Origin: Physcomitrium patens
Taxonomy: Eukaryota; Streptophyta; Bryopsida; Funariales; Funariaceae
DNA: 64,000 nt
Assembly: GCF_000002425.4 (NCBI RefSeq)
Contig: NC_037271.1
Coordinates: 12,788,514 to 12,852,513 of the forward strand
Direction: 5' to 3'
Below the pieces are notes generated by a model. The model saw only the letters and a program-made list of their open reading frames with translations, was not told the origin of the DNA and made no database searches. Both the position numbers and the translations under genes were made by a program. Of this stretch, positions 1-64,000 are shown piece after piece. Positions within the stretch are counted from its first letter, which is position 1, and each line of letters begins with the position of its first letter.

Positions 1-514
1 GTGCTACCTCTTTGTTTTCTTTGCTTTTATTATTTGCTTATGAAGAATTGTAATTGAGAGAAGTATTGTTGAAACTGTGATTAGAATATTGTGGAATATG
101 ACTTTGGACTGACCATTTTGGAAAAAATCTGTGACCTTGAGATTTGAGATTATCGAATTGTGTTGTGTTAAGTGAAGATATTGAATTCTTTGTGATGAAT
201 TGAAAAATTGAATATAATAAGTAAGTTGGAGATCAATAATTGAATATATATATGAACCACAAAGAGAGTAAGTGGGAGATGAACTGATAAGAATATGGAA
301 GTATTGTTGAATTGATATTAGTAGAATGGATTATGTGTTGAATTAAGATGGGAGTAGTAAGACTTGGTGTTTTGTAGTTTGATAATTGATTTCAGATAGC
401 TAGAATACACTCAATTGTGACACTAACAAATCCAATTCATATAACCAGTCTTTTCCCGTATTCGAATCCACCTCTATTAGTTCAATTGCTTTGGTATATT
501 GAAGCTTAAACACA
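1..514. other. Unassigned AT-rich stretch
   Basis: No open reading frame of note, no RNA gene and no clear similarity to any LTR family in the window. It directly abuts the truncated 5' side of element A0, so it is either unrelated flank or the far side of a deletion that removed the A0 5' LTR and most of gag. Confidence 0.4.
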
Positions 515-858
515 ATGAGAACAACAACTACTATCAAAGATAAAAACATGTTGGAAAACAAATTTGTCCAACTACAATAGTAACCGTGTGGCTGAAATCT
601 TGTACAAATCCTAATGAAGGTCCTATTCTTTCCTCACAATCATCTCTTTGTTTTTCAATAGATGTACATTTAGGATCTAATAATTACAAAGCCTCTGCTT
701 TAATAGATTTAAGAGCCTCAGCTTGTTCTTTAGATGAAGAATTTGTTAAAAGTTATAATATATAGTTAGTATGAAAAATTAATCCATATATGTAGAAGTC
801 ATAGACAATCATTTACTATCTTTTGGAGATGTCATTCATGAAATATTTCCTATAGATG
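515..858 (+). pseudogene. A0 gag end and protease N-terminal half
   Basis: Degenerate coding sequence for the basic region after the gag zinc knuckle (about 515-580), followed by the start of the aspartic protease (about 655-858). It parallels A2 positions 2628-2965. The catalytic Asp-Ser-Gly triplet is decayed: the segment reads as Asp-Leu-Arg-Ala-Ser near 708. The last five bases, agatg, are the target duplicated by the A2 insertion. Confidence 0.7.
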
Positions 859-1406
859 TGTCACGGACATATACATTTATCTCAATAGTTACTTATATGA
901 TTAAGTAGAAATAGATAAATATAAAATAATTTCATATAGTCTTCTAAAAAAGCTTCCTAGAAGCTTTATAGACGTGGTTTTGACTTTAAATGTGTTTGTA
1001 GATTAGAAACTTGGCCAAAAAGCTAATCATGTATTGGTAGCTTATGGAACAAGTTATCTCCATGTAGTAGCTTATGGAACAAGCCAACTACGTGGCACAT
1101 ACATAGATAACTTGCCTTGCAAGATAAGACATGTGGCTAACAAAGTATATACATGTTGGAGGTCCTATAGGACATCGCCACGTAGCTCTTAGTTAGATAG
1201 TATATATAGATGCAAGAATGAAGCCTTCTTCACTCTTGTCAACACCTTTTTAGTCTTAATCTTTTTCAAGACTTTCTAGTCTTCTTGTTTTTGGCAATAG
1301 CCATTCTAGTTAATATTACATCACCTTTTGAATAATTTTTTAGGTCTCTTCAGTGATAAAAGAGTGTATTAAGGATTTTCTTTCTTCAAGATTCATGCCC
1401 TTGATA
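859..1406 (+). repeat. A2 5' LTR
   Basis: 548 bp, matched by 6729-7277. It begins TGTCACGG and ends TTGATA rather than the usual CA. A TATA box (tatatata) lies at 1201-1208. The predicted transcript start is A1232, the first base of ACTCTTGTCAA (1232-1242). Upstream, 945-965 has alternating TTC and GAA units (agcttcctagaagcttt) that resemble a weak heat-shock element. Confidence 0.9.
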
Positions 1407-1408
1407 AT

Positions 1409-1420
1409 TTGACAAAAAGT
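1409..1420 (+). promoter_or_regulatory. A2 putative self-priming primer-binding site
   Basis: Two bases after the LTR end, the sequence TTGACAA followed by AAAGT is complementary to ACTCTTGTCAA at 1232-1242 in R, allowing for decay. No TGG-starting tRNA site is present. In the A4 and A5 copies the same place reads TTAATAAGAGT and TTGACAAGAAT. The inferred ancestor, TTGACAAGAGT, is a perfect 11-base complement. Confidence 0.55.
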
Positions 1421-1446
1421 TTAACATATTGTTTCTGTCTTGTTTT

Positions 1447-1608
1447 AGAAGTGAATGGATTATCTCACTTCTATTGTTGTGTTTTGAAGGTAGCGGACTA
1501 TCCACCTTTAAACAAAAATTCTTGTTTTCTAACACTGATCTTTTTCTTAAAAAGAGTGGATTATCTTTTTTTGTGGGATTTATTTTTAGAGGTTGCAGAT
1601 TACCCTCT
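1447..1608 (+). other. A2 leader with four hairpins
   Basis: Four short inverted repeats between primer site and gag. 1447-1472 has a perfect 8-bp stem (agaagtga / tcacttct). 1487-1508 has aaggt / acctt. 1549-1570 has aaaaaga / tcttttt. 1588-1608 has agagg / cctct. Each loop shows nearly the same motif: GGATTATC, GGACTATC, GGATTATC, AGATTACC. The same series recurs in A4, A5 and element C. Confidence 0.75.
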
Positions 1609-1657
1609 TTTAATTTAACTTTTGAATTTATTTGAGTTGTTTATGGAAGGAAAGATT

Positions 1658-2692
1658 ATGGATGCTACTCTCAATGGAAGTGAGAATAGATTTGTAACTA
1701 TGACAAATCTTTATGAACTTGTTAATACTCTAAGAGTAGAAATCACACATATTTCCAACATAAATTATGGAATTACTATACCTACGCCTATGAAAGAAGT
1801 TCAGAGTCTGTGGCAAGAAGTTGTGTAGTTGAAAGAAGCAAGTATATCAATGTCACAACCTAATCCAGGGAGTTTTGCTTCTACAAGTATGACAGGGATA
1901 AGGATTAGTATGCTTGAGAAGTTTGATGGAACAAGATCAAAATTTTGAGGATTTTTACAACAAGTCAAGCTCTATCTAAAGTTGCACCCTTTCTAATATC
2001 CTGATGGATTTACCTAAGTCGGATTCATAGCCACACTACTATCAGGAAGTGCTCTATGTTGCTTTGTACCTTTAATAGAAAAGGATTCATGACTCCTTTA
2101 TGATTTGAATTCATTCCTAGAAGTGTTTACGGCCATATTTAGAGAAAGTGATCAAGAACGAGTAGCACAAACCAAGCTTTTATCCTTACAGTAAGAATTA
2201 CAATCAGTCACTATATATGCTATCAAATTCCAAAACCTTGCTTGCGATGTGGATTGGAACAACAAAGCACTTATCAACCAATTTTGATATGAGTTAGAGG
2301 ATAGCATCAAAGATTTGTTATTAACAATGTTAAAAATAGAATCTTTGAAATAATTTATTACTCAAGCCATTGCATGCGATAATCATTTAGTTGAAAGGCA
2401 TGAAGAATAGAGATTTTGTTGGAGAAGAACAAGTCAAGTAATGGCAGCAACTCCCAAGTTTTTTGAAACATATTCGTCAAAGCCACAAACAATGCAAATT
2501 AATATGATATATTTTAAACCTCTCACGAAGCAGAAAAAGACTCAATGTCACCAAGAGAGATTGTGTTTATGTTGTGGAGAAGCTAAGTACACTGCTCAAC
2601 ATTGTCCAAAGAAGCAATGCAATTACAAAATGAGGAGCACAATTACCAAAAAAGATAATGTGCTAGAAAACAAATTTCTCCAGCTACAATAG
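1658..2692 (+). pseudogene. A2 gag
   Basis: Capsid/nucleocapsid polyprotein of a Ty3-type element. ATG at 1658 begins M-D-A-T-L, a start also recognisable in A4. A retrotransposon gag core follows, with K-F-D-G-T-R-S-K-F near 1918-1946. A nucleocapsid zinc knuckle lies near 2565-2610. It reads C-x2-C-x4-Y-x4-C, so the histidine has become tyrosine and zinc binding is probably lost. At least eight in-frame stops, nearly all explicable as CAA/CAG or TGG changed to stop. Ends with TAG at 2690. Confidence 0.85.
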
Positions 2693-2697
2693 GGATC

Positions 2698-3285
2698 GTG
2701 CGGCTGGAATCATGTGCAACACCTAGTAAAGTTTCTATCCTCTTCTTAGTCCCCTCACCTTATTTTATAATAGAAGTATATTTAGGACCTAATAATTACA
2801 AAGACTTTGCCTTCTTAGATTCAGGAGCCTCAGCATATTTTATAGACGAAGATTTTGCCAAAAATCAAAAAATACCTTTAGTGAAGAAAATTAAATCCGT
2901 ATATGTAGAAGTCATAGATGGTCATTTGTTCTCTTCTAGAAATGTGACCCATGAAACTATTCCTCTAGATGTATCACTAAAAGATCATAACAGTGTAGTT
3001 GTATTTAATATAATAAAATCTCCCTTAAATCCGATTATTTTAGAATTATCATGGCTTGAAAAATACAACCCTCAAATAGATTGGATTTCTCATAATCTTA
3101 ACTTTTCTCATAGTATAATTCAAGATCATGTTACTAAATTAGAAGTATGTAAGTCCAGTACATCCAAACCTTTATTAGTAGATACAAAAGCTTTCGTGCA
3201 TGCTGCAAAAGAAGGATCATCTTTTGTTATATATGCTACACCTATTTCTAATAGTGAAACAATATTGAGTGGTATTCCTAACTAA
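2698..3285 (+). pseudogene. A2 aspartic protease (pol N-terminus)
   Basis: An open frame of 195 codons covering the retropepsin. The catalytic motif L-D-S-G-A-S is at about 2814-2831, followed by a conserved I/V-L-x-L-S-W-L-E-K-Y-N-P segment near 3035-3070 typical of Ty3 proteases. The frame continues towards RT and is stopped at 3283, where the homologous copies have a glutamine codon (CAA to TAA). It would have matured Gag and Pol inside the virus-like particle. Confidence 0.85.
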
Positions 3286-4680
3286 TATCAAGAATTCTAA
3301 GACATTTTTGAAAAGAAGAATGCAAATATTTTTTTCGAGCATCGACCTTATGATTGTTCAATTGATCTGCAAGAAGGAGCTCAACCACCATTCGGACTAA
3401 TCTATAGCATATTGTAGAATGAGTTGGCTACATTAAAGGAGTATATTGATGAAAATTTGGCAAAGAACTTCATACACCATTCTAAATCTCCAGCCGGGGC
3501 TCCTATCTTATTTATGAAGAAGAAAGAGAGATCTCTACGAATGTATGTGGATTATCAAGGACTCAACAAGATCACCATAAAAAATAGGTATCCTTTGCCT
3601 TTGATTTTAGAACTTCTTGACCAACTCAATCAAACAAAGATCTATATGAAAATAGATCTACGAAGAGCACACAACTTAGTTTGTATCAAAGAAGGAGATG
3701 AATGGAAGACTGCTTTTGGAACTAGGTATGGACATTTTGAATATAATGTCATGCCTTTTGGACTCACAAATGTATCGGTCACTTTTCAACATCTTATGAA
3801 TGATATATTTTGTGAGTTTTTAGATAATTTTATTTTTTGCTATTTAGACGACATTCTAATCTACTCTAAGAACACAAAAGAATATGAGCTTCATGTTTGT
3901 GGTGTTATAAAAACTTAGAGATACAGGATTATATATCAAATTAGAAAAGTGTGTATTCCACACTATTCAAGTTGACTTTTTAGAATACATCATTTCCAAC
4001 GAAGGCCTTATCATAGATTCCAAGAAGATTCAAACTATCATAGATTAGAAGATTCGAAGAACACTACGAGATGTGCAATGCTTTTTGGACTTTGTTAATT
4101 ACTATCAAATTTTTATTAAGAATTTTTCTCAAGTTACAACTTTACTTACACGTTTGACTTATAAAGACAAACTCGAGTGGAATAAAGAAGCAAAAGCATT
4201 ATGTGATGCTTTAAAGAAGGAGTTTATTTTTGCACCAATCTTATATTGCATTGACTTTTTCAAGGTATTTTTTATGGAAACAAATGCGTTAAATTTTGCT
4301 ATAAGTGCCGTATTATCACAAATGGAAACAAATGATAAATTCCATCTAATAGCTTTCCATTCAAGGAAATTTTTAGCAGCCAAGATTAATTATGAGATCC
4401 ATGACAAAGAGCTCCTTGTAATAGTGGATTCATTTCAAGAATGGTGTTATTATCTAGAAGGCACGTCAAGTCCAATTATTGTATATATAGACCATAAGAT
4501 CCTTGAGTACTTTATGTCAACACGTATTTTGAATTATTGTTAAGCTCATTGGAACATGTCATTATCTAGATTCAATTTTAAGATCACTTATCGATTCAAA
4601 AAATAATAAGGTCTATCAAATGCTCTTTCTAGATATTCTTATCTTGCACTAAAAGAAGGAGATTCATCTTTTGATCAACA
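3286..4680 (+). pseudogene. A2 reverse transcriptase and RNase H
   Basis: RT from about 3340, with the motif [10 protein letters not shown] at 3442-3471, F-G-L-T-N near 3757-3771, and the active site Y-L-D-D at 3841-3852 intact. A stop at 3916 and a frame change split RT from its thumb. RNase H spans about 4250-4540. Its first catalytic Asp is replaced by Asn (M-E-T-N-A where others have T-D-A-S), while the D-K-E-L-L and I-D-H-K sites remain. The RT resembles fungal and sushi/Tcn1-like chromoviruses ([12 protein letters not shown]) more than the usual seed-plant lineages. Confidence 0.88.
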
Positions 4681-6162
4681 AAGTTCAATTGTCTTGAAGC
4701 TCAAGCATTTTCATCTTCAAGCTAAAAAATCAACATTGATTGTTAATTCAACATTTGAGAAGCAAATTCAATCAAGTATGTCATCTGATCCTCTTGTTCA
4801 GGATATCAAAGATACTTCCTCTAAGTCCGATGATACTTCCAAGTTTGAATTCAAGAATAATCTATTATATTTTGAAGGACACCTATATGTTCCAGAAGGT
4901 GAAACTCAATTACGTGTTCTTCAAGCTCATCATGACTTTTCAGCAGCATGATATTTTGGGTATAATAAAACTTTGGAACTAATATTCAAGGATTTTTGGT
5001 GGCCGCAAATATAGAAGGTATTCAAAGATTTTGTACAATCTTGTGATGTTTGCTCAAGATCAAAAACTCCTCGCCATCGATCTTATGGACTTCTTCAGCT
5101 ATTACCCATTCCAGAAAAATCGTAGTCTTCTGTTTCTATGGATTTTTGTACGAATCTTGTAATCTCACGTTCTTATGACTCTATACTCGTGATAGTAGAT
5201 CATTTTACAAAGATGATATATTTTTTACCTTGTACAAAATCTATCACAGGTGAAGAAACAACTAAGCTTTTCATTGACAATATCTATTGCTATCATAGAT
5301 TGCTAAAGGATATTACATCGGAGAAGAAAATTCAATTTGTATCAAGATTTTAGAGAACCCTATTCAAGTTTCTAAAGGTGGATATAAAGCTTTCTTCAGC
5401 TTTTCATCTTCAAACTGATGGACAAATGAAATGGGTAAATCAAGTTTTGGAGCAGTATTTAAGTTGTACCATCAGCTATCATCAAAATGATTGGAGAACT
5501 CTTTTACCATTGGCAGAGTTTGCATGTAATAATTTGGTATATTCTTCCACTCAAAAAATACCTTTCTTTGCCAATTATGGTTATCATCCACATCTTGATA
5601 TTTTTGACTTTCTAAAAGTTGATAATCTTGTGGTGGAAGATTTAGCAAATGGCTTGTCAGAGCTACATACAACAATGAAGATACAATTAGAAAAAGATAA
5701 AGAACAACAAAAGACCAACGTGGATACCTATCATAAGAAGCAACCAAAATATAATATGGATGATAAGGTATGATTACTTTGTTGTAATATCAAGACTACT
5801 TATCCTTGTGTTAAATTAGATTATCGTAGGCTGAAATCTTTTTCTATTTGTAAACAAATCAATCTTGTTGCCTATCGATTACATGTATCGGAGTCTATAA
5901 AGATCCACCCTATATTATACGTATTTCTTTTGGAATCATATAAGATAGTGAATATCTTGGAAAGAAGATAAATGCTACCTCCTCCTATAGAAGTAAATAA
6001 TAACCAAAAATTTGAGATGAAGAAGTCTTAGACTCAAGGTGGCACCAAAATAGATTGAAATATCTTGATCATTGGCAGAGATATGATATTAGTGAATGCA
6101 CATGGGAGCCATCAAAGAATCTTGTAAATACAGCAAAGAAAGTTGAAGACTTTCATCAATGA
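4681..6162 (+). pseudogene. A2 integrase and chromodomain
   Basis: Zinc-binding H-H-C-C region at about 4925-5075, then the catalytic core. The first Asp is in the segment starting M-D-F at 5138. The second reads S-E-K-K where element C has S-D-R-G. The third reads M-K-W-V-N-Q where C has I-E-R-V-N-Q. Two of three catalytic residues are therefore gone. A chromodomain follows (about 6010-6160: E-E-V-L-D-S-R, a tryptophan cage residue, and E-C-T-W-E-P), one base out of frame, ending in TGA at 6160-6162. Chromodomains of this type steer integration to particular chromatin. Confidence 0.85.
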
Positions 6163-6264
6163 CGTCCATCAAAATCAAGATGAAGAATAGCAAATCTTTG
6201 TTATAAAAAAAAACAACATTCTATCTTCTATCTTTCATTGTAGCTTCTATGTATTTGTGATGAG

Positions 6265-6687
6265 ATGGAGCACCAACAACCATCAGATTCAACTCAAGAG
6301 CTTTCATTTGCGGACTTACTAGACAAGATATTGTGATTGTTACAACCTTGAAGATGACGGAATAGACATGAAGATCTTCAAGAACAACATGTCCTTCCTC
6401 GAATAGATGGCGAGATACAATGTAATTGGTATCACGACCTTGGAAGAGACTCACAATATCTAATGATTTAATTAGAGGTAGAAACAACTCCTGATAATGT
6501 TCCAAATGTTTTATTTGATGGAAGTTACGAAGGCATCAACAATGACCAAATATCAGGGTGGTCTTCTCGTCCTAGTATGAAATACTATAGATGGTTGAGA
6601 GAATCTATCAACCATCTTCGAAGAGAGCAAAGATCAGAGTATGTAACAAATACAATTCACTGCATCTTAGACTTCCTCAACATATGA
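6265..6687 (+). pseudogene. A2 accessory ORF (aORF) downstream of pol
   Basis: A reading frame of 140 codons that starts with ATG 102 bases after the pol stop and ends with TGA at 6685-6687. It has four internal stops, three TGA and one TAA, each one transition from CGA or CAA. The frame never shifts. The middle is arginine-rich and the C-terminal third holds Y-Y-R-W-L-x4-I-N-H-L-x-R-E-Q. The same product is found in A0, A1, A3, A5 and, in diverged form, in element C. I recognise no known family. It occupies the place of env in retroviruses but shows no membrane segment. Function unknown. Confidence 0.7.
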
Positions 6688-6713
6688 AGACCGCTCCACA
6701 TTGAACTTGTCTT

Positions 6714-6728
6714 TAGAAGAGGAAATAA
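6714..6728 (+). promoter_or_regulatory. A2 polypurine tract
   Basis: The purine-rich run agaagaggaaataa directly precedes the 3' LTR. Equivalent tracts are agaaggggggataa in A0 and aagggaagataa in A1. It would prime plus-strand DNA synthesis. Confidence 0.75.
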
Positions 6729-7277
6729 TGTCATGGACATATACACTTACCTCAATAGTTACTTATATGATTAAATAGAAGTAGATAAATATAAAATAAT
6801 TTCATATAGTCTTGTAGAGAAGCTTCCTAAAAGCTTCATAGATATAGTTTTGACTTTAGATATCTTTGTAGGTTAGAAACTTGGCCAAAAAGCTAACCAT
6901 ATATTGGTAGCTTGTGGAACAAGTTATCTCCATGTAGTAACTTGTGGAACAAGCCAACTACATGGCACATACATAGATAAATTGCCTTGCAAGATAAGAC
7001 ATGTAGCTAGCAAAGTCAATACATGTTAGAGGTCTTATAGGACATCGCCACATAGTTCTTAGCTAGATAGTATATATGGAAGCAAGAGTGAAGCCTACTT
7101 CACTCTTGTCAATGCCTTTCTAGTTTTAGTCTTGTTTCAAGACTTACTAGTCTTCTTGTTTTTGGCAATAGCCATTCTAGTTAATATTACATCACCTTTT
7201 GAATAACTTTTTAGTTCTCTTCAGTGATAGAAGAGTGTATGAAGGATTCTCTTTCTTTAAGATTAATGTCCTTGATA
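6729..7277 (+). repeat. A2 3' LTR
   Basis: 549 bp, collinear with 859-1406, starting TGTCATGG and ending TTGATA, immediately followed by the duplicated target agatg. The R-region sequence ACTCTTGTCAA is intact near 7106. Confidence 0.9.
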
Positions 7278-8837
7278 AGATGTAGTAATAAATGGTCATA
7301 ATAGTCGTATAATTTTAATATAATTAGATTTCCCTCTAATCTAGTTACTTTAGGTTTATCATGGCTAAAAAAGTATAATTCTGTCATAGATTGGATTTCT
7401 TGTAAACTTGACTTTTCTTCAAACATCATTAACAATTTTTCTAATTCAATAGAAAACGATGACTCTAATATAGCCAAACTTATACTTGTAGGTGAAAAAG
7501 CTTTTTTGCATGCTGCAAAAGAAGGATTGTCTTTTTTTATTTATGCTACAACTATTTTAAATGATAGAAAGATTTCAAGTAAAATTCCAAGTCAATATCA
7601 AGTTTTTCAAGATATTTTTGAGAAGAAGAATGCACATATTCACTCGAAGCATTGTCCATATAATTCCTCAATCAATCTTAAAGAAAGAATTCAACTACCA
7701 TTTGGTCCAATCTATATTTTATCACAAAATAAATTGGCTGAATTCAAGAAGTACATTGATGAGAACTTGGCTAAGAATTTCATATGCCATTCAAAATCTC
7801 CTATAGGAATTCCTATCTTATTTGTGAAGAAAAAAGATGAATCATTCCAAATGTGTGTGGATTATCAAGGACTCAACGAGATTACCATCAAGAATAGATA
7901 TTCTCTGCCTTTAATATCTCAACTTCTTAATCAAGTAAATCAAGTTAAGATCTATACATAAATAGATTTATGAAGAGCATATAATGTAGTCTGTATTAAA
8001 GAAGGAGTTGAATGGAAGATTGCATTTCAAACAAGGTATGGATACTTTGAATATAATGTCATGCCTTTTACACTCACGAATGGACTAGTTACTTTTTAAT
8101 ATCTTATGAATGATTTTTTTTTTGAGTTTTTAGATGATTTTGTTGTTTGTTATTTAGATGATATTTTAATCTACTCTAAAAATATAAAAGAACATGAAGT
8201 TTATGTTTGTCGTGAGCTACAAAAACTTAGAGGTGTCGGATTGTATACCAAGATAGAAAAGTATATATTCCACACTATTCAACTTGACTTCTGAGGATAT
8301 ATCATTTCAAATAATGGTTTAATAATAGATCCTAAAAAAATTCATATAATCATAGACTAGAAGATTCTAAAAATAATAAAAAAATATAAAATATTTTTTG
8401 AGATTTACCAATTACTATCAAATCTTCATCAAGAACTTTTTTCAAGTTGTAGCGCTACTTATACGTTTAACTTGTAAAAACAAGCTTGAATAGAATAAAG
8501 AAGTAGAAGCATCATTTGAAGCTTTGAAGAAAGCTTTTACTTCTACACCAATCCTATATTGCATCAAGTTATTAAAGCATTTTTTATGCAAATAAATGCA
8601 TCTAACTTTGCCTTGGGTGCAGTCTCGTCACAAATAGGAGCAGATGACAAACTTCATCCACTAGCTTTTCATTCAAGAAAATTTTCAGCAATCAAGATTA
8701 ATTATGAGAACCACGACAAAGAACTTCTTGCAATCATGAATTCTTTTTTAAAATGGTATCATTATTTAGAAGGCGCTTCAAATCTACTCTTTGTATATAC
8801 GGATCACAGGAATCTCGAGTATTTCATGTCAATGCAT
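7278..8837 (+). pseudogene. A0 protease end, RT and RNase H
   Basis: Continues A0 after the A2 insertion. It holds the rest of protease (S-W-L-x-K-Y-N near 7360), the RT fingers (7506-7960, with [10 protein letters not shown] near 7750), the RT active site Y-L-D-D near 8152, and RNase H (8559-8837, with F-A-L-G-A-V, D-K-E-L-L and T-D-H-R). Several stops interrupt it. The last bases abut the D1 solo LTR, and coding resumes at 25282. Confidence 0.85.
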
Positions 8838-9120
8838 TGTTGTATTACGTGAAGTCTTGCTTGAGAATGCACCGAGCACCTGGTTGTGGAAGGTAAAACA
8901 AAATTGCAACAAAAAGTCCTAACAATCTAATAGGATTATAGAGAATTTACAATTAAACGTTAATAATTTTAATGAAATATTAAGCAAGCTCAATTAAATT
9001 TTATTGAAGTTATAAAAGAAATACAAGAAAATCCTAAAGAAATATAAAAGAATATTAAAGAAAACTTAGTCAAACCCTAACAAAAATCTAATAGAACCTT
9101 AAATTCTAACCAAATCCTAA

Positions 9121-9511
9121 TGTCACGGACACATAAATATAGGCTCGTGATCTAACAAGAAGTTCAAGAAGAACTAGCAAGAACTAGATTAATCAGATGA
9201 ATACAAGAACAACACTAGAGAGGTGAGCTAGAGCTCCAAGAGATGTGTTGTCGAGATTGAAGAACTCTTCAGCCTTGATTCCAATATATATTCCTATTTA
9301 GGAAGCTTCTAGAAGGTTTCAGAGACTTGCTTCTAGAAATTCTAGAAACTTGTCTCTAGAAGGTTCTAAAGACTATGTCCCTAACATCTTCTACCAACTA
9401 AGAAGCTTCTAGAAGGTTCCAGAGACTTGCTTCTAGAAGGTTCCAGAGACTTGCTTCTAGAAGGTTCTAGAAACTTGTCTCTAGAAGGTTCTAAGGACTA
9501 TGTCCCTAACA
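9121..9511 (-). repeat. Element C 3' LTR
   Basis: 391 bp, TGTCACGG to CTAACA as written on the plus strand. It carries two units of the 101-bp repeat found three times in the 5' LTR, which accounts for most of the length difference (391 versus 522 bp). A perfect four-unit heat-shock element, GAAgcTTCtaGAAggTTC, lies at 9402-9419. Confidence 0.9.
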
Positions 9512-9525
9512 TCACCCCCTCCTTT
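9512..9525 (-). promoter_or_regulatory. Element C polypurine tract
   Basis: On the minus strand this reads AAAGGAGGGGGTGA and lies directly against the 3' LTR, as expected for the plus-strand primer. Confidence 0.85.
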
Positions 9526-9561
9526 AGCTTCGAGATCTCTGAGAAGCAATGTTGTTGTTAA

Positions 9562-9915
9562 TCAGTACCAACGCAAGAAAATGAAGATCTGTCGTATAAC
9601 GTCTGCTATAAACTCCAACTGTTGTTCACGAGGCAAGTGGTTCATCGGCCCTTGAAGCCAACGGTAGTGGCCTATTCCTTCAACTTCTGACCAAGCATGA
9701 GCTTCCGTGTCCTCATTGTGAAATTGTCCTACAAATACGCCTCCTAGCTGACCATCGTAAGTACGCTCGAACTCGAATACAATCACCAGTGATCGGTTAC
9801 TTGGTATCCTTTGTCGTCGTCATGGTGTAGGCGGTTCTTCATCTCGGGGTCACCTTCGTGAGGTAGTTGGTTGAGATAATCTGACTCGCATAGTATCTAT
9901 CTCTTGGCTATCCAT
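9562..9915 (-). pseudogene. Element C accessory ORF (aORF)
   Basis: 117 codons between the pol chromodomain and the 3' LTR, from ATG at 9915 to a stop at 9562-9564. Only two in-frame TGA codons, both one transition from CGA. From residue 44 on the frame is open. The N-terminal third is rich in Ser, Pro and Arg. The C-terminal part holds H-Y-R-W-L-Q-G-P-M-N-H-L-x-R-E-Q-Q-x-E-F, then a probable helix ending in I-F-x-F-L-R-W. This matches the family A aORF in position, order and C-terminal motif although the nucleotide sequences have diverged, which argues for past selection on the protein. No known domain recognised. Confidence 0.72.
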
Positions 9916-10039
9916 ATCAGAAGACCAAACTATGGCTACTTAAAAAATTCTACTTTATCTTGGAGAAAATAACTACATCAACTGCGAATTTTGATGGTGC
10001 TCTCTCCCTTTCTTATATTCTTGGGTGAGCAAGCTTTAG

Positions 10040-11480
10040 AAGGAAGCTATCGTCAAATTGACATAGGCTTATGAAGATGTTGTTGATAAAACTCCTGTAC
10101 CTTTTGCGACGCATTGGCAAGATTTTCAGTTGGCTCTCACATTTGCTCATTAATGTTGTAGCCGCACCAATAAACAAGATACTCCAACTTGCTCCACCTT
10201 TACCGTGAATCCAGCACCTTTTCAACCTCGTATTCCTCGTGGTTCTCGATCTCAATACTAGATGGCGGATATTGCACTCTTCCAAGAAAAGACAACTCTT
10301 GATAAGGCTCCAACAGAGAAACATGAAAGACTGGATGTACCTTCATAGAAGCCGGTAATTTCAGATGATACGCCACTGGATTGATTTGCTTTTGGATGAT
10401 AAATGGTCCCAATCTTCAATAGTCCAACTTATCACATGGTTTCTTGGTCTTGATATTTCGTCGAAGAAGCCATGCTTTATCTCTAATTTTGAAAGTAGGT
10501 GCTTGATTTTGAAATCTATCTGAAGATGCCTTGTAGGATTCTTGAGCGGATTGTAATTGAAGCTTCAACATATTTTGAAGCTCTGATAGTTGTTTCACAA
10601 ATCCTTCAGCTGCTGGATTGTTATTTGTTGACGGACTCAATAAATCAAGATTCGGATAATACCCATAGTTGGAAAAGAATGGTGTGTATTGAGTTGATGC
10701 ATGGAGGGTGTTGTTATATGTAAACTCGGCTAGCGACAGATATGTGGTTCAATTATCTTACTGATAGTTGATGCTGCATCGTAAATATTGTTCCAAGACT
10801 TGGTTCACCCGTTCTATTTGGCAGTCAGTTTGAGGATGAAAAGCCGAAGAAAGCTTGATATCTACCTTCAGTATCTCAAAGAGAGATCTCAAAAACTTTA
10901 ATACGAATAAGGTTCCTCGATCTGATATGATATCATCTGGTAGTCCATGATATCGATACACATTATCGAGAAAGAGCCTTGCTGTGACTTCACTGGATGA
11001 TGTCTTCTTGCAAGGGACAAAGTGTGCCATCTTTGTAAGCCGATCTACCATGACAAAAATGCTGTCAAATGAGTTCGATGATGGCAGGTCCGTGATGAAG
11101 TCCATGGAAACTGAAGATCATGGTCGACGTAGAATTGACAATGGCTGTAGGAGTCTATAAGGGCAATGCCGAGGATTCTTGGATCTTGAATAGATGTCGC
11201 AGGTGAGGACAAAAACTTTCACATCCTTCTACATTTGGGGCCACCAAAAATCTCGAGAAATAAGCTTCAAGAGCTTGTTGAATCCAAAATGTCCCGTAGT
11301 TGGAAATCGTGGCGAGATTGAAGAACTCGAAGTCGTGCTGGTCCTTTTGGGATATACAACCACTCCTCAAAGTATAAAAGATATCTCTCCACCTTGAACT
11401 TGTTGTCATTGGCATGCTGCTTAATATCAATGGCTACTGAATCTTCAATGGTCACGACATGTACCTGATTCAGGAAGTCA
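10040..11480 (-). pseudogene. Element C integrase and chromodomain
   Basis: The integrase core at 10758-11105 keeps the D, D and E residues: M-D-F-I-T-D-L, S-D-R-G-T and Q-I-E-R-V-N-Q. The zinc-binding region lies at about 11200-11330 in broken frames. The C-terminal part (10200-10640) has [13 protein letters not shown] just before a chromodomain (about 10060-10240: [10 protein letters not shown], then Y-L-V-Y-W-C-G-Y-N-I-N-E). The chromodomain carries a frameshift and one TGG-to-TGA stop. Confidence 0.85.
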
Positions 11481-11559
11481 GCATCAATTGGCATAATAAA
11501 AGCACAAAGCTGAAATTGCTCTGACTTCAACAATGTCATACATTGTTGATCAAACGTTG

Positions 11560-12814
11560 CTTCTCCAGCCTTTGGTACAAGATACGATCTCCTCGATAAG
11601 GCATTAGATAGTCCTTGCTGCTTTCTAGGTCGATAAGTGATAACGAAATCGAACCTAGATAGCAACATACTCCATCGGGCTTGACGTCGATTTAGAACTC
11701 AAGCCGACATGAAATACTCCAAATTCTTATGATCTGTGTATACGGTCACTGGATGTGCAGCTCCTTCAAGAAAGTGATGCCATTCATGGAAAGAATCCAC
11801 TATAGTAAGAAGTTTCTTATCGTGGATCTCATAATTGATTTCAACAGCAAAGAACTTTCAAAAATAGAATGTAACTAGATGGAGCTTCTTGTCTTCTCCC
11901 ATTTGTGAAAGTACAGCTCCCAAAGCAAAATCCAAAGCATCAGTTTCTAAATAAAAGGCCTTTGTAAAGTCTGGAAGTACCAAGATTGGAGTCGTAGTAA
12001 ATGCGTTCTTCAGGTCTTGAAATGCCTTCTACGCAAGAGGTCCCCATTCCAGCTTATCCTTGCATGTCAACCAAGTGAGAAGAGCAGCAACTTGAGAGTA
12101 ATTCTTGATGAAGATCCAATAGAAGTTGGCAAAACCAAGAAAGCATTGTACGTCTCTAACCGTCTTAGGAACCTCCCAGGACATGATTGCTTCTACCTTC
12201 TTGGGGTCCATCTTCAAGCCTTCCGTAGTCGCAACAAATCCCAGAAACTCCATCTCTATTTGGTAAAATAAACACTTCTCCAACTTGGCATATAGTCTTC
12301 ACTTGCGTGGTTTCTCCAAGACCAAACGAACGTGCTTTTTATGCTCTTCCTCATTTTTGGAGAATATCAAAATATCATCTAAATAGATGACAACAAAATC
12401 GTCAAGGTGCTCTCGGAAAATGTCATTCATCATATGTTGAAAGATCGCTGGAGCATTGGTAAGACCAAAGGACATAACATTATACTCAAAATGGCCATAC
12501 CTTATACAGAACGCTGTCTTCCACTCATCTCCTTCCTTGATTCGTACGAGGTTGTAAGCTCGCCTTAGATCAATTTTTGTAAAGTTCCTTGCACGTCCAA
12601 GTTGTTCTAAGAGACCAAAAATCAAGGGTAACGGATAACAATTCTTCTTTGTTACCTTGTTGAGGCCTTGATAGTCCATGCACATCCGCAACAAGCCATC
12701 TTTCTTCTTCACAAATAAGATGGGTGCTACAACTGATGATTTTGAATGACGGATGAAGTTCTTGGCTAGATTCTCATCGATGTACTTTCGCAACTCCGCC
12801 AACTCCGTCTGCGA
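11560..12814 (-). pseudogene. Element C RT and RNase H
   Basis: RT at 12299-12814 has [36 protein letters not shown] and an intact Y-L-D-D near 12375. The RT connection at 12029-12283 has F-L-G-F-A-N-F-Y and is separated by a stop. RNase H follows at about 11640-12000 with several breaks. The frame enters from 21372 on the other side of element B: Y-N-L-S | Q-T-E-L-A-E-L reads straight through when one target copy is removed. Confidence 0.87.
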
Positions 12815-13297
12815 TGTCGTATTACGTGCTTTTCTGCTCGAATACGTCTCGGGCGTCTGGCTGTAGAAGGTAGTATGGAGATTTGCCAATAGTCAAGCAG
12901 TCTATCAGTTTTTGACTATTGGAATATAAATGACTGCAAGAATACACCGTAAATCTATACGGATGCCCTTCGACTGCTCGCCGAAGTCTTTTTTGTCCCA
13001 GCCGATAGGTCTCTAGACGTTACAGAGAACCTCGAACAACCCAAACTGCTAATCTTCGATACCGCTTTATACTCACAATCTTGTATCCACTGACTGTCTC
13101 GTTAGATTAACCCAAAAAATTTCATTCATTCCGCATACTCAATCCTATAGACATCCTTTTAATTCTTCATCACAGACGTAACTCGATTTCACAAAACAGT
13201 CAAGAGTAATCAAATCCACTTCATTAAAAATCCTAATTCATCATTACAACACTGACTTCAGCAACGATTGCCTCAGTCTTTCCAAAACCCTATAAAG

Positions 13298-13346
<49 letters not shown>

Positions 13347-14111
13347 AATTCTCTGTCTTCTTTTCCCGCCCCAAGCATGAAGCTAGCTCTTCCCTATCCT
13401 TCAAAACCTCCCTCCCAAACTTATTCTTCCCCTTAATCTTATCCTCTGAATTTCTTCAATCTTCCATCTTGGATCCAGAATTGGTTCCCATCGTCAGAGC
13501 TTGGATCCAAAATTGGCTCTCGTCGTCAGAGCTTTCTCCCCTGTTTTATCTTTAAGAGATCCTTTTACCGAAAATAATGTTCTCTGAAACGGTACAAAGA
13601 ACAAGACAGCTTGAAACAAAATTGAAACCTCATAATCGGGACCACATTGAGTCGCCCGACCAATTCAAGTCTCGTATTGGCTAAGAGTCCAATAAAAAGA
13701 CCCGGATGTCCCCGTAATTGGATCAAATTGGTCCTTTCCGTCAGATTGGCTGAGGCCCGTAGTAAGACCTGGATTTTCCCATAATTAGACTGCATTGGGT
13801 TGCCCGGCCAATTCAAGTCTCATATTGGGTAAGAGGACCCAGATTGGATTCTTGAAATTAGATCCAATTGGCTCTTCGAACCAAGCTCACCCGTCATGTG
13901 AATTGATCCTTTTTCTTCCTGCTGATTCCCGTTATTGGAATCGAATGGAGCATTTCAGTATGCCCCGGCTGACTGTAACGGAGTGACTAAACCTGGCCAC
14001 TCAGTATTTGCACTAGAGTTGGTCGTTGCTCCCAATATTCGAGGTAACTGAACATTAATAAAAGTCCCCTTTCTTTATATTTTAATGGTATACTCATGTT
14101 ACAACACGACA
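12815..14111 (-). repeat. Element B 3' LTR
   Basis: 1297 bp, aligned over its full length with 20090-21371 with scattered substitutions. It contains an uninterrupted A run at 13298-13344 (47 bases), against 31 in the other LTR. The short frames at 13268-13986 lie within the LTR and are not genes. Confidence 0.9.
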
Positions 14112-14123
14112 TCCACCCTCTCT
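14112..14123 (-). promoter_or_regulatory. Element B polypurine tract
   Basis: The minus strand reads AGAGAGGGTGGA directly against the 3' LTR. Confidence 0.75.
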
Positions 14124-14218
14124 GAACCTGTGCATCCTCCGGTATGGACCAATTCACCCAATTGCTGTTTGATTTAGAAAATATCTTCTACGTCTTTGTC
14201 CAGTTCGTCTTCGTTACA

Positions 14219-15408
14219 TTAATTATCCAAATCACTTTCAATCTCTAACTGCGAAATCTCTATACCTTCATTAAGGTCTCCCATATTCATCTCCACGTGT
14301 CTTCGTTTAAATATTTTTACTCGCTTTCTTGCAATTGGTATTTTCAATTTTGTACCATCTAACTCTCGTAACGAGTAAGTCGCATTATCATGAACAGTTG
14401 TTACTACATATGGTCCAAACCAACGTTTTAAAAATTTCCGCAAAGTACTATGTTGATTATCCAGACTATTGTCATAAACAAGTACCCACTCACCTTCCTC
14501 GATTGCTTTCGGTCTCAATCGATGTTGCTTATTGAATCGTGCCTTATTTTGTAACCTTGCTCTTTTTAACCTTCCCAATGCTATCTGCACATCTTCCGTT
14601 CTTTACTCCAATTGTCGAATCCTAATAGCCAGAAGTTCTTCTCTTGACAATCCATCTTCCCATGGTAGCATACTCCAAGTAAGTACCTTTTCTTCAATCG
14701 ACATAATTGGTTTTCGACCTGTCATAAGTTCTACTGGCATATATCCTGTCACCGAACTATGTGTTGTTCGATCAGCCCATAATGCAAATGACAAAAGCCG
14801 TGGCCACTCTCTAACTTTCCCATTACAAGCTTAAACTAATGCTTCACAATCGGTGGGTGACCGCGTTCGCTTTTTGCATTCCCTTCTAGATTATAAGTAG
14901 TAGTCAGTGATAGTTTAACTCCACATCTTTCAAAGAACTTACGAGCTTCTTGTGCATTTAATTCTCCACGATCTGTAGTGATTTTTCCTACGCATCCGTA
15001 GCAACAAATGACATCTTCAAGCAAAAACCTACAAATCCCTTCTGTAGATTTTGTCCTCAATGCTCTTCCTTCTACTTGATTTGATAAATCTTCACGAGCT
15101 AAAACCAAATATCTCATCTGCCATAACCCAACCGGCATAATAACCAAATCAACAACCCATTTAAAATGAATAGCTAGAGGATACGTAGGATGAAGACCAT
15201 CTCGATGTCGGATATTAGAATACGATTGACAGATTTCACATAACTCTACAAATGAGAGCACATCTCGATACATATTTTTCCACCAATATCGTTCCTTGAG
15301 TTTAACAAAAGTAGCCCAGATTCCTCTATGCCCTGCCCATAAACTATCATGAAACTCCTTTAATAATTTTAGTTTTTCTTCCTTTTTGCCTATCACTCGT
15401 TGTGGCAT
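14219..15408 (-). pseudogene. Element B integrase
   Basis: Zinc-binding region at the start (H-D-S-L-W-A-G-H, then C-E-I-C near 15235). The core has W-V-V-D-L-V, T-T-D-R-G-E and N-A-K-S-E-R-G-H supplying the D, D and E residues (14836-15408). A C-terminal domain at 14219-14590 has the G-P-Y segment R-W-F-G-P-Y-V-V. No chromodomain follows. The frame is broken at about 14600 and 14835, so there are three pieces. Confidence 0.82.
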
Positions 15409-15501
15409 CCCAATTCCTTTCTTCGGTCTCTTCTATAAGAATCCATCTCGAAGTAAAAATCCATATGCTTTTTTTCTTATTTGTTTGAATTTTTCTGTAG
15501 A

Positions 15502-16134
15502 TCAATTCCCCTGCTTAGTCAAGGTATTCAAGTTATGACCAATATCCAATAATTCTCCTTCATAAGATTCTTCAAGAAATAGCTTGTCTTCTTTGTTGAG
15601 ATTTGATATTGAATAGAATTTCAATCCGACGTCATCAATGTCTTCAACCATTTCGTCCTCCCTCTCGTATCTTGCTCGAGATAGCATATCTGCTACTAAA
15701 TTGTCCTTCCCAATAATATGCTTGAATTCTGGATTTAGTGACTTAATATAAGCAATCCATCTCAACATTGTAATATCTGGCGTTGAACAGTTAATAATCA
15801 TTCCAAGCATTGGCAAGCAATGTGTTTCAATTACTACTACTGCCCCAATCAAATAGTCCTTTTCAGCTTTCATAGCCGAAACGACTCTCCAAAGTTCTCT
15901 TTTGACTTGCGAATATGCACGCTGATGAATACTTAAAACTTTAGCCCCAAATCAAACTGCAAATCTATTCCCATTTGAATCATCTTGACCCACAGCCCAT
16001 CCAATGGCAATTGGACTAGCGTCCACAGTAAGAATCATTGGTCTATTGCACTTATAATCAACCTTCCTCAATATTGGAGGTGACATCAATAATTTCTTCA
16101 ATCTTTGTATTCCTGAATATGTCTTTCTTCCCAT
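15502..16134 (-). pseudogene. Element B RNase H
   Basis: The first catalytic site appears as T-V-D-A-S-P-I-A-I-G-W-A-V-G (15952-16134). The C-terminal part (15502-15873) contains H-I-I-G-K-D-N-L-V-A-D-M-L-S-R-A, the usual Ty3 RNase H end. A frame break lies between them at about 15880-15950. Confidence 0.8.
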
Positions 16135-16860
16135 TTAAATCGGTAGCCCTTGCGTAACAGTTCATATAATGGATCCACTATGTGAGCATAATGAGGGATC
16201 CAGATTCGATAAAATACACATGCACCCAAAAACCTGCGAACCTCTGTTAAAGAATCACAATCCTCTTTCATCCTTCCAATTGCATCAACTTTAGTCGGAT
16301 CTGGTTTTCTTCCGTAAGATCCACATAAATGTCCAACAATCACAACCTCTCGTACTCCAAATACGGACTTCATACCCGATAATGTAAGATGAACTTCTCC
16401 AAGCCGAGTTAAAATCTTTTCACAATCTTGTATATGATCAACAACATATTTGCGACACCCCCTCGTATCTAAAGTTTCATCCTTGTCTCCTTCTCTGTAC
16501 CCTTTTATAGGAACATCATCCAGAAAAGGCATGGTTTTTTCCGAAATAAAATCTCTCAATACCTTATTCATCCCATTCATCATATGCGCCACTGAGTTGG
16601 TCGTGCCTTGAGGAAGAGTGCACATTCTAACCAATCCAAGTGGTGTCCTCATTGTTGTCATATCTCTACTTCCTTCGACAAGTTGAAATTGATCATAACC
16701 TGAATACAAGTCACCCATTCAATAGATCGCCCTTCTAGCAAACGCCTCAGCAAATTTATCCACAATAGGTCCAATTCCTGCATTCCTGACAGTTACTCCA
16801 TTCATCGGTTGCATATCTTGAATAAACTATAGTGACCCATTCTTCTTAGATACAGTAAAC
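16098..16860 (-). pseudogene. Element B reverse transcriptase, FLDD type
   Basis: Palm motifs D-L-Y-S-G-Y-D-Q-F-Q-L, T-P-L-G-L-V-R-M, L-P-Q-G-T-T-N-S-V-A-H, then P-F-L-D-D where most Ty3 elements have Y-x-D-D. P-F-L-D-D is, as I recall, usual in a Ty3 lineage common in basidiomycete fungi. The fingers region lies upstream (V-S-K-K-N-G-S-L at about 16835) after a stop at 16830. Confidence 0.82.
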
Positions 16861-17570
16861 CATCGACTAGAATACGGCGCAAACGAGGTTTCCAATATTT
16901 TCATCTTTATCTTTTCTTTTAATAGATCCATCAATTTAGGTAAATGTGCCCTCGATACTAAAATCGATCTTAGATTCCAAGGTACATGCGGTACAGTGAA
17001 GATAACCATAGGTGTTATAATATTTGGATCCACACACCCAATTTCATGAGATTCAAAAGCAAACGATCTACCTTGTTTAGCCAACATCTTTTTGAAGTAA
17101 GTAATTTCCTCCGGCAATAAAGAACCATCAGAACCAATCTTCAATTCTTCAAAAGTCTCTTTAATAAACTGATGTCCAATACTCATTGGATCTCTTAAAC
17201 TTGCTTCTTTTGATGCTTCTTCCATTTGTTCTTTAGAATCTCTTGGTAATGATCCGGCAACAAGCTTTACCTTCTTATCTGTCGTTTTATATCTCGTTTC
17301 TACAATGACTTCTGGTGCTTGAAAAGGTTCAAGTATGGTATAAACCTCTCTTGAATGAATCTCAACAATCTTATCATTATTCCCTAACGCAATAGATGTA
17401 ATCAATTCCAATGAATCTTCCAGTTCATTTTCTTCATAAACACCTAAAATCCTCTCATCATCTTGCAATGTACCTAACTTGCATAATTGTCCTTCAATAT
17501 TATATAATCTTTTTCTTTCTTTTCTTTTAAAATCATCAACTTTCTTATACATAATATTTCCATTCTCCAA
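16827..17570 (-). pseudogene. Element B pol linker between protease and RT
   Basis: 247 open codons, acidic and charged. It contains E-I-T-Y-F-K-K-M-L and the sequence leading into RT (R-A-H-L-P-K-L-M-D-L-L-K-E-K). No catalytic motif recognised. It is the long spacer between protease and RT seen in this Ty3 type. Confidence 0.65.
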
Positions 17571-17647
17571 TATACCAATAAAACTCGCATCAAAGGCACC
17601 TTCATCTCGCGAGAGTACCTCCTCTTTTGTACCTCCATAATCTCGCT

Positions 17648-18301
17648 TTACAGTGGTACCTCTCCAAAATCCTTAAATCCTTCAACAATCTTTGGCAATG
17701 GTTTCTCCCTCAATCTATCTCGATTCCGTTCATGATTAGGAGGTACTGTTAGAAATTGTACAGCTTTTCTCCCATCTTCGCTCCGTACCCTTGCATAAGC
17801 AGAACCATTATCAAGTACTTTTGTTTCCATCCGTGTTGCCGTACTATAAGGTTGTCCTAAAATCAACGGATAAGACGTTGTATCTTGAACAAAGAAATGT
17901 TGCTCCGTCGCAACATCTCCAATCCAAATTTTGACATCTGGACAAGCTCCATATAATTTGCCTCGTGTGTTATTAGCTGCTCGTATTGCCCATCCATGTT
18001 CCATATCAATTGGCCATTTTTGCTTCTTATAAAGATCTTTAGACATGAGATTTATTTCAGAACCATGGTCGACTAAAGCAACTATTGGTTCTTCTATATC
18101 TCCTACTTTCACCAATACCTCAGTAGTTGCCCTTGCCCAATGCTTTCGAGTATAATGGCTCAAAGTTTCCATTTCCTTGTCACTAGAATCTTCGAAACAT
18201 ACTTGTTGATTATACCCATTCCTTTCATTTTTTAGTTTCTTGTAACCAATATGAACCTCTTCTTCATCTTTATATATTCTTGCATCAATAGCATGACTCA
18301 T
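17648..18301 (-). pseudogene. Element B protease
   Basis: The retropepsin-like motif A-L-V-D-H-G-S-E-I-N-L-M-S near 18070 has His in place of the usual Ser or Thr after the Asp. It is followed by P-L-I-L-G-Q-P-Y near 17850, the flap/second hydrophobic-Gly signature. Frame of 217 codons. Confidence 0.75.
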
Positions 18302-18319
18302 TCCTATTTCGCCCCTTAA

Positions 18320-20019
18320 TTACCTCTTTCTTTTAATGCTGTCAATGATGACATCATGAAACTCCTTCTTTGCAATTTCCAAGACTTCTTTCAATGCGAA
18401 TTCCACCTTAGCGTTTAATATACGTTCTTCCAACACCCCTTTCAAATTTGTTGCCGCTTCAATGTCAGAAAGTAGCTTATAAGCAATTAATTTGCCCTTA
18501 TCTTTTGTCTCCTTTGTTTTTTCTTCCAATGGTGCTGAGGTATCCTTTACAAGCAATTCTTGTGAAGCTGTCTCCCGAGCCTTGTCTCCTCGAGTTTGCC
18601 TCTTAGAAGAATTTCCTTGTCTAGTATCATCAAAATTTCCTCGTCTCTTTTCTTCCATCAAAGCTTCATGTTCGCTTTTAGCAATATATGCATGAACTGA
18701 AAGAGACTTAACAGGATCCTCCCAACCTGTTCTACCTCGTATTGTAGCTGCAGTCCTCAATAACGCTTCTCGAGGTAATTTTCCTTCTTGCATGTAGAAA
18801 CGGCAGAAGCCCAAAACTCACTAGTTTTCGTACTTCCACCAATTTCATCATCTACTCTAGCACCATAACTTGCACTTTCTCGTGCTGTTGTTTCATGGTC
18901 TTTTAGATAATCTTGAACCAATGCTCTCATTCCTCCCTTGCCAAAATTGGTTTGAAGAAGATCATCCCTATCTTTCAATGCTATCTTCCCATCTTTCCAG
19001 CAAATAATTCCCTACCGTATCATATTATTAAATTCATTGCAATCTTTTCTAGTGTGTGAAGCATCATCACACCAAATGCATCTTTGTACATATCCTTGTT
19101 TTGAAATATTCTTCGAATTTTTTATAGAAGTATTCTCTTCAAGTCTTGCCAATTTGATTTGAAGATCTCGCATTCCTCGTATAATTTCTTCCATCCCCAT
19201 ATCTGCTTTCTTCGATAAGGATGTCGAAGGTTGAACTGTAGGCATTGTTGGTGGTGTTGTACGTACTGGAGCTTTTGGTGCTTGTACTGTTTTCTGAATA
19301 TTGCTCCTATCCTTCCTCCTTTCTTTTTTTGTAAGCAACCCCATTGCATCTTCAACGTTCTTCCACTTTGTTGTCAATCCTTCATCTTCTTCTTTGTCTT
19401 CAAGAAGGAGTTTTAATTTCCCTTGCAATTCTCCATCAGCAGCTTGAAGAAATAGATCAACTTTGTTCGACTCCAATGTCAATTTTTCTACCTTCGACAA
19501 TTGAGAGTATTGCCTCTCAAATTCCCTTAGTAGCTCTGTCGCTTGTAAATTCTTATTGGGCCATTCAATCCATTCCAGAAATAGCTTCTTAGTAACGCGA
19601 TCAACATCTTCCAAGAAATATTCGTCTTTCAATGCATGTGAAAAAACCTCCCATGAATTCCCATAACGATCCGTAATCGATGTAATATGGTCTCTTATCT
19701 CCGGTATCATGGCAAGTCCAAATAGTTCAACCATTTTCTTCTCAGAAACCCGATTTAATTCCATTTCACGAACATAACATCTTAAATACCTTGAAATATT
19801 CCTCCCATCAAATTGATCAATTTTATTGACCACTGCTTGCAATGCTTTGGTTGCCAAAGCTTCCTTTCGATCATTGCTTTGCTGTTGCTATATTGATAAT
19901 GAGAAGGCTTGAAACATACTAGCAATAGACGGATCCATGTGCATACCTTGTCCTTCAGAAGAATCCCCACCAGAAACTCCTCCCAAAAATCCTTCAAAAT
20001 TTTTATTTTTGTTTTCCAT
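18320..20019 (-). pseudogene. Element B gag
   Basis: ATG at 20019 (M-E-N-K-N-K-N-F), a stop 54 codons on (TAG replacing a glutamine codon), then a long frame to 19012. That frame holds the capsid-like region F-D-G-R-N-I-S-R-Y-L-R-C-Y and a zinc knuckle C-x2-C-x4-H-x4-C (C-I-W-C to K-D-C, about 19040-19085). It reads through one TAG into 18757-18978, then shifts frame into 18320-18814, a lysine-rich charged segment before protease. Confidence 0.8.
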
Positions 20020-20068
20020 AAAATAAAGATAAAATCAAAAAAAATCCAATACCTTCCACCTTAAGCTT

Positions 20069-20085
20069 TTACGTCGGGTTCACCA
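20069..20085 (-). promoter_or_regulatory. Element B primer-binding site
   Basis: Four bases after the 5' LTR the minus strand reads TGGTGAACCCGACGTAA. The leading TGG is as expected for pairing with a tRNA CCA end. I cannot name the tRNA. This contrasts with families A and C, which lack a TGG site. Confidence 0.65.
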
Positions 20086-20089
20086 CTTA

Positions 20090-20572
20090 TGTCGTATTAC
20101 GTGCTATCCTGTTCGAGAACCCGCCGGGCGTCTGGCTGTAAAAGGTAGTATGGAGATTCGCCAATAGTCAAGCAGTCTATCAGTTTTTGACTGCTCGAAT
20201 ATAAACGACTGCAAAAATACACCGTAAATCTATACGGATGCCCTTCGACTGCTCGCCGAAGTCTTTTTTGTCCCAGCCGGTAGGTCTCTAGACGTTACAG
20301 AGAACCTCGAACAACCCAAACTGCTAATCTTTGATACCGCTTTACACTCACGATCTTGTATCCAGTGACTGTCTCGTTAGATTAACCCAAAAAATTTCAT
20401 TCACTCCGCATACTCAATCCTATAGACATCCTTTTAATTCTTCATCACAGACGTAACTCGATTTCACAAAACAGTCAAGAGTAATCAAACCCACTTCATT
20501 AAAAATCCTGATTCACCATTACAACACTGACTTCAGCAACGATTGCCTCAGTCTTCCCAAAACCCTATGAAG

Positions 20573-20605
<33 letters not shown>

Positions 20606-21371
20606 CAATTCTTTGTCTTCTTTCCCCGCCCGAAGCATGAAGCTATCTCTCCCCTATCCTTTAAAACCTCGCCCTCAAACTTATTCTCCCCCTTAACCTT
20701 ATCCTTTGAATTTCTTCAATCTTCCGTCTTGGATCCGGAATTGGCTCCCACCGTCAAAGCTTGGATCCAAAATTGGCTCTCGTCATCAGAGCTTTCTCCC
20801 CCGTTTTTACCTTTAAGAGATCCTTTTATCGAAAACAACATTCCCTGAAACGGCACAGAGAACAAGACAGCCTGAAATAAAATCGAAACCCCGTAATGAG
20901 GACCACATTGAGTCGCCCGACCAATTCAGGTCTCATATTGGCTAAGAATCCAGTAGTAAGACCTGGATGTTCCCGTAATTGGATCAAATCAATCCTTCAC
21001 GTCAAATTGGCTGAGGCCCGTAGTAAGACCTGGATTTTCCCGTAATTAGACTGCATTGGATTGCCCGGGCAATTCAAGTCTCATATTGGGTAAGAGGACC
21101 CAGATTGGATTCTTGAAATTGGATCCAATTGGCTCTTCGAACCAGGCTCACCCGTCGTGTGAATTGGTCCTTTTTCTTCCTGCTGACTCCCGTTATTGGA
21201 ATCGAATGGAGCATTTCAGTATGCCCGACTGACTGTAACGGGGTGACTGAACCTGGCCACTCAGTATTTGCACTGAAGTTGGTCGTTGCTCCCAATATTC
21301 GAGGTAACTGAACATTAATAAAAGTCCCCTTTCTTTATATTTTCACGGTATACTCGTGTTACAATACGACA
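20090..21371 (-). repeat. Element B 5' LTR
   Basis: 1282 bp, counterpart of 12815-14111. A run of 31 A at 20573-20603. Starts TGTCGTATTACG and ends ACAATACGACA on the plus strand. Confidence 0.9.
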
Positions 21372-22000
21372 GGGATAGATTGTAGATTGGGCCAAAAGGC
21401 GGTTGTGCTCTTTCTTGCAAGTCTATGGCGCAATCATATAGTCGGTATTCCGGTAGCATGTCGGCATTCTTCTTTTGAAACATGTCTTTAAAATCCTTAT
21501 ATTGCTCAGGTATACTTGTTGTCGAGATCTTCTCCTTGGTAGTTAGAGCCGCATAAATGACAGATGGTGTGTCTTTTTTAGATGATTTTATAAATGCTCT
21601 TGCTCCAATGAATAAAGATTTCTCTATTCAGGGTTTTCTATTAGGCTTGCTGTTGGGTGGTTTTATAGGAAAGGTCATCTTTCGCAACCTCCAATCTATA
21701 GATGGGTTATGTTTTTCTAACCAGGAAAGACCAAGAATAACGGGATTTGATGGGGTTCTAATAATATTGAAAATAATATGACTACTATGGCCCTTAAACG
21801 TCACTTCTATAGGTTCTGATTCATGGGTGATACTACCAGACAATAAAGGTCGCCCATCTAAGACCTCAACGTGAATAGGTTTGGATTTTTGTACTAAAGG
21901 GATCTTATGATGCTTCGCAAATTCTTCATCTAAGAAACAAGCAGATGCTCCTGAATCTAATAATGCTAAGGTTCTCAGAGTTTGAGGGCCAATAAGCAAA
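21372..22000 (-). pseudogene. Element C protease
   Basis: Retropepsin frame 21628-21999 with L-L-D-S-G-A-S-A-C-F-L-D-E-E-F at its start and V-I-L-G-L-S-W-L-E-K-H-N-P near its end. The rest, to 21372, codes for the linker into RT (C-A-I-D-L-Q-E-R-A-Q-P-P-F-G-P-I-Y-N-L-S). That linker continues at 12814 on the far side of B. Confidence 0.87.
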
Positions 22001-23111
22001 GGGATTGTAAAGCAAAGGGCATGTTGAGCGGAAAGAAAGGAACCTGGTTGTTGTTACGATATTTCACTGTCCAGCCGCACGGTTCCTATTATAGCTGAGC
22101 ATCCTCGTTTTCCTAAATAAACATGCCCCTAGTCCTGATAATACATCGATTTTGCTTCTTGGGATAGTTTCTAACTTTGTGGCCTTCTTCATCGCAATAC
22201 AAGCATAGACCTTCCTCCATACGCCGCTTTTTTTCTTCCAGAGTAAGGGATTTGAAACGTACTGCATCAATTTACATGTCTTCTACCTCTAAATGTGAAT
22301 TCACACTAGTTGTCGACATAGTTGGGACGTGGCAAATGGTATGTTGTCTTGAACGTTGATCTTGGCGGCGTTGGAATAGGCGATTATCGTACTTCACAGC
22401 TTGGCTAATAGCTTCATTGAGCGTTTGCAGATTAGGAAGAGTTAACAGCAAATCCTTCACATCGTCCCTTAAACATCAATAGAATTGATTCATCAACGCT
22501 TCTTCGTTCCAATTGATGTCGCATGCTAATTGCCTGAAGTCCGATGCATAGACTCATATAGAGCGCATCTCTTGTCGTAGTGACCGGATCTTTGTTGTAG
22601 CCCATTGAACCTTGTCGTGTTCACCAAATGCTTCCGCAAACGCCTCCAAAAAGGTTTTAAAGTTGTTTAGTATAGACGATCGTTTCTCAAACAAAAGAGC
22701 AAATCATGATAGAGCTTGCCCTGTAAGTAAGGTTCCAACAAGCCCAACACGTGACTCCTCCGTTGGATAGGGTTCGGACTGTAAAACTGTTATCAACTTG
22801 ATTTGATTGACGAATCCTCAAAACTTGGAACGCGTACCATCGAACTTATTTGGAAGGCTAACTTGGGGCTCCTTATGTTGTAGAACCAGCGGTGTTTGTC
22901 AAACATGAGGCAAAGTTGCTTCTCCAAGTGCAGAAGTTTGAGGCTGGTACAACCTAGATTGTGCCATTCTAGATGCTCCATCATTATGAAGCCTTGCCAC
23001 GACTCCTTCAATCTCTGCAATTCTTTGCGATAACGTAGCAAGGGCATTCATGATAGCATCTAACTTGGATTCCAAACTTTCCATCATACTAATGTCTTGG
23101 CCTCCGGCCAT
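22001..23111 (-). pseudogene. Element C gag
   Basis: ATG at 23111 (M-A-G-G-Q-D-I-S). A predicted coiled-coil-like N-terminus (L-S-Q-R-I-A-E-I-E-G-V-V-A-R-L) is followed by N-K-F-D-G-T-R-S-K-F and the gag core. Near 22190 a zinc knuckle reads C-L-Y-C-D-E-E-G-H-K-V-R-N-Y, so the last cysteine is tyrosine (one G-to-A step). About six stops, mainly at Gln, Trp and Arg codons. Confidence 0.82.
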
Positions 23112-23149
23112 TCTAAGAGAAAGATAGAAATGACTCTACAAGAAGACAA

Positions 23150-23345
23150 TATTGGTTTAGAGGAGGGTACTCCGCAACCTCTAAAATGCCTTAAGAGCTT
23201 CAAGAAAAGGGATAATCCACTCTCTCCAAGAAGAATAAGACTCCAATATTGTAACAAAAGAAATATCAATTTAGAGGAGGGTAATCCACAACCTCTAAAA
23301 TGCTAGTATACTTTCAAGCAGAGAGGTAATCCGCACTCTAACAAG
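23150..23345 (-). other. Element C leader with GGATTACC hairpins
   Basis: Two strong hairpins with identical 6-bp arms, tagagg / cctcta, lie at 23158-23182 and 23272-23297, with loops CGGAGTACCC and TGGATTACCC on the minus strand. Between and after them lie two weaker elements, near 23205-23226 (GTGGATTATCCC) and 23319-23340 (TGCGGATTACC). Number, order and loop motif match the family A leader. Confidence 0.75.
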
Positions 23346-23378
23346 GAAGAAACTAGCTTTGATATCTGAGGTGAGTGA

Positions 23379-23391
23379 AGTCTTGACAAAC
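23379..23391 (-). promoter_or_regulatory. Element C putative self-priming primer-binding site
   Basis: Two bases inside the 5' LTR edge the minus strand reads TTGTCAAGACT. This pairs at 9 of 11 positions with AATCTCGACAA, the predicted transcript start, which is the complement of 23519-23529. That start lies 32 bases after the beginning of the TATA box (complement of 23554-23561). No TGG site is present. Confidence 0.5.
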
Positions 23392-23913
23392 TGTCACGGA
23401 CTTAGAAATACAGGCTCGAGATCTAACAAGAAGTTCAAGAAGAACTGACAAGAACTAGATTAATTAGATGAATACAAGAACAACACCAGAGAGGTGAGCT
23501 AGAGCTCCAATAGATGTGTTGTCGAGATTGAAGAACTCTTTAGCCTCGATTCCAATATATACTTCTATTTAGGAAGCTTCTCAAGCAACTTCTACCAACT
23601 AGGAAGCTTCTAAAAGGTTCTAGAGACTTGCTTCTAAAAGGTTCTAGAAACTTATCTCTAGAAGGTTCTAAGGACTATGTCCCTAATATCTTCTACTAAC
23701 TAAGAAGCTTCTAGAAGGTTCCAAAGACTTGCTTTTAGAAGGTTCTAGAAACTTGTCTCTAGAAGGTTCTAAAGACTATGTCTCTAACATCTTCTACTAA
23801 CTAAGAAGCTTCTAGAAGGTTCCAGAGACTTGCTTCTAGAAGGTTCTAGAAACTTGTCTCTAAAAGATTCTAGAAACTTGTCTCTAAAGGTTCTAAAGAC
23901 TATGTCCCTAACA
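23392..23913 (-). repeat. Element C 5' LTR with heat-shock-element array
   Basis: 522 bp. Three tandem units of 101 bp start at 23601, 23702 and 23803 (plus-strand coordinates), all upstream of the minus-strand TATA box at 23554-23561, so they occupy the U3 promoter. Perfect four-unit heat-shock elements of alternating GAA and TTC spaced by two bases lie at 23704-23721, 23805-23822 and 23834-23851, with further two- and three-unit forms between. Confidence 0.88.
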
Positions 23914-24240
23914 CCTAATCCTAATCCAACCTCAATCAAATCCTAGACAAACCCTATATCCTAAACCAAATCTTAATCAAATTTTAATCTCTAACCAAAT
24001 GCTAATCCAAACCCTAAATCCTAAACCCTAAACCAAATCCTAATTCAAATCCTAAATCATAAATCCTAAACCAAACCCTAATCCAAATCCTAAATCCTAA
24101 ACCAAATCTTAAATTCTAAATCAAATCCTAATCCAAATCCTAAATCCTAAACCAAATCCTAAACCCTAAATCAAACCCTAATCCAAATCCTAAACCCCAA
24201 ATCAAATCTTAACCAAATCCTAAACCAAATCCTAGTAATT
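23914..24240. repeat. Degenerate CCTAAA-like array inside the D1 LTR
   Basis: About 330 bases built from variants of aatcctaaacc and aaaccctaa, resembling the plant telomere repeat. The array also flanks the C insertion on the left (about 9055-9120) and recurs inverted in the D2 copy near 56985-57190. It is therefore a part of the D LTR and not an interstitial telomere. Confidence 0.75.
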
Positions 24241-25281
24241 CCTACAACATATTTAAACCCCAATAACTAATGAATAAACCATTGATCTTAACTCAAATTT
24301 TACATACTTCTAAAAAAATAAGTTAGAAACAAGCACAAAAAAAATTGATAAGGATCGGAGTTTCCAAATTGACGATATCGTCAAAAATGTGCTCGGGTAT
24401 TGGCCAGCCTCCTTCTCCAATCTTAATGCCAATCTTCCAGAGCCAATATCTCTCCTTTGTATTGTTCGATTGATTTCAAAATTCTCATACACATAGAAAA
24501 ACAAGTCTGATATCCTGTCACACAAGTTTTATTCCAATCCAACTAATAGATTGCAAGAAAACTAAAAAAATCTCACTAGACCTAAAATTCTACTTTCTGA
24601 GACCTTGACCCATTTAAACATTAATATTCTTCAATTCATCCGTTAGATCAAGCTCAAATTTACAAAAAATATTGAACACAACTAGAAACATAAATCCACC
24701 AATTTTCATCCGTAGATCTATAACAAAACTCTTGAAATCACTCAAAATGTAAAACCTATTTTGATTCATAAAACCTAAGTCATCCGAAACAAACCTTGAC
24801 TTTGCAAAGCTATTACAAAGTCAATACAGATCCAAATCACCCAAAATCAACACCCATAGAAACCCTATTCATTCTTCTATCAAATCCCCACTCTTTGATC
24901 TGCCAAAGAATCCTTGAATTGCCATCAGAGCGTGGTTTTGTGCCTCGGGGTCTGATTTCGACCCAGGTTCATAACTGGTCTTCTTTGCATATCAACTTTC
25001 GTCTTCTTGTGGTATTTTTTACTAATTTGCACTCCTAACTCTTCCCTACTTATGTCTATATCCTTTATTTTTCTAATCTACCTTGTTTTGCCTTATTTAT
25101 GGCCTTACAAAGTAAATAGAAGCATAATTTGCAAATAGGCAGTATTAGCACCTTTAATTTTTCTACCCTTTGACTAATATCTATTTTTCCAAGATAATTT
25201 GCTACAATATTTTTGAAGTGATCCCTCAAAACATGATATTTTCTTCACCTTTTCACTTATTATCCATGTTACATCATGACA

Positions 25282-26755
25282 ACGTATTTTGAATCGTTGC
25301 CAAACTCGTTGGAACATGTCTTTATTAAGATTTGACTTCAATATCACTTATCGATGAGGAAAACAACAAGATTTGTCTAATACTTTTTTTAGATATTTTT
25401 ATCTTATACCAAAAGAAGAAGAAGGCATATTTTGATTAACAAAAGATAATTTTACTAAAACTAAAATAATTTCATCTATGAGTAATGAAATCAACATTGA
25501 TTGTTGATTTAACTCTTTTCAAGTAGATCGAAGCAAGTATGCCCTCAGACCTTCTTATTCATGATATTCAAAAAAATATTCTAAGTCTCAAGATACTTCA
25601 AAGTTTGAATTTAAGGAAAATCTATTCTATTTTGAAAGATGCTTATATGTTTAGGAATGAGAAGGACAATTACATGCTCTTGAAGCTCGTTTTAATTTCC
25701 CTACAGCATGATATTTTGGATATAATAAGACTTTAGAGCTTATACCTAGAAATTTTTTATGGTCTCAAATGTAGAAGGCTCTTAAAGAATTTGTGTAGAT
25801 ATGTGATATTTTTTTAAGATCAAAAATTTCTTATCATCGACCATATAGACTCCTCCAACAATTACTTATATCAAAACAGTTATGGTCTTCTATCTCTATG
25901 GATTTTATCACTGATCTTCCAATTTTTATTGAGATTTTAGAGAATTCTTTTCAAGATATTGAAGGTAGATACAAAACTATTTTCAGCTTTCCACCTTCAA
26001 AGTGATGGATAAACAGAATGAATAAATCAAGTTTAAGAGTAGTATTTGAGGTGTACCATCAACTATCAATAAGATGATTGGATAACTCTTTTGCCATTGG
26101 TAGAGTTTGCTTACAATAATTTGATATATTCTTTTACTCAATAAACACCTTGCTTTCTAATTATGGTTATTATCCTCAATTTGATACTTTTGACTTTTCA
26201 AAAGTCGATAATCTTGTGACAAAAGATCTAGTAAATTGATTGTCAGAGCTACATACAACAATGAAGGTACAATTAAAAGAAGCTCAAGAATGACAAAAAA
26301 CTAATGCAGATATCTATTGCAAGGAACAACTTCAATTCCATGTAAGAGATAAGGTATCATTACTTCATCATATTATTAAAACTATTCATTTTCATGAGAA
26401 GCTCGATTATTGTAGGCTTAGACCATTTTTTATTTATAAATAGATCAATCTAATTGCTTATCGATTACACCTATTGAAATCTATGAAAATCCATCTTGTA
26501 TTTCATGTGTCTTTATTTGAGTCATACAAGTCAATGGATATATAAGGAAGGAGACAAATGCCACCACTTACTCTAGAAGTGGACAATAATGAAAAATTTG
26601 AGGTAGAAGAAATATTAGATTCAAGGCGGGGCCAAAATAGGTTAAAATATCTCGTACATTGGTGTGGATATGACATTAATGAATGTACATGGGAGCTATC
26701 AAGGAATCTAGCAAATGCATCAGTCCAAGTTAAAGCTTTTCATCAATGACATCCA
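25282..26755 (+). pseudogene. A0 RNase H end, integrase and chromodomain
   Basis: Resumes with R-I-L-N-R at the RNase H end. The integrase zinc region and core are badly broken (25300-26350), with a deletion after about 25930 that removes the first two catalytic Asp segments. The chromodomain at 26558-26749 is the best preserved in the window: E-V-E-E-I-L-D-S-R, Y-L-V-H-W-C-G-Y, E-C-T-W-E-L, with aromatic cage residues present, ending F-H-Q and a stop. Confidence 0.85.
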
Positions 26756-26868
26756 TCAAAACCAAGATGAAAAGCCAAGAAATTCTTTGTTATAAAGCAA
26801 GGAAGTCCAATGGAGATTTTCATTCTATCTTGTATCATTGTTTCTTTGGAGTTTTTAGTGCTTAGGAG

Positions 26869-27277
26869 ATGGAGAATCAACAACTAGCAAATTCAACTTA
26901 AGAGCTATCATTTATTCAGCTACCAGTTGAGATATTGTGATTATCACAACCTTCGAGATGAAGATCCTCAAGAACGACATGTTCTTCTTCAAATAGATGG
27001 TAAAATACAATGTGTTTGATACCATGACCTTCAAAAGGACTCTCGGTGTTTAATAATACTTTTAGAGGTAGGAACCACTCTTGATAGTATTACTAATGTT
27101 TTGTTTGAAGAAAGTTATGAAGGCCTCAATAATGATCAAATATCAGGGTAGTCTTCTCGCTCTAGTATAGGACATTATTGATGGTTGAAGGGACCTATCA
27201 ACTACCTTCAAAGAGAAAAAAGATGAGAGTGTGTGGCAAATATAATTTAGCTCATTTTGGACTTTAACAACATTTAA
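26869..27277 (+). pseudogene. A0 accessory ORF (aORF)
   Basis: ATG at 26869. A deletion of about 14 bases near 26960 relative to A2 shifts the frame. After it the frame continues to TAA at 27275. It reads S-Y-E-G-L-N-N-D-Q-I-S-G, then H-Y-stop-W-L-K-G-P-I-N-Y-L-Q-R-E, the stop being one step from TGG or CGA. Same place and order as in A2. Confidence 0.65.
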
Positions 27278-27318
27278 TCACCACTCCTTGTGGAATACAT
27301 CTCTAGAAGGGGGGATAA

Positions 27319-27862
27319 TGTCATGGACATATATATTTATCCTGATAAATATCTATATAATAAGAATAAGTAGAAGTAAGTCAAAATAGATAAATATGAT
27401 AATATTTAGTAGAAAGCTTCCTAAAAGCTTCATAGATGTTGTTTTATCTTTATACATGTCTATAGGTGATTAATAGGTTGAAAACTTAGCCAATAAGGAA
27501 GCCACATGTCGACATGTTGACCACTTGTAGTACAAGTTGGACATATGGTACACATATAGAAAACTTACCTTGAAAATTAGACATGTATCTTCCAAGTTGG
27601 ATGCATATTAGAGGTCTTATAGCATGTCGACACATGGTTCTTAATTAAGTAGTATATATAAAAGCAAGAATAAGGCATTTTTCACTCTTATCAACTCTTT
27701 TTTTACTTTTAGTCTAGTTTCAAGAGTCTTATGTTCTCTAGTCTTTAACAATAGTCATTCCAATTCTTCCTTGAATATACATATTTTCTTCTATTTTATC
27801 AGTTTTCTTTTAATATGGATTCCACAAGTTTATTTATCTTCTTCAAGTTTGTGTCGTTGATA
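27319..27862 (+). repeat. A0 3' LTR
   Basis: 544 bp, TGTCATGG to TTGATA, preceded by the polypurine tract agaaggggggataa. R reads ACTCTTATCAA near 27685. It abuts integrase sequence of A1. Confidence 0.88.
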
Positions 27863-28600
27863 GACATATAGCTTTTTTTAGAATAATACTTAAGATGTAC
27901 AATCAATTATGAACAAGATGATTGTAGAACTATCTTACCATTGGCAAAGTTTACTTATAATAATATAATACATTCTTCTATGCAACAAATATCTTTCTTT
28001 ATCAATTATGGTTACCATCTACAATTTGATATTTTTGACTTTTTAAAAGTTGATAATCCTATGGCAAAAGGTTTAACAAATCTTTTATTAAAGCTACATG
28101 CAAGAATGAAGGTGCAATTAAAAAAAGTTCAAGAACAACAAAAGATTAATGATGATACTTATTAAAAAGAACAACCACAATTTAATGTAGGTGACAAGGT
28201 ATAGTTACTTTATTGTAATATTAAGACTATTCATCCTTGTGATAAATTGGACTACCATACGCATGGATTTTTTTATATTTGAAGGCAAATCAATCGAGTT
28301 ACTTATTGATTACATCTATTGGAGTCAATGAAGATCCATCATTTCTTCCACATATCTCTTCTTGAACCATACAAGACTATAAACATACCAAGAAGAAGAC
28401 AACCTCCACTTCCTCCTACAGAAATAGATAATAATGAAGAGTTCAAAGTGAAAGAAGTTTTAGACTCAAGGCGGCACCAAAATAAATTGAAATATCTTAT
28501 CCATTGGCACTGATATAATATTAGTGAACATACATGGGATTCAATAAAGAATCTTGCAAATATAAGAAAAGAAATAGAGGCTTTTTATTGACAACATCTA
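27863..28600 (+). pseudogene. A1 integrase C-terminal part and chromodomain
   Basis: Remnant of an older A copy into which A0 inserted. The sequence begins in the integrase core just before the third catalytic segment, includes an open stretch at 27941-28165, then V-K-E-V-L-D-S-R and Y-L-I-H-W-H of a chromodomain (28440-28600). The 5' half of A1 is absent from the window, in line with loss of the left flank of A0. Confidence 0.8.
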
Positions 28601-28717
28601 TCAAAATCAAGATAAAAAATAATAAATTTTTTCTATAAAAGAAACAAGGTCTAAGAAAGATTGCATTCTATCTTCTATTTTTGTTTGTGGTTTCTATATA
28701 TTTATGATATTAAAGAA

Positions 28718-29138
28718 ATAGAGAACCAACTACCAACAAATTTGACTCAAGAACCTTCGTTTGTTGACTTATCAAGTGACACATTGTAATTGTCACAACT
28801 TTCAAAAGGATGCAATCAAGATGAAGTTCTTTAAGAATGACATGTTCTTCCTTGAATAGATGGTGAGATACAACGTGTTTGGTATTACGACCTTAGAAGG
28901 GACTCCCATTGTTTGATGATTTTACTAAAGATAAGAACAATTCTTGATAGTATTTCAAATATTTTATTTGAAGAAAGTTATGAAGGCCTTAACAATAATT
29001 AAATAATTGGGTGGTCTTCCCACCCTGGTATGGGACACTATTGATGGTTGAGGTCCTATCAACCATCTTTGAAGAGAACAAAGATCAAAGTATGTAGCAA
29101 ATACAATTCGTCGTATCTTGGATTTCCTCAATATATGA
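28718..29138 (+). pseudogene. A1 accessory ORF (aORF)
   Basis: The start codon has become ATA (28718-28720). The frame has several stops and at least one shift but keeps S-Y-E-G-L-N-N, G-W-S-S, H-Y-stop-W-L-R-S-Y-Q-P-S (shifted by one base from I-N-H-L) and R-E-Q-R-S. Ends at TGA 29136-29138. Confidence 0.55.
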
Positions 29139-29179
29139 TGACAGCACCTTATGGAACTTGTCCCTTGAAGGGAAGATAA

Positions 29180-29728
29180 TGTCATGGACATATATATATA
29201 AACCAATAATTACTTATATGATTAGATAAAAGTAGATGAAAGTATATTAATTCTATAATATCTTCTATAGAAGCTTTTTAGAAGCTTCATAAATATTACT
29301 TTAACTTAATAAGTATCTATAATTGACTTTTTAGGTTAAAAACGTAATCAACCAGTTGGCCATGTGCCACACATGTTGGTAGCTTGAAAAAAACAAACTA
29401 ATTATATAGCCCAAACATAAAAAACTTGCCTTATAAGCTAAAGCATGTGTCCTGCAAAATCAACACATATTAGAGATCCTATAGAATATTACTATATAGC
29501 TCCTAATTAGATAGTATATATAAAGGAAAGAGTGAAGCCTTCTTCACTCTTATCAACTCTTTTCTTGTTTCTAGTCTAGATTTAAGAGTATCTTGTTTTC
29601 TTGTCTTTTGGCAATAGCCATTCAAGTTTCTTTTTAATATACATACTACTTTATTGCTATTTAATCATTATTTTTTTAACATAGATTTTTTAGGTTTATG
29701 CATCTTCTTTCAATTCATATCCTTGATA
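29180..29728 (+). repeat. A1 3' LTR
   Basis: 549 bp, TGTCATGG to TTGATA, after the purine tract aagggaagataa. This is the right edge of the left-hand nest. Confidence 0.87.
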
Positions 29729-31295
29729 GATAGTTGGAAACATAGTAGAGGTAGTTGAAGATGTTGAAGCACTGATTATAAATAAATTTATGAATTAAAA
29801 ATATAAGTTCAAGTAGAAAAGGTTGAATAAAATGCACCTTAAAATATAAAGCCAAATAAAATGATAAAGTTAAAACTTAAAATCAAAAATATTAAAAATA
29901 AATTAGAAGTTTTTTTTAAATAAAAATAAAAAAATAAAAAAATAAAAAATAAGGATCTACAATGGACTGCAAGAATTTGGCAGCAAGGTGTGGCAAATGG
30001 CTACAATGCGTGGCTGACTTATAGTTTGGCAGTAGGATGTGGTAGTTGGCAATAGTCTAGCAATAAGGTACAACAGTTTGGCGACAATTTGTAGTAGTCC
30101 GCAGGGGGTGCGGTAATATAATAGCACAGCAGTAGCAGTATAGCACAGCAATAGTAGCGCAATACATGATAGCAATGGTAGCAGTAGCACAACAGTAACA
30201 ACAACACACGATAGCAATAGTACAAGAAGAAGGGAAAGAAAAAAATAAAAAAATAAAAAAAATGAAGAGAAAACAAAGGATAAAATGCACATAAGTTTTT
30301 AAGAACCAAGATTAGAGCATAAGAGCAATCATGGTGATAATGTGAGAGAATGTTTTAGAGAAAGAGAGACGGGAATAAGTAGAAGTAATATGCACACATA
30401 TGTAAATACATACACATAAGAAGTGAGTTTATTAATAGGATTTTTTTTCTTATACAAAGAGAATGGAAGAAGATGAACAATTTCTTTCCACTATATTTCA
30501 AATACTACAGCTATAGTAAATACTATAGACTATAGTAAATAGCATGGAGAGCGCCAGCTACATTTAATGCTCTCAACACTCTTCAAGGAGCTTTCATATG
30601 GCCTTTTTCATAAACAATAAACAAAACGACAAGATTGAGGTCATCTTTATTTTTGTATATGCCTTGCTTAGACTTTAGACTATGTTCAAGACTCTTTAGT
30701 TCTTTGTACTTGCAAAAAACCATTCAAGTATATTCTCATATTATAAATTTATCCTTCTTAATATTCTTTTCTCAAGTTGAGTTATATATAAATATGATAT
30801 GTTCTCAAAATGTATGCATATAATCATGTCCTCAACCAATGTAATATAGATGTTTTTGATACAAGATAATATATTTTTTAAAACAAAATACTTTTAGTTA
30901 TTACATTTAGAATGCATTAATTTGAATCTTGTGTTTATATGTTCAGTAATTAAAATATTAATTTTTAAAATATAATTATATACTTCAATTAAAATTTTAA
31001 ATACTATATAACAAAGATTAAGAAACACACCAAAAAATAACTAAATAAAGCATAATAATATAGTTAATTGATTACAGCTTAGATTGAAAGAAAAAAAAAA
31101 AGAGGTTGTAAATGCATCAATAATATAAATCTCTAAACAACAATTGACAAAATTGTCCAACCTTGATAATGTCCATACTTGTGATACATATAACAATAAA
31201 AACTTCTTTCGATCAAAGACACTAATACCATGTTTCAAAAGGCGTGACATTCAGATCTACAGTCAGACACTCATCCACAGACTCAAATCCCTTTC
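29729..31295. other. AT-rich intergenic DNA with simple repeats
   Basis: No gene recognised. 30040-30235 is rich in imperfect AGCAATAGTAGC-like triplet and nonamer repeats, which create long leucine- or tyrosine-rich frames on the minus strand without being genes. 29900-29950 and 30235-30265 are A-rich runs. 30510-30545 has a short repeat of ctatagtaaata. Confidence 0.6.
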
Positions 31296-31368
31296 CTCCG
31301 TAACCGGGACTCGAACCCGGGTCGACTGGGTGAAAGCCAGTTATCCTAACCATCTAGACTATTACGGA
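31296..31368 (-). tRNA. tRNA-Glu (anticodon TTC)
   Basis: 73 bases on the minus strand. The acceptor stem TCCGTAA/TTACGGA pairs fully, and the discriminator is G. The anticodon loop CTTTCAC gives TTC. The A box region (TAGTCTAGATGGTTAGGAT) and the B box GGTTCGAGTCC are intact. CCA is not encoded and no intron is present. The first TTTT downstream on the minus strand is some 60 bases away, so termination may be inefficient. Confidence 0.95.
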
Positions 31369-31439
31369 TATTCTATCTTGGTGTCAACTACTTTTGTTTC
31401 TATTTTTATATAACATATAAGACATCTCCCGTTCAAGAA

Positions 31440-32100
31440 TGACACCAATCTAGATCCTCCTCATTTCTAGACAGGACAGTCTAGGGCGTCGCACTTCGAC
31501 TGTCGAAAGGACACTAACTTCTCACTCCGAAGCTCAAAACTGAAGGCAGAGATTGCGAATCTTTTGTAGTTGAAGTATTTGCGGTTGTCCAGTTTGTTAT
31601 TGACTCTTTCATCGTTACTGTTCCCGGTGATCCGTGTCGAGCAGAACTTACCCGATGTTGAATCCTAATTTCTACAGTCATTTAGGTTTAGGGTTTAGAG
31701 CTTCCGAGCAAGTGTGTGTTTACGGTAACATTCTTTTCTGATTATTAGGGTTGGAATTGTATCATCTGTAAGTGTTGTGTTATGTTCGCGGCGTTTCGAT
31801 TATCACATCGCACAATTTGGATTACTTAGATTAGGGCTCGAGTTCCGCACTTCCTAACCTGCGAAGGTAAGCCTATTTGGCGTCACCGTCGCACTCTCTT
31901 GGGTTAAGGCCTCGTCGTTCGACAGCTTCTACAGATGGTTCTGAATACCGCTGTTGCCCTTGCACACACAACAATATCGGAGGTATGGCTGGCTCTCCAA
32001 CTCCGCGTTGCCAGCACCTCGTCCAAAACCCTCGGAAAGCCTCTTTCTCACATCTTATGTTCAAACTACTACTGGTTCTTTTTGAATTTTGACAATTAGG
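31440..32100. other. GC-richer intergenic block, possible undetected exon
   Basis: Base composition is clearly less AT-rich than around it. The longest plus-strand frames are short: an ATG at 31934 gives 54 codons, and another at 31877 gives 71. I recognise neither. It could be a non-coding first exon or a promoter. No function can be given. Confidence 0.25.
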
Positions 32101-32591
32101 CCAGGAATCGTCTAAATCATGTGTGATTGTTTTAGTATTCCTTCTTTGTGTGATGCTAATGCGTTAATGCTTGGGCTTCGGATTTCTTTGAGATTTCTCT
32201 AAGATTTATCGGATTGTCCTTCACCAGTGTATCGAAGAAATAATCCAGGCAGTTTCGTTGTTACCAATCTGGTAAACGTATATAAGCACGGAGGAAAAAA
32301 ACTAAACGCAAAACGGTTATAGCAACTCCTCCCTAAGATCTGCCGATTGGGTTTGGAGGATTTTGCAATGAATCTTTGTCCCAACCAACTAAAATATAAC
32401 ATCACAAAATACAAACCATCAGGAGGCTGGGGTATCTAGCTCAAGATACTTGATAAATTCATCAAAATATACAAGAGAACCAAATCGGCAAAAAAAACAA
32501 TTCAAGAAGACGATAAATTTGAGTACGAATGGTGTCCTTTGCCTGACACTTTTATTACAGAGAAAATTCACATGATCAGCATAATCCCCTA

Positions 32592-35500
32592 TTATCCTGC
32601 TGCTGCTTGGCGCTTTGCAAGAGTAGCAGTGCATTGTGCCATTGTTCTCGAGGCGCGAGAAATTGAATCAGTCATGTAATAATTCTCAATGGCCTTCGGG
32701 AGAGGAGATGTTTCTAAGGCAGTAGTTGGTCTTGTGTTGAGATCAAGTGACCAACCTGTGACCAACTCAATTTCATCGATTCGCAACAAATTTGGAGCCA
32801 CTGCAAGCATCCGAGCTCTTAAACCATTTGCAGTATCATATGGGAGCGTCTTCCCTGCAATTTCTGAAAGAGCACGAATGATTTTCCAGTCATCACGAGC
32901 ATCCCCTACGGTGGGTACGGCTGGGCTTGTTTGCTGCGCCCGTCCTTCAACATTTTCGTATGTACCTTCCTTCTCTGTATATGCTGTACAAGGAAGGATC
33001 ACGTTTGCTCTGTACGCGCTGCGATCACCATGATGGCCTTGGTACACCACAAAAGCATCTTCCGGGATATCTGCAGGAGTCAAATCATCAGCTCCCAAAA
33101 GATACAAGAATTTTGCCTGTGCTTTTCCTGCCCTTGCACCTGGCACAAATCCAAGATCTCGTGCTGCTGCTTGAGAAGCGTTCAAAAGCAGAACATTAGC
33201 TCCAAACCAGTCGTCTCGAATTAGAGCACTTTGCTGCGCAATGATATCCAATGCGGACATAATCGCAGCCTTATCTGAGCGTTCCAATGCTCCACTACCT
33301 ACAATGACCACAGGCCTTTCCGCCGATGCCAACTCTGCACAAAATGGATGTCTTCCTTCCGCAATCTCCAAAAGTGTGTCAGTACTAACACCTAGGTGCT
33401 GGTGTGGATAGGTCAAATCAACCTCAGGACCTACAACAGCTACCTTCGTCTTGTTGAACCTTACTGCTTTTCTCAGCCTCGCATTGACCATAGGTGCCTC
33501 CCACCGAATCTGCGATCACATCAGCAATTAGCGAACAAAACTGAGGCACGGTACACATTCCGTAGGTACAGTACCACTTGTAGAAGAAACAGCGAGTTTC
33601 CTAAAACGAAGGAGGTTTAAGAAGTGAATTCAAGTCTAAGAAGCCAGGGCTGAGTTACCTGAGTTCCAACCAAGAGACAAACGTCTGCCTGCTCAAGAGC
33701 AGCAATGCCAGTGTTAAGCAAGAATCTTGATCTCAAGTCAGCGTCCGGAGAAGTGCCATCTCCTTCAGCCCAGAGGCGCTCACAACCCATTCTATTAAGA
33801 AAATCCTTCAGTGCCAACATGGACTCTGCATCGGCCAGCTTGCCAGCTACGCCTGCCATTTCCTCAGGTTTCACTTTATAAGCTGCTTCAGCAATAGCTT
33901 CAAGAGCATCTTTCCAAGAAGCTGCCTGTAACTGACCATCAGGACGGCGAATCATTGGCTCACTTAATCGTTGACGCTTGAGCCCATCATAACTGAATCT
34001 TGCTTTATCTCCAATCCACTCCTCATTAATATCCTGAACCAAAGTCAGCGAGTAAGGAAATATTAATACTAATAAGTTTATACTGTTGTAAGACATCAAC
34101 ACTGGCAAAGACACCACCAGTTCGAAGTGGCTGTCACACTCTCAGACCAAAAAATGATGAATTGATCAATCCTACTGCAAAACTTGGGAATGGAATGCCC
34201 CGAGTCCATGGTTTACATAAAAGAACCAATAAATAGTGGCTACGAAAGAGACCTCATGAAGCCGAGGAATGATCCGCATCACTTCCGGCCCACGGCTGTT
34301 AATCCGGATGTTCGACCCAACGGCATCCAAAACGTCAATACTCTCAGTCGCCTTAAGCTCCCACGGTCGTGCTGTGAATGCGTATGGTTTAGATGTCAAT
34401 GCACCAACAGGGCAGACATCAATTACATTGCCTGATAACTCGCTGGTCATCAAGTTCTCGACATATGTTCCAATCTCTTCACTTCCTCCACGTCCTAGTA
34501 CACCCAGATCCTCCACGCCAGCAATCTCCTTTGCAAACCTCACACACCTACAACAGGGCTCAATTACATAAATTCAATGAATTGCAGCATTTCACCCATA
34601 CCATGATGCTAGCTTTGCTATACAATAAAAATGCTAAGGCACAGATAGTCGCGAAACTATTAGTCACACTTCCAGAAAGAGCTATCTAAAATCCCTCAGG
34701 ATTCCACACTTTCAATCCAGCCCAAAAGAAAATTTGACGTCCTCCAGAACATGAAAAGTAGCTATTGTTCATTCCTAACACGCTTGGATAGCCACCTGAA
34801 CATAATGTGGAGTCTTTCAGCAAACTAATGATTCAAAAGACCTCTGTGATAAATAAATAAATAAATAAATAAATAAACTTGATCGTAGTTCTTGCAAACT
34901 TGTAACACAGTTCACTCCATGGATGGATAAAAGGACGTACTACCAGAAATCTTCCTAACCAAAACGACTGACCTGGTACATTGAATGCATCTTGTCATAA
35001 TGGTCTTCACGAGGGGTCCGAGATTCTTATCTAAGACAGATCTTTTTGTGTCGATAAAGCGGCCACGATCAGAACCAAACACCATAGATTGATCTTGAAG
35101 ATCACATTCTCCACCCTGATCGCAAATCGGGCAATCCAATGGATGGTTCATCAACAAAAACTCCATCACTCCCTCCCTTGCTTTCTTAGCCAGAGGTGTA
35201 CCGGTCTTAATTTTCATACCTATACGCAATTCAGCCATTCGACCTCTTAGTATCCCGCTTTTAGACACACCCCAAGTTATAAGAACCGCACGAATTGTAT
35301 GTCAAACAGCTTGCAACTGAGAAAAGAGGGTTACTAACTAATGGAATCAGACCTGGCAAAGCAGGCATGGCACATGAGGCCACAGGCTTGGGAGTCTTCT
35401 CGACCTCAACCAGACACATGCGGCAATTCCCTGCTATGGAGAGACGACTGTGATAGCAAAACCTAGGAATGGTCACCCCTCCCAGCTCACACGCCTGCAG

Positions 35501-35818
35501 CACAGTCATGCCCTTCGGCACTAGCACTGACTGTCCATCCACGCTCACTTCAATTGTCTCCACCTCCGGCTTCACGGGTTTCACTCTGTTCGAAGCTAGG
35601 GCAGCGCTCGTGGAATGGCGAATACTGCCCAGCGCGCTTCGCAATGGACTTTTCCCATCTGATTCCTTCTCCGCAGTTTGATGATGATGATGGCGAAGCA
35701 GATGCGACGTCACAGGTAAAGCTGCATCCGAAGCCCCTACTTGCCTCAAGCGGCTCTGAAACAAGGGAGTAGCTGCCTCCTGTAGCAGCTTCGCTGTCTG
35801 ACGTCCTCTACACCCCAT
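32592..35818 (-). CDS. NDUFS1: NADH-ubiquinone oxidoreductase 75 kDa subunit (complex I), five exons
   Basis: Electron-input subunit of mitochondrial complex I, in the matrix arm. Exons on the minus strand: 35353-35818, 34973-35219, 34253-34547, 33659-34033, 32592-33509. All four introns are GT-AG (133, 425, 219, 149 bases) and the joined frame of 766 codons has no stop. An Arg/Ser-rich presequence of about 85 residues suits mitochondrial import. Cluster ligands are all present: Cys121, 132, 135, 149 (2Fe-2S), His181 with Cys185, 188, 194 (4Fe-4S), and Cys233, 236, 239, 283 (4Fe-4S). The molybdopterin-oxidoreductase-like domain follows. Family proteins are about 730-750 residues, so the length fits. 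A polyadenylation-like AATAAA lies at 32551-32556, about 36 bases past the stop. Intact among decayed transposons, so surely under selection. Confidence 0.96.
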
Positions 35819-36300
35819 TCTCTTCCCGCTCGCCTCTTCCCAATCCTATTCTTCAAACCCTCGCAGACTGAACCTCCTTTTCACGAGCTTTCAGCTTGTG
35901 CACCGATCCGCCTTGTTACAAAGCAACTACAAAAACCCCAAGGCTCCTGTTGGTGCGACACAGGGCAGGCTGCGTCAGAGCTGCCCCGCCATCAGCATGA
36001 CAAAACTCTCTTCAATCCCTTGGAAATTGAATTGTAGAAAACCCTAAAAGAATGCAGAGCTCTGATGCGGGGAAGCCTTTGCAACTCCCCCACATTGTGC
36101 GTCCACGCCCACCAGACCCGGACTCTGCACGCGGTCATATCACCGCAAATCGCATCACCGTCTTCCCTCCGACTTCAAGGTGGCCACACGTATCTCCGCG
36201 GTGTAGAGAACTCGTTCCCATGCGGCGTACTTTTTCACTTTTTTGTTCCCATACGTGAGGAACATCGCAGTGTGGCAAACTCAAACTGTTGTTTATTTGC
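35819..36300 (-). promoter_or_regulatory. Probable promoter and 5' UTR region of NDUFS1
   Basis: GC-rich for this window, between the NDUFS1 start and abrupt AT-rich DNA at about 36300. Short frames at 36052-36304 on the plus strand are not recognised and are probably by-products of the composition. No TATA box or specific element can be named. Confidence 0.4.
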
Positions 36301-36632
36301 TTGATTACGTGCTAGCTGAATTTAGAATTTGCACTTATTTCATGTTATCCTCAAAAATGTTTAAGAAAATTTTAGTTTTAGACTTCGAACAAGAGATTTT
36401 TTAAAAAAATTAACTACGTTTTGATAGTCAAGGTTTTTTTTTCAAAACTTCTTATTTTGAATTATCGTACACCAATCAACAACCTTCTCAACAAAAAAAT
36501 AAATATGTATATTAATATGTAAATATTAAATAATATAATAATTTAAGAAAAATAGTTTTAGTATTATGTATGTTAAAAAACTATAATACTTATTGAGATT
36601 ATTTAAAAAAGTATCATTAAAATTAAATTTAT

Positions 36633-36671
<39 letters not shown>

Positions 36672-39600
36672 ATTACTTTGATGATTTGTAGCTAATAAGT
36701 ATTTTTTTAAAAAAAATATATGTTAAATAAACCGTAAATATTTTTGTGAATTTTTCCTAAGACAGATCTTATATTAACTTAGGTGGCAAGTTATATAAAA
36801 CTTAGGAATTGAATTTATGGCCTCACAAGTAATACATACATAAAAAAGTGCTAATATTATTTTAAAATTTAGCAAGTTTTTTCTTTTATTTTTTTAATCT
36901 TATGCTTCAGAAAATTATATCGTCTAAATTTAGTTCTTAAAAATCATATAATATTGCAGTGTAACTTTTTTTTATCATTTAAAAAAATTATAAAAATCTA
37001 TCCACAAAATTAGACATATTTAGTTTTTTTTATTATATAAATCCTAATGAAATTAATGCTGCAATTTAGCCTCATCGAAAGCATGATCTAAAGGGAAAAA
37101 AATTCTTTGATTATCATGGAATTTTTTAAGGATAAAGATCATCTATATTTAAATTGATATTATTTTTTATATTATTCTATAATTAAAAAGTTCAGAATTA
37201 TACGATGAGAATTCAAACAAAATTGATAAAGTTAGTAGAAATGTAACAACGTTTTTAGATCCAAATTGCCATAAATAAGCAAGCTACTTTCTTAAAACAA
37301 CGTTTTTTCAACCATACATAATTTTACTTAAAAAATTAATATGCTTTCCTGTTTAAAACATTTAATATACTGAAATTTAAACTAAAAATTCTTACATAAA
37401 TAGATATTTATTTACTTGGTTTACTAATTTTATTATAAGAATTTGATACTATAATCACATTTAGGTTTTATACTATAATAGTATAGAAAAGTATTTTCTA
37501 ATACTATTCGTAAATTATTATAGTTATATATTATAAAAGATTCATAAAATTTTGTTATTTCTACATTTTAAACTTTATTTCTTTTAAAACTCAATTTACT
37601 TCTTATTTTTCTTAAGTAAAGGTAATAATTACAATTTTGGCCATTTAAGAGAAATTTTAACTTTGGGATGTATTCTAAGCTGATGAAAAAAATAATAATA
37701 CTTAAGTTAATTAATAAAAAATAATAATAATAAATTAAATTAAGTCTTTGAATAAACCAACTTCTTATAACAAAAGACAATGTGTTTCTTAATTTAATTC
37801 TTTCTCTATTTACACATATTTTTTTTATTTCGATTTTATAATTTAAATTCATGCCAAATCATTGGAAAGAGTTGTGATTATAATTTTGAATTTAAATGAT
37901 TCCTAAGTTTAAAGTAGTTACCTTTTAAAATGATTTTGGATCATGCTTGTATCCATGTTTTTTATAAACATTTTTTTTTTTTTTTTTTTTTTTGGCAAGA
38001 GTATCTATTATTATTATTATGTACTCTTTTAAGTTGATTTTTGTAAACTTGATGCTTTTTTTTGCTTGTTTGTTTGATTATATTGTCGAAACCCTCTCTT
38101 TATTAGAACTACAAGAAGTCTACTTCCTTTCAAGCATCTTTATTGCATCAACATCTTTATTGTTAATTTTTCAAAAAAATAAATTTTCAACAATTTTATT
38201 GTCTTAGATCATTGGAGCTCTTTCTATCTTTTTTAAATCTTAGATTAATATCAAAGAATTTATAATATTTATTTTTTTACTTTCTAAGGACAATTTCAAC
38301 TTCTATTTATTATAAGGTCTTTGCTTGACTAAACCATAGTCTCTCTCTCTTATTTCTTGTTATCTCATTTTACTATAATATCAAATTTTCAAAAAACAAC
38401 ATATTATGTTATTTCTTATCAAATTATCACAAACATTTTGATCAAATATTCACAAAATTAAACTCAAAAACTTGAATATCCCCTCCTCACTAGCTTCTAA
38501 TCCATACCAACCCACCAAAGCAATCTAAACACACTACACATTAGTTCAAAGTATTCTACTAATGTGTAATTTTAATTTGGCACTCACACCCAATTCTTTA
38601 ATAGAACTAGTATTGAATTACTTTAAACCATGTCATGCCCCTAAACCATCTTGTATACTTTATCAGAAGTTGCCTTTGCACAAATCCAAAAATAATCATT
38701 CTTCATGTTGAAAGATTTTAAGTCTGTTCCAAATCCATCAACTATTGGCAAACTTTACAATGAAGTTGGTGGTTTAGTTTGATTGAGGTGGTGGTTTAAT
38801 GTATTTTAATGGGCAATTTTGGCCAAGTGTATGAGTTGGTTTAGGGAGTCATAGTGTAAAAACCCTTTGAAATTTTATATCAATTAAACCACTACTCCTT
38901 TTGTGATTTTTCCCTTTGTAGCATATCAGAACCTTATTTCTCCACCAATTTTTTTCCCTCCCCCCTCCCGAGATAGCTGGAAAACTTAAGTTGACGGTTT
39001 GAGGTATTCTGACATTAAATGAGTTTCCAAGATCCCAGCTTTGTGCTGCCACCCAACTGCTCTTTCCAGCACTTGCTATGGCAAGCTACATTGCTTTAAT
39101 CCAGGTACTCCAAAACAAGAGAGAAAAGTGACAACTCAGCAACGGGGAGTGGATGCAGCTCCTCGCACAGAGATGAGCTCGGAAAGCCACATCTCCTTTT
39201 GAAGCTGTGTAAAGTGAGTTTGTCATTCCTTTTTCCTGATGAGGTCGTTGCAGACTGGTCTTGACAATGGCCATAAGATAGGTGGAGTCTAATAACAGCT
39301 TTATGTTCTTTTGAAAGGGAGGGTACTTCGGCAACAGAAACAAGAAATAGCAAAAAAAAGCATCACATCAATGTGCTTGTGTGGATGGAGGTACAACTTG
39401 CGGCATGTATGAGAGCACAAGAGAATCGAGGCTTGGATAACCTTTTTTCATATATCAGATGAGATTGGGGCCAAGCTTGGAGGGATCTGAGGTGTATTGC
39501 CTCAAGTTGTATTCCATGTAACGAATGCGAAACACCTGTTTCTTCGTAACTTTACCCACCCAAACTGTCAACATTTGCCTTTAATAGTCTCGTCTTTTGC

Positions 39601-39720
39601 CGTAGTGTTTGATGGTTCCAGTGCTTACGGCCCTGAGCGCCAGCTATACTTTTAGTTTTTTGGAAATGGGAATGGAATGTGGCAATGGAAACATATCCAT
39701 CTTCTCCACAAGACAGGGAT
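36301..39720. other. AT-rich intergenic DNA
   Basis: No gene recognised. It contains an (AT)n tract at 36636-36667 and a T run at about 37971-37994. From about 38850 to 39720 composition becomes more balanced, but frames stay short (at most 85 codons, on overlapping frames) and none resembles a known protein. Confidence 0.55.
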
Positions 39721-40099
39721 TGTTGGGCACATTGGTGGTCCAGTTGAGAAGTGTGTGCTCCAGCTAGAGCTCCGTTCGATTCTATGTATATTGGATGCGA
39801 AGTTCTTTGTAGCCATGGCCTACCGTCGTAACTGTTTGATGAGACGCCCTGCGGCCTATATTGATATTGATCTAGGTATCAATCTAGGACTAGGGTATAC
39901 ACTCCAACCAGGTATTGCTTTGGTGTGTAAGACCCTGCGACTGTAAGATTCGCAGGCTATTATTGTAATAGGCACCTACTCAGCGGGCCTGTAATGGTGT
40001 TAATCTGATGTTCAAATTACCGAGCTTTTGTATATATCACTGTGTGATTCTCTTTGTCGTGCAATGATTATTAGTTGGTCAGTGATGCTCCAGCGAACA
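39721..40099 (+). repeat. Copia 5' LTR
   Basis: About 379 bp starting TGTTGGGC and ending GCGAACA, just before a tRNA-Met primer site. No partner LTR is in the window, so the left edge rests on the TGTT/AACA ends and is less certain than the right edge. Confidence 0.6.
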
Positions 40100-40110
40100 T
40101 GGTATCAGAG
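40100..40110 (+). promoter_or_regulatory. Copia primer-binding site for initiator tRNA-Met
   Basis: TGGTATCAGAG, the standard plant copia site, directly after the LTR end. Confidence 0.9.
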
Positions 40111-40188
40111 TGAACTAAGGGAGAGAGCGAGTAGCGACGCATGCAGTGTCAGTGCAAGTGAGAACCGCGAAAGAGCATAAATACAGGA

Positions 40189-41218
40189 ATGGGAATGATG
40201 GACTCAATTATTTTGCAATCGAGAATGTTGGCAGGACCAAAGAATTATAAATCTTGGAGGAGCACCATCCAAAGTGTGCTGGAGAGGGAAGATTTGTGGG
40301 AAGTGGTTGCTTCGATGAATACATCACCGCGAAGCTCAACGTCAATTTACAGTGACTCAACTTCAGAGACAACCACGACGGAACATGAGGAAGGAGGAAG
40401 CAAAGAAAGAAGTGCGGAAGAACCCAGTCGCCTCAATTCAGGGACAACAACATTTTAGGATAAAAAACTCATCCATAAGAGGAAGACGAGGGCAATGGGA
40501 TTTCTTCGACTATCCTTGACCGATATGGTAAAATCATACGTATTCAACACTTCTGACTCAGCTGTTGCATAGAAAATTTTAGCTTGAGTATATTCTACAC
40601 ACACCATAGCGGATGTAATGAACACACTCGATAGTTGGGAGAATTTGAAAATGAAGGAGGATATGGTAGTGTCAGAATTCATGAAAATTGTGTACGACTT
40701 ACTGAATGACCTTAGGGAAATCAACGAGTTACCATCCAACACCGTGATTGTACATAAAATCCTTAAGAACCTACCCATGAAATACGAGACTTTTGTAAGA
40801 ATGCTGCAAAACGAGAAGGAGACTCCATCGCTTGCAAGTTTAGCAAGCAGGTTGTACATGGAGGAAACCAAAATGAGGCTTCGGAACGAACCCAATGAAG
40901 AAGCATTAGGACTCCGCATTAGAAATGTATTGCGGGAAAAACACAGACAGTATGTAGGCTCTAGATCGACGAATTTTTCCATTAACACAGGGCCTCGAAG
41001 ACAATTTCCGCACCAACGATCTGTATACAGACCATTTGGTGAACGTCAGGAGATAAATGAAATTTTATATCACCGGTGTGGCAAACCGGGGCACATAGCC
41101 AGTAACTGTCATGCCCAAGAACCAACATTTTTGAATCGTCAACAACAGAGAGTGAACCATGTAAAAGATCAATCGGAAGAACTATATCCCACCTCAACTG
41201 AGATCCAGAACTCATTAT
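40189..41218 (+). pseudogene. Copia gag
   Basis: ATG at 40189 (M-G-M-M-D-S-I-I-L). The N-terminal region has L-A-G-P-K-N-Y-K-S-W, typical of copia gag. It is broken by TAG at 40456, with further stops and a shift near 40560, then open from 40618 (N-T-L-D-S-W-E-N-L-K-M-K-E). The zinc knuckle is altered: H-R-C-G-K-P-G-H-I-A-S-N-C near 41070-41110 lacks its first cysteine, where C-x2-C is expected. Gag ends near 41218. Confidence 0.85.
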
Positions 41219-41229
41219 AAGTACTTTCT

Positions 41230-42579
41230 ATGGCTTCTTCATCAGACAAGGATTGAATTATAGATAGCGGAGCCTCGAAGCACTTCTCTGGCGATCAAGA
41301 AATATTTTCGAAACTAAAAAAACCACATCACCAGCACATTGTAGCTACGGCCGATGGTAGAACCCATGCGGTGCAAGGCCGAGGCGATGTACACTTTCTG
41401 AATACTGATGATGAAGTAAAGCTCAGTAGCGTTCAGTGTGTACCTGGGTTAAATAGAATATCGTTTCAGTGGGTCAATACGTGCGTAACAATAATCAAAT
41501 CTTGATTTTCGTAAAGGATAAATGTATGGCAGTATCGGATCCCAATCCTCGGAAATTCACCACTCTAGACTATTGGGACACAAAAACTCGTCTCTACAAG
41601 CTTAATCTGGATAACTGATCTAGATCAAAACCCTCTAATCAGCACAAAATTGCAAATCATAAAGTATCACAGCCAAAACTGTCGGCTGTGATCTAGAAAT
41701 TGCACATAGCGAAAGTTGCCTCAAAACAGCATATTGCTGTTGAATCAACAATCAATGATGAGAGACCGAATTCATTACAGCCAACAGTCGGCCGTAGCAT
41801 CGAGTCCACATTCAGTGTCTTAATCTGTGCCAGCCGCCCAATATAGAATCTGATCTATATTTATGGCACTATCGCTTTGGGTTGATAATGGAGACATACC
41901 AAAAGTCAAAACTACGTACATCCCATGTCAACATTGCCTAGAAGGAAAACAAAAAAGAATTCAAATACCAAAAGAGGGAGCAACTGGATCAATGGAGATA
42001 TTAAACCTAATACATGCTGACTTACGCGGACTACTACCGGTTATACCACTATCAGGTACGAGATACTTCCTTCTCTTTGTTGATGATTGTTAAAGAAAAA
42101 TGTGGATTTATCTTCTCGAAATCAAAATCAAGATACAAACCTTGAGCAAGTTTGTAGAATTCAAGGCAATGATAGAAAAACAAATGGGAAGATTTATCAA
42201 AAGATTGAGAACAAATACTGGTAATACAATTTACGCAGCCTTACACATCCCAACAAAATGGAGTTGTAGAAAGACATAATAGATCTATTATAAACAAAAA
42301 CATGATGCATGATATTGTCAGAGAAACTGTTAACGCAGCAAAAAGCTTAAAGCAGCAAAAACTATTGTATATTTATTAAATAGACTGCCTACAAAGGTAA
42401 ATGACTCAAATAAATCACCAAAAGAAATGTTCTTAAGTATTAAACCTTGACTATCTCATCTAAATGTTTTTGGATGCCTAATACATGTACATATCAAAAA
42501 TCAATCAAGAAACAAATTACAACCATGATCAATCATGGACAGCTTTGTAGATTATGACAAACAATAAAAAAAAGCTATC

Positions 42580-42615
<36 letters not shown>

Positions 42616-43259
42616 TCTCAAGAAAATAGCTAATTTTTAAGATGTGATATTTGAAGAAAATTTGTTCATGAATTACTACACCTCATCTTAAAGTAAAAAA
42701 TTCATGCAAGTTACAAAGATATATCAAAATTTAGATATTATTACAAGCAAGGACATGAACGATCAAATGACCAAAAATCAAATCTCATATAATCAACACA
42801 ACAAGAAAAAAAACACCAAGGGTGTCTATTATAAAATCATGTATAGATATGAAATTCTATAGATTGTTAACTTAATGAGGAATCACTACTTGATTCTACA
42901 ACAATCAATTTCTTTAGATCTTGACATCACTATAACCATAATCAACACAAACCAATACATCTCTAATGGCAAAAGACTTGAAATTTAAGTTAAGATGATA
43001 CATCAAGATGAATCATCTTCTTTAATAACATCTTTATCAGGGAGCACAAAAAACTACTTACTAGTTATAAACTACACTATAGGCATAGAAGTGGATGAAT
43101 GACCCACTTCAAAAATCCACAATGATGTTTTTTTAATTGAATTAGAAGAATTACCAAATCATGGAACCAACATAATATGGCCTATTTCAACCACAACAAG
43201 GATTAATAGACAAATAAAAATTCCAATATGGATGAGAGATTATTTTGTAAGATTAAAAA
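41230..43259 (+). pseudogene. Copia protease and integrase
   Basis: Protease motif I-I-D-S-G-A-S-K-H-F near 41258-41287. Integrase from 41863: C-x2-C in C-Q-H-C-L-E-G-K, then L-I-H-A-D-L-R-G-L-L (first Asp), F-V-D-D, and further on A-A-K-T-I-V-Y-L-L-N-R-L-P-T-K near 42355-42400 and L-N-V-F-G-C-L near 42460. Many stops after 42090. A (TA)n tract at 42583-42612 interrupts the end. The segment stops at the A3 LTR. Confidence 0.8.
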
Positions 43260-43603
43260 CGTCATGGATATATATATTCTAGTAAATACCTATATGATTA
43301 AGTAGAAATAAATAAAAGTAGATAAAAGTAAATTAATTTCATAATATCTTCTAAAGTAGCTTCTTAAAAGCTTCACAGATGCTGCTTTGACTTTACATGT
43401 GTTTGTAGTTAATTGGTAGGCTAGAAATTTAGTTAACAAGTTAATTATGTATTGGTAGCTTGTAGAATAAGCTAACTATATGGCATACATATAGAAAATT
43501 TTTCTTGAAAGTTAAGATACGTATCTTGCAAAATCAGCATGTATTGGAGGTCTTATAGGACATTACCACATAGCTACTAGTTAAGAGTATATATAGATAC
43601 AAC
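43260..43603 (+). repeat. A3 5' LTR, 3' truncated
   Basis: Matches the first 345 or so bases of the A LTR up to and including the TATA region (agtatatata near 43588), then jumps to gag sequence. Confidence 0.8.
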
Positions 43604-46600
43604 CACAAAATGAGAAGCATGATTGGCAAAGAAGATAATGTATTGAAAAACGAGTTTCTTCAACTATAATAGGAACCATACAACTAGAATCTTGCGTAAC
43701 TCCTAGTAAAGGTCATATTCTTTCTTTAGACCTTTTATCTTGTTTTATAATAGAAGTTCATTTAGAACCAAAAAATCACAAAGTCTTAGCTTCATTAAAT
43801 TTAAGAGCCTCATCATATTTTATAAATGAAGATTTTGTCACAAAATAAGAGATATTCTTAATCAAAAAATTAAACTTATATACGTAGAAGTCATAGATAG
43901 TTGTTTGCTATCTTTTGGAGATGTTATGTATGAGACTATTTCTTTAGATGTAGCAATTAAAGAACATAATAGCATAGTAATATTTAATGTAATAAGATCT
44001 TTATTTAATTTGATTATTTTAGGATTATCTTCATTAAAAAAATATAATCTTCAAATAGATTAAATTTCTTGTAATCTTATTTTTTTCTATAGTTTAACTC
44101 AAAATCTCGTTAGTGAAGTAAAAATACATAAGTCTAGTACATCCAAACTCTTATTGGTAGGTGCAAGAAATTTTGTACATACTATAAAAAATATTATCTT
44201 TTGCTTTATATGCCATGCCCATTTTTGATGGTGAAAAGATGTCAAGTGATATTCCTAGGTAGTATGAAGATTTTCAAGATATTTTTGAAAAAAAGAATGT
44301 AGATATGTTTCCAAAATATCATCTTTATGATTGTTCCATCAATCTTCATGAAAGATCTCAACTACTATTTGGGCCAATCTATAGCCTATCACAAAATGAG
44401 TTGATTACACTCAATGAATGTATTAATGAGAACTTAGCTAAGAATTTTATACATCATTTTAAATCTCCAATCGAGGCTCATACTTTATTTTTGAAGAAAA
44501 AAGATGGATTTCTATGGATATGTATGGACTATCGACGACTCAATAAGATCACCATCAAGAAATAAATATCTTCTATCTTTGATTTTAAGACTTGTTGATC
44601 AATTGAATCAAGTAAAGTTTTATATAAAAATAGATCTAAAAGAAAAATATAATCTAGTATGTATTAAAAGAAGAGATGAATAAAAAACTATATTTTGAAT
44701 TAGGCATAGATATTTTAAATATAATATTATACCTTTTAGACTCATGAATGCACCAGCTACTTTTCAACATCTAATGAATGATGTCTTTTGTGAATTTTTT
44801 GATGATTTTATCATTTATTATTTAGACGATATCTAAATCTACTCTAAAAACATAGAAGAACATGAAGTTTATATTCATCAAGTATTACAAAAACTTAAAT
44901 ATGTAGAATTATATGCAAAGTTAAAAAAGTGTATATTCTATATTACTCAAGTTGACTTTTTAGGATACATTATTTCCATTGAAGGGCTAGTAATGGATCT
45001 AAAGAAGGTTCAAATTATCATAGATTAAATTATGAGATCTATGAAAAAGAACTCATTGCAATTGTAGATTCATTTTAAGAATGGCATCATTATTTAGAAG
45101 GTGCCTTGAGTCTAGTCACTATATATATAAATCACAAGAACCTCAAGTATTTCATGTCAATACGTATTTTGAATCATTCCTAAGCTTAATGGAGCATGTC
45201 TTTATTAAGATTTGATTTCAAGGCCACTTATCGACTTGAAAAACAATAAAATTTGTCAAATATCTTTTCTAAATATTCTTATCTTATATAAAAAGAAAGA
45301 GATGCATTTTTTTATCAACAAAGAATGATTCTCTTAAAGTCAAAGTATTTTCACCTTCAAGAAATAAAATCAACATTAATTATTGATTCAACCTTTTTCG
45401 AGCAAATTCAATCAAGTATGTCCTCTCAACCTCTTATCTATGATGTCAAGAATAATTCTTCTAAGTCTCATGATACTTCCAAATTTGAATTCAAAAACAA
45501 CTTATTTTATTTCAAAAGACAATTATACATTGCAAAAGATGGGATACAATTATGTATTCTTCAAATTCATCATGATTTTTCAGCAGTCGAGCATTTTAGA
45601 TACAATAAGACTTTGGAGCTAATATCAAGAGATTTTTAATGGCCTCAAATGTAGAAGGCAATCAAAGACTTTGTACAATCATGTGATATTTGTTCAAGAT
45701 CCAAAACTCCTTGTTATCAACCTTATGGACTTCTTCAGCCATTACTTATTTTAAAACAACCACGATCTTTTATTTCTATGGATTTTATCATGGATCTTCC
45801 AGTCTTAAGTTTGTATGATTCTATATTCATCGTAGTAGATCATTTTATCAAGATGATATATTTTTTATTATGTACAAAATATATCACAAGTAAAAAAATG
45901 GCTAAATTTTTTCTTTATAACATCTATCACTATCATGGATTGCCTAAAGATATTATATTGGATAAGGGGACTCAATTTATATCAAGATTTTAGAGAATCT
46001 TTTTCAAGATTTTAAAGGTGGATATAAAGCTCTTTTTGACTTCTTATCTTCAAATTAATGGGCAAAAAAAAACAAGTGAATGAAGTTTTGGACCAACACT
46101 TGAGGTGTACGATCAACTATCATCAAGATGAACAACTCTTTTACCATTAACAAAGTTTACATATAATAATTTGATACATTCTTTTATTTAAAAAATACCT
46201 ATCTTTACTAATTATAGTTATTATTCATAACTAATGCTTTTGACTTTTCAAAAGTTAATAATCCTATGACAAAAGATTTGACAAATTATTTGTCAAAGCT
46301 ACATGCAATAATGAAGGTGTAGTTAAAGGGAGCTCAAGAACAACAAAAGATTAATACAAATGCCTATAGTAAGGAACAACCATAATTCAATATAAGTGAC
46401 AAGGTATGGTTACTTTGTCAAAATATGAAGACTACTTATCTTTATGATAAGTCGGACTATTATAGGCTTAGACCTTTTTCTACTAGTGAACAAGTTTATT
46501 CTATTGCTTAATAATTATATCTATTAGAGTATATGAAAATCTACTCCATATTTCACATGTCTCTTCTTGAGCCATATAAGATAATAAATATCTCGAGAAG

Positions 46601-46830
46601 AAGACAAATGCCACCTCTTCTTATAGTAGCGGATAATAATTAAGAGTACAAAGTAGAAGAAGTCTTAAATTCAAAGTAGTGCCAAAATAGATTAAAATAT
46701 CTTGTTCATTGGTATGAATATAATATTAGAAAATATTCATAGAAGCCAGCAAAAAATCTTGTAAATACAGCAAAGAGAGTTGAAGCTTTTTATCAACAAC
46801 ATCCATTAAAACCAAGATGAAGAATAACAA
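43604..46830 (+). pseudogene. A3 gag end and pol
   Basis: Gag tail 43604-43670. Protease follows with heavy decay. RT has an open stretch at 44305-44565 and Y-L-D-D near 44818-44829, and is then deleted from the RT thumb (about 45027) into RNase H (Y-E-I-Y-E-K-E-L). The integrase has M-D-F-I-M-D-L-P at 45778, L-D-K-G-T-Q-F near 45958, and a decayed third site. A chromodomain lies near 46640-46815. Confidence 0.8.
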
Positions 46831-46921
46831 ATCTTTGCAATAAAAGAAATAAGATCCAAAAAAATATCACTTTATCTTCTACTCTTGTTTATAATTTTTG
46901 TGTATTTATGACGCTAAAGAG

Positions 46922-47332
46922 ATAGAAAATCAATAATTAGCAAATTCAACTTAACAACTATTATTTATTAATTTATCAGAGAAAGTATTATAATTATCAT
47001 AACCTTCAAGATGACATAATTGAAATAAAGATCCTCGAGAATAACATATCCTTCTTCAAATTACAACGTATTTGGTATCACGATCTTGGAAGAGACTTCT
47101 AATGTGTGGTGATTTTATTAAAGATAGGAACAACTCATGACAGTATTCCAAATGTTTAATTGAAAGAAGTTAGAAAGGCTTCAACAACAATCAAATAATA
47201 GGGTGGTCTTCTTGCCCTAATATAAGACACTATCAATGGCTGAGAAGACCTATCAACCATCTTCAAAGAGAAAAGAGATTAGAATATGTGGCAAATATAA
47301 TTTTCTGTATCTTAGATTTTATCAATACATGA
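46922..47332 (+). pseudogene. A3 accessory ORF (aORF)
   Basis: The start codon has become ATA at 46922. The sequence follows A2 and A0 closely (Asn/Gln-rich start, L-stop-Y-L near the middle, G-W-S-S, then an equivalent of I-N-H-L-Q-R-E near 47250-47272) to TGA at 47330-47332. Many stops and at least one shift. Confidence 0.5.
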
Positions 47333-47373
47333 TGACCGCTCCTCGTAGAACTCATCTCTAAAAAAGAGGATAA

Positions 47374-49098
47374 TATCATGGATATACATGCGTTGTCATG
47401 TTGTGGTTTGGCTATTATATGAAAATAATGTAATTATGTACTTAATATATAATTTACTAAGTAACATAATAAGAGCCATATTAGTAGATTTTAATTGGTT
47501 GTAGAATATAATTTGATTATTACTTTGAAAAGATGTTGTTTAAAAAGATTACTATAGAATTTGTATAACTTTAATTTTCTTTTGGTAGTGGCTTTTAAGA
47601 TTGGTTTTGGTTAATAGTAACTTCTAAATATTTAGAATCACCTTTGTTAGACATTGGTGACCTTTGAAAACTTCTTTTGGTTCTTATATTTGGTGTTTAG
47701 AGCACAAATTATGTAAATCTTATAAGAAAAAGGATTGAAGAAGGATTTTGATAGAAAAGGGAGTAATTAGGGCACCAATATAGATGAATGGAGATGAATA
47801 ATAAAAATCTCCATTCCTATTGGTCAAAAATCATGACCAATGCGCTTTGAGGAGGCTGCCTGAGGCCATATTAGAGATTAGGGTTAGCTTTTCGAGGCCA
47901 TTCGAGTTTTGAAGTCTAAAGTCAAAAGGTTTAGATTTTTGGCTATGGTTTTGGTACAAGTTTTGTATGGTTTGGAGTTTATATGAAGGAGATACAATCA
48001 CTCAAAGTTAAAGTATTGATTTGGGAGCTACTGTCACTCTTTTTGACATAACGCACGCGTACGGATAACAATTGAAGATCGGTGATTGCGATTGGAGAGA
48101 ACACTTTTGCGGCTACACTTTTTACATATTGCTTACTGGATTTCAAGTTGAAGTGAAGGAGTTATTGGATTTTAAAGTTAGTGCATGCAATCTAAGGGTA
48201 GTAAGTAACCCGATTTGCTAGTAGTTGTCTCTTGAGCTATATCTTGAGCAATTTGACAAGGTTTTGGCTCAAAATTTTAAAAAATGTGTAATTTAATGTT
48301 AGTAAACTTTGTGCATAAGTTTTATGACATTTGAGTATTGGGTTCTTGAGATATTAAGAAAATAGTGTTCAAGTGCTTATAAATTAGGATTTAGAGCATC
48401 TGCTAGGATTTCTTAGATGCCAAAAGATCACGAGTGAATTTGAGGTTGGTTTTTTTGTGATAAAAGTTAAGGGTGAATTCTACCTATCCTATAAATTTGA
48501 GACAATTTGAATAGTTAGATCAAGAGTTATGATTTTTTAAAGTTCAGGACAAGAAAACCCTTCCCGAGAAAAATATGTTTTGAAGGGGTTTTGTTATATT
48601 TTGAGTTTTTATGCAAAATAAAGGATTTTTGGGAGGCTAATTCAAGATTCATATAAAGATTTAAGCTACACTCTCTACAACTAGATACCCAATGTATTCC
48701 CACATAGCAAATCATGCCATGCGATAGTGTACTCTAATTAATAACTATATGATTACATAGAAATAAGTAAAAATAAATAAAAATAGATTAATTTCATAAT
48801 ACCTTCTAGAAAAGCTTCCTAAAAGCTTCATAGATACTACTTTGATTTAATATATGTTTATAATTGATTGATAGGCTAGAAAACTTGGTCAAAAAGTTAA
48901 CAATGTGTTGGTAGCTTGGGGAACAAGCTAACTATGTGGTGCACATGTAGAAAACTTGTCTTACAAGTTAAGATACGTGTCTTGCAAAGTCAATATGTTT
49001 TGGAGCTCCTATAGGACATTGCTATATAGCTCCTAATTAAGAATATATAAGGAAGTAAGAATGAAGCCTTCTTCATTCTTATCAATGTCTTTCTAGTC
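47374..49098 (+). repeat. A3 3' LTR, split by D3 and truncated
   Basis: Pieces 47374-47390 and about 48731-49098. The second has the LTR sequence from ataactatatgatt through the TATA region to tctttctagtc, then changes to copia coding sequence. Confidence 0.78.
47391..48730 (+). repeat. D3, probable solo LTR related to B and D
   Basis: About 1.33 kb inserted in the A3 3' LTR. It begins tgtcatgttgtgg at 47394, like the sense-strand start of B and D LTRs. Near its end, acaactagatacccaatgta (about 48678) resembles the last part of the B and D LTRs. The flanks atgcgt and atgcga suggest a short duplication. No coding sequence. It lacks the CCTAAA-like array, so it is a distinct subfamily. Confidence 0.5.
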
Positions 49099-49817
49099 CT
49101 GAACAATAGAAGTTTTGAACAAAATAAAGGGATTGAATATGAAGAAATATTTGCACCAATTGTAAAGTAGACAAAAATTAAAGCCATGGTATTTTATATA
49201 GCTCAAAAGAATTAAAAATAATACCACTTGGATGTCAAAATTACTTTTCTTCATAAAAAACTGAAAGAAGAAAAGTATGTCATACAACCTCAAGGAAAAG
49301 AACAAATGATATGTAAATTACAAAAATAATTATATGGTTTAATACAATTACTTTAAGTTAAATATGAAAAAATATTCATACCTCAAAGGAGTTTATTTTA
49401 AATAAGATACAAATAATCACAATCTATATTTCAAACTATCACAAGATCAAATTATTCTATTTACTCTATACAATGATGATTTATTCATGATATGTAGATA
49501 CATAGACAACATGAATAAATTTAAAGTAAAATTATATGAAAAATTTGAATATTTTAAATTATTTAAAGGAGAATTTTTTATTTTATTCAAAGATAAAATG
49601 TATAAAAGTAAAAAAAAAATGAAAAAAAGAAAAAAGAATATTCATGATACAAAAGACCTATGCTCAAAATATACTAATAATATTTGAAATAGAAAATAGT
49701 ATATCAATGACAACTTCAATAGACAAGAAATTAAAACTCAAAGTTGATATATTTAAAAAAGAAGTTGTTTCTGTAAAATATTGGAGTATTGTGGAAAAAT
49801 ATCTTAATTTAATCCAT
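49099..49817 (+). pseudogene. Copia reverse transcriptase, middle part
   Basis: Begins S-F-E-Q-N-K-G-I-E-Y-E-E-I-F-A-P-I-V-K, the classic copia RT start, then H-L-D-V-K-I-T-F-L near 49230 and Y-N-D-D-L-F-M near 49470 (an altered Y-V-D-D). Later comes S-Q/M-Q-K-T-Y-A-Q-N-I-L near 49645. Stops throughout. Cut by the A4 LTR after Y-L-N-L-I-H. Confidence 0.82.
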
Positions 49818-50331
49818 TTTCATGAATATATATATATATATATATATATATAAGAAGTATTAGATAGAAGGTGAATATATGTAGATTTGATATTATCTTG
49901 TGACAAAGCTTTTTAGAAGCTTCATAGACATGTATTTGACTTTATACATGTTTATAATTGATTAATAGGTTAGAAAATTTGTCAATAAGCTAATCATATG
50001 TTGTACATGTTGGTAGCTTATAATATAAGCTATAATATGGAACACACATAGAAAACTTGTCTTACAAAGTCAATACATGTTGGAATTCTTATAAAATATT
50101 ATTATATATTTCTTAGTCAAATAGTATATATAGAGACAAGAGTGAAGTCTCATTCACTCTTGTCAATGCTTTTTTAGTCTTTAGTCTTATTTCAGGATTT
50201 TTTAGTCTTCTTATCTTTAATAATAGCTATTTTAGTTTAATATTACACCATCTTTGAGTGATTCTTTAGTCTTTTTGAATGGCATAAGAATGTATTGATC
50301 TTTTAATTCTTTCAAATTCATATACTTGATA
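49818..50331 (+). repeat. A4 5' LTR
   Basis: 514 bp, ending CTTGATA. TATA begins at 50125 and ACTCTTGTCAA lies at 50156-50166, 31 bases on, the same spacing as in A2. (TA)n at 49824-49852. Confidence 0.83.
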
Positions 50332-50333
50332 GT

Positions 50334-50344
50334 TTAATAAGAGT
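50334..50344 (+). promoter_or_regulatory. A4 putative self-priming primer-binding site
   Basis: TTAATAAGAGT, two bases after the LTR. It differs from the exact complement of ACTCTTGTCAA by one G-to-A and one C-to-T change. Confidence 0.55.
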
Positions 50345-50376
50345 CATAATTCATTATTCTTATTTTGTTTTATTCT

Positions 50377-50553
50377 AGAAGTTAGTGAATTACCTCACTT
50401 CTATTATTATATCTTTTAATATAGCGGACCACTCACCTTTAAACTAACTTATAGTTTTTTAACATTGATTTTTTTTTTCTTAAAGAAAATAGATTACCTT
50501 TCTTTATCAAAATTTTTATTTTACATCAGAGGTTGTAAATTATCTTCTTCTAA
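50377..50553 (+). other. A4 leader with four hairpins
   Basis: Same series as in A2: agaagttagtgaattacctc, agcggaccactcacctt, aagaaaatagattacctttc and agaggttgtaaattatcttc. Arms and loop motif are partly decayed. Confidence 0.65.
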
Positions 50554-50601
50554 TTTAGTTTTTTGAATTTCTTTGAAGTGTCTATAAAAAAATATATATA
50601 T

Positions 50602-51655
50602 ATGAATGCTACTCTTGGTAAAAATAAAAATAGATTTACAATTATTAAAAATCTTTATAAATTTATTAACACTTTTAGGATAGAAATATAATATATTTTC
50701 AATGCAAATTATAGAGATACTATTCCTATGCCTATAGAAGAAGTCAACAATGAAATTTAAAGTTTGCACAAAGAAGTTGTGCTATTAAGAGAAATAAGTA
50801 GATTAAATTTACGATTGAATCCAATAAATCTTACTACTATAAATATAAGAAAGATAAGGATAAGTATGCTAGAGAAGTTTGATGGAACAAGATCAAAGTT
50901 ATGAGGTTTTTTACAATAAATGAAGCTCTATTCAAGGTGGCATCTTTTTCAGTATCTTAATGGATTTACTCAAATTCGATTCATAGAAGCTTTTTTTTCC
51001 TAGAAAAGATCTTTTTTGGTTTGCACCTTTGATGAAAAAAAATTCATAACTATTCTATAATTTGAATTTATTCTTGGAAGTATTTATGGCTACATTTGGA
51101 GAAATTGACCAAAGAAAGATAGTAGAGACAAAGTTTGTATCTCTACAATAAGAATCATGTTTAACCACCATATATGATACTAAATTTTAAAATCTTACTT
51201 ACAACATAGATTGGAATGACAAAGCCTTTATTAATCAATTTTAATATGATTTAAAAGATAATATCAAAAATTTATTATTGACAATATCAAGAATACATTC
51301 ATTATGGCAATTTATTGCTCAAGCCATTGTATATGATAATCAAATCTTTGATAGATACTAAGAAAAAATATTTGATTGAAGAAGTACAAGTCAAGCCATG
51401 GTAACACCTTCTAAGTTTTCAAAAGTTTATTTGTCTAAGTCAAAGTCTATACAAATTAATTTAGTATATTTTAAACTTTTTATTGAAAAAAAAAAAAGAC
51501 TTCTTATTATCAAGAAGATTTATGCCTATATTGTGGAGAATCCAAGTAGACTATTCAATATTTTCTAAAGAAGCAACGCAATCATAAAATAAGAAGCATG
51601 GTTGCTAAAGAAGATAATGTATTAGAAAACAAGTTTATCTAGCTACAATAGGAAT
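50602..51655 (+). pseudogene. A4 gag
   Basis: ATG at 50602 (M-N-A-T-L). K-F-D-G-T-R-S-K-L near 50875-50901. The zinc knuckle near 51520-51560 has C-L-Y-C but then a stop, and its last Cys is Phe. Numerous stops. Confidence 0.75.
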
Positions 51656-54125
51656 TGTGCAACTGAAATCTTATGTAATATATAATAAAAATTTTATTTT
51701 TTCATATGATCCCTCAACTTGTTTCATAACAAAAGTTTTTTTAGAACTAAAAAATCACAAATCTTAGTCTTATTAGATTCATGAGCCTTAGTCTATTTTT
51801 ATAAATAAAGTCTTTGTTAAAAAATAAAAATATCTTTAGTTAAAAAATCCAAACTTGTATATGTAGAAATAATAGATGGTTGTTTGTTATCTTTTAAAGA
51901 TATTATATATAAATTATTTCTTTAAATATAGTAATTATTAGTCATAATAGTTTAATCATATATAATATGATTAGATCTCTTTTTAATCTAATTATTTTAG
52001 AATTATTATGGCTAAAATAGTATAATTCTTTAATATATTGAATTTCTTATAACCTTTATTTTTTTCATAGTTTAATTCAAGTTTTTGTTAGGTAAGTAAA
52101 AATCTATAAGACTAATATATTGAAACTATTATTGGTAGGTACAAGAGCTTTCATATATGCTGTAAAAGAAGAATTAGCTTTTCCTATATATGCCATATTT
52201 ATTTTCAATAAAGAAAGGATTTTAAGTAGTATTTCAAGCCAATACAAAGATTATCACAACGTTTTTAAAAATAAGAATGTAGATATTTTTCTGAAGCATC
52301 ATTCATATGATTATTCTATCCATCTTCAAAAAAGAACTCAACCATTATTTGGACCAATCTATAGCCTATCATAAAATGAGTTAGATAAACTTAAAGAATA
52401 CATTGATGAAAATTTAGCTAAGAACTTCATATACCAATTTAAATCTTCAATAAGGACTCCTATCTTATTTGTAAAGAAAAAAGACGGACCTCTATAGATG
52501 TATGTGGATTATTAAGGACTCAACAAGACCACCATCAAAAATAGGTACCATCTACCTTTGATTTCAGGACCTTTTGATTTATTGAATCAACCAAAGATCT
52601 ATACAAAAATAGATTTATAATGAGCATACAATCTAATATTTATTAAAAAATAAATAAATAAAAAATTATATTTTCAACAAAATATGGACATTTTGAATAT
52701 AATATCATTTTGTTTAGACTCAAGAATGTACTAGCTACTTTTTAACATTTAATAAATAATATTTTTGTGAGTTTCTTGATGATTTTTTCATCTATTATTT
52801 AAAAGAGATCTTAATCTACTCCAAGAATATAAAAGAATATAAAGTTTATATTTGTTGTATATTACAAAAACTAAAGAATATAGGATTATACTCTAAGATG
52901 GAAAAGTATATATTTTACATTACTCCAGTTGACTTCTTGGGACACATCATTTCCAACAATGGTTTTAAGATAGATCCTAAAAAAATCTAGACTATGATAA
53001 ATTAAAAGATGCTAAAAACAATCAAACATGTGTAATATTTTTTAAGATTTTTTAATTATTATCAAATCTCCATGAATTTATTTTTTCAAGTTGCAACTCT
53101 TTTTATATGTTTAATATGTTAAGATAAACTTGAGTGGAGTAAAGATGCTTAAGCATCTTTTAAAGTCTTAAAGACAAAATTTATTTATAAACCAATCTTC
53201 TATTGGGTTGACATTTTTAAGGCATTCTTCATGAAAATAAATACATAAGACTTTGATATGGATATTTTTTTGTCATAAATGGAAGTAAATGATAAGTTTG
53301 ACATGGTAGCTTTTTATTCTAGGAAATTTTCAGCAACCAAGATTAACTATGAGATCTATGACAAAGAGCTTCTTGCAATCATAGATTCATTTCAAAAATA
53401 ATGTCATTAGTTAGAAGGCACTTCAAGTCTAGTCACCATATATACAGATCATAAGAACCTCAAGTACTTCATGTTGGCATATGTTTGAATTATCAATAAG
53501 TTCATCACAACATGTTTTTATCAAGAATTGATTTCAAGATCACTTATCAATTCAAAAAATAACAAGGTTTATTAAACATTCTTTTTAGATATTTTTATTT
53601 GACACAAAAAGAAGAAGATTTAGCTTTTGATCAACAAAGAATAATTTTCTTGAAGCCATAGTATTTTCAACTTTGAGCAATAAAATCAATATTGATTGTT
53701 GATTCAACCTTTTTCAAATAAGTTTAATTAAATATTTTTTCTAATCTTCTTATTCATGATATTAAGAATAATTCTTGTAAGTCTCATGATTCTTCAAAAT
53801 TTAAATTCAAAAATAATCTACTCTATTTTGAGAGATGATTATATATTTGAGAAAGCAAAGCATGATCACGTGTTCTTTAAGCTTGTCACAACTTTTTAAC
53901 AATTGGATATTTTATATAAAACAAGTCTTTAGAACTAATATTGAGAGATTTTTGGTAGCCTCAAATATGGAAGGTAGTTAAAGACTTTATACAATCATAT
54001 GTCGTTTTTTCAAAATAAAAAATTCCTTATTATTTGCCTTATGGACTCCTTCAGCCATTACCTATTTCAAAACAACTACGATTTTTTTTTATGGATTTTA
54101 TTATAAATCTACCAATCTTAGATTT
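51656..54125 (+). pseudogene. A4 protease, RT, RNase H and integrase start
   Basis: Protease is nearly unrecognisable apart from L-D-S-stop-A-L near 51774. RT runs from an open stretch at 52120-52374 through [10 protein letters not shown] near 52400 to a decayed Y-L-x-x near 52795. RNase H lies at about 53210-53490 (Y-D-K-E-L-L, T-D-H-K). The integrase zinc region lies at 53870-54050 and the first core strand at 54090. A5 then intervenes after gattt (54121-54125). Confidence 0.78.
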
Positions 54126-54660
54126 TGTCATAGATATATATATTTATTCTAATATTTATCTATATGATTAAATAGAAGTAAATAAAATTAAATTTATTTC
54201 ATAATAATTTTTAGAAATACTTTGTAAAAACTTCAAAGATGCTACTTTGGCTTAACATGTGTTTGTAGTTAATTGGTAGATTAGAAACTTGGTCAATAAG
54301 TTAACCACATGTTGGTAGCTTGCAAAAGAAACTAACTATGTAGCACACATATAGAAAACTTACATAGCAAGTTAAGATACATGTCTTAAAAAGTCAACAT
54401 AATTTAGAAGTCCTACAGGACATTGCTATATAATTTCTAATTAAGAGTATATATAGAGGCAAGAGTGAAGCCTTCTTCACTCTTTTTAACATCTTTCTAG
54501 TCTTTAGTCTTGTTTTCAAACTTTCTAATCTTCTTATCTTTGGCATTAGCCATTCTAGTTTAATACTATATCATCTTTAAATGATTTTTTAGTCTTTTTG
54601 AATGATACAAGAGTATATTGAAGTTTTTTTTTTTTTTTTTTGAAATTTATGTCTTTGACA
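54126..54660 (+). repeat. A5 5' LTR
   Basis: 535 bp, TGTCATAG to TTTGACA. It is the only A LTR here that ends in CA, which hints that the family end was once TTGACA. A run of 18 T lies near 54624-54641. Confidence 0.83.
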
Positions 54661-54662
54661 AT

Positions 54663-54673
54663 TTGACAAGAAT
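54663..54673 (+). promoter_or_regulatory. A5 putative self-priming primer-binding site
   Basis: TTGACAAGAAT, two bases after the LTR. It matches 10 of 11 positions of the complement of ACTCTTGTCAA. Confidence 0.55.
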
Positions 54674-54698
54674 ACTAACTTATTATTTTTGTATTATT

Positions 54699-54872
54699 TT
54701 AGAAATAAGTGAATTATTCCACTTCTATTGTTGTATTTTGAAAGTTGTAGATTATCCACCTTTAAACAAACTATTTAGTTTTTCAATACTACTATTTTTC
54801 TTAAAGAAAATTGATTATCTTTCTTTTTAGAAATTTTCATTTAATATTAGAAGTTGTGGATTACCTTCTTTT
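54699..54872 (+). other. A5 leader with four hairpins
   Basis: agaaataagtgaattattcc, aaagttgtagattatccacc, aagaaaattgattatctttc and agaagttgtggattaccttc follow one another at the spacing found in A2 and A4. Confidence 0.65.
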
Positions 54873-54889
54873 AATTTGATTTATAAATT

Positions 54890-55922
54890 TATTAAGTTAT
54901 TTGAAATAGAATAGACTTACAAATATTATAGATCTTTATGAACTTTTCAATATTTTAAGAATCAAAATTTCATGCATCATTAGTACCAACCAAGGAAACA
55001 CTAAACTTATCCCTATAAAAAGAAGTTTAGAATCTATGGCAAAAAGTTGTACAATTCAAAGAAGCAATTAGATCGACCTCACACCAAATCCAAAAAAATT
55101 TGCTTCTATAAGTACGAAGGGAATATAGATTAGTATATCCAATAAGTTTGATGGAACAAGATCAAAATTTTGAAATTTTTTATAACAAGTCAAGCTCTAT
55201 CTAAGGTTGCACATCTTTCAATACTTTGATGGATTTACTCAAATTGGATTCATAGGTGTACTTATATCTAGAAAACTTCTTTCTTAATTTGTATCTTTAA
55301 TGAAAAAGAATTTATGATTCTTTTATGATTTGAATTCATTACTAAAAGTGTTTATGGCTACATTTGAAAATAGTGATTGAAAAAGAGTAGCAAAATCAAA
55401 CTCTTATTTTTACAACATGAATCATGATCAGCTATTATATATGCTACTAAATTCCAAAACCTCGCTTACAACATGGACTGGAATGACAAAGCCTTTAACA
55501 ATCAATTTTAAAATGGATTGAAGGATAATATCAAAGATTTGTTATTGATAATGTCAAAAGTAGAATATTTAAAAAAAATTATTACTCAAGCCATTACATA
55601 TAAAAATTGATAATTTGAAAGGTTTGAAGAACAAAAACTTTGCTAGAGAGGAACAAGATAAGTAATGACGGTAGGTCCTAAGTTTTTAAAAACTTATTTA
55701 TCAAGGCCAAAACCAATGCAAATTAATATAGTGCTTTTTAAATCCCTCACTCAACAAGAAAAACTTGATATTGTCAAGAAGTTTTGTGCTTATATTATAG
55801 AAAAGCTAAACACATTATTCAATATTATCTAAAGAAGCAATACAATCACAAAATGAAGAACATGATTGCCAAAGAGGCCAATGTGCCAAAATACAAGTTT
55901 CTTTAGCTACAATAAGCACCAT
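54890..55922 (+). pseudogene. A5 gag
   Basis: Start decayed. K-F-D-G-T-R-S-K-F near 55147-55173. The capsid core and a remnant of the zinc knuckle (about 55785-55835) are visible with many stops. Interrupted by D2 just after the gag end. Confidence 0.72.
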
Positions 55923-57455
55923 TGTTGTATGATAATATGACTGTAAAGTAAAAAATAAAAATATGGATATTATTATAGAAGAACCTAGTATAAAGATGTA
56001 GTAGAAAAATAAAGATAAAAGATAGAAAGATAATAAAAGATTTATTTTTAATATTATTTTTTTATAGAAGCAAATTCTATTTACTTTGTAGAAGTATAAA
56101 TAAACCAAATCAAAATAAATGAGATAAAAATTTGATATATGCATATTTAAGAAAGAATTAAAATTATGATAAATTAAATATTACTTCAAATTATCAAAAA
56201 ATTGATATCCAAAGAAGTCCAATTATCAATGTAGAACAAAATCAAACTCTGAGGCGTAAAATTACATCCATGTAGCAATTTTAGGATTCTTTAGTAGATC
56301 AAAGAAAAATATTTGAGTGAAAACTTGATGAGAGATTTTTAAGAATTGGTTTTATATCAATTGAATCAATATTGAATTTTTGAAGGATTTTCAAAGTTAA
56401 TAATATTTTTGGTTGGTTTAAATTTTTAAAAATAAAAATATGTTTACCATTTTAAAAGTTTTTTAGTTATGTAATATGTACACAAGTGAATCTTAGGTAG
56501 TATGTTGGTGAACTAGTTATGAATCTGTGCAAATTTTGAAGTTATTCAAATGATTAGATCAAAGAGTGTGAAGGTTTTTGTGGGTTGACATCTCAAAAAT
56601 TGGAATTTGAAGGTCAATGAGTGTTTCTATGTTCTTTAGTAATTTGTCAATTGGATTGAAGTGATTTTTTTTTATAAATATAAAACTTGATTTTTAATGT
56701 TTAAGTAAAATTTGAGAGTAATTTAATAGTTGAAGAAGGAGGTATTGGTGCTGAAAGTTTAGCATTTAGGTTAGAATAAGAGGTTGTCCAATATTCAATT
56801 GGATTATCTTATATTTGATTCAATTGGTAGGTACAATTTATTTTTTATTTTTTTATTTTTTTTGCTTGTTTCTAATTAAGATATTAAGAAATATACGAAT
56901 TTTGAGTTAATATCAATAGTTTGATCATTAATTATTGAGGTTCCATTTTGCTAAGAATAAAATATAGGATTTGTTAAGAATGGTTTATTAAAAGTCTATT
57001 TAAGATCTAGAATTTGATTAGGATTTGATTTAGGATTTAGTCTAGGATTTGATTAGGATTAGAATATATTTAGGATTTGATTTAAAACTTTTCTAGAATT
57101 TATCTAAGGTTTAAGATTTTATTAAGATTTCATTAGGATTTGACCTTGATTTTAGTTAAGGTTTAATTAATATTTCAATTAGGATTTGATCTAAGATTTG
57201 GTTAAGATATAATTAAAATTTCAATTAATTTTTTATTAATATTTTTATTTTTAGTATTTTTAAAGAATTTTTGATATTTTTTGTGATTTTTTAAAAATTT
57301 ATTTTCATAGATTAAAATTTGATTGGATTATTAGGAATTATTTGAAGTTTATTTGAGGCTCTATTAGACTTAATAGAATTATAATTATATTGTTACTTAC
57401 CTTCAATAGCTAGGTGGGTGATGCATTCTTAAGTAAGAATATACATAATATAATA
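55923..57455 (+). repeat. D2 solo LTR
   Basis: About 1.53 kb, the reverse complement of the D1 type. The segment 56205-56340 (caaagaagtccaattatc, ctctgaggcg, ggattctttagtagatcaaa) mirrors D1 near 24890-24990. 56985-57190 carries the inverted CCTAAA-like array (tttaggatttgattagg). The end gatgcattcttaagtaag matches the start of D1. No internal genes, hence solo. Confidence 0.75.
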
Positions 57456-60400
57456 TTAAGCAGCTGAAAATCATATATAACAGCTAATAAAGGTCCTATT
57501 TTTTTATTAGATCCTTCACCTTGTTTTACAATAGATGTGTACTTTGGACCTAAAAATCACAAAATCTTTATATTATTAGATTCAAGAGCTTCAACTTGTT
57601 TTATAGATCAAGACTTTGTCAAAAAATAAGAAAAATCTTTTAACAAAATAACTAAACCCGCACGTGTAGAAGTCATAGATAGTCATTTGTTGTCTTTTGG
57701 AGATGTTACTCAAAGGACTGTTCTTTTTGATGTAGCAATTAAAGATCATATTAATATAATAATATTTAATATAATAAGATTTAATATAATAAGATTTTTT
57801 TTCCAATCTAATTATCTTAGGATTATTGTAGATAAAAAAATATAAGCTTCAAATAGATTGAATTTCTTATAATATTTTTTTTTTTTTGTAATTTAATCAA
57901 AAAAAATGATAATGAAGTAAAAATAGATAAGCCTAGTACATCCAAATCTTTACTAGTAAGTGCAAGAGCTTTTATGCATGTGGCAAAAAAAGGATCATCT
58001 TTTGTAAGATATGCCACACCTTTTTTTGATGGTAGAAAGATGTTAATTTGTATTCTTAGCTAGTATCAATATTTCCAAGATGTTTTTGAAAAATAAAATG
58101 TAGATATTCTTTTACAGCATTAACCTTATGATTATTCAATTGATCTATAAGAAGAAGCTCAACAACCATTTGGACCAATCTCCAACTTATTACAAAATGA
58201 ATTGGCTACATTAAAAGAATACATTAATGAGAACTTGGCTTAGAACTTCATACACCATTCAAAATCTCTAGCATGAATTTTTATTTTATTTTTGAAGAAA
58301 AAAGATGGATCTCTATGGATATGCATAAATTATTAAGGACTTTACAAGATCACTATCAAGAATAGATATCTCTTACTTTTGATTTCAAGACTTCTTGATC
58401 AACTCAACGAAGCAAAGATCTATACAAAAATAGATCTACAAGAATCATACAACTTAGTCCACATTAAAGTAGGAGATGAGTAAAAGACTATTTTTTGAAC
58501 TAGGTAAGGATATTTTAAATATAATGTCATGCCTTTTGAACTCACAAATAAACTAGTTTCTTTTCAATATCTCATAAATGATGTCTTTTATAAATTTCTT
58601 CATGATTTTATTGTCTATTATTTAGACAATATTCTAATCTACTCTAAAAAACTAGAAGAATATGAACTTCATGTTTGTCATATATTACAAAAACTTAGAG
58701 ATACAAGATTATATGCAAAGATAAAAAAGTATATATTCCATACTAACTAAGTTGATTGCTAAGAATACATCATTTCTAAAAAAGGATTAATGATGGATCG
58801 TTAGAAAGTCTAGACTATTATGGATTAAAAAGTTTAAAAAACAGCTAGATATGTGCCAAGTATTTTAAATTTTGCCAATTATTATCAAATTTTCATCAAG
58901 AAATTTTTTCAAGTTGTGTATCTTCTTATATATTTGATATATAAAGCCAAATTTGAGTGGAATAAAGAAGTTAAAATATCTTTTGAAGCCTTAAAGATAT
59001 TTATTTTTGTACCAATATTGTATCATGTTGATTTTTCTAAGGCATTCTTTATAGAAATAAATGCATAAAATTTTACTATAGATATTATTTTATCATAAAT
59101 AGAAGGAGATGATAAGCTCCATTTGATAGTTTTTTATTCCAAGAAAGTTTTAAGAGCTGAGATTCACTACGAGATCTATGATAAAGAGCTTCTTACAATT
59201 ATAGATTCATTTCAAGAATGGCATCATTATCTAAAAGATACTTTTAATCTAATTATTATGTATATGGATCATAAGAATCTTATGTACTTCATGTGGACAC
59301 ATATTTTGTATCGTTATGAAGCTAGTTGAAATATGTCTTTATTAAGATTTGATTTTAAGATTACTTATAGATGTAAAAAATAATAAGGTTTATTAGATTC
59401 TCTTTCTAAACATTCTTATCTTGTACCAAAAGAAGGAGATGAAGCTTTTGATCAATAAAGAAAAATTCTCTTGAAGCTAAAGTATTTTCATCTTTAAGTA
59501 ATAAATTAAACATTGATAGTTGATTCAATATTTTTCAAGCTAATTCAATCAAGTTTGTCTTTTAATCCTCTTGTTTATAATGTCATAAATAATTCTTTTA
59601 AGTCTTATAATACTTCTAAGTATATATTTAAGAATAATCTACTTTACTTTAAGGGACAATTATACATTTAAAAAAGTGAAGCACAATTACATATTCTTCA
59701 AGCTCGTCATAACTTTCTAGCAACTAGATATTTTAGTCACAACAAGACTTTAGAGCTAATATTGAAAGATTTTTAGTGGCCTCAAATGTGGAAGGCAATT
59801 TAAGACTTTATAGAATCATGTGATATTTATTCAAGATCCAAAACTCTTCATTTTCGACCTTAGGGACTTCTTCAGCCATTACATATTTTAGAACAACCAT
59901 GGTCTTTTGTTTCTATGGATTTTATCACATATCTTATAATCTCAAGTTTGTATGGTTTTATATTTATAATAGTAGATAGTTTTACTAAGATGGCACATTT
60001 TGTATCATATATAAAATCTATCATATGTAAAAAAATAGCTAAGCTTTTTCTTAACAATATATATTGCTATCATGGATTACATAAGAATATTATATGAGAT
60101 AAAAGAACTCAATTTATATTAAGATTCTAAAGAACTTTCTTGAAGATTTTAAAGATCAATATAAAGCACTCTTTGGCTTTTCATTTTTAAACTGATGAAC
60201 AAACAAAATGGATGAATTAAATTTTGGAGTAATATTTGAAATATACCATTAAATATCATCAAGATTGAACAATTCTTTTACCATTGGCAAAGTTTGCGTA
60301 TAATAATTTAGTACATTCTTCTACTCAATAAACACTTTTTTTTTGCTAATTATGGTCATCATCTATGATTTGATACATTTGACTTTTTCAAAGTTCATAA

Positions 60401-60950
60401 TCCTATGGCAAAATATTTTATAAATTCTTTGTTAAAGCAACATGCATCAATGAAGGTGTTATTAAAGGATCCTTGAAAATGACAAAAGATCAATGTAGAT
60501 GTCTATTACAAAGAACAATTATAATTCAATGTGGATGATAAGATATGATTACTTTGTTGTAATATCAAGACTATTTGTCTTTGTGACAAGTTGGACTATT
60601 GTAGACTTAGATTTTTTTATATTTACAAATAATTCAATCTTATTACTTATTGATTATATCTATTAAAGACTATAAAGATCCATCTTATATTCCATGTATT
60701 TCTTTTTGAGCTATATAAGACAATGAATATCTTGAGAAGACAAATGCGACTTCTTCCTATAGAAGTGGATAATAATTAAGAATTAAAGGTTGAAGAAATC
60801 TTAGATTTAGGGTGGCACCAAAATAGATTAAAATATCTTATTTATTGGTGGGATATGATATTAGTGAATGTTCATGGAAGCCAATAAAAAATCTTATAAA
60901 TACAAAAAAGAAGATTGAGGCTTTTTATTAATGACATCTATCAAAATCAA
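57456..60950 (+). pseudogene. A5 pol (protease to chromodomain)
   Basis: Protease near 57560-57950 (L-D-S-R-A-S). RT near 58130-58760, with the active site read as Y-L-D-N at 58617-58628 (second catalytic Asp replaced by Asn, GAC to AAC). RNase H at about 59030-59310 (Y-D-K-E-L-L, M-D-H-K). Integrase at about 59690-60500, with M-D-F-I-T-Y-L at 59915 and D-K-R-T-Q-F near 60100. The chromodomain near 60780-60935 is largely decayed. Confidence 0.8.
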
Positions 60951-61057
60951 GATGAAGAATAGCAAATCTTTGCTATAAAAGAAACAAGATCCAAGAAAGA
61001 TAGTATTCTACCTTTTACTTTTGTTTGTAATTTTTATATATTTATGATATTAAAGAG

Positions 61058-61480
61058 ATGGAGAATCAACAACTAGCAGATTCAACTTAAAAACTATCAC
61101 TTGCTAATTAATCGGATGAGATATTATAATTGTCAAAATCTTTTAGACAACATAATCAAGATGAAGATCCTTAAGAATGACATATTTTTTTTTAAATAAA
61201 TGGCAAGATACAATATCTTTGGTATCATGATCTTAGAAGAGATTTTTAATATTTAGTGATTTTATTAGAGGTAGTAATTACTCTTAATGGTATTTTAAAT
61301 GTTTTATTTGAAAAGAGTTATAAAAGCTTTAACAACAATCAAATAATAGGGTGGCCTTTTTACCCTAATATGAAACACTATTGATGACTGAGAAGAATTA
61401 TCAACCATCTTACAAGAGAAAAATAATCAAAGTATGTAGCAAATATAATTTGTTATATTTTAAATTTTTTCAATACATGA
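61058..61480 (+). pseudogene. A5 accessory ORF (aORF)
   Basis: ATG at 61058-61060 and TGA at 61478-61480, exactly 140 codons, the same length as in A2. Stops are scattered within, and small compensating indels cannot be ruled out. It retains a Q-Q-L-A-D-S-T-like start and an equivalent of the R-W-L ... I-N-H-L segment near 61385-61410. Confidence 0.58.
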
Positions 61481-61521
61481 TGCTTGCTCTTTATAGAACT
61501 TCTTCCTAGAGGAGAGGATAA

Positions 61522-62081
61522 AGTCACAAATATACATATTTATTCTAATATTTACCTGTATGATTAAATAGAAGTAGATAAAAATAAATTTATTTCATAG
61601 TATTTTTTAGAGATGCTTTCTAGAAGCTTTATAAATGTTGCTTTGACTTTATATGTATTTGTAATTATTTGATAAGTTAGAAACTTGGTAAAAAAATTAA
61701 TCACGTGTTGATAGCTTATAAAACAAGTTAATTATGTATTGATAACTTGCAAAATAAGCTAATTATATGGTACACATACAAAAAACTTGTCTTGCAAGTT
61801 AAGATATGTATATTATAAGGTCTACACATTTTAGAGTTTCTATAGGATATTGTCATATAAATCCTAGTTAAGAGTATATATGGAGACAAGAGTGAAGTCT
61901 TCTTCACTCTTCTCAATATTTTTCCTGTTCTTAGTCTTCTTTCAAAACTTTCTAGTTTTTTTGTCTTTGACAATAGTCATTCTAATTTAATACTATATTA
62001 TCTTTGAGTGATTTTCTAGACTTTTTGAAAGACACAAGAGTGTATTGAGGATTTTTTTTTTCAAGATTCATGTGCTTGATA
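61522..62081 (+). repeat. A5 3' LTR
   Basis: 560 bp, from agtcacaaat to CTTGATA, followed by the duplicated ggttt. The first base has changed from T to A. It contains TTCtaGAAgcTTt near 61618, a three-unit heat-shock-like element. Confidence 0.83.
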
Positions 62082-63161
62082 GGTTTGTATGATTCTATAT
62101 TTGTAATAGTAGATTATTTTATCAAGATGGCATATTTTATACCATATACAAAATCTAAGATAAATAAAGAAATAGCTAAGTTTTTTCTTGACATCATTTA
62201 TCGCTATCATGGATTGTTCAAGAATATTATATCAAATAATGAGACTCAATTTGTATGGAAATTTTAAAGAATCTTTTTTAAGATTTTAAAGGTAGACATA
62301 AAGCTATATTTGACTTTTTATCTTCAAAGTGATAGACAAATAGAGTGCATAAATTAAGTTTTGGAGCAATATTTAAGATGTACCATTAACTATCGACAAG
62401 ATGATTGAACAAATTATTTGCTATTAGTAAAATTTACTTATAATAATATGATATATTTTTTTATGCAAAAAAAATCTTTCTTTATTAATTATGGTAATTA
62501 TTCACAACTAGATATTTTTGACTTTTTAAAATTTAATAATCCTATGATAAAAGATTTTACAAATTCTTTATTTAATCTCTATATAACAACAAATGCTTAA
62601 TTAAAAAAACTTACAAATAACAAAAGAGCAATACAAATGCTTATGACAAGAAGCAACCTCAATGTCATGTTGGCAATTAAGTATAATTACTTCATTACAA
62701 TATCAAAACTAACTGCTTTTGTGATAAGCTGGATTACCATAGTCTTAGATCATTTCTTATTTGTGAATAAGTTAATTTATTTGCTTATTGATTACATCTA
62801 CTAGAATCTATGAAGATCCATCCCATATTCTATGTATTTCTTTTTGAACCATATAAGATAGTGAATATCTTTGAAAGAAGATAAATGCCACCTTCTCCTA
62901 TAGAAGTCGATAATAATTAAGAGTTTGAAATAAAAAAAATAGATTCAATACAATACTAAAATAGATTAAAATATTTTATTTTGTGGTATAGATATGATAT
63001 TAGAGAACGTACATAGAAGTGTACCAATAATCTTATAAATATAGCAAAGAAGTTTGATTTTTTTTTTTTATGACATCCTTCAAAATCAAGATGAAGAATA
63101 GCAAGATCCATAAAAAATGATGACTACTCCTTGTGGAACTTGTCCCTAAAAAGGAGGATAA
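62082..63161 (+). pseudogene. A4 integrase remainder
   Basis: Continues the A4 integrase core with Y-D-S-I-F-V-I-V-D-Y-F-I-K-M at 62085-62130, then an altered second site (S-N-N-E-T-Q-F) near 62230 and C-terminal sequence to about 62900. A chromodomain trace lies at 62920-63060. The region of the accessory ORF is deleted, leaving a short spacer and the purine tract aaaaaggaggataa at 63149-63161. Confidence 0.75.
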
Positions 63162-63700
63162 TATCACATATATATATATATATATATATATATCTAGATA
63201 AGAAGTATTAGATAGAAGGTAAATGTAGATGGATTTGGTATTATTTTATGGTATAGCTCTCTAGAAGCTTCATAGATGCATGTTTGACTTTATACATGTT
63301 TGTAGTTGATTGATAGGTTAGAAACTTGGCCAAAAAACTAGCCACACATTGTATATGTTCGAAGCTTATGATACAAGCTGATGATGTGGCATGCATATAG
63401 AAAACTTGTCTTACAAATTAAAACATGTGTTTTGCAAAATCAACATATATTAAAGGTCCTATAAAATATCACCATGTATCTCCTAGTTAGATAATATATA
63501 TAGAAGCAAGAGTGAAGCCTTTTTTACTCTTATCAATATCTTTCTAGTCTTAATTTTGTTTCAAGACTTTCTAGTCTTCTTGTCTTTGGCAATAGCTATT
63601 CTAGTTTAATATTATACCATCTTTGAGTGATTCTTCAATTTTTTCAAGTAACACAAGAATATATTGATCTTTTAATTTTTTGAGGTTCATATCCTTAATA
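63162..63700 (+). repeat. A4 3' LTR
   Basis: 539 bp, with (TA)n at 63168-63192 then agaagtattagatagaagg as in the A4 5' LTR. The end has decayed to CTTAATA. R reads ACTCTTATCAA near 63525. Confidence 0.82.
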
Positions 63701-64000
63701 CCTACACTTATCCTAATATTCAATTTTTCATAAGAATTTTTAATTGTTTTATGGCAAAATCTCAACAATTATACCTACTTGTAACTATAAGAGTATTATG
63801 CTATATCAAAAGTACTCAAGATTATAGAATATTTTATTAAAAAAACAAGCATGCTAATATTTTTAGATATATGGATTTTGATTGGATTGGAAATATAGAA
63901 CATGCACATTCTATGACAAATTTTGTATTTAGTATTGGAAATACTCATATATCATGGTCATAAAAAAAACAACCAACAATAACACTTTCTTCCCTAGAAG
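63701..64000 (+). pseudogene. Copia RT end and RNase H (runs off the window)
   Basis: Continues copia with Y-T-Y-P-N-I-Q-F, the usual T-H-T-R-P-D-I position. It then reads V-L-C-Y-I-K-S-T-Q-D-Y and, after a stop, Y-M-D-F-D-W-I-G-N, and W-S-S-K-K-Q-P-T-I-T-L-S-S-L-E with one stop. This is typical Ty1/copia RNase H. Confidence 0.85.

What the first reader, a model, noticed from the sequence alone, without database searches (positions are those of the whole stretch)
1232..1420. Self-priming signature in plant chromoviruses, with covariation between families
Families A and C lack a TGG tRNA site. In A the 11 bases starting 2 bases after the 5' LTR (consensus TTGACAAGAGT from A2, A4, A5) are the exact complement of ACTCTTGTCAA in R. 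That R site starts 31 bases after the TATA box in both A2 and A4. In C both partners differ (TTGTCAAGACT and AATCTCGACAA), yet 9 of 11 positions still pair, with the same 2-base spacer and a TATA-to-R distance of 32. Established knowledge: Tf1/sushi elements prime reverse transcription by folding the first 11 bases of their own mRNA onto such a site. I know of no such report for plant elements.
Basis: partly seen in the sequence, partly recalled or inferred. Interest (0 to 1): 0.8.

Follow-up and report, generated by a model that had tools for sequence, protein, structure and literature searches.

The report
Self-priming moss retrotransposons with U3 hairpin
Two families of jumping genes in what looks like a moss genome carry, right after their leading repeat, a short site that matches the start of their own RNA, so they very probably start copying from themselves instead of borrowing a tRNA; this had been predicted for moss elements, but the matched changes between families, and a second matching site that could hide the wrong copy of the primer, look new.

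Summary
Singly, the three window copies of family A pair 8, 9 and 8 of 11, but in the window's own genome (470 Mb, probably Physcomitrium patens, inferred) the exact pair ACTCTTGTCAA-N150..180-TTGACAAGAGT occurs at 3,605 places, reversed control 0. In family C the window copy pairs 9/11; of 28 assignable genome copies 6 pair 11/11 (AGTCTCGACAA/TTGTCGAGACT), 22 pair 8-10. A and C differ at three primer positions; all three are compensated in the PBS. This is the Tf1/sushi self-priming layout; transcript starts are not mapped. 'No report in plants' is wrong: Neumann 2019 (PMC6317226, passages) predicted it for moss and club-moss Tcn1 chromoviruses. What I did not find in print: a U3 arm beside the promoter that is also complementary to the primer, with the same three changes compensated, giving a 12-13 bp U3/R hairpin (about -21 kcal/mol, z -4.0 and -4.6). 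If transcription starts at R, this hairpin exists only at the RNA's 3' end and could mask the 3' primer copy. That role is inferred; promoter dyad or quasipalindrome correction remain open.

The parts
859..1406 (+). family A 5' LTR (TGTCA...TTGATA), flanked by AGATG at 854-858; its 3' LTR is 6729-7277 followed by AGATG
   Evidence: self-alignment 859-1407 with 6729-7278 at 90.5%; ends read by eye
1201..1208 (+). TATA box of the LTR promoter, 31 nt before R
   Evidence: same 31-nt distance in all 18 rows
1211..1223 (+). U3 arm complementary to R (decayed in this copy)
1232..1242 (+). R start, predicted self-primer ACTCTTGTCAA and predicted RNA 5' end
   Evidence: start position inferred from TATA distance, not mapped
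1407..1408 (+). 2-nt spacer between LTR end and PBS
1409..1419 (+). primer-binding site TTGACAAAAAG, decayed (8/11)
50156..50166 (+). second A copy, self-primer site R
50334..50344 (+). second A copy, PBS TTAATAAGAGT (9/11)
54479..54489 (+). third A copy, R site ACTCTTTTTAA
54663..54673 (+). third A copy, PBS TTGACAAGAAT (8/11)
23519..23529 (-). family C self-primer site R AATCTCGACAA in the 5' LTR; 3' LTR copy at 9248-9258
   Evidence: intact copies AGTCTCGACAA
23537..23549 (-). family C U3 arm complementary to R
23379..23389 (-). family C PBS TTGTCAAGACT (9/11 in this copy)
   Evidence: intact copies TTGTCGAGACT
23554..23561 (-). family C TATA box, 32 nt before R
   Evidence: 32 nt in 28 of 28 rows
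26561..26746 (+). open piece with a chromodomain in a family A copy
   Evidence: PF00385 E 8.3e-15
12299..12892 (-). open piece with reverse transcriptase of family C
   Evidence: PF00078 E 5.7e-28; 68% identical to the family A piece 3418-3915 over 164 aa

Best explanation
Families A and C are chromodomain Ty3/gypsy elements that prime reverse transcription with the first about 11 nt of their own RNA, as Tf1 does. Shown: an 11-nt word at the TATA-predicted RNA start is complementary to an 11-nt word 2 nt after the 5' LTR, in thousands of A copies and with three compensated differences in C. Inferred: the RNA starts at that word, it folds onto the PBS, RNase H frees an 11-nt primer, and minus-strand synthesis starts at the spacer and U5. 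Because the plus strand can copy the primer, each round can re-template the PBS from R, which would keep the two in step (inferred). The U3 arm just upstream of R is a second complement of the primer; my favoured but much less certain reading is that at the 3' end of the RNA it locks the 3' copy of R in a hairpin, leaving only the 5' copy free to prime.
For: 3,605 exact A pairs, reversed control 0. TATA at 31 nt in 18 of 18 rows and at 32 nt in 28 of 28 C rows. Among 47 loci chosen by one exact word and lacking a listed exact partner (L001-L007, L024-L063), the 11 assignable 5' LTR ends pair 9-10/11, while 19 distinct LTR ends not followed by the element interior (3' or solo LTRs) score 2-6/11. 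C: 6 copies 11/11, 14 at 10, 5 at 9, 3 at 8, of 28 assignable of 30 loci. R:PBS differs between A and C at positions 2, 6 and 8, each on both sides. Matched duplexes -14.4 and -16.2 kcal/mol, swapped -3.2 and -6.5. RNAalifold without constraint pairs R 3-11 with the PBS in 21 A copies; R:PBS is in the lowest-energy fold of 6 of 6 exact C copies (5 of 6 with 60 nt more); ensemble probability 0.18-0.84 in five A copies. Chromodomain PF00385 in A, Tf2-1-like SH3 domain PF24626 in C. U3/R hairpin: A -21.3, z -4.0; C -21.2, z -4.63; swapped U3 arms -9.7 and -8.5 against -21.3 and -18.9.
Against: No transcript start or strong-stop DNA was seen. The single-sequence fold of L010 (240 nt) does not contain R:PBS and is no more stable than shuffles (z 0.05); the window's decayed A and C leaders likewise (z 0.29 and -0.16), and the window C copy gives R:PBS a probability below 1e-4. 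Within A there is no double-sided compensation in R:PBS over 15 rows. Across C copies R and PBS are not more conserved than their surroundings (minor-letter fraction 0.053 and 0.053 against 0.029 between them). The U3/R hairpin shows no covariation within A (252 of 1000 shuffles reach the observed value) and is gone in the window's C 3' LTR (z 0.17). Covariation rests on two families.
Confidence: 0.88

Rival explanations
1. The elements prime with a tRNA or half-tRNA and the R complement is incidental.
For: Most plant chromoviruses use tRNA-Met, and copia elements can use half-tRNAs (PMC6317226, passages). I had no moss tRNA set to test internal tRNA words.
Against: No TGG after the A or C LTRs; three compensated changes between R and PBS and 3,605 exact pairs have no reason under tRNA priming.
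Confidence: 0.05
2. R, U3 arm and PBS words are one repeated motif with a DNA role (promoter dyad or integrase-end repeat), not a primer system.
For: The U3/R palindrome lies between TATA and the predicted start; PBS and LTR end share TTGACA in A.
Against: It does not explain why the third copy sits exactly 2 nt after the LTR over exactly 11 nt and changes with R.
Confidence: 0.07
3. For the U3 arm only: it is a transcription-factor dyad, or it is kept palindromic by quasipalindrome template switching, and does not mask the 3' R.
For: Position beside the promoter; no within-A covariation; imperfect palindromes can be perfected by template switching (recalled).
Against: Hairpin energy exceeds that of R:PBS (-21 against -14 to -16), which is what masking needs.
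Confidence: 0.6

Closest known systems
Tf1/sushi group self-priming (Tf1, Tf2, Tj1, Tosmo, sushi-ichi)
   Same: Primer at the RNA 5' end, PBS right after the 5' LTR complementary to it, LTR ending in CA, chromodomain integrase (PMC10085805 and PMC4600332, passages).
   Different: The flanking 'pretzel' duplexes are only weakly supported here; the covarying U3 arm is not mentioned in the passages I saw.
Tcn1-clade chromoviruses of mosses and club-mosses (PpatensLTR, SM-Tcn1; RLG1 by inference)
   Same: Non-seed-plant host (inferred), chromodomain with aromatic residues, no tRNA PBS; self-priming predicted by Neumann 2019.
   Different: Novikova 2010 found neither tRNA nor self-priming evidence for SM-Tcn1 (PMC2864245, passages). 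I could not place A and C in a tree with named members.
Ty1/copia TAR lineage (Houba, Osr-1)
   Same: Self-priming predicted in plants.
   Different: Different superfamily; A and C are Ty3/gypsy with chromodomain and Tf2-1-like SH3.

Membership tests
Tf1/sushi-type self-priming | PBS just after the 5' LTR complementary to a site inside the LTR | tested here: met
Tf1/sushi-type self-priming | the complementary site is the 5' end of the RNA | tested here: inconclusive
   TATA at 31 nt (A) and 32 nt (C); start not mapped
Tf1/sushi-type self-priming | RNase H frees an 11-nt RNA that primes minus-strand DNA | not testable with these tools
   needs strong-stop intermediates
Tf1/sushi-type self-priming | two further duplexes beside the PBS ('pretzel') | tested here: inconclusive
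   four helices named on 15 A rows: 90.5% of cells paired, 8 of 500 shuffles as high; one compensated pair in the LTR-end duplex
Tf1/sushi-type self-priming | no tRNA-complementary PBS | tested here: inconclusive
   no TGG after the A and C LTRs; not compared with a moss tRNA set
Tcn1 clade | group I chromodomain with three aromatic residues | tested here: met
   PF00385 in A 26561-26746; F, W and Y at the three places, read by eye against the description in PMC3350952; for C only the first residue (Y) was seen
Tcn1 clade | RT-INT groups with Tcn1 | not tested
   no named Tcn1, Tf1 or seed-plant chromovirus sequences at hand; named hits among the 120 listed were Adiantum, Morchella, Micrurus and a Kitasatospora record
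tRNA-primed plant chromoviruses (Tekay, Reina, CRM, Galadriel) | PBS beginning TGG complementary to a tRNA 3' end | tested here: not met
   contrast family B

The most novel reading that the evidence does not exclude
The self-primer has two covarying partners: the PBS, and a U3 arm that folds over the 3' copy of R. The RNA thereby marks which of its two identical R copies may prime: the 5' copy lacks U3 and is free, the 3' copy is locked in a 12-13 bp hairpin until strand transfer opens it.
Probability: 0.3. Interest if true: 0.7.

Novelty: new variant of a known kind. Interest (0 to 1): 0.5.

Why it matters
Self-priming avoids dependence on a host tRNA. Here it appears in a very abundant plant family, and two families in one genome with fully compensated sites give sequence evidence that the pairing is used. 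The U3 arm raises a testable question that the mechanism leaves open: how an RNA with two identical R copies lets only the 5' one prime.

Tried and rejected
Rejected: chance, a TGG-type tRNA site for A and C. The window's C mismatches as real variants: rejected, intact copies pair 11/11. Inconclusive: single-sequence folds, pretzel helices, within-A covariation. RT identities were computed but no tree was built for want of named references. A protein search with the host NADH dehydrogenase piece named only land plants and others, no moss, so the host name stays inferred. PDB searches with RT and integrase pieces gave Ty3 first. Two family-A loci sets were picked by one exact word, so they are not random; one search selects exact pairs by construction; one search scored only 40 of 2,479 candidates and its query holds both sites. 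L050 was left out of the 5' count because its LTR end did not fit the rule; L007 repeats L006 and L055 repeats L053; the other loci of the 47 had no assignable LTR end.

Literature searches; the U3/R hairpin was not seen in the listings or passages, but most papers were seen as listings only.

Full report
What is there. The window (C19:12788514-12852513 of a 470,438,890-base genome) holds many decayed copies of a Ty3/gypsy element, family A, and one copy of a relative, family C, into which a third element, B, is nested. This is inference: no named sequence was matched.

Checking the observation. The LTR ends are fixed by target-site duplications. In three A copies an 11-mer begins 2 nt after the 5' LTR and pairs 8, 9 and 8 of 11 with a site 31 nt after TATATA. 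From the window alone each match is only moderately unlikely (0.0014 to 0.030) and R is not uniquely the best match in its LTR. The genome removes the doubt: 3,605 places with the exact pair at 150-180 nt and none for the reversed pattern (the pattern is its own reverse complement, so each place is counted on both strands). In 18 of 18 rows of fetched loci with an exact pair, TATATA lies 31 nt before R (a few of these rows are the same element seen in two overlapping loci).

A sample less tied to exact pairs. From the one-word hits I read 47 loci without a listed exact partner: L001-L007 and L024-L063. Eleven 5' LTR ends could be assigned (ten by one rule, L029); their partner words pair 9 or 10 of 11. 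Nineteen distinct LTR ends are followed by something other than the element interior (3' or solo LTRs) and score 2 to 6. Nothing lies between.

Family C. The window copy pairs 9/11. Of 30 loci found by DNA similarity (40 scored of 2,479 candidates) 28 could be read: 6 pair 11/11, 14 at 10, 5 at 9, 3 at 8; TATA distance 32 and R-to-PBS 140 in all 28; spacer GT in 25. The exact pair is AGTCTCGACAA with TTGTCGAGACT. Against A it differs at R positions 2, 6 and 8, and the PBS differs at exactly the three partner positions. Matched duplexes have -14.4 and -16.2 kcal/mol, swapped ones -3.2 and -6.5. R and PBS are not more conserved among C copies than what lies between them (0.053 against 0.029), so conservation alone would not have shown them.

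RNA folding. R:PBS is in the unconstrained consensus fold of 21 A copies, has ensemble probability 0.18-0.84 in five A copies, and is in the lowest-energy fold of 6 of 6 exact C copies, 5 of 6 with 60 nt more. It is absent from the single lowest-energy fold of the 240-nt L010 leader and of the decayed window leaders, which are no more stable than shuffles. The flanking duplexes expected from Tf1 (PMC10085805, passages) are weakly supported.

A second partner of the primer. Directly upstream of R in U3 lies GACAAGAGTGAAG in A and TCGAGGCTGAAGA in C. Each folds back on R: 13 bp, -21.3 kcal/mol, z -4.0, 1 of 200 shuffles as stable (A); 12 bp, -21.2, z -4.63, 0 of 200 (C copy L070). The same three R positions that differ between A and C are compensated here too, and swapping the arms costs 10 kcal/mol or more. 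Within A there is no covariation and the window's C 3' LTR has lost the hairpin. If transcription starts at R the arm is present only at the 3' end of the RNA.

How it likely works. RNA starts at R (inferred). Its first 11 nt pair with the PBS; RNase H frees them as primer (by analogy with Tf1); synthesis starts at the 2-nt spacer and U5. Plus-strand DNA can copy the primer, so the PBS can be rewritten from R each round, which by itself would keep the two in step (inferred). That route does not reach the U3 arm, so its compensation needs another cause: selection for a hairpin that hides the 3' R, a promoter dyad, or palindrome correction. I favour the first only weakly.

What is known. Neumann et al. 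2019 predicted self-priming by a 10-bp rule for most plant Tcn1 elements and for TAR copia elements (abstract, passages, methods section). Novikova 2010 placed moss PpatensLTR elements in the Tcn1 clade and found no priming mode for SM-Tcn1 (passages). So the kind is known; the exact sites, the count, the full compensation between two families and the U3 arm are what this adds, as far as searches go. Neumann's supplementary tables could not be opened here, so they may already list these very sites.

Noticed in passing
12814-21371 (minus): Family B, an element with about 1.3-kb LTRs (91.5% alike) nested in C, has a TGG-type post-LTR site TGGTGAACCCGACGT after a 4-nt spacer; its RT piece is only about 26% identical to the RT pieces it was compared with.
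   Followed up: partly
L025, L031, L040; window 50332-50333: Older A copies have spacer GT (or AT) instead of GA, so A holds at least two ages or subfamilies.
   Followed up: no
window 1295-1306 and about 23495-23508 (minus): A small 4-bp hairpin downstream of R in both families: TGGC-AATA-GCCA in A, GAGC-TCTA-GCTC in C.
   Followed up: no
P0062: A reverse transcriptase fragment 73% identical to family A sits in a record named Kitasatospora herbaricolor, probably contamination; an Adiantum nelumboides fragment is 79% identical to C.
   Followed up: no
32592-35845 (minus): A split gene for the NADH-ubiquinone oxidoreductase 75-kDa subunit (pieces with Molybdopterin and NADH_dhqG_C domains in 32592-33515) between the elements, and a tRNA-Glu at 31296-31368.
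   Followed up: partly
23973-24224: A degenerate AAACCCTAAA-like repeat just beside the family C element, with a related stretch at 56965-57139.
   Followed up: no
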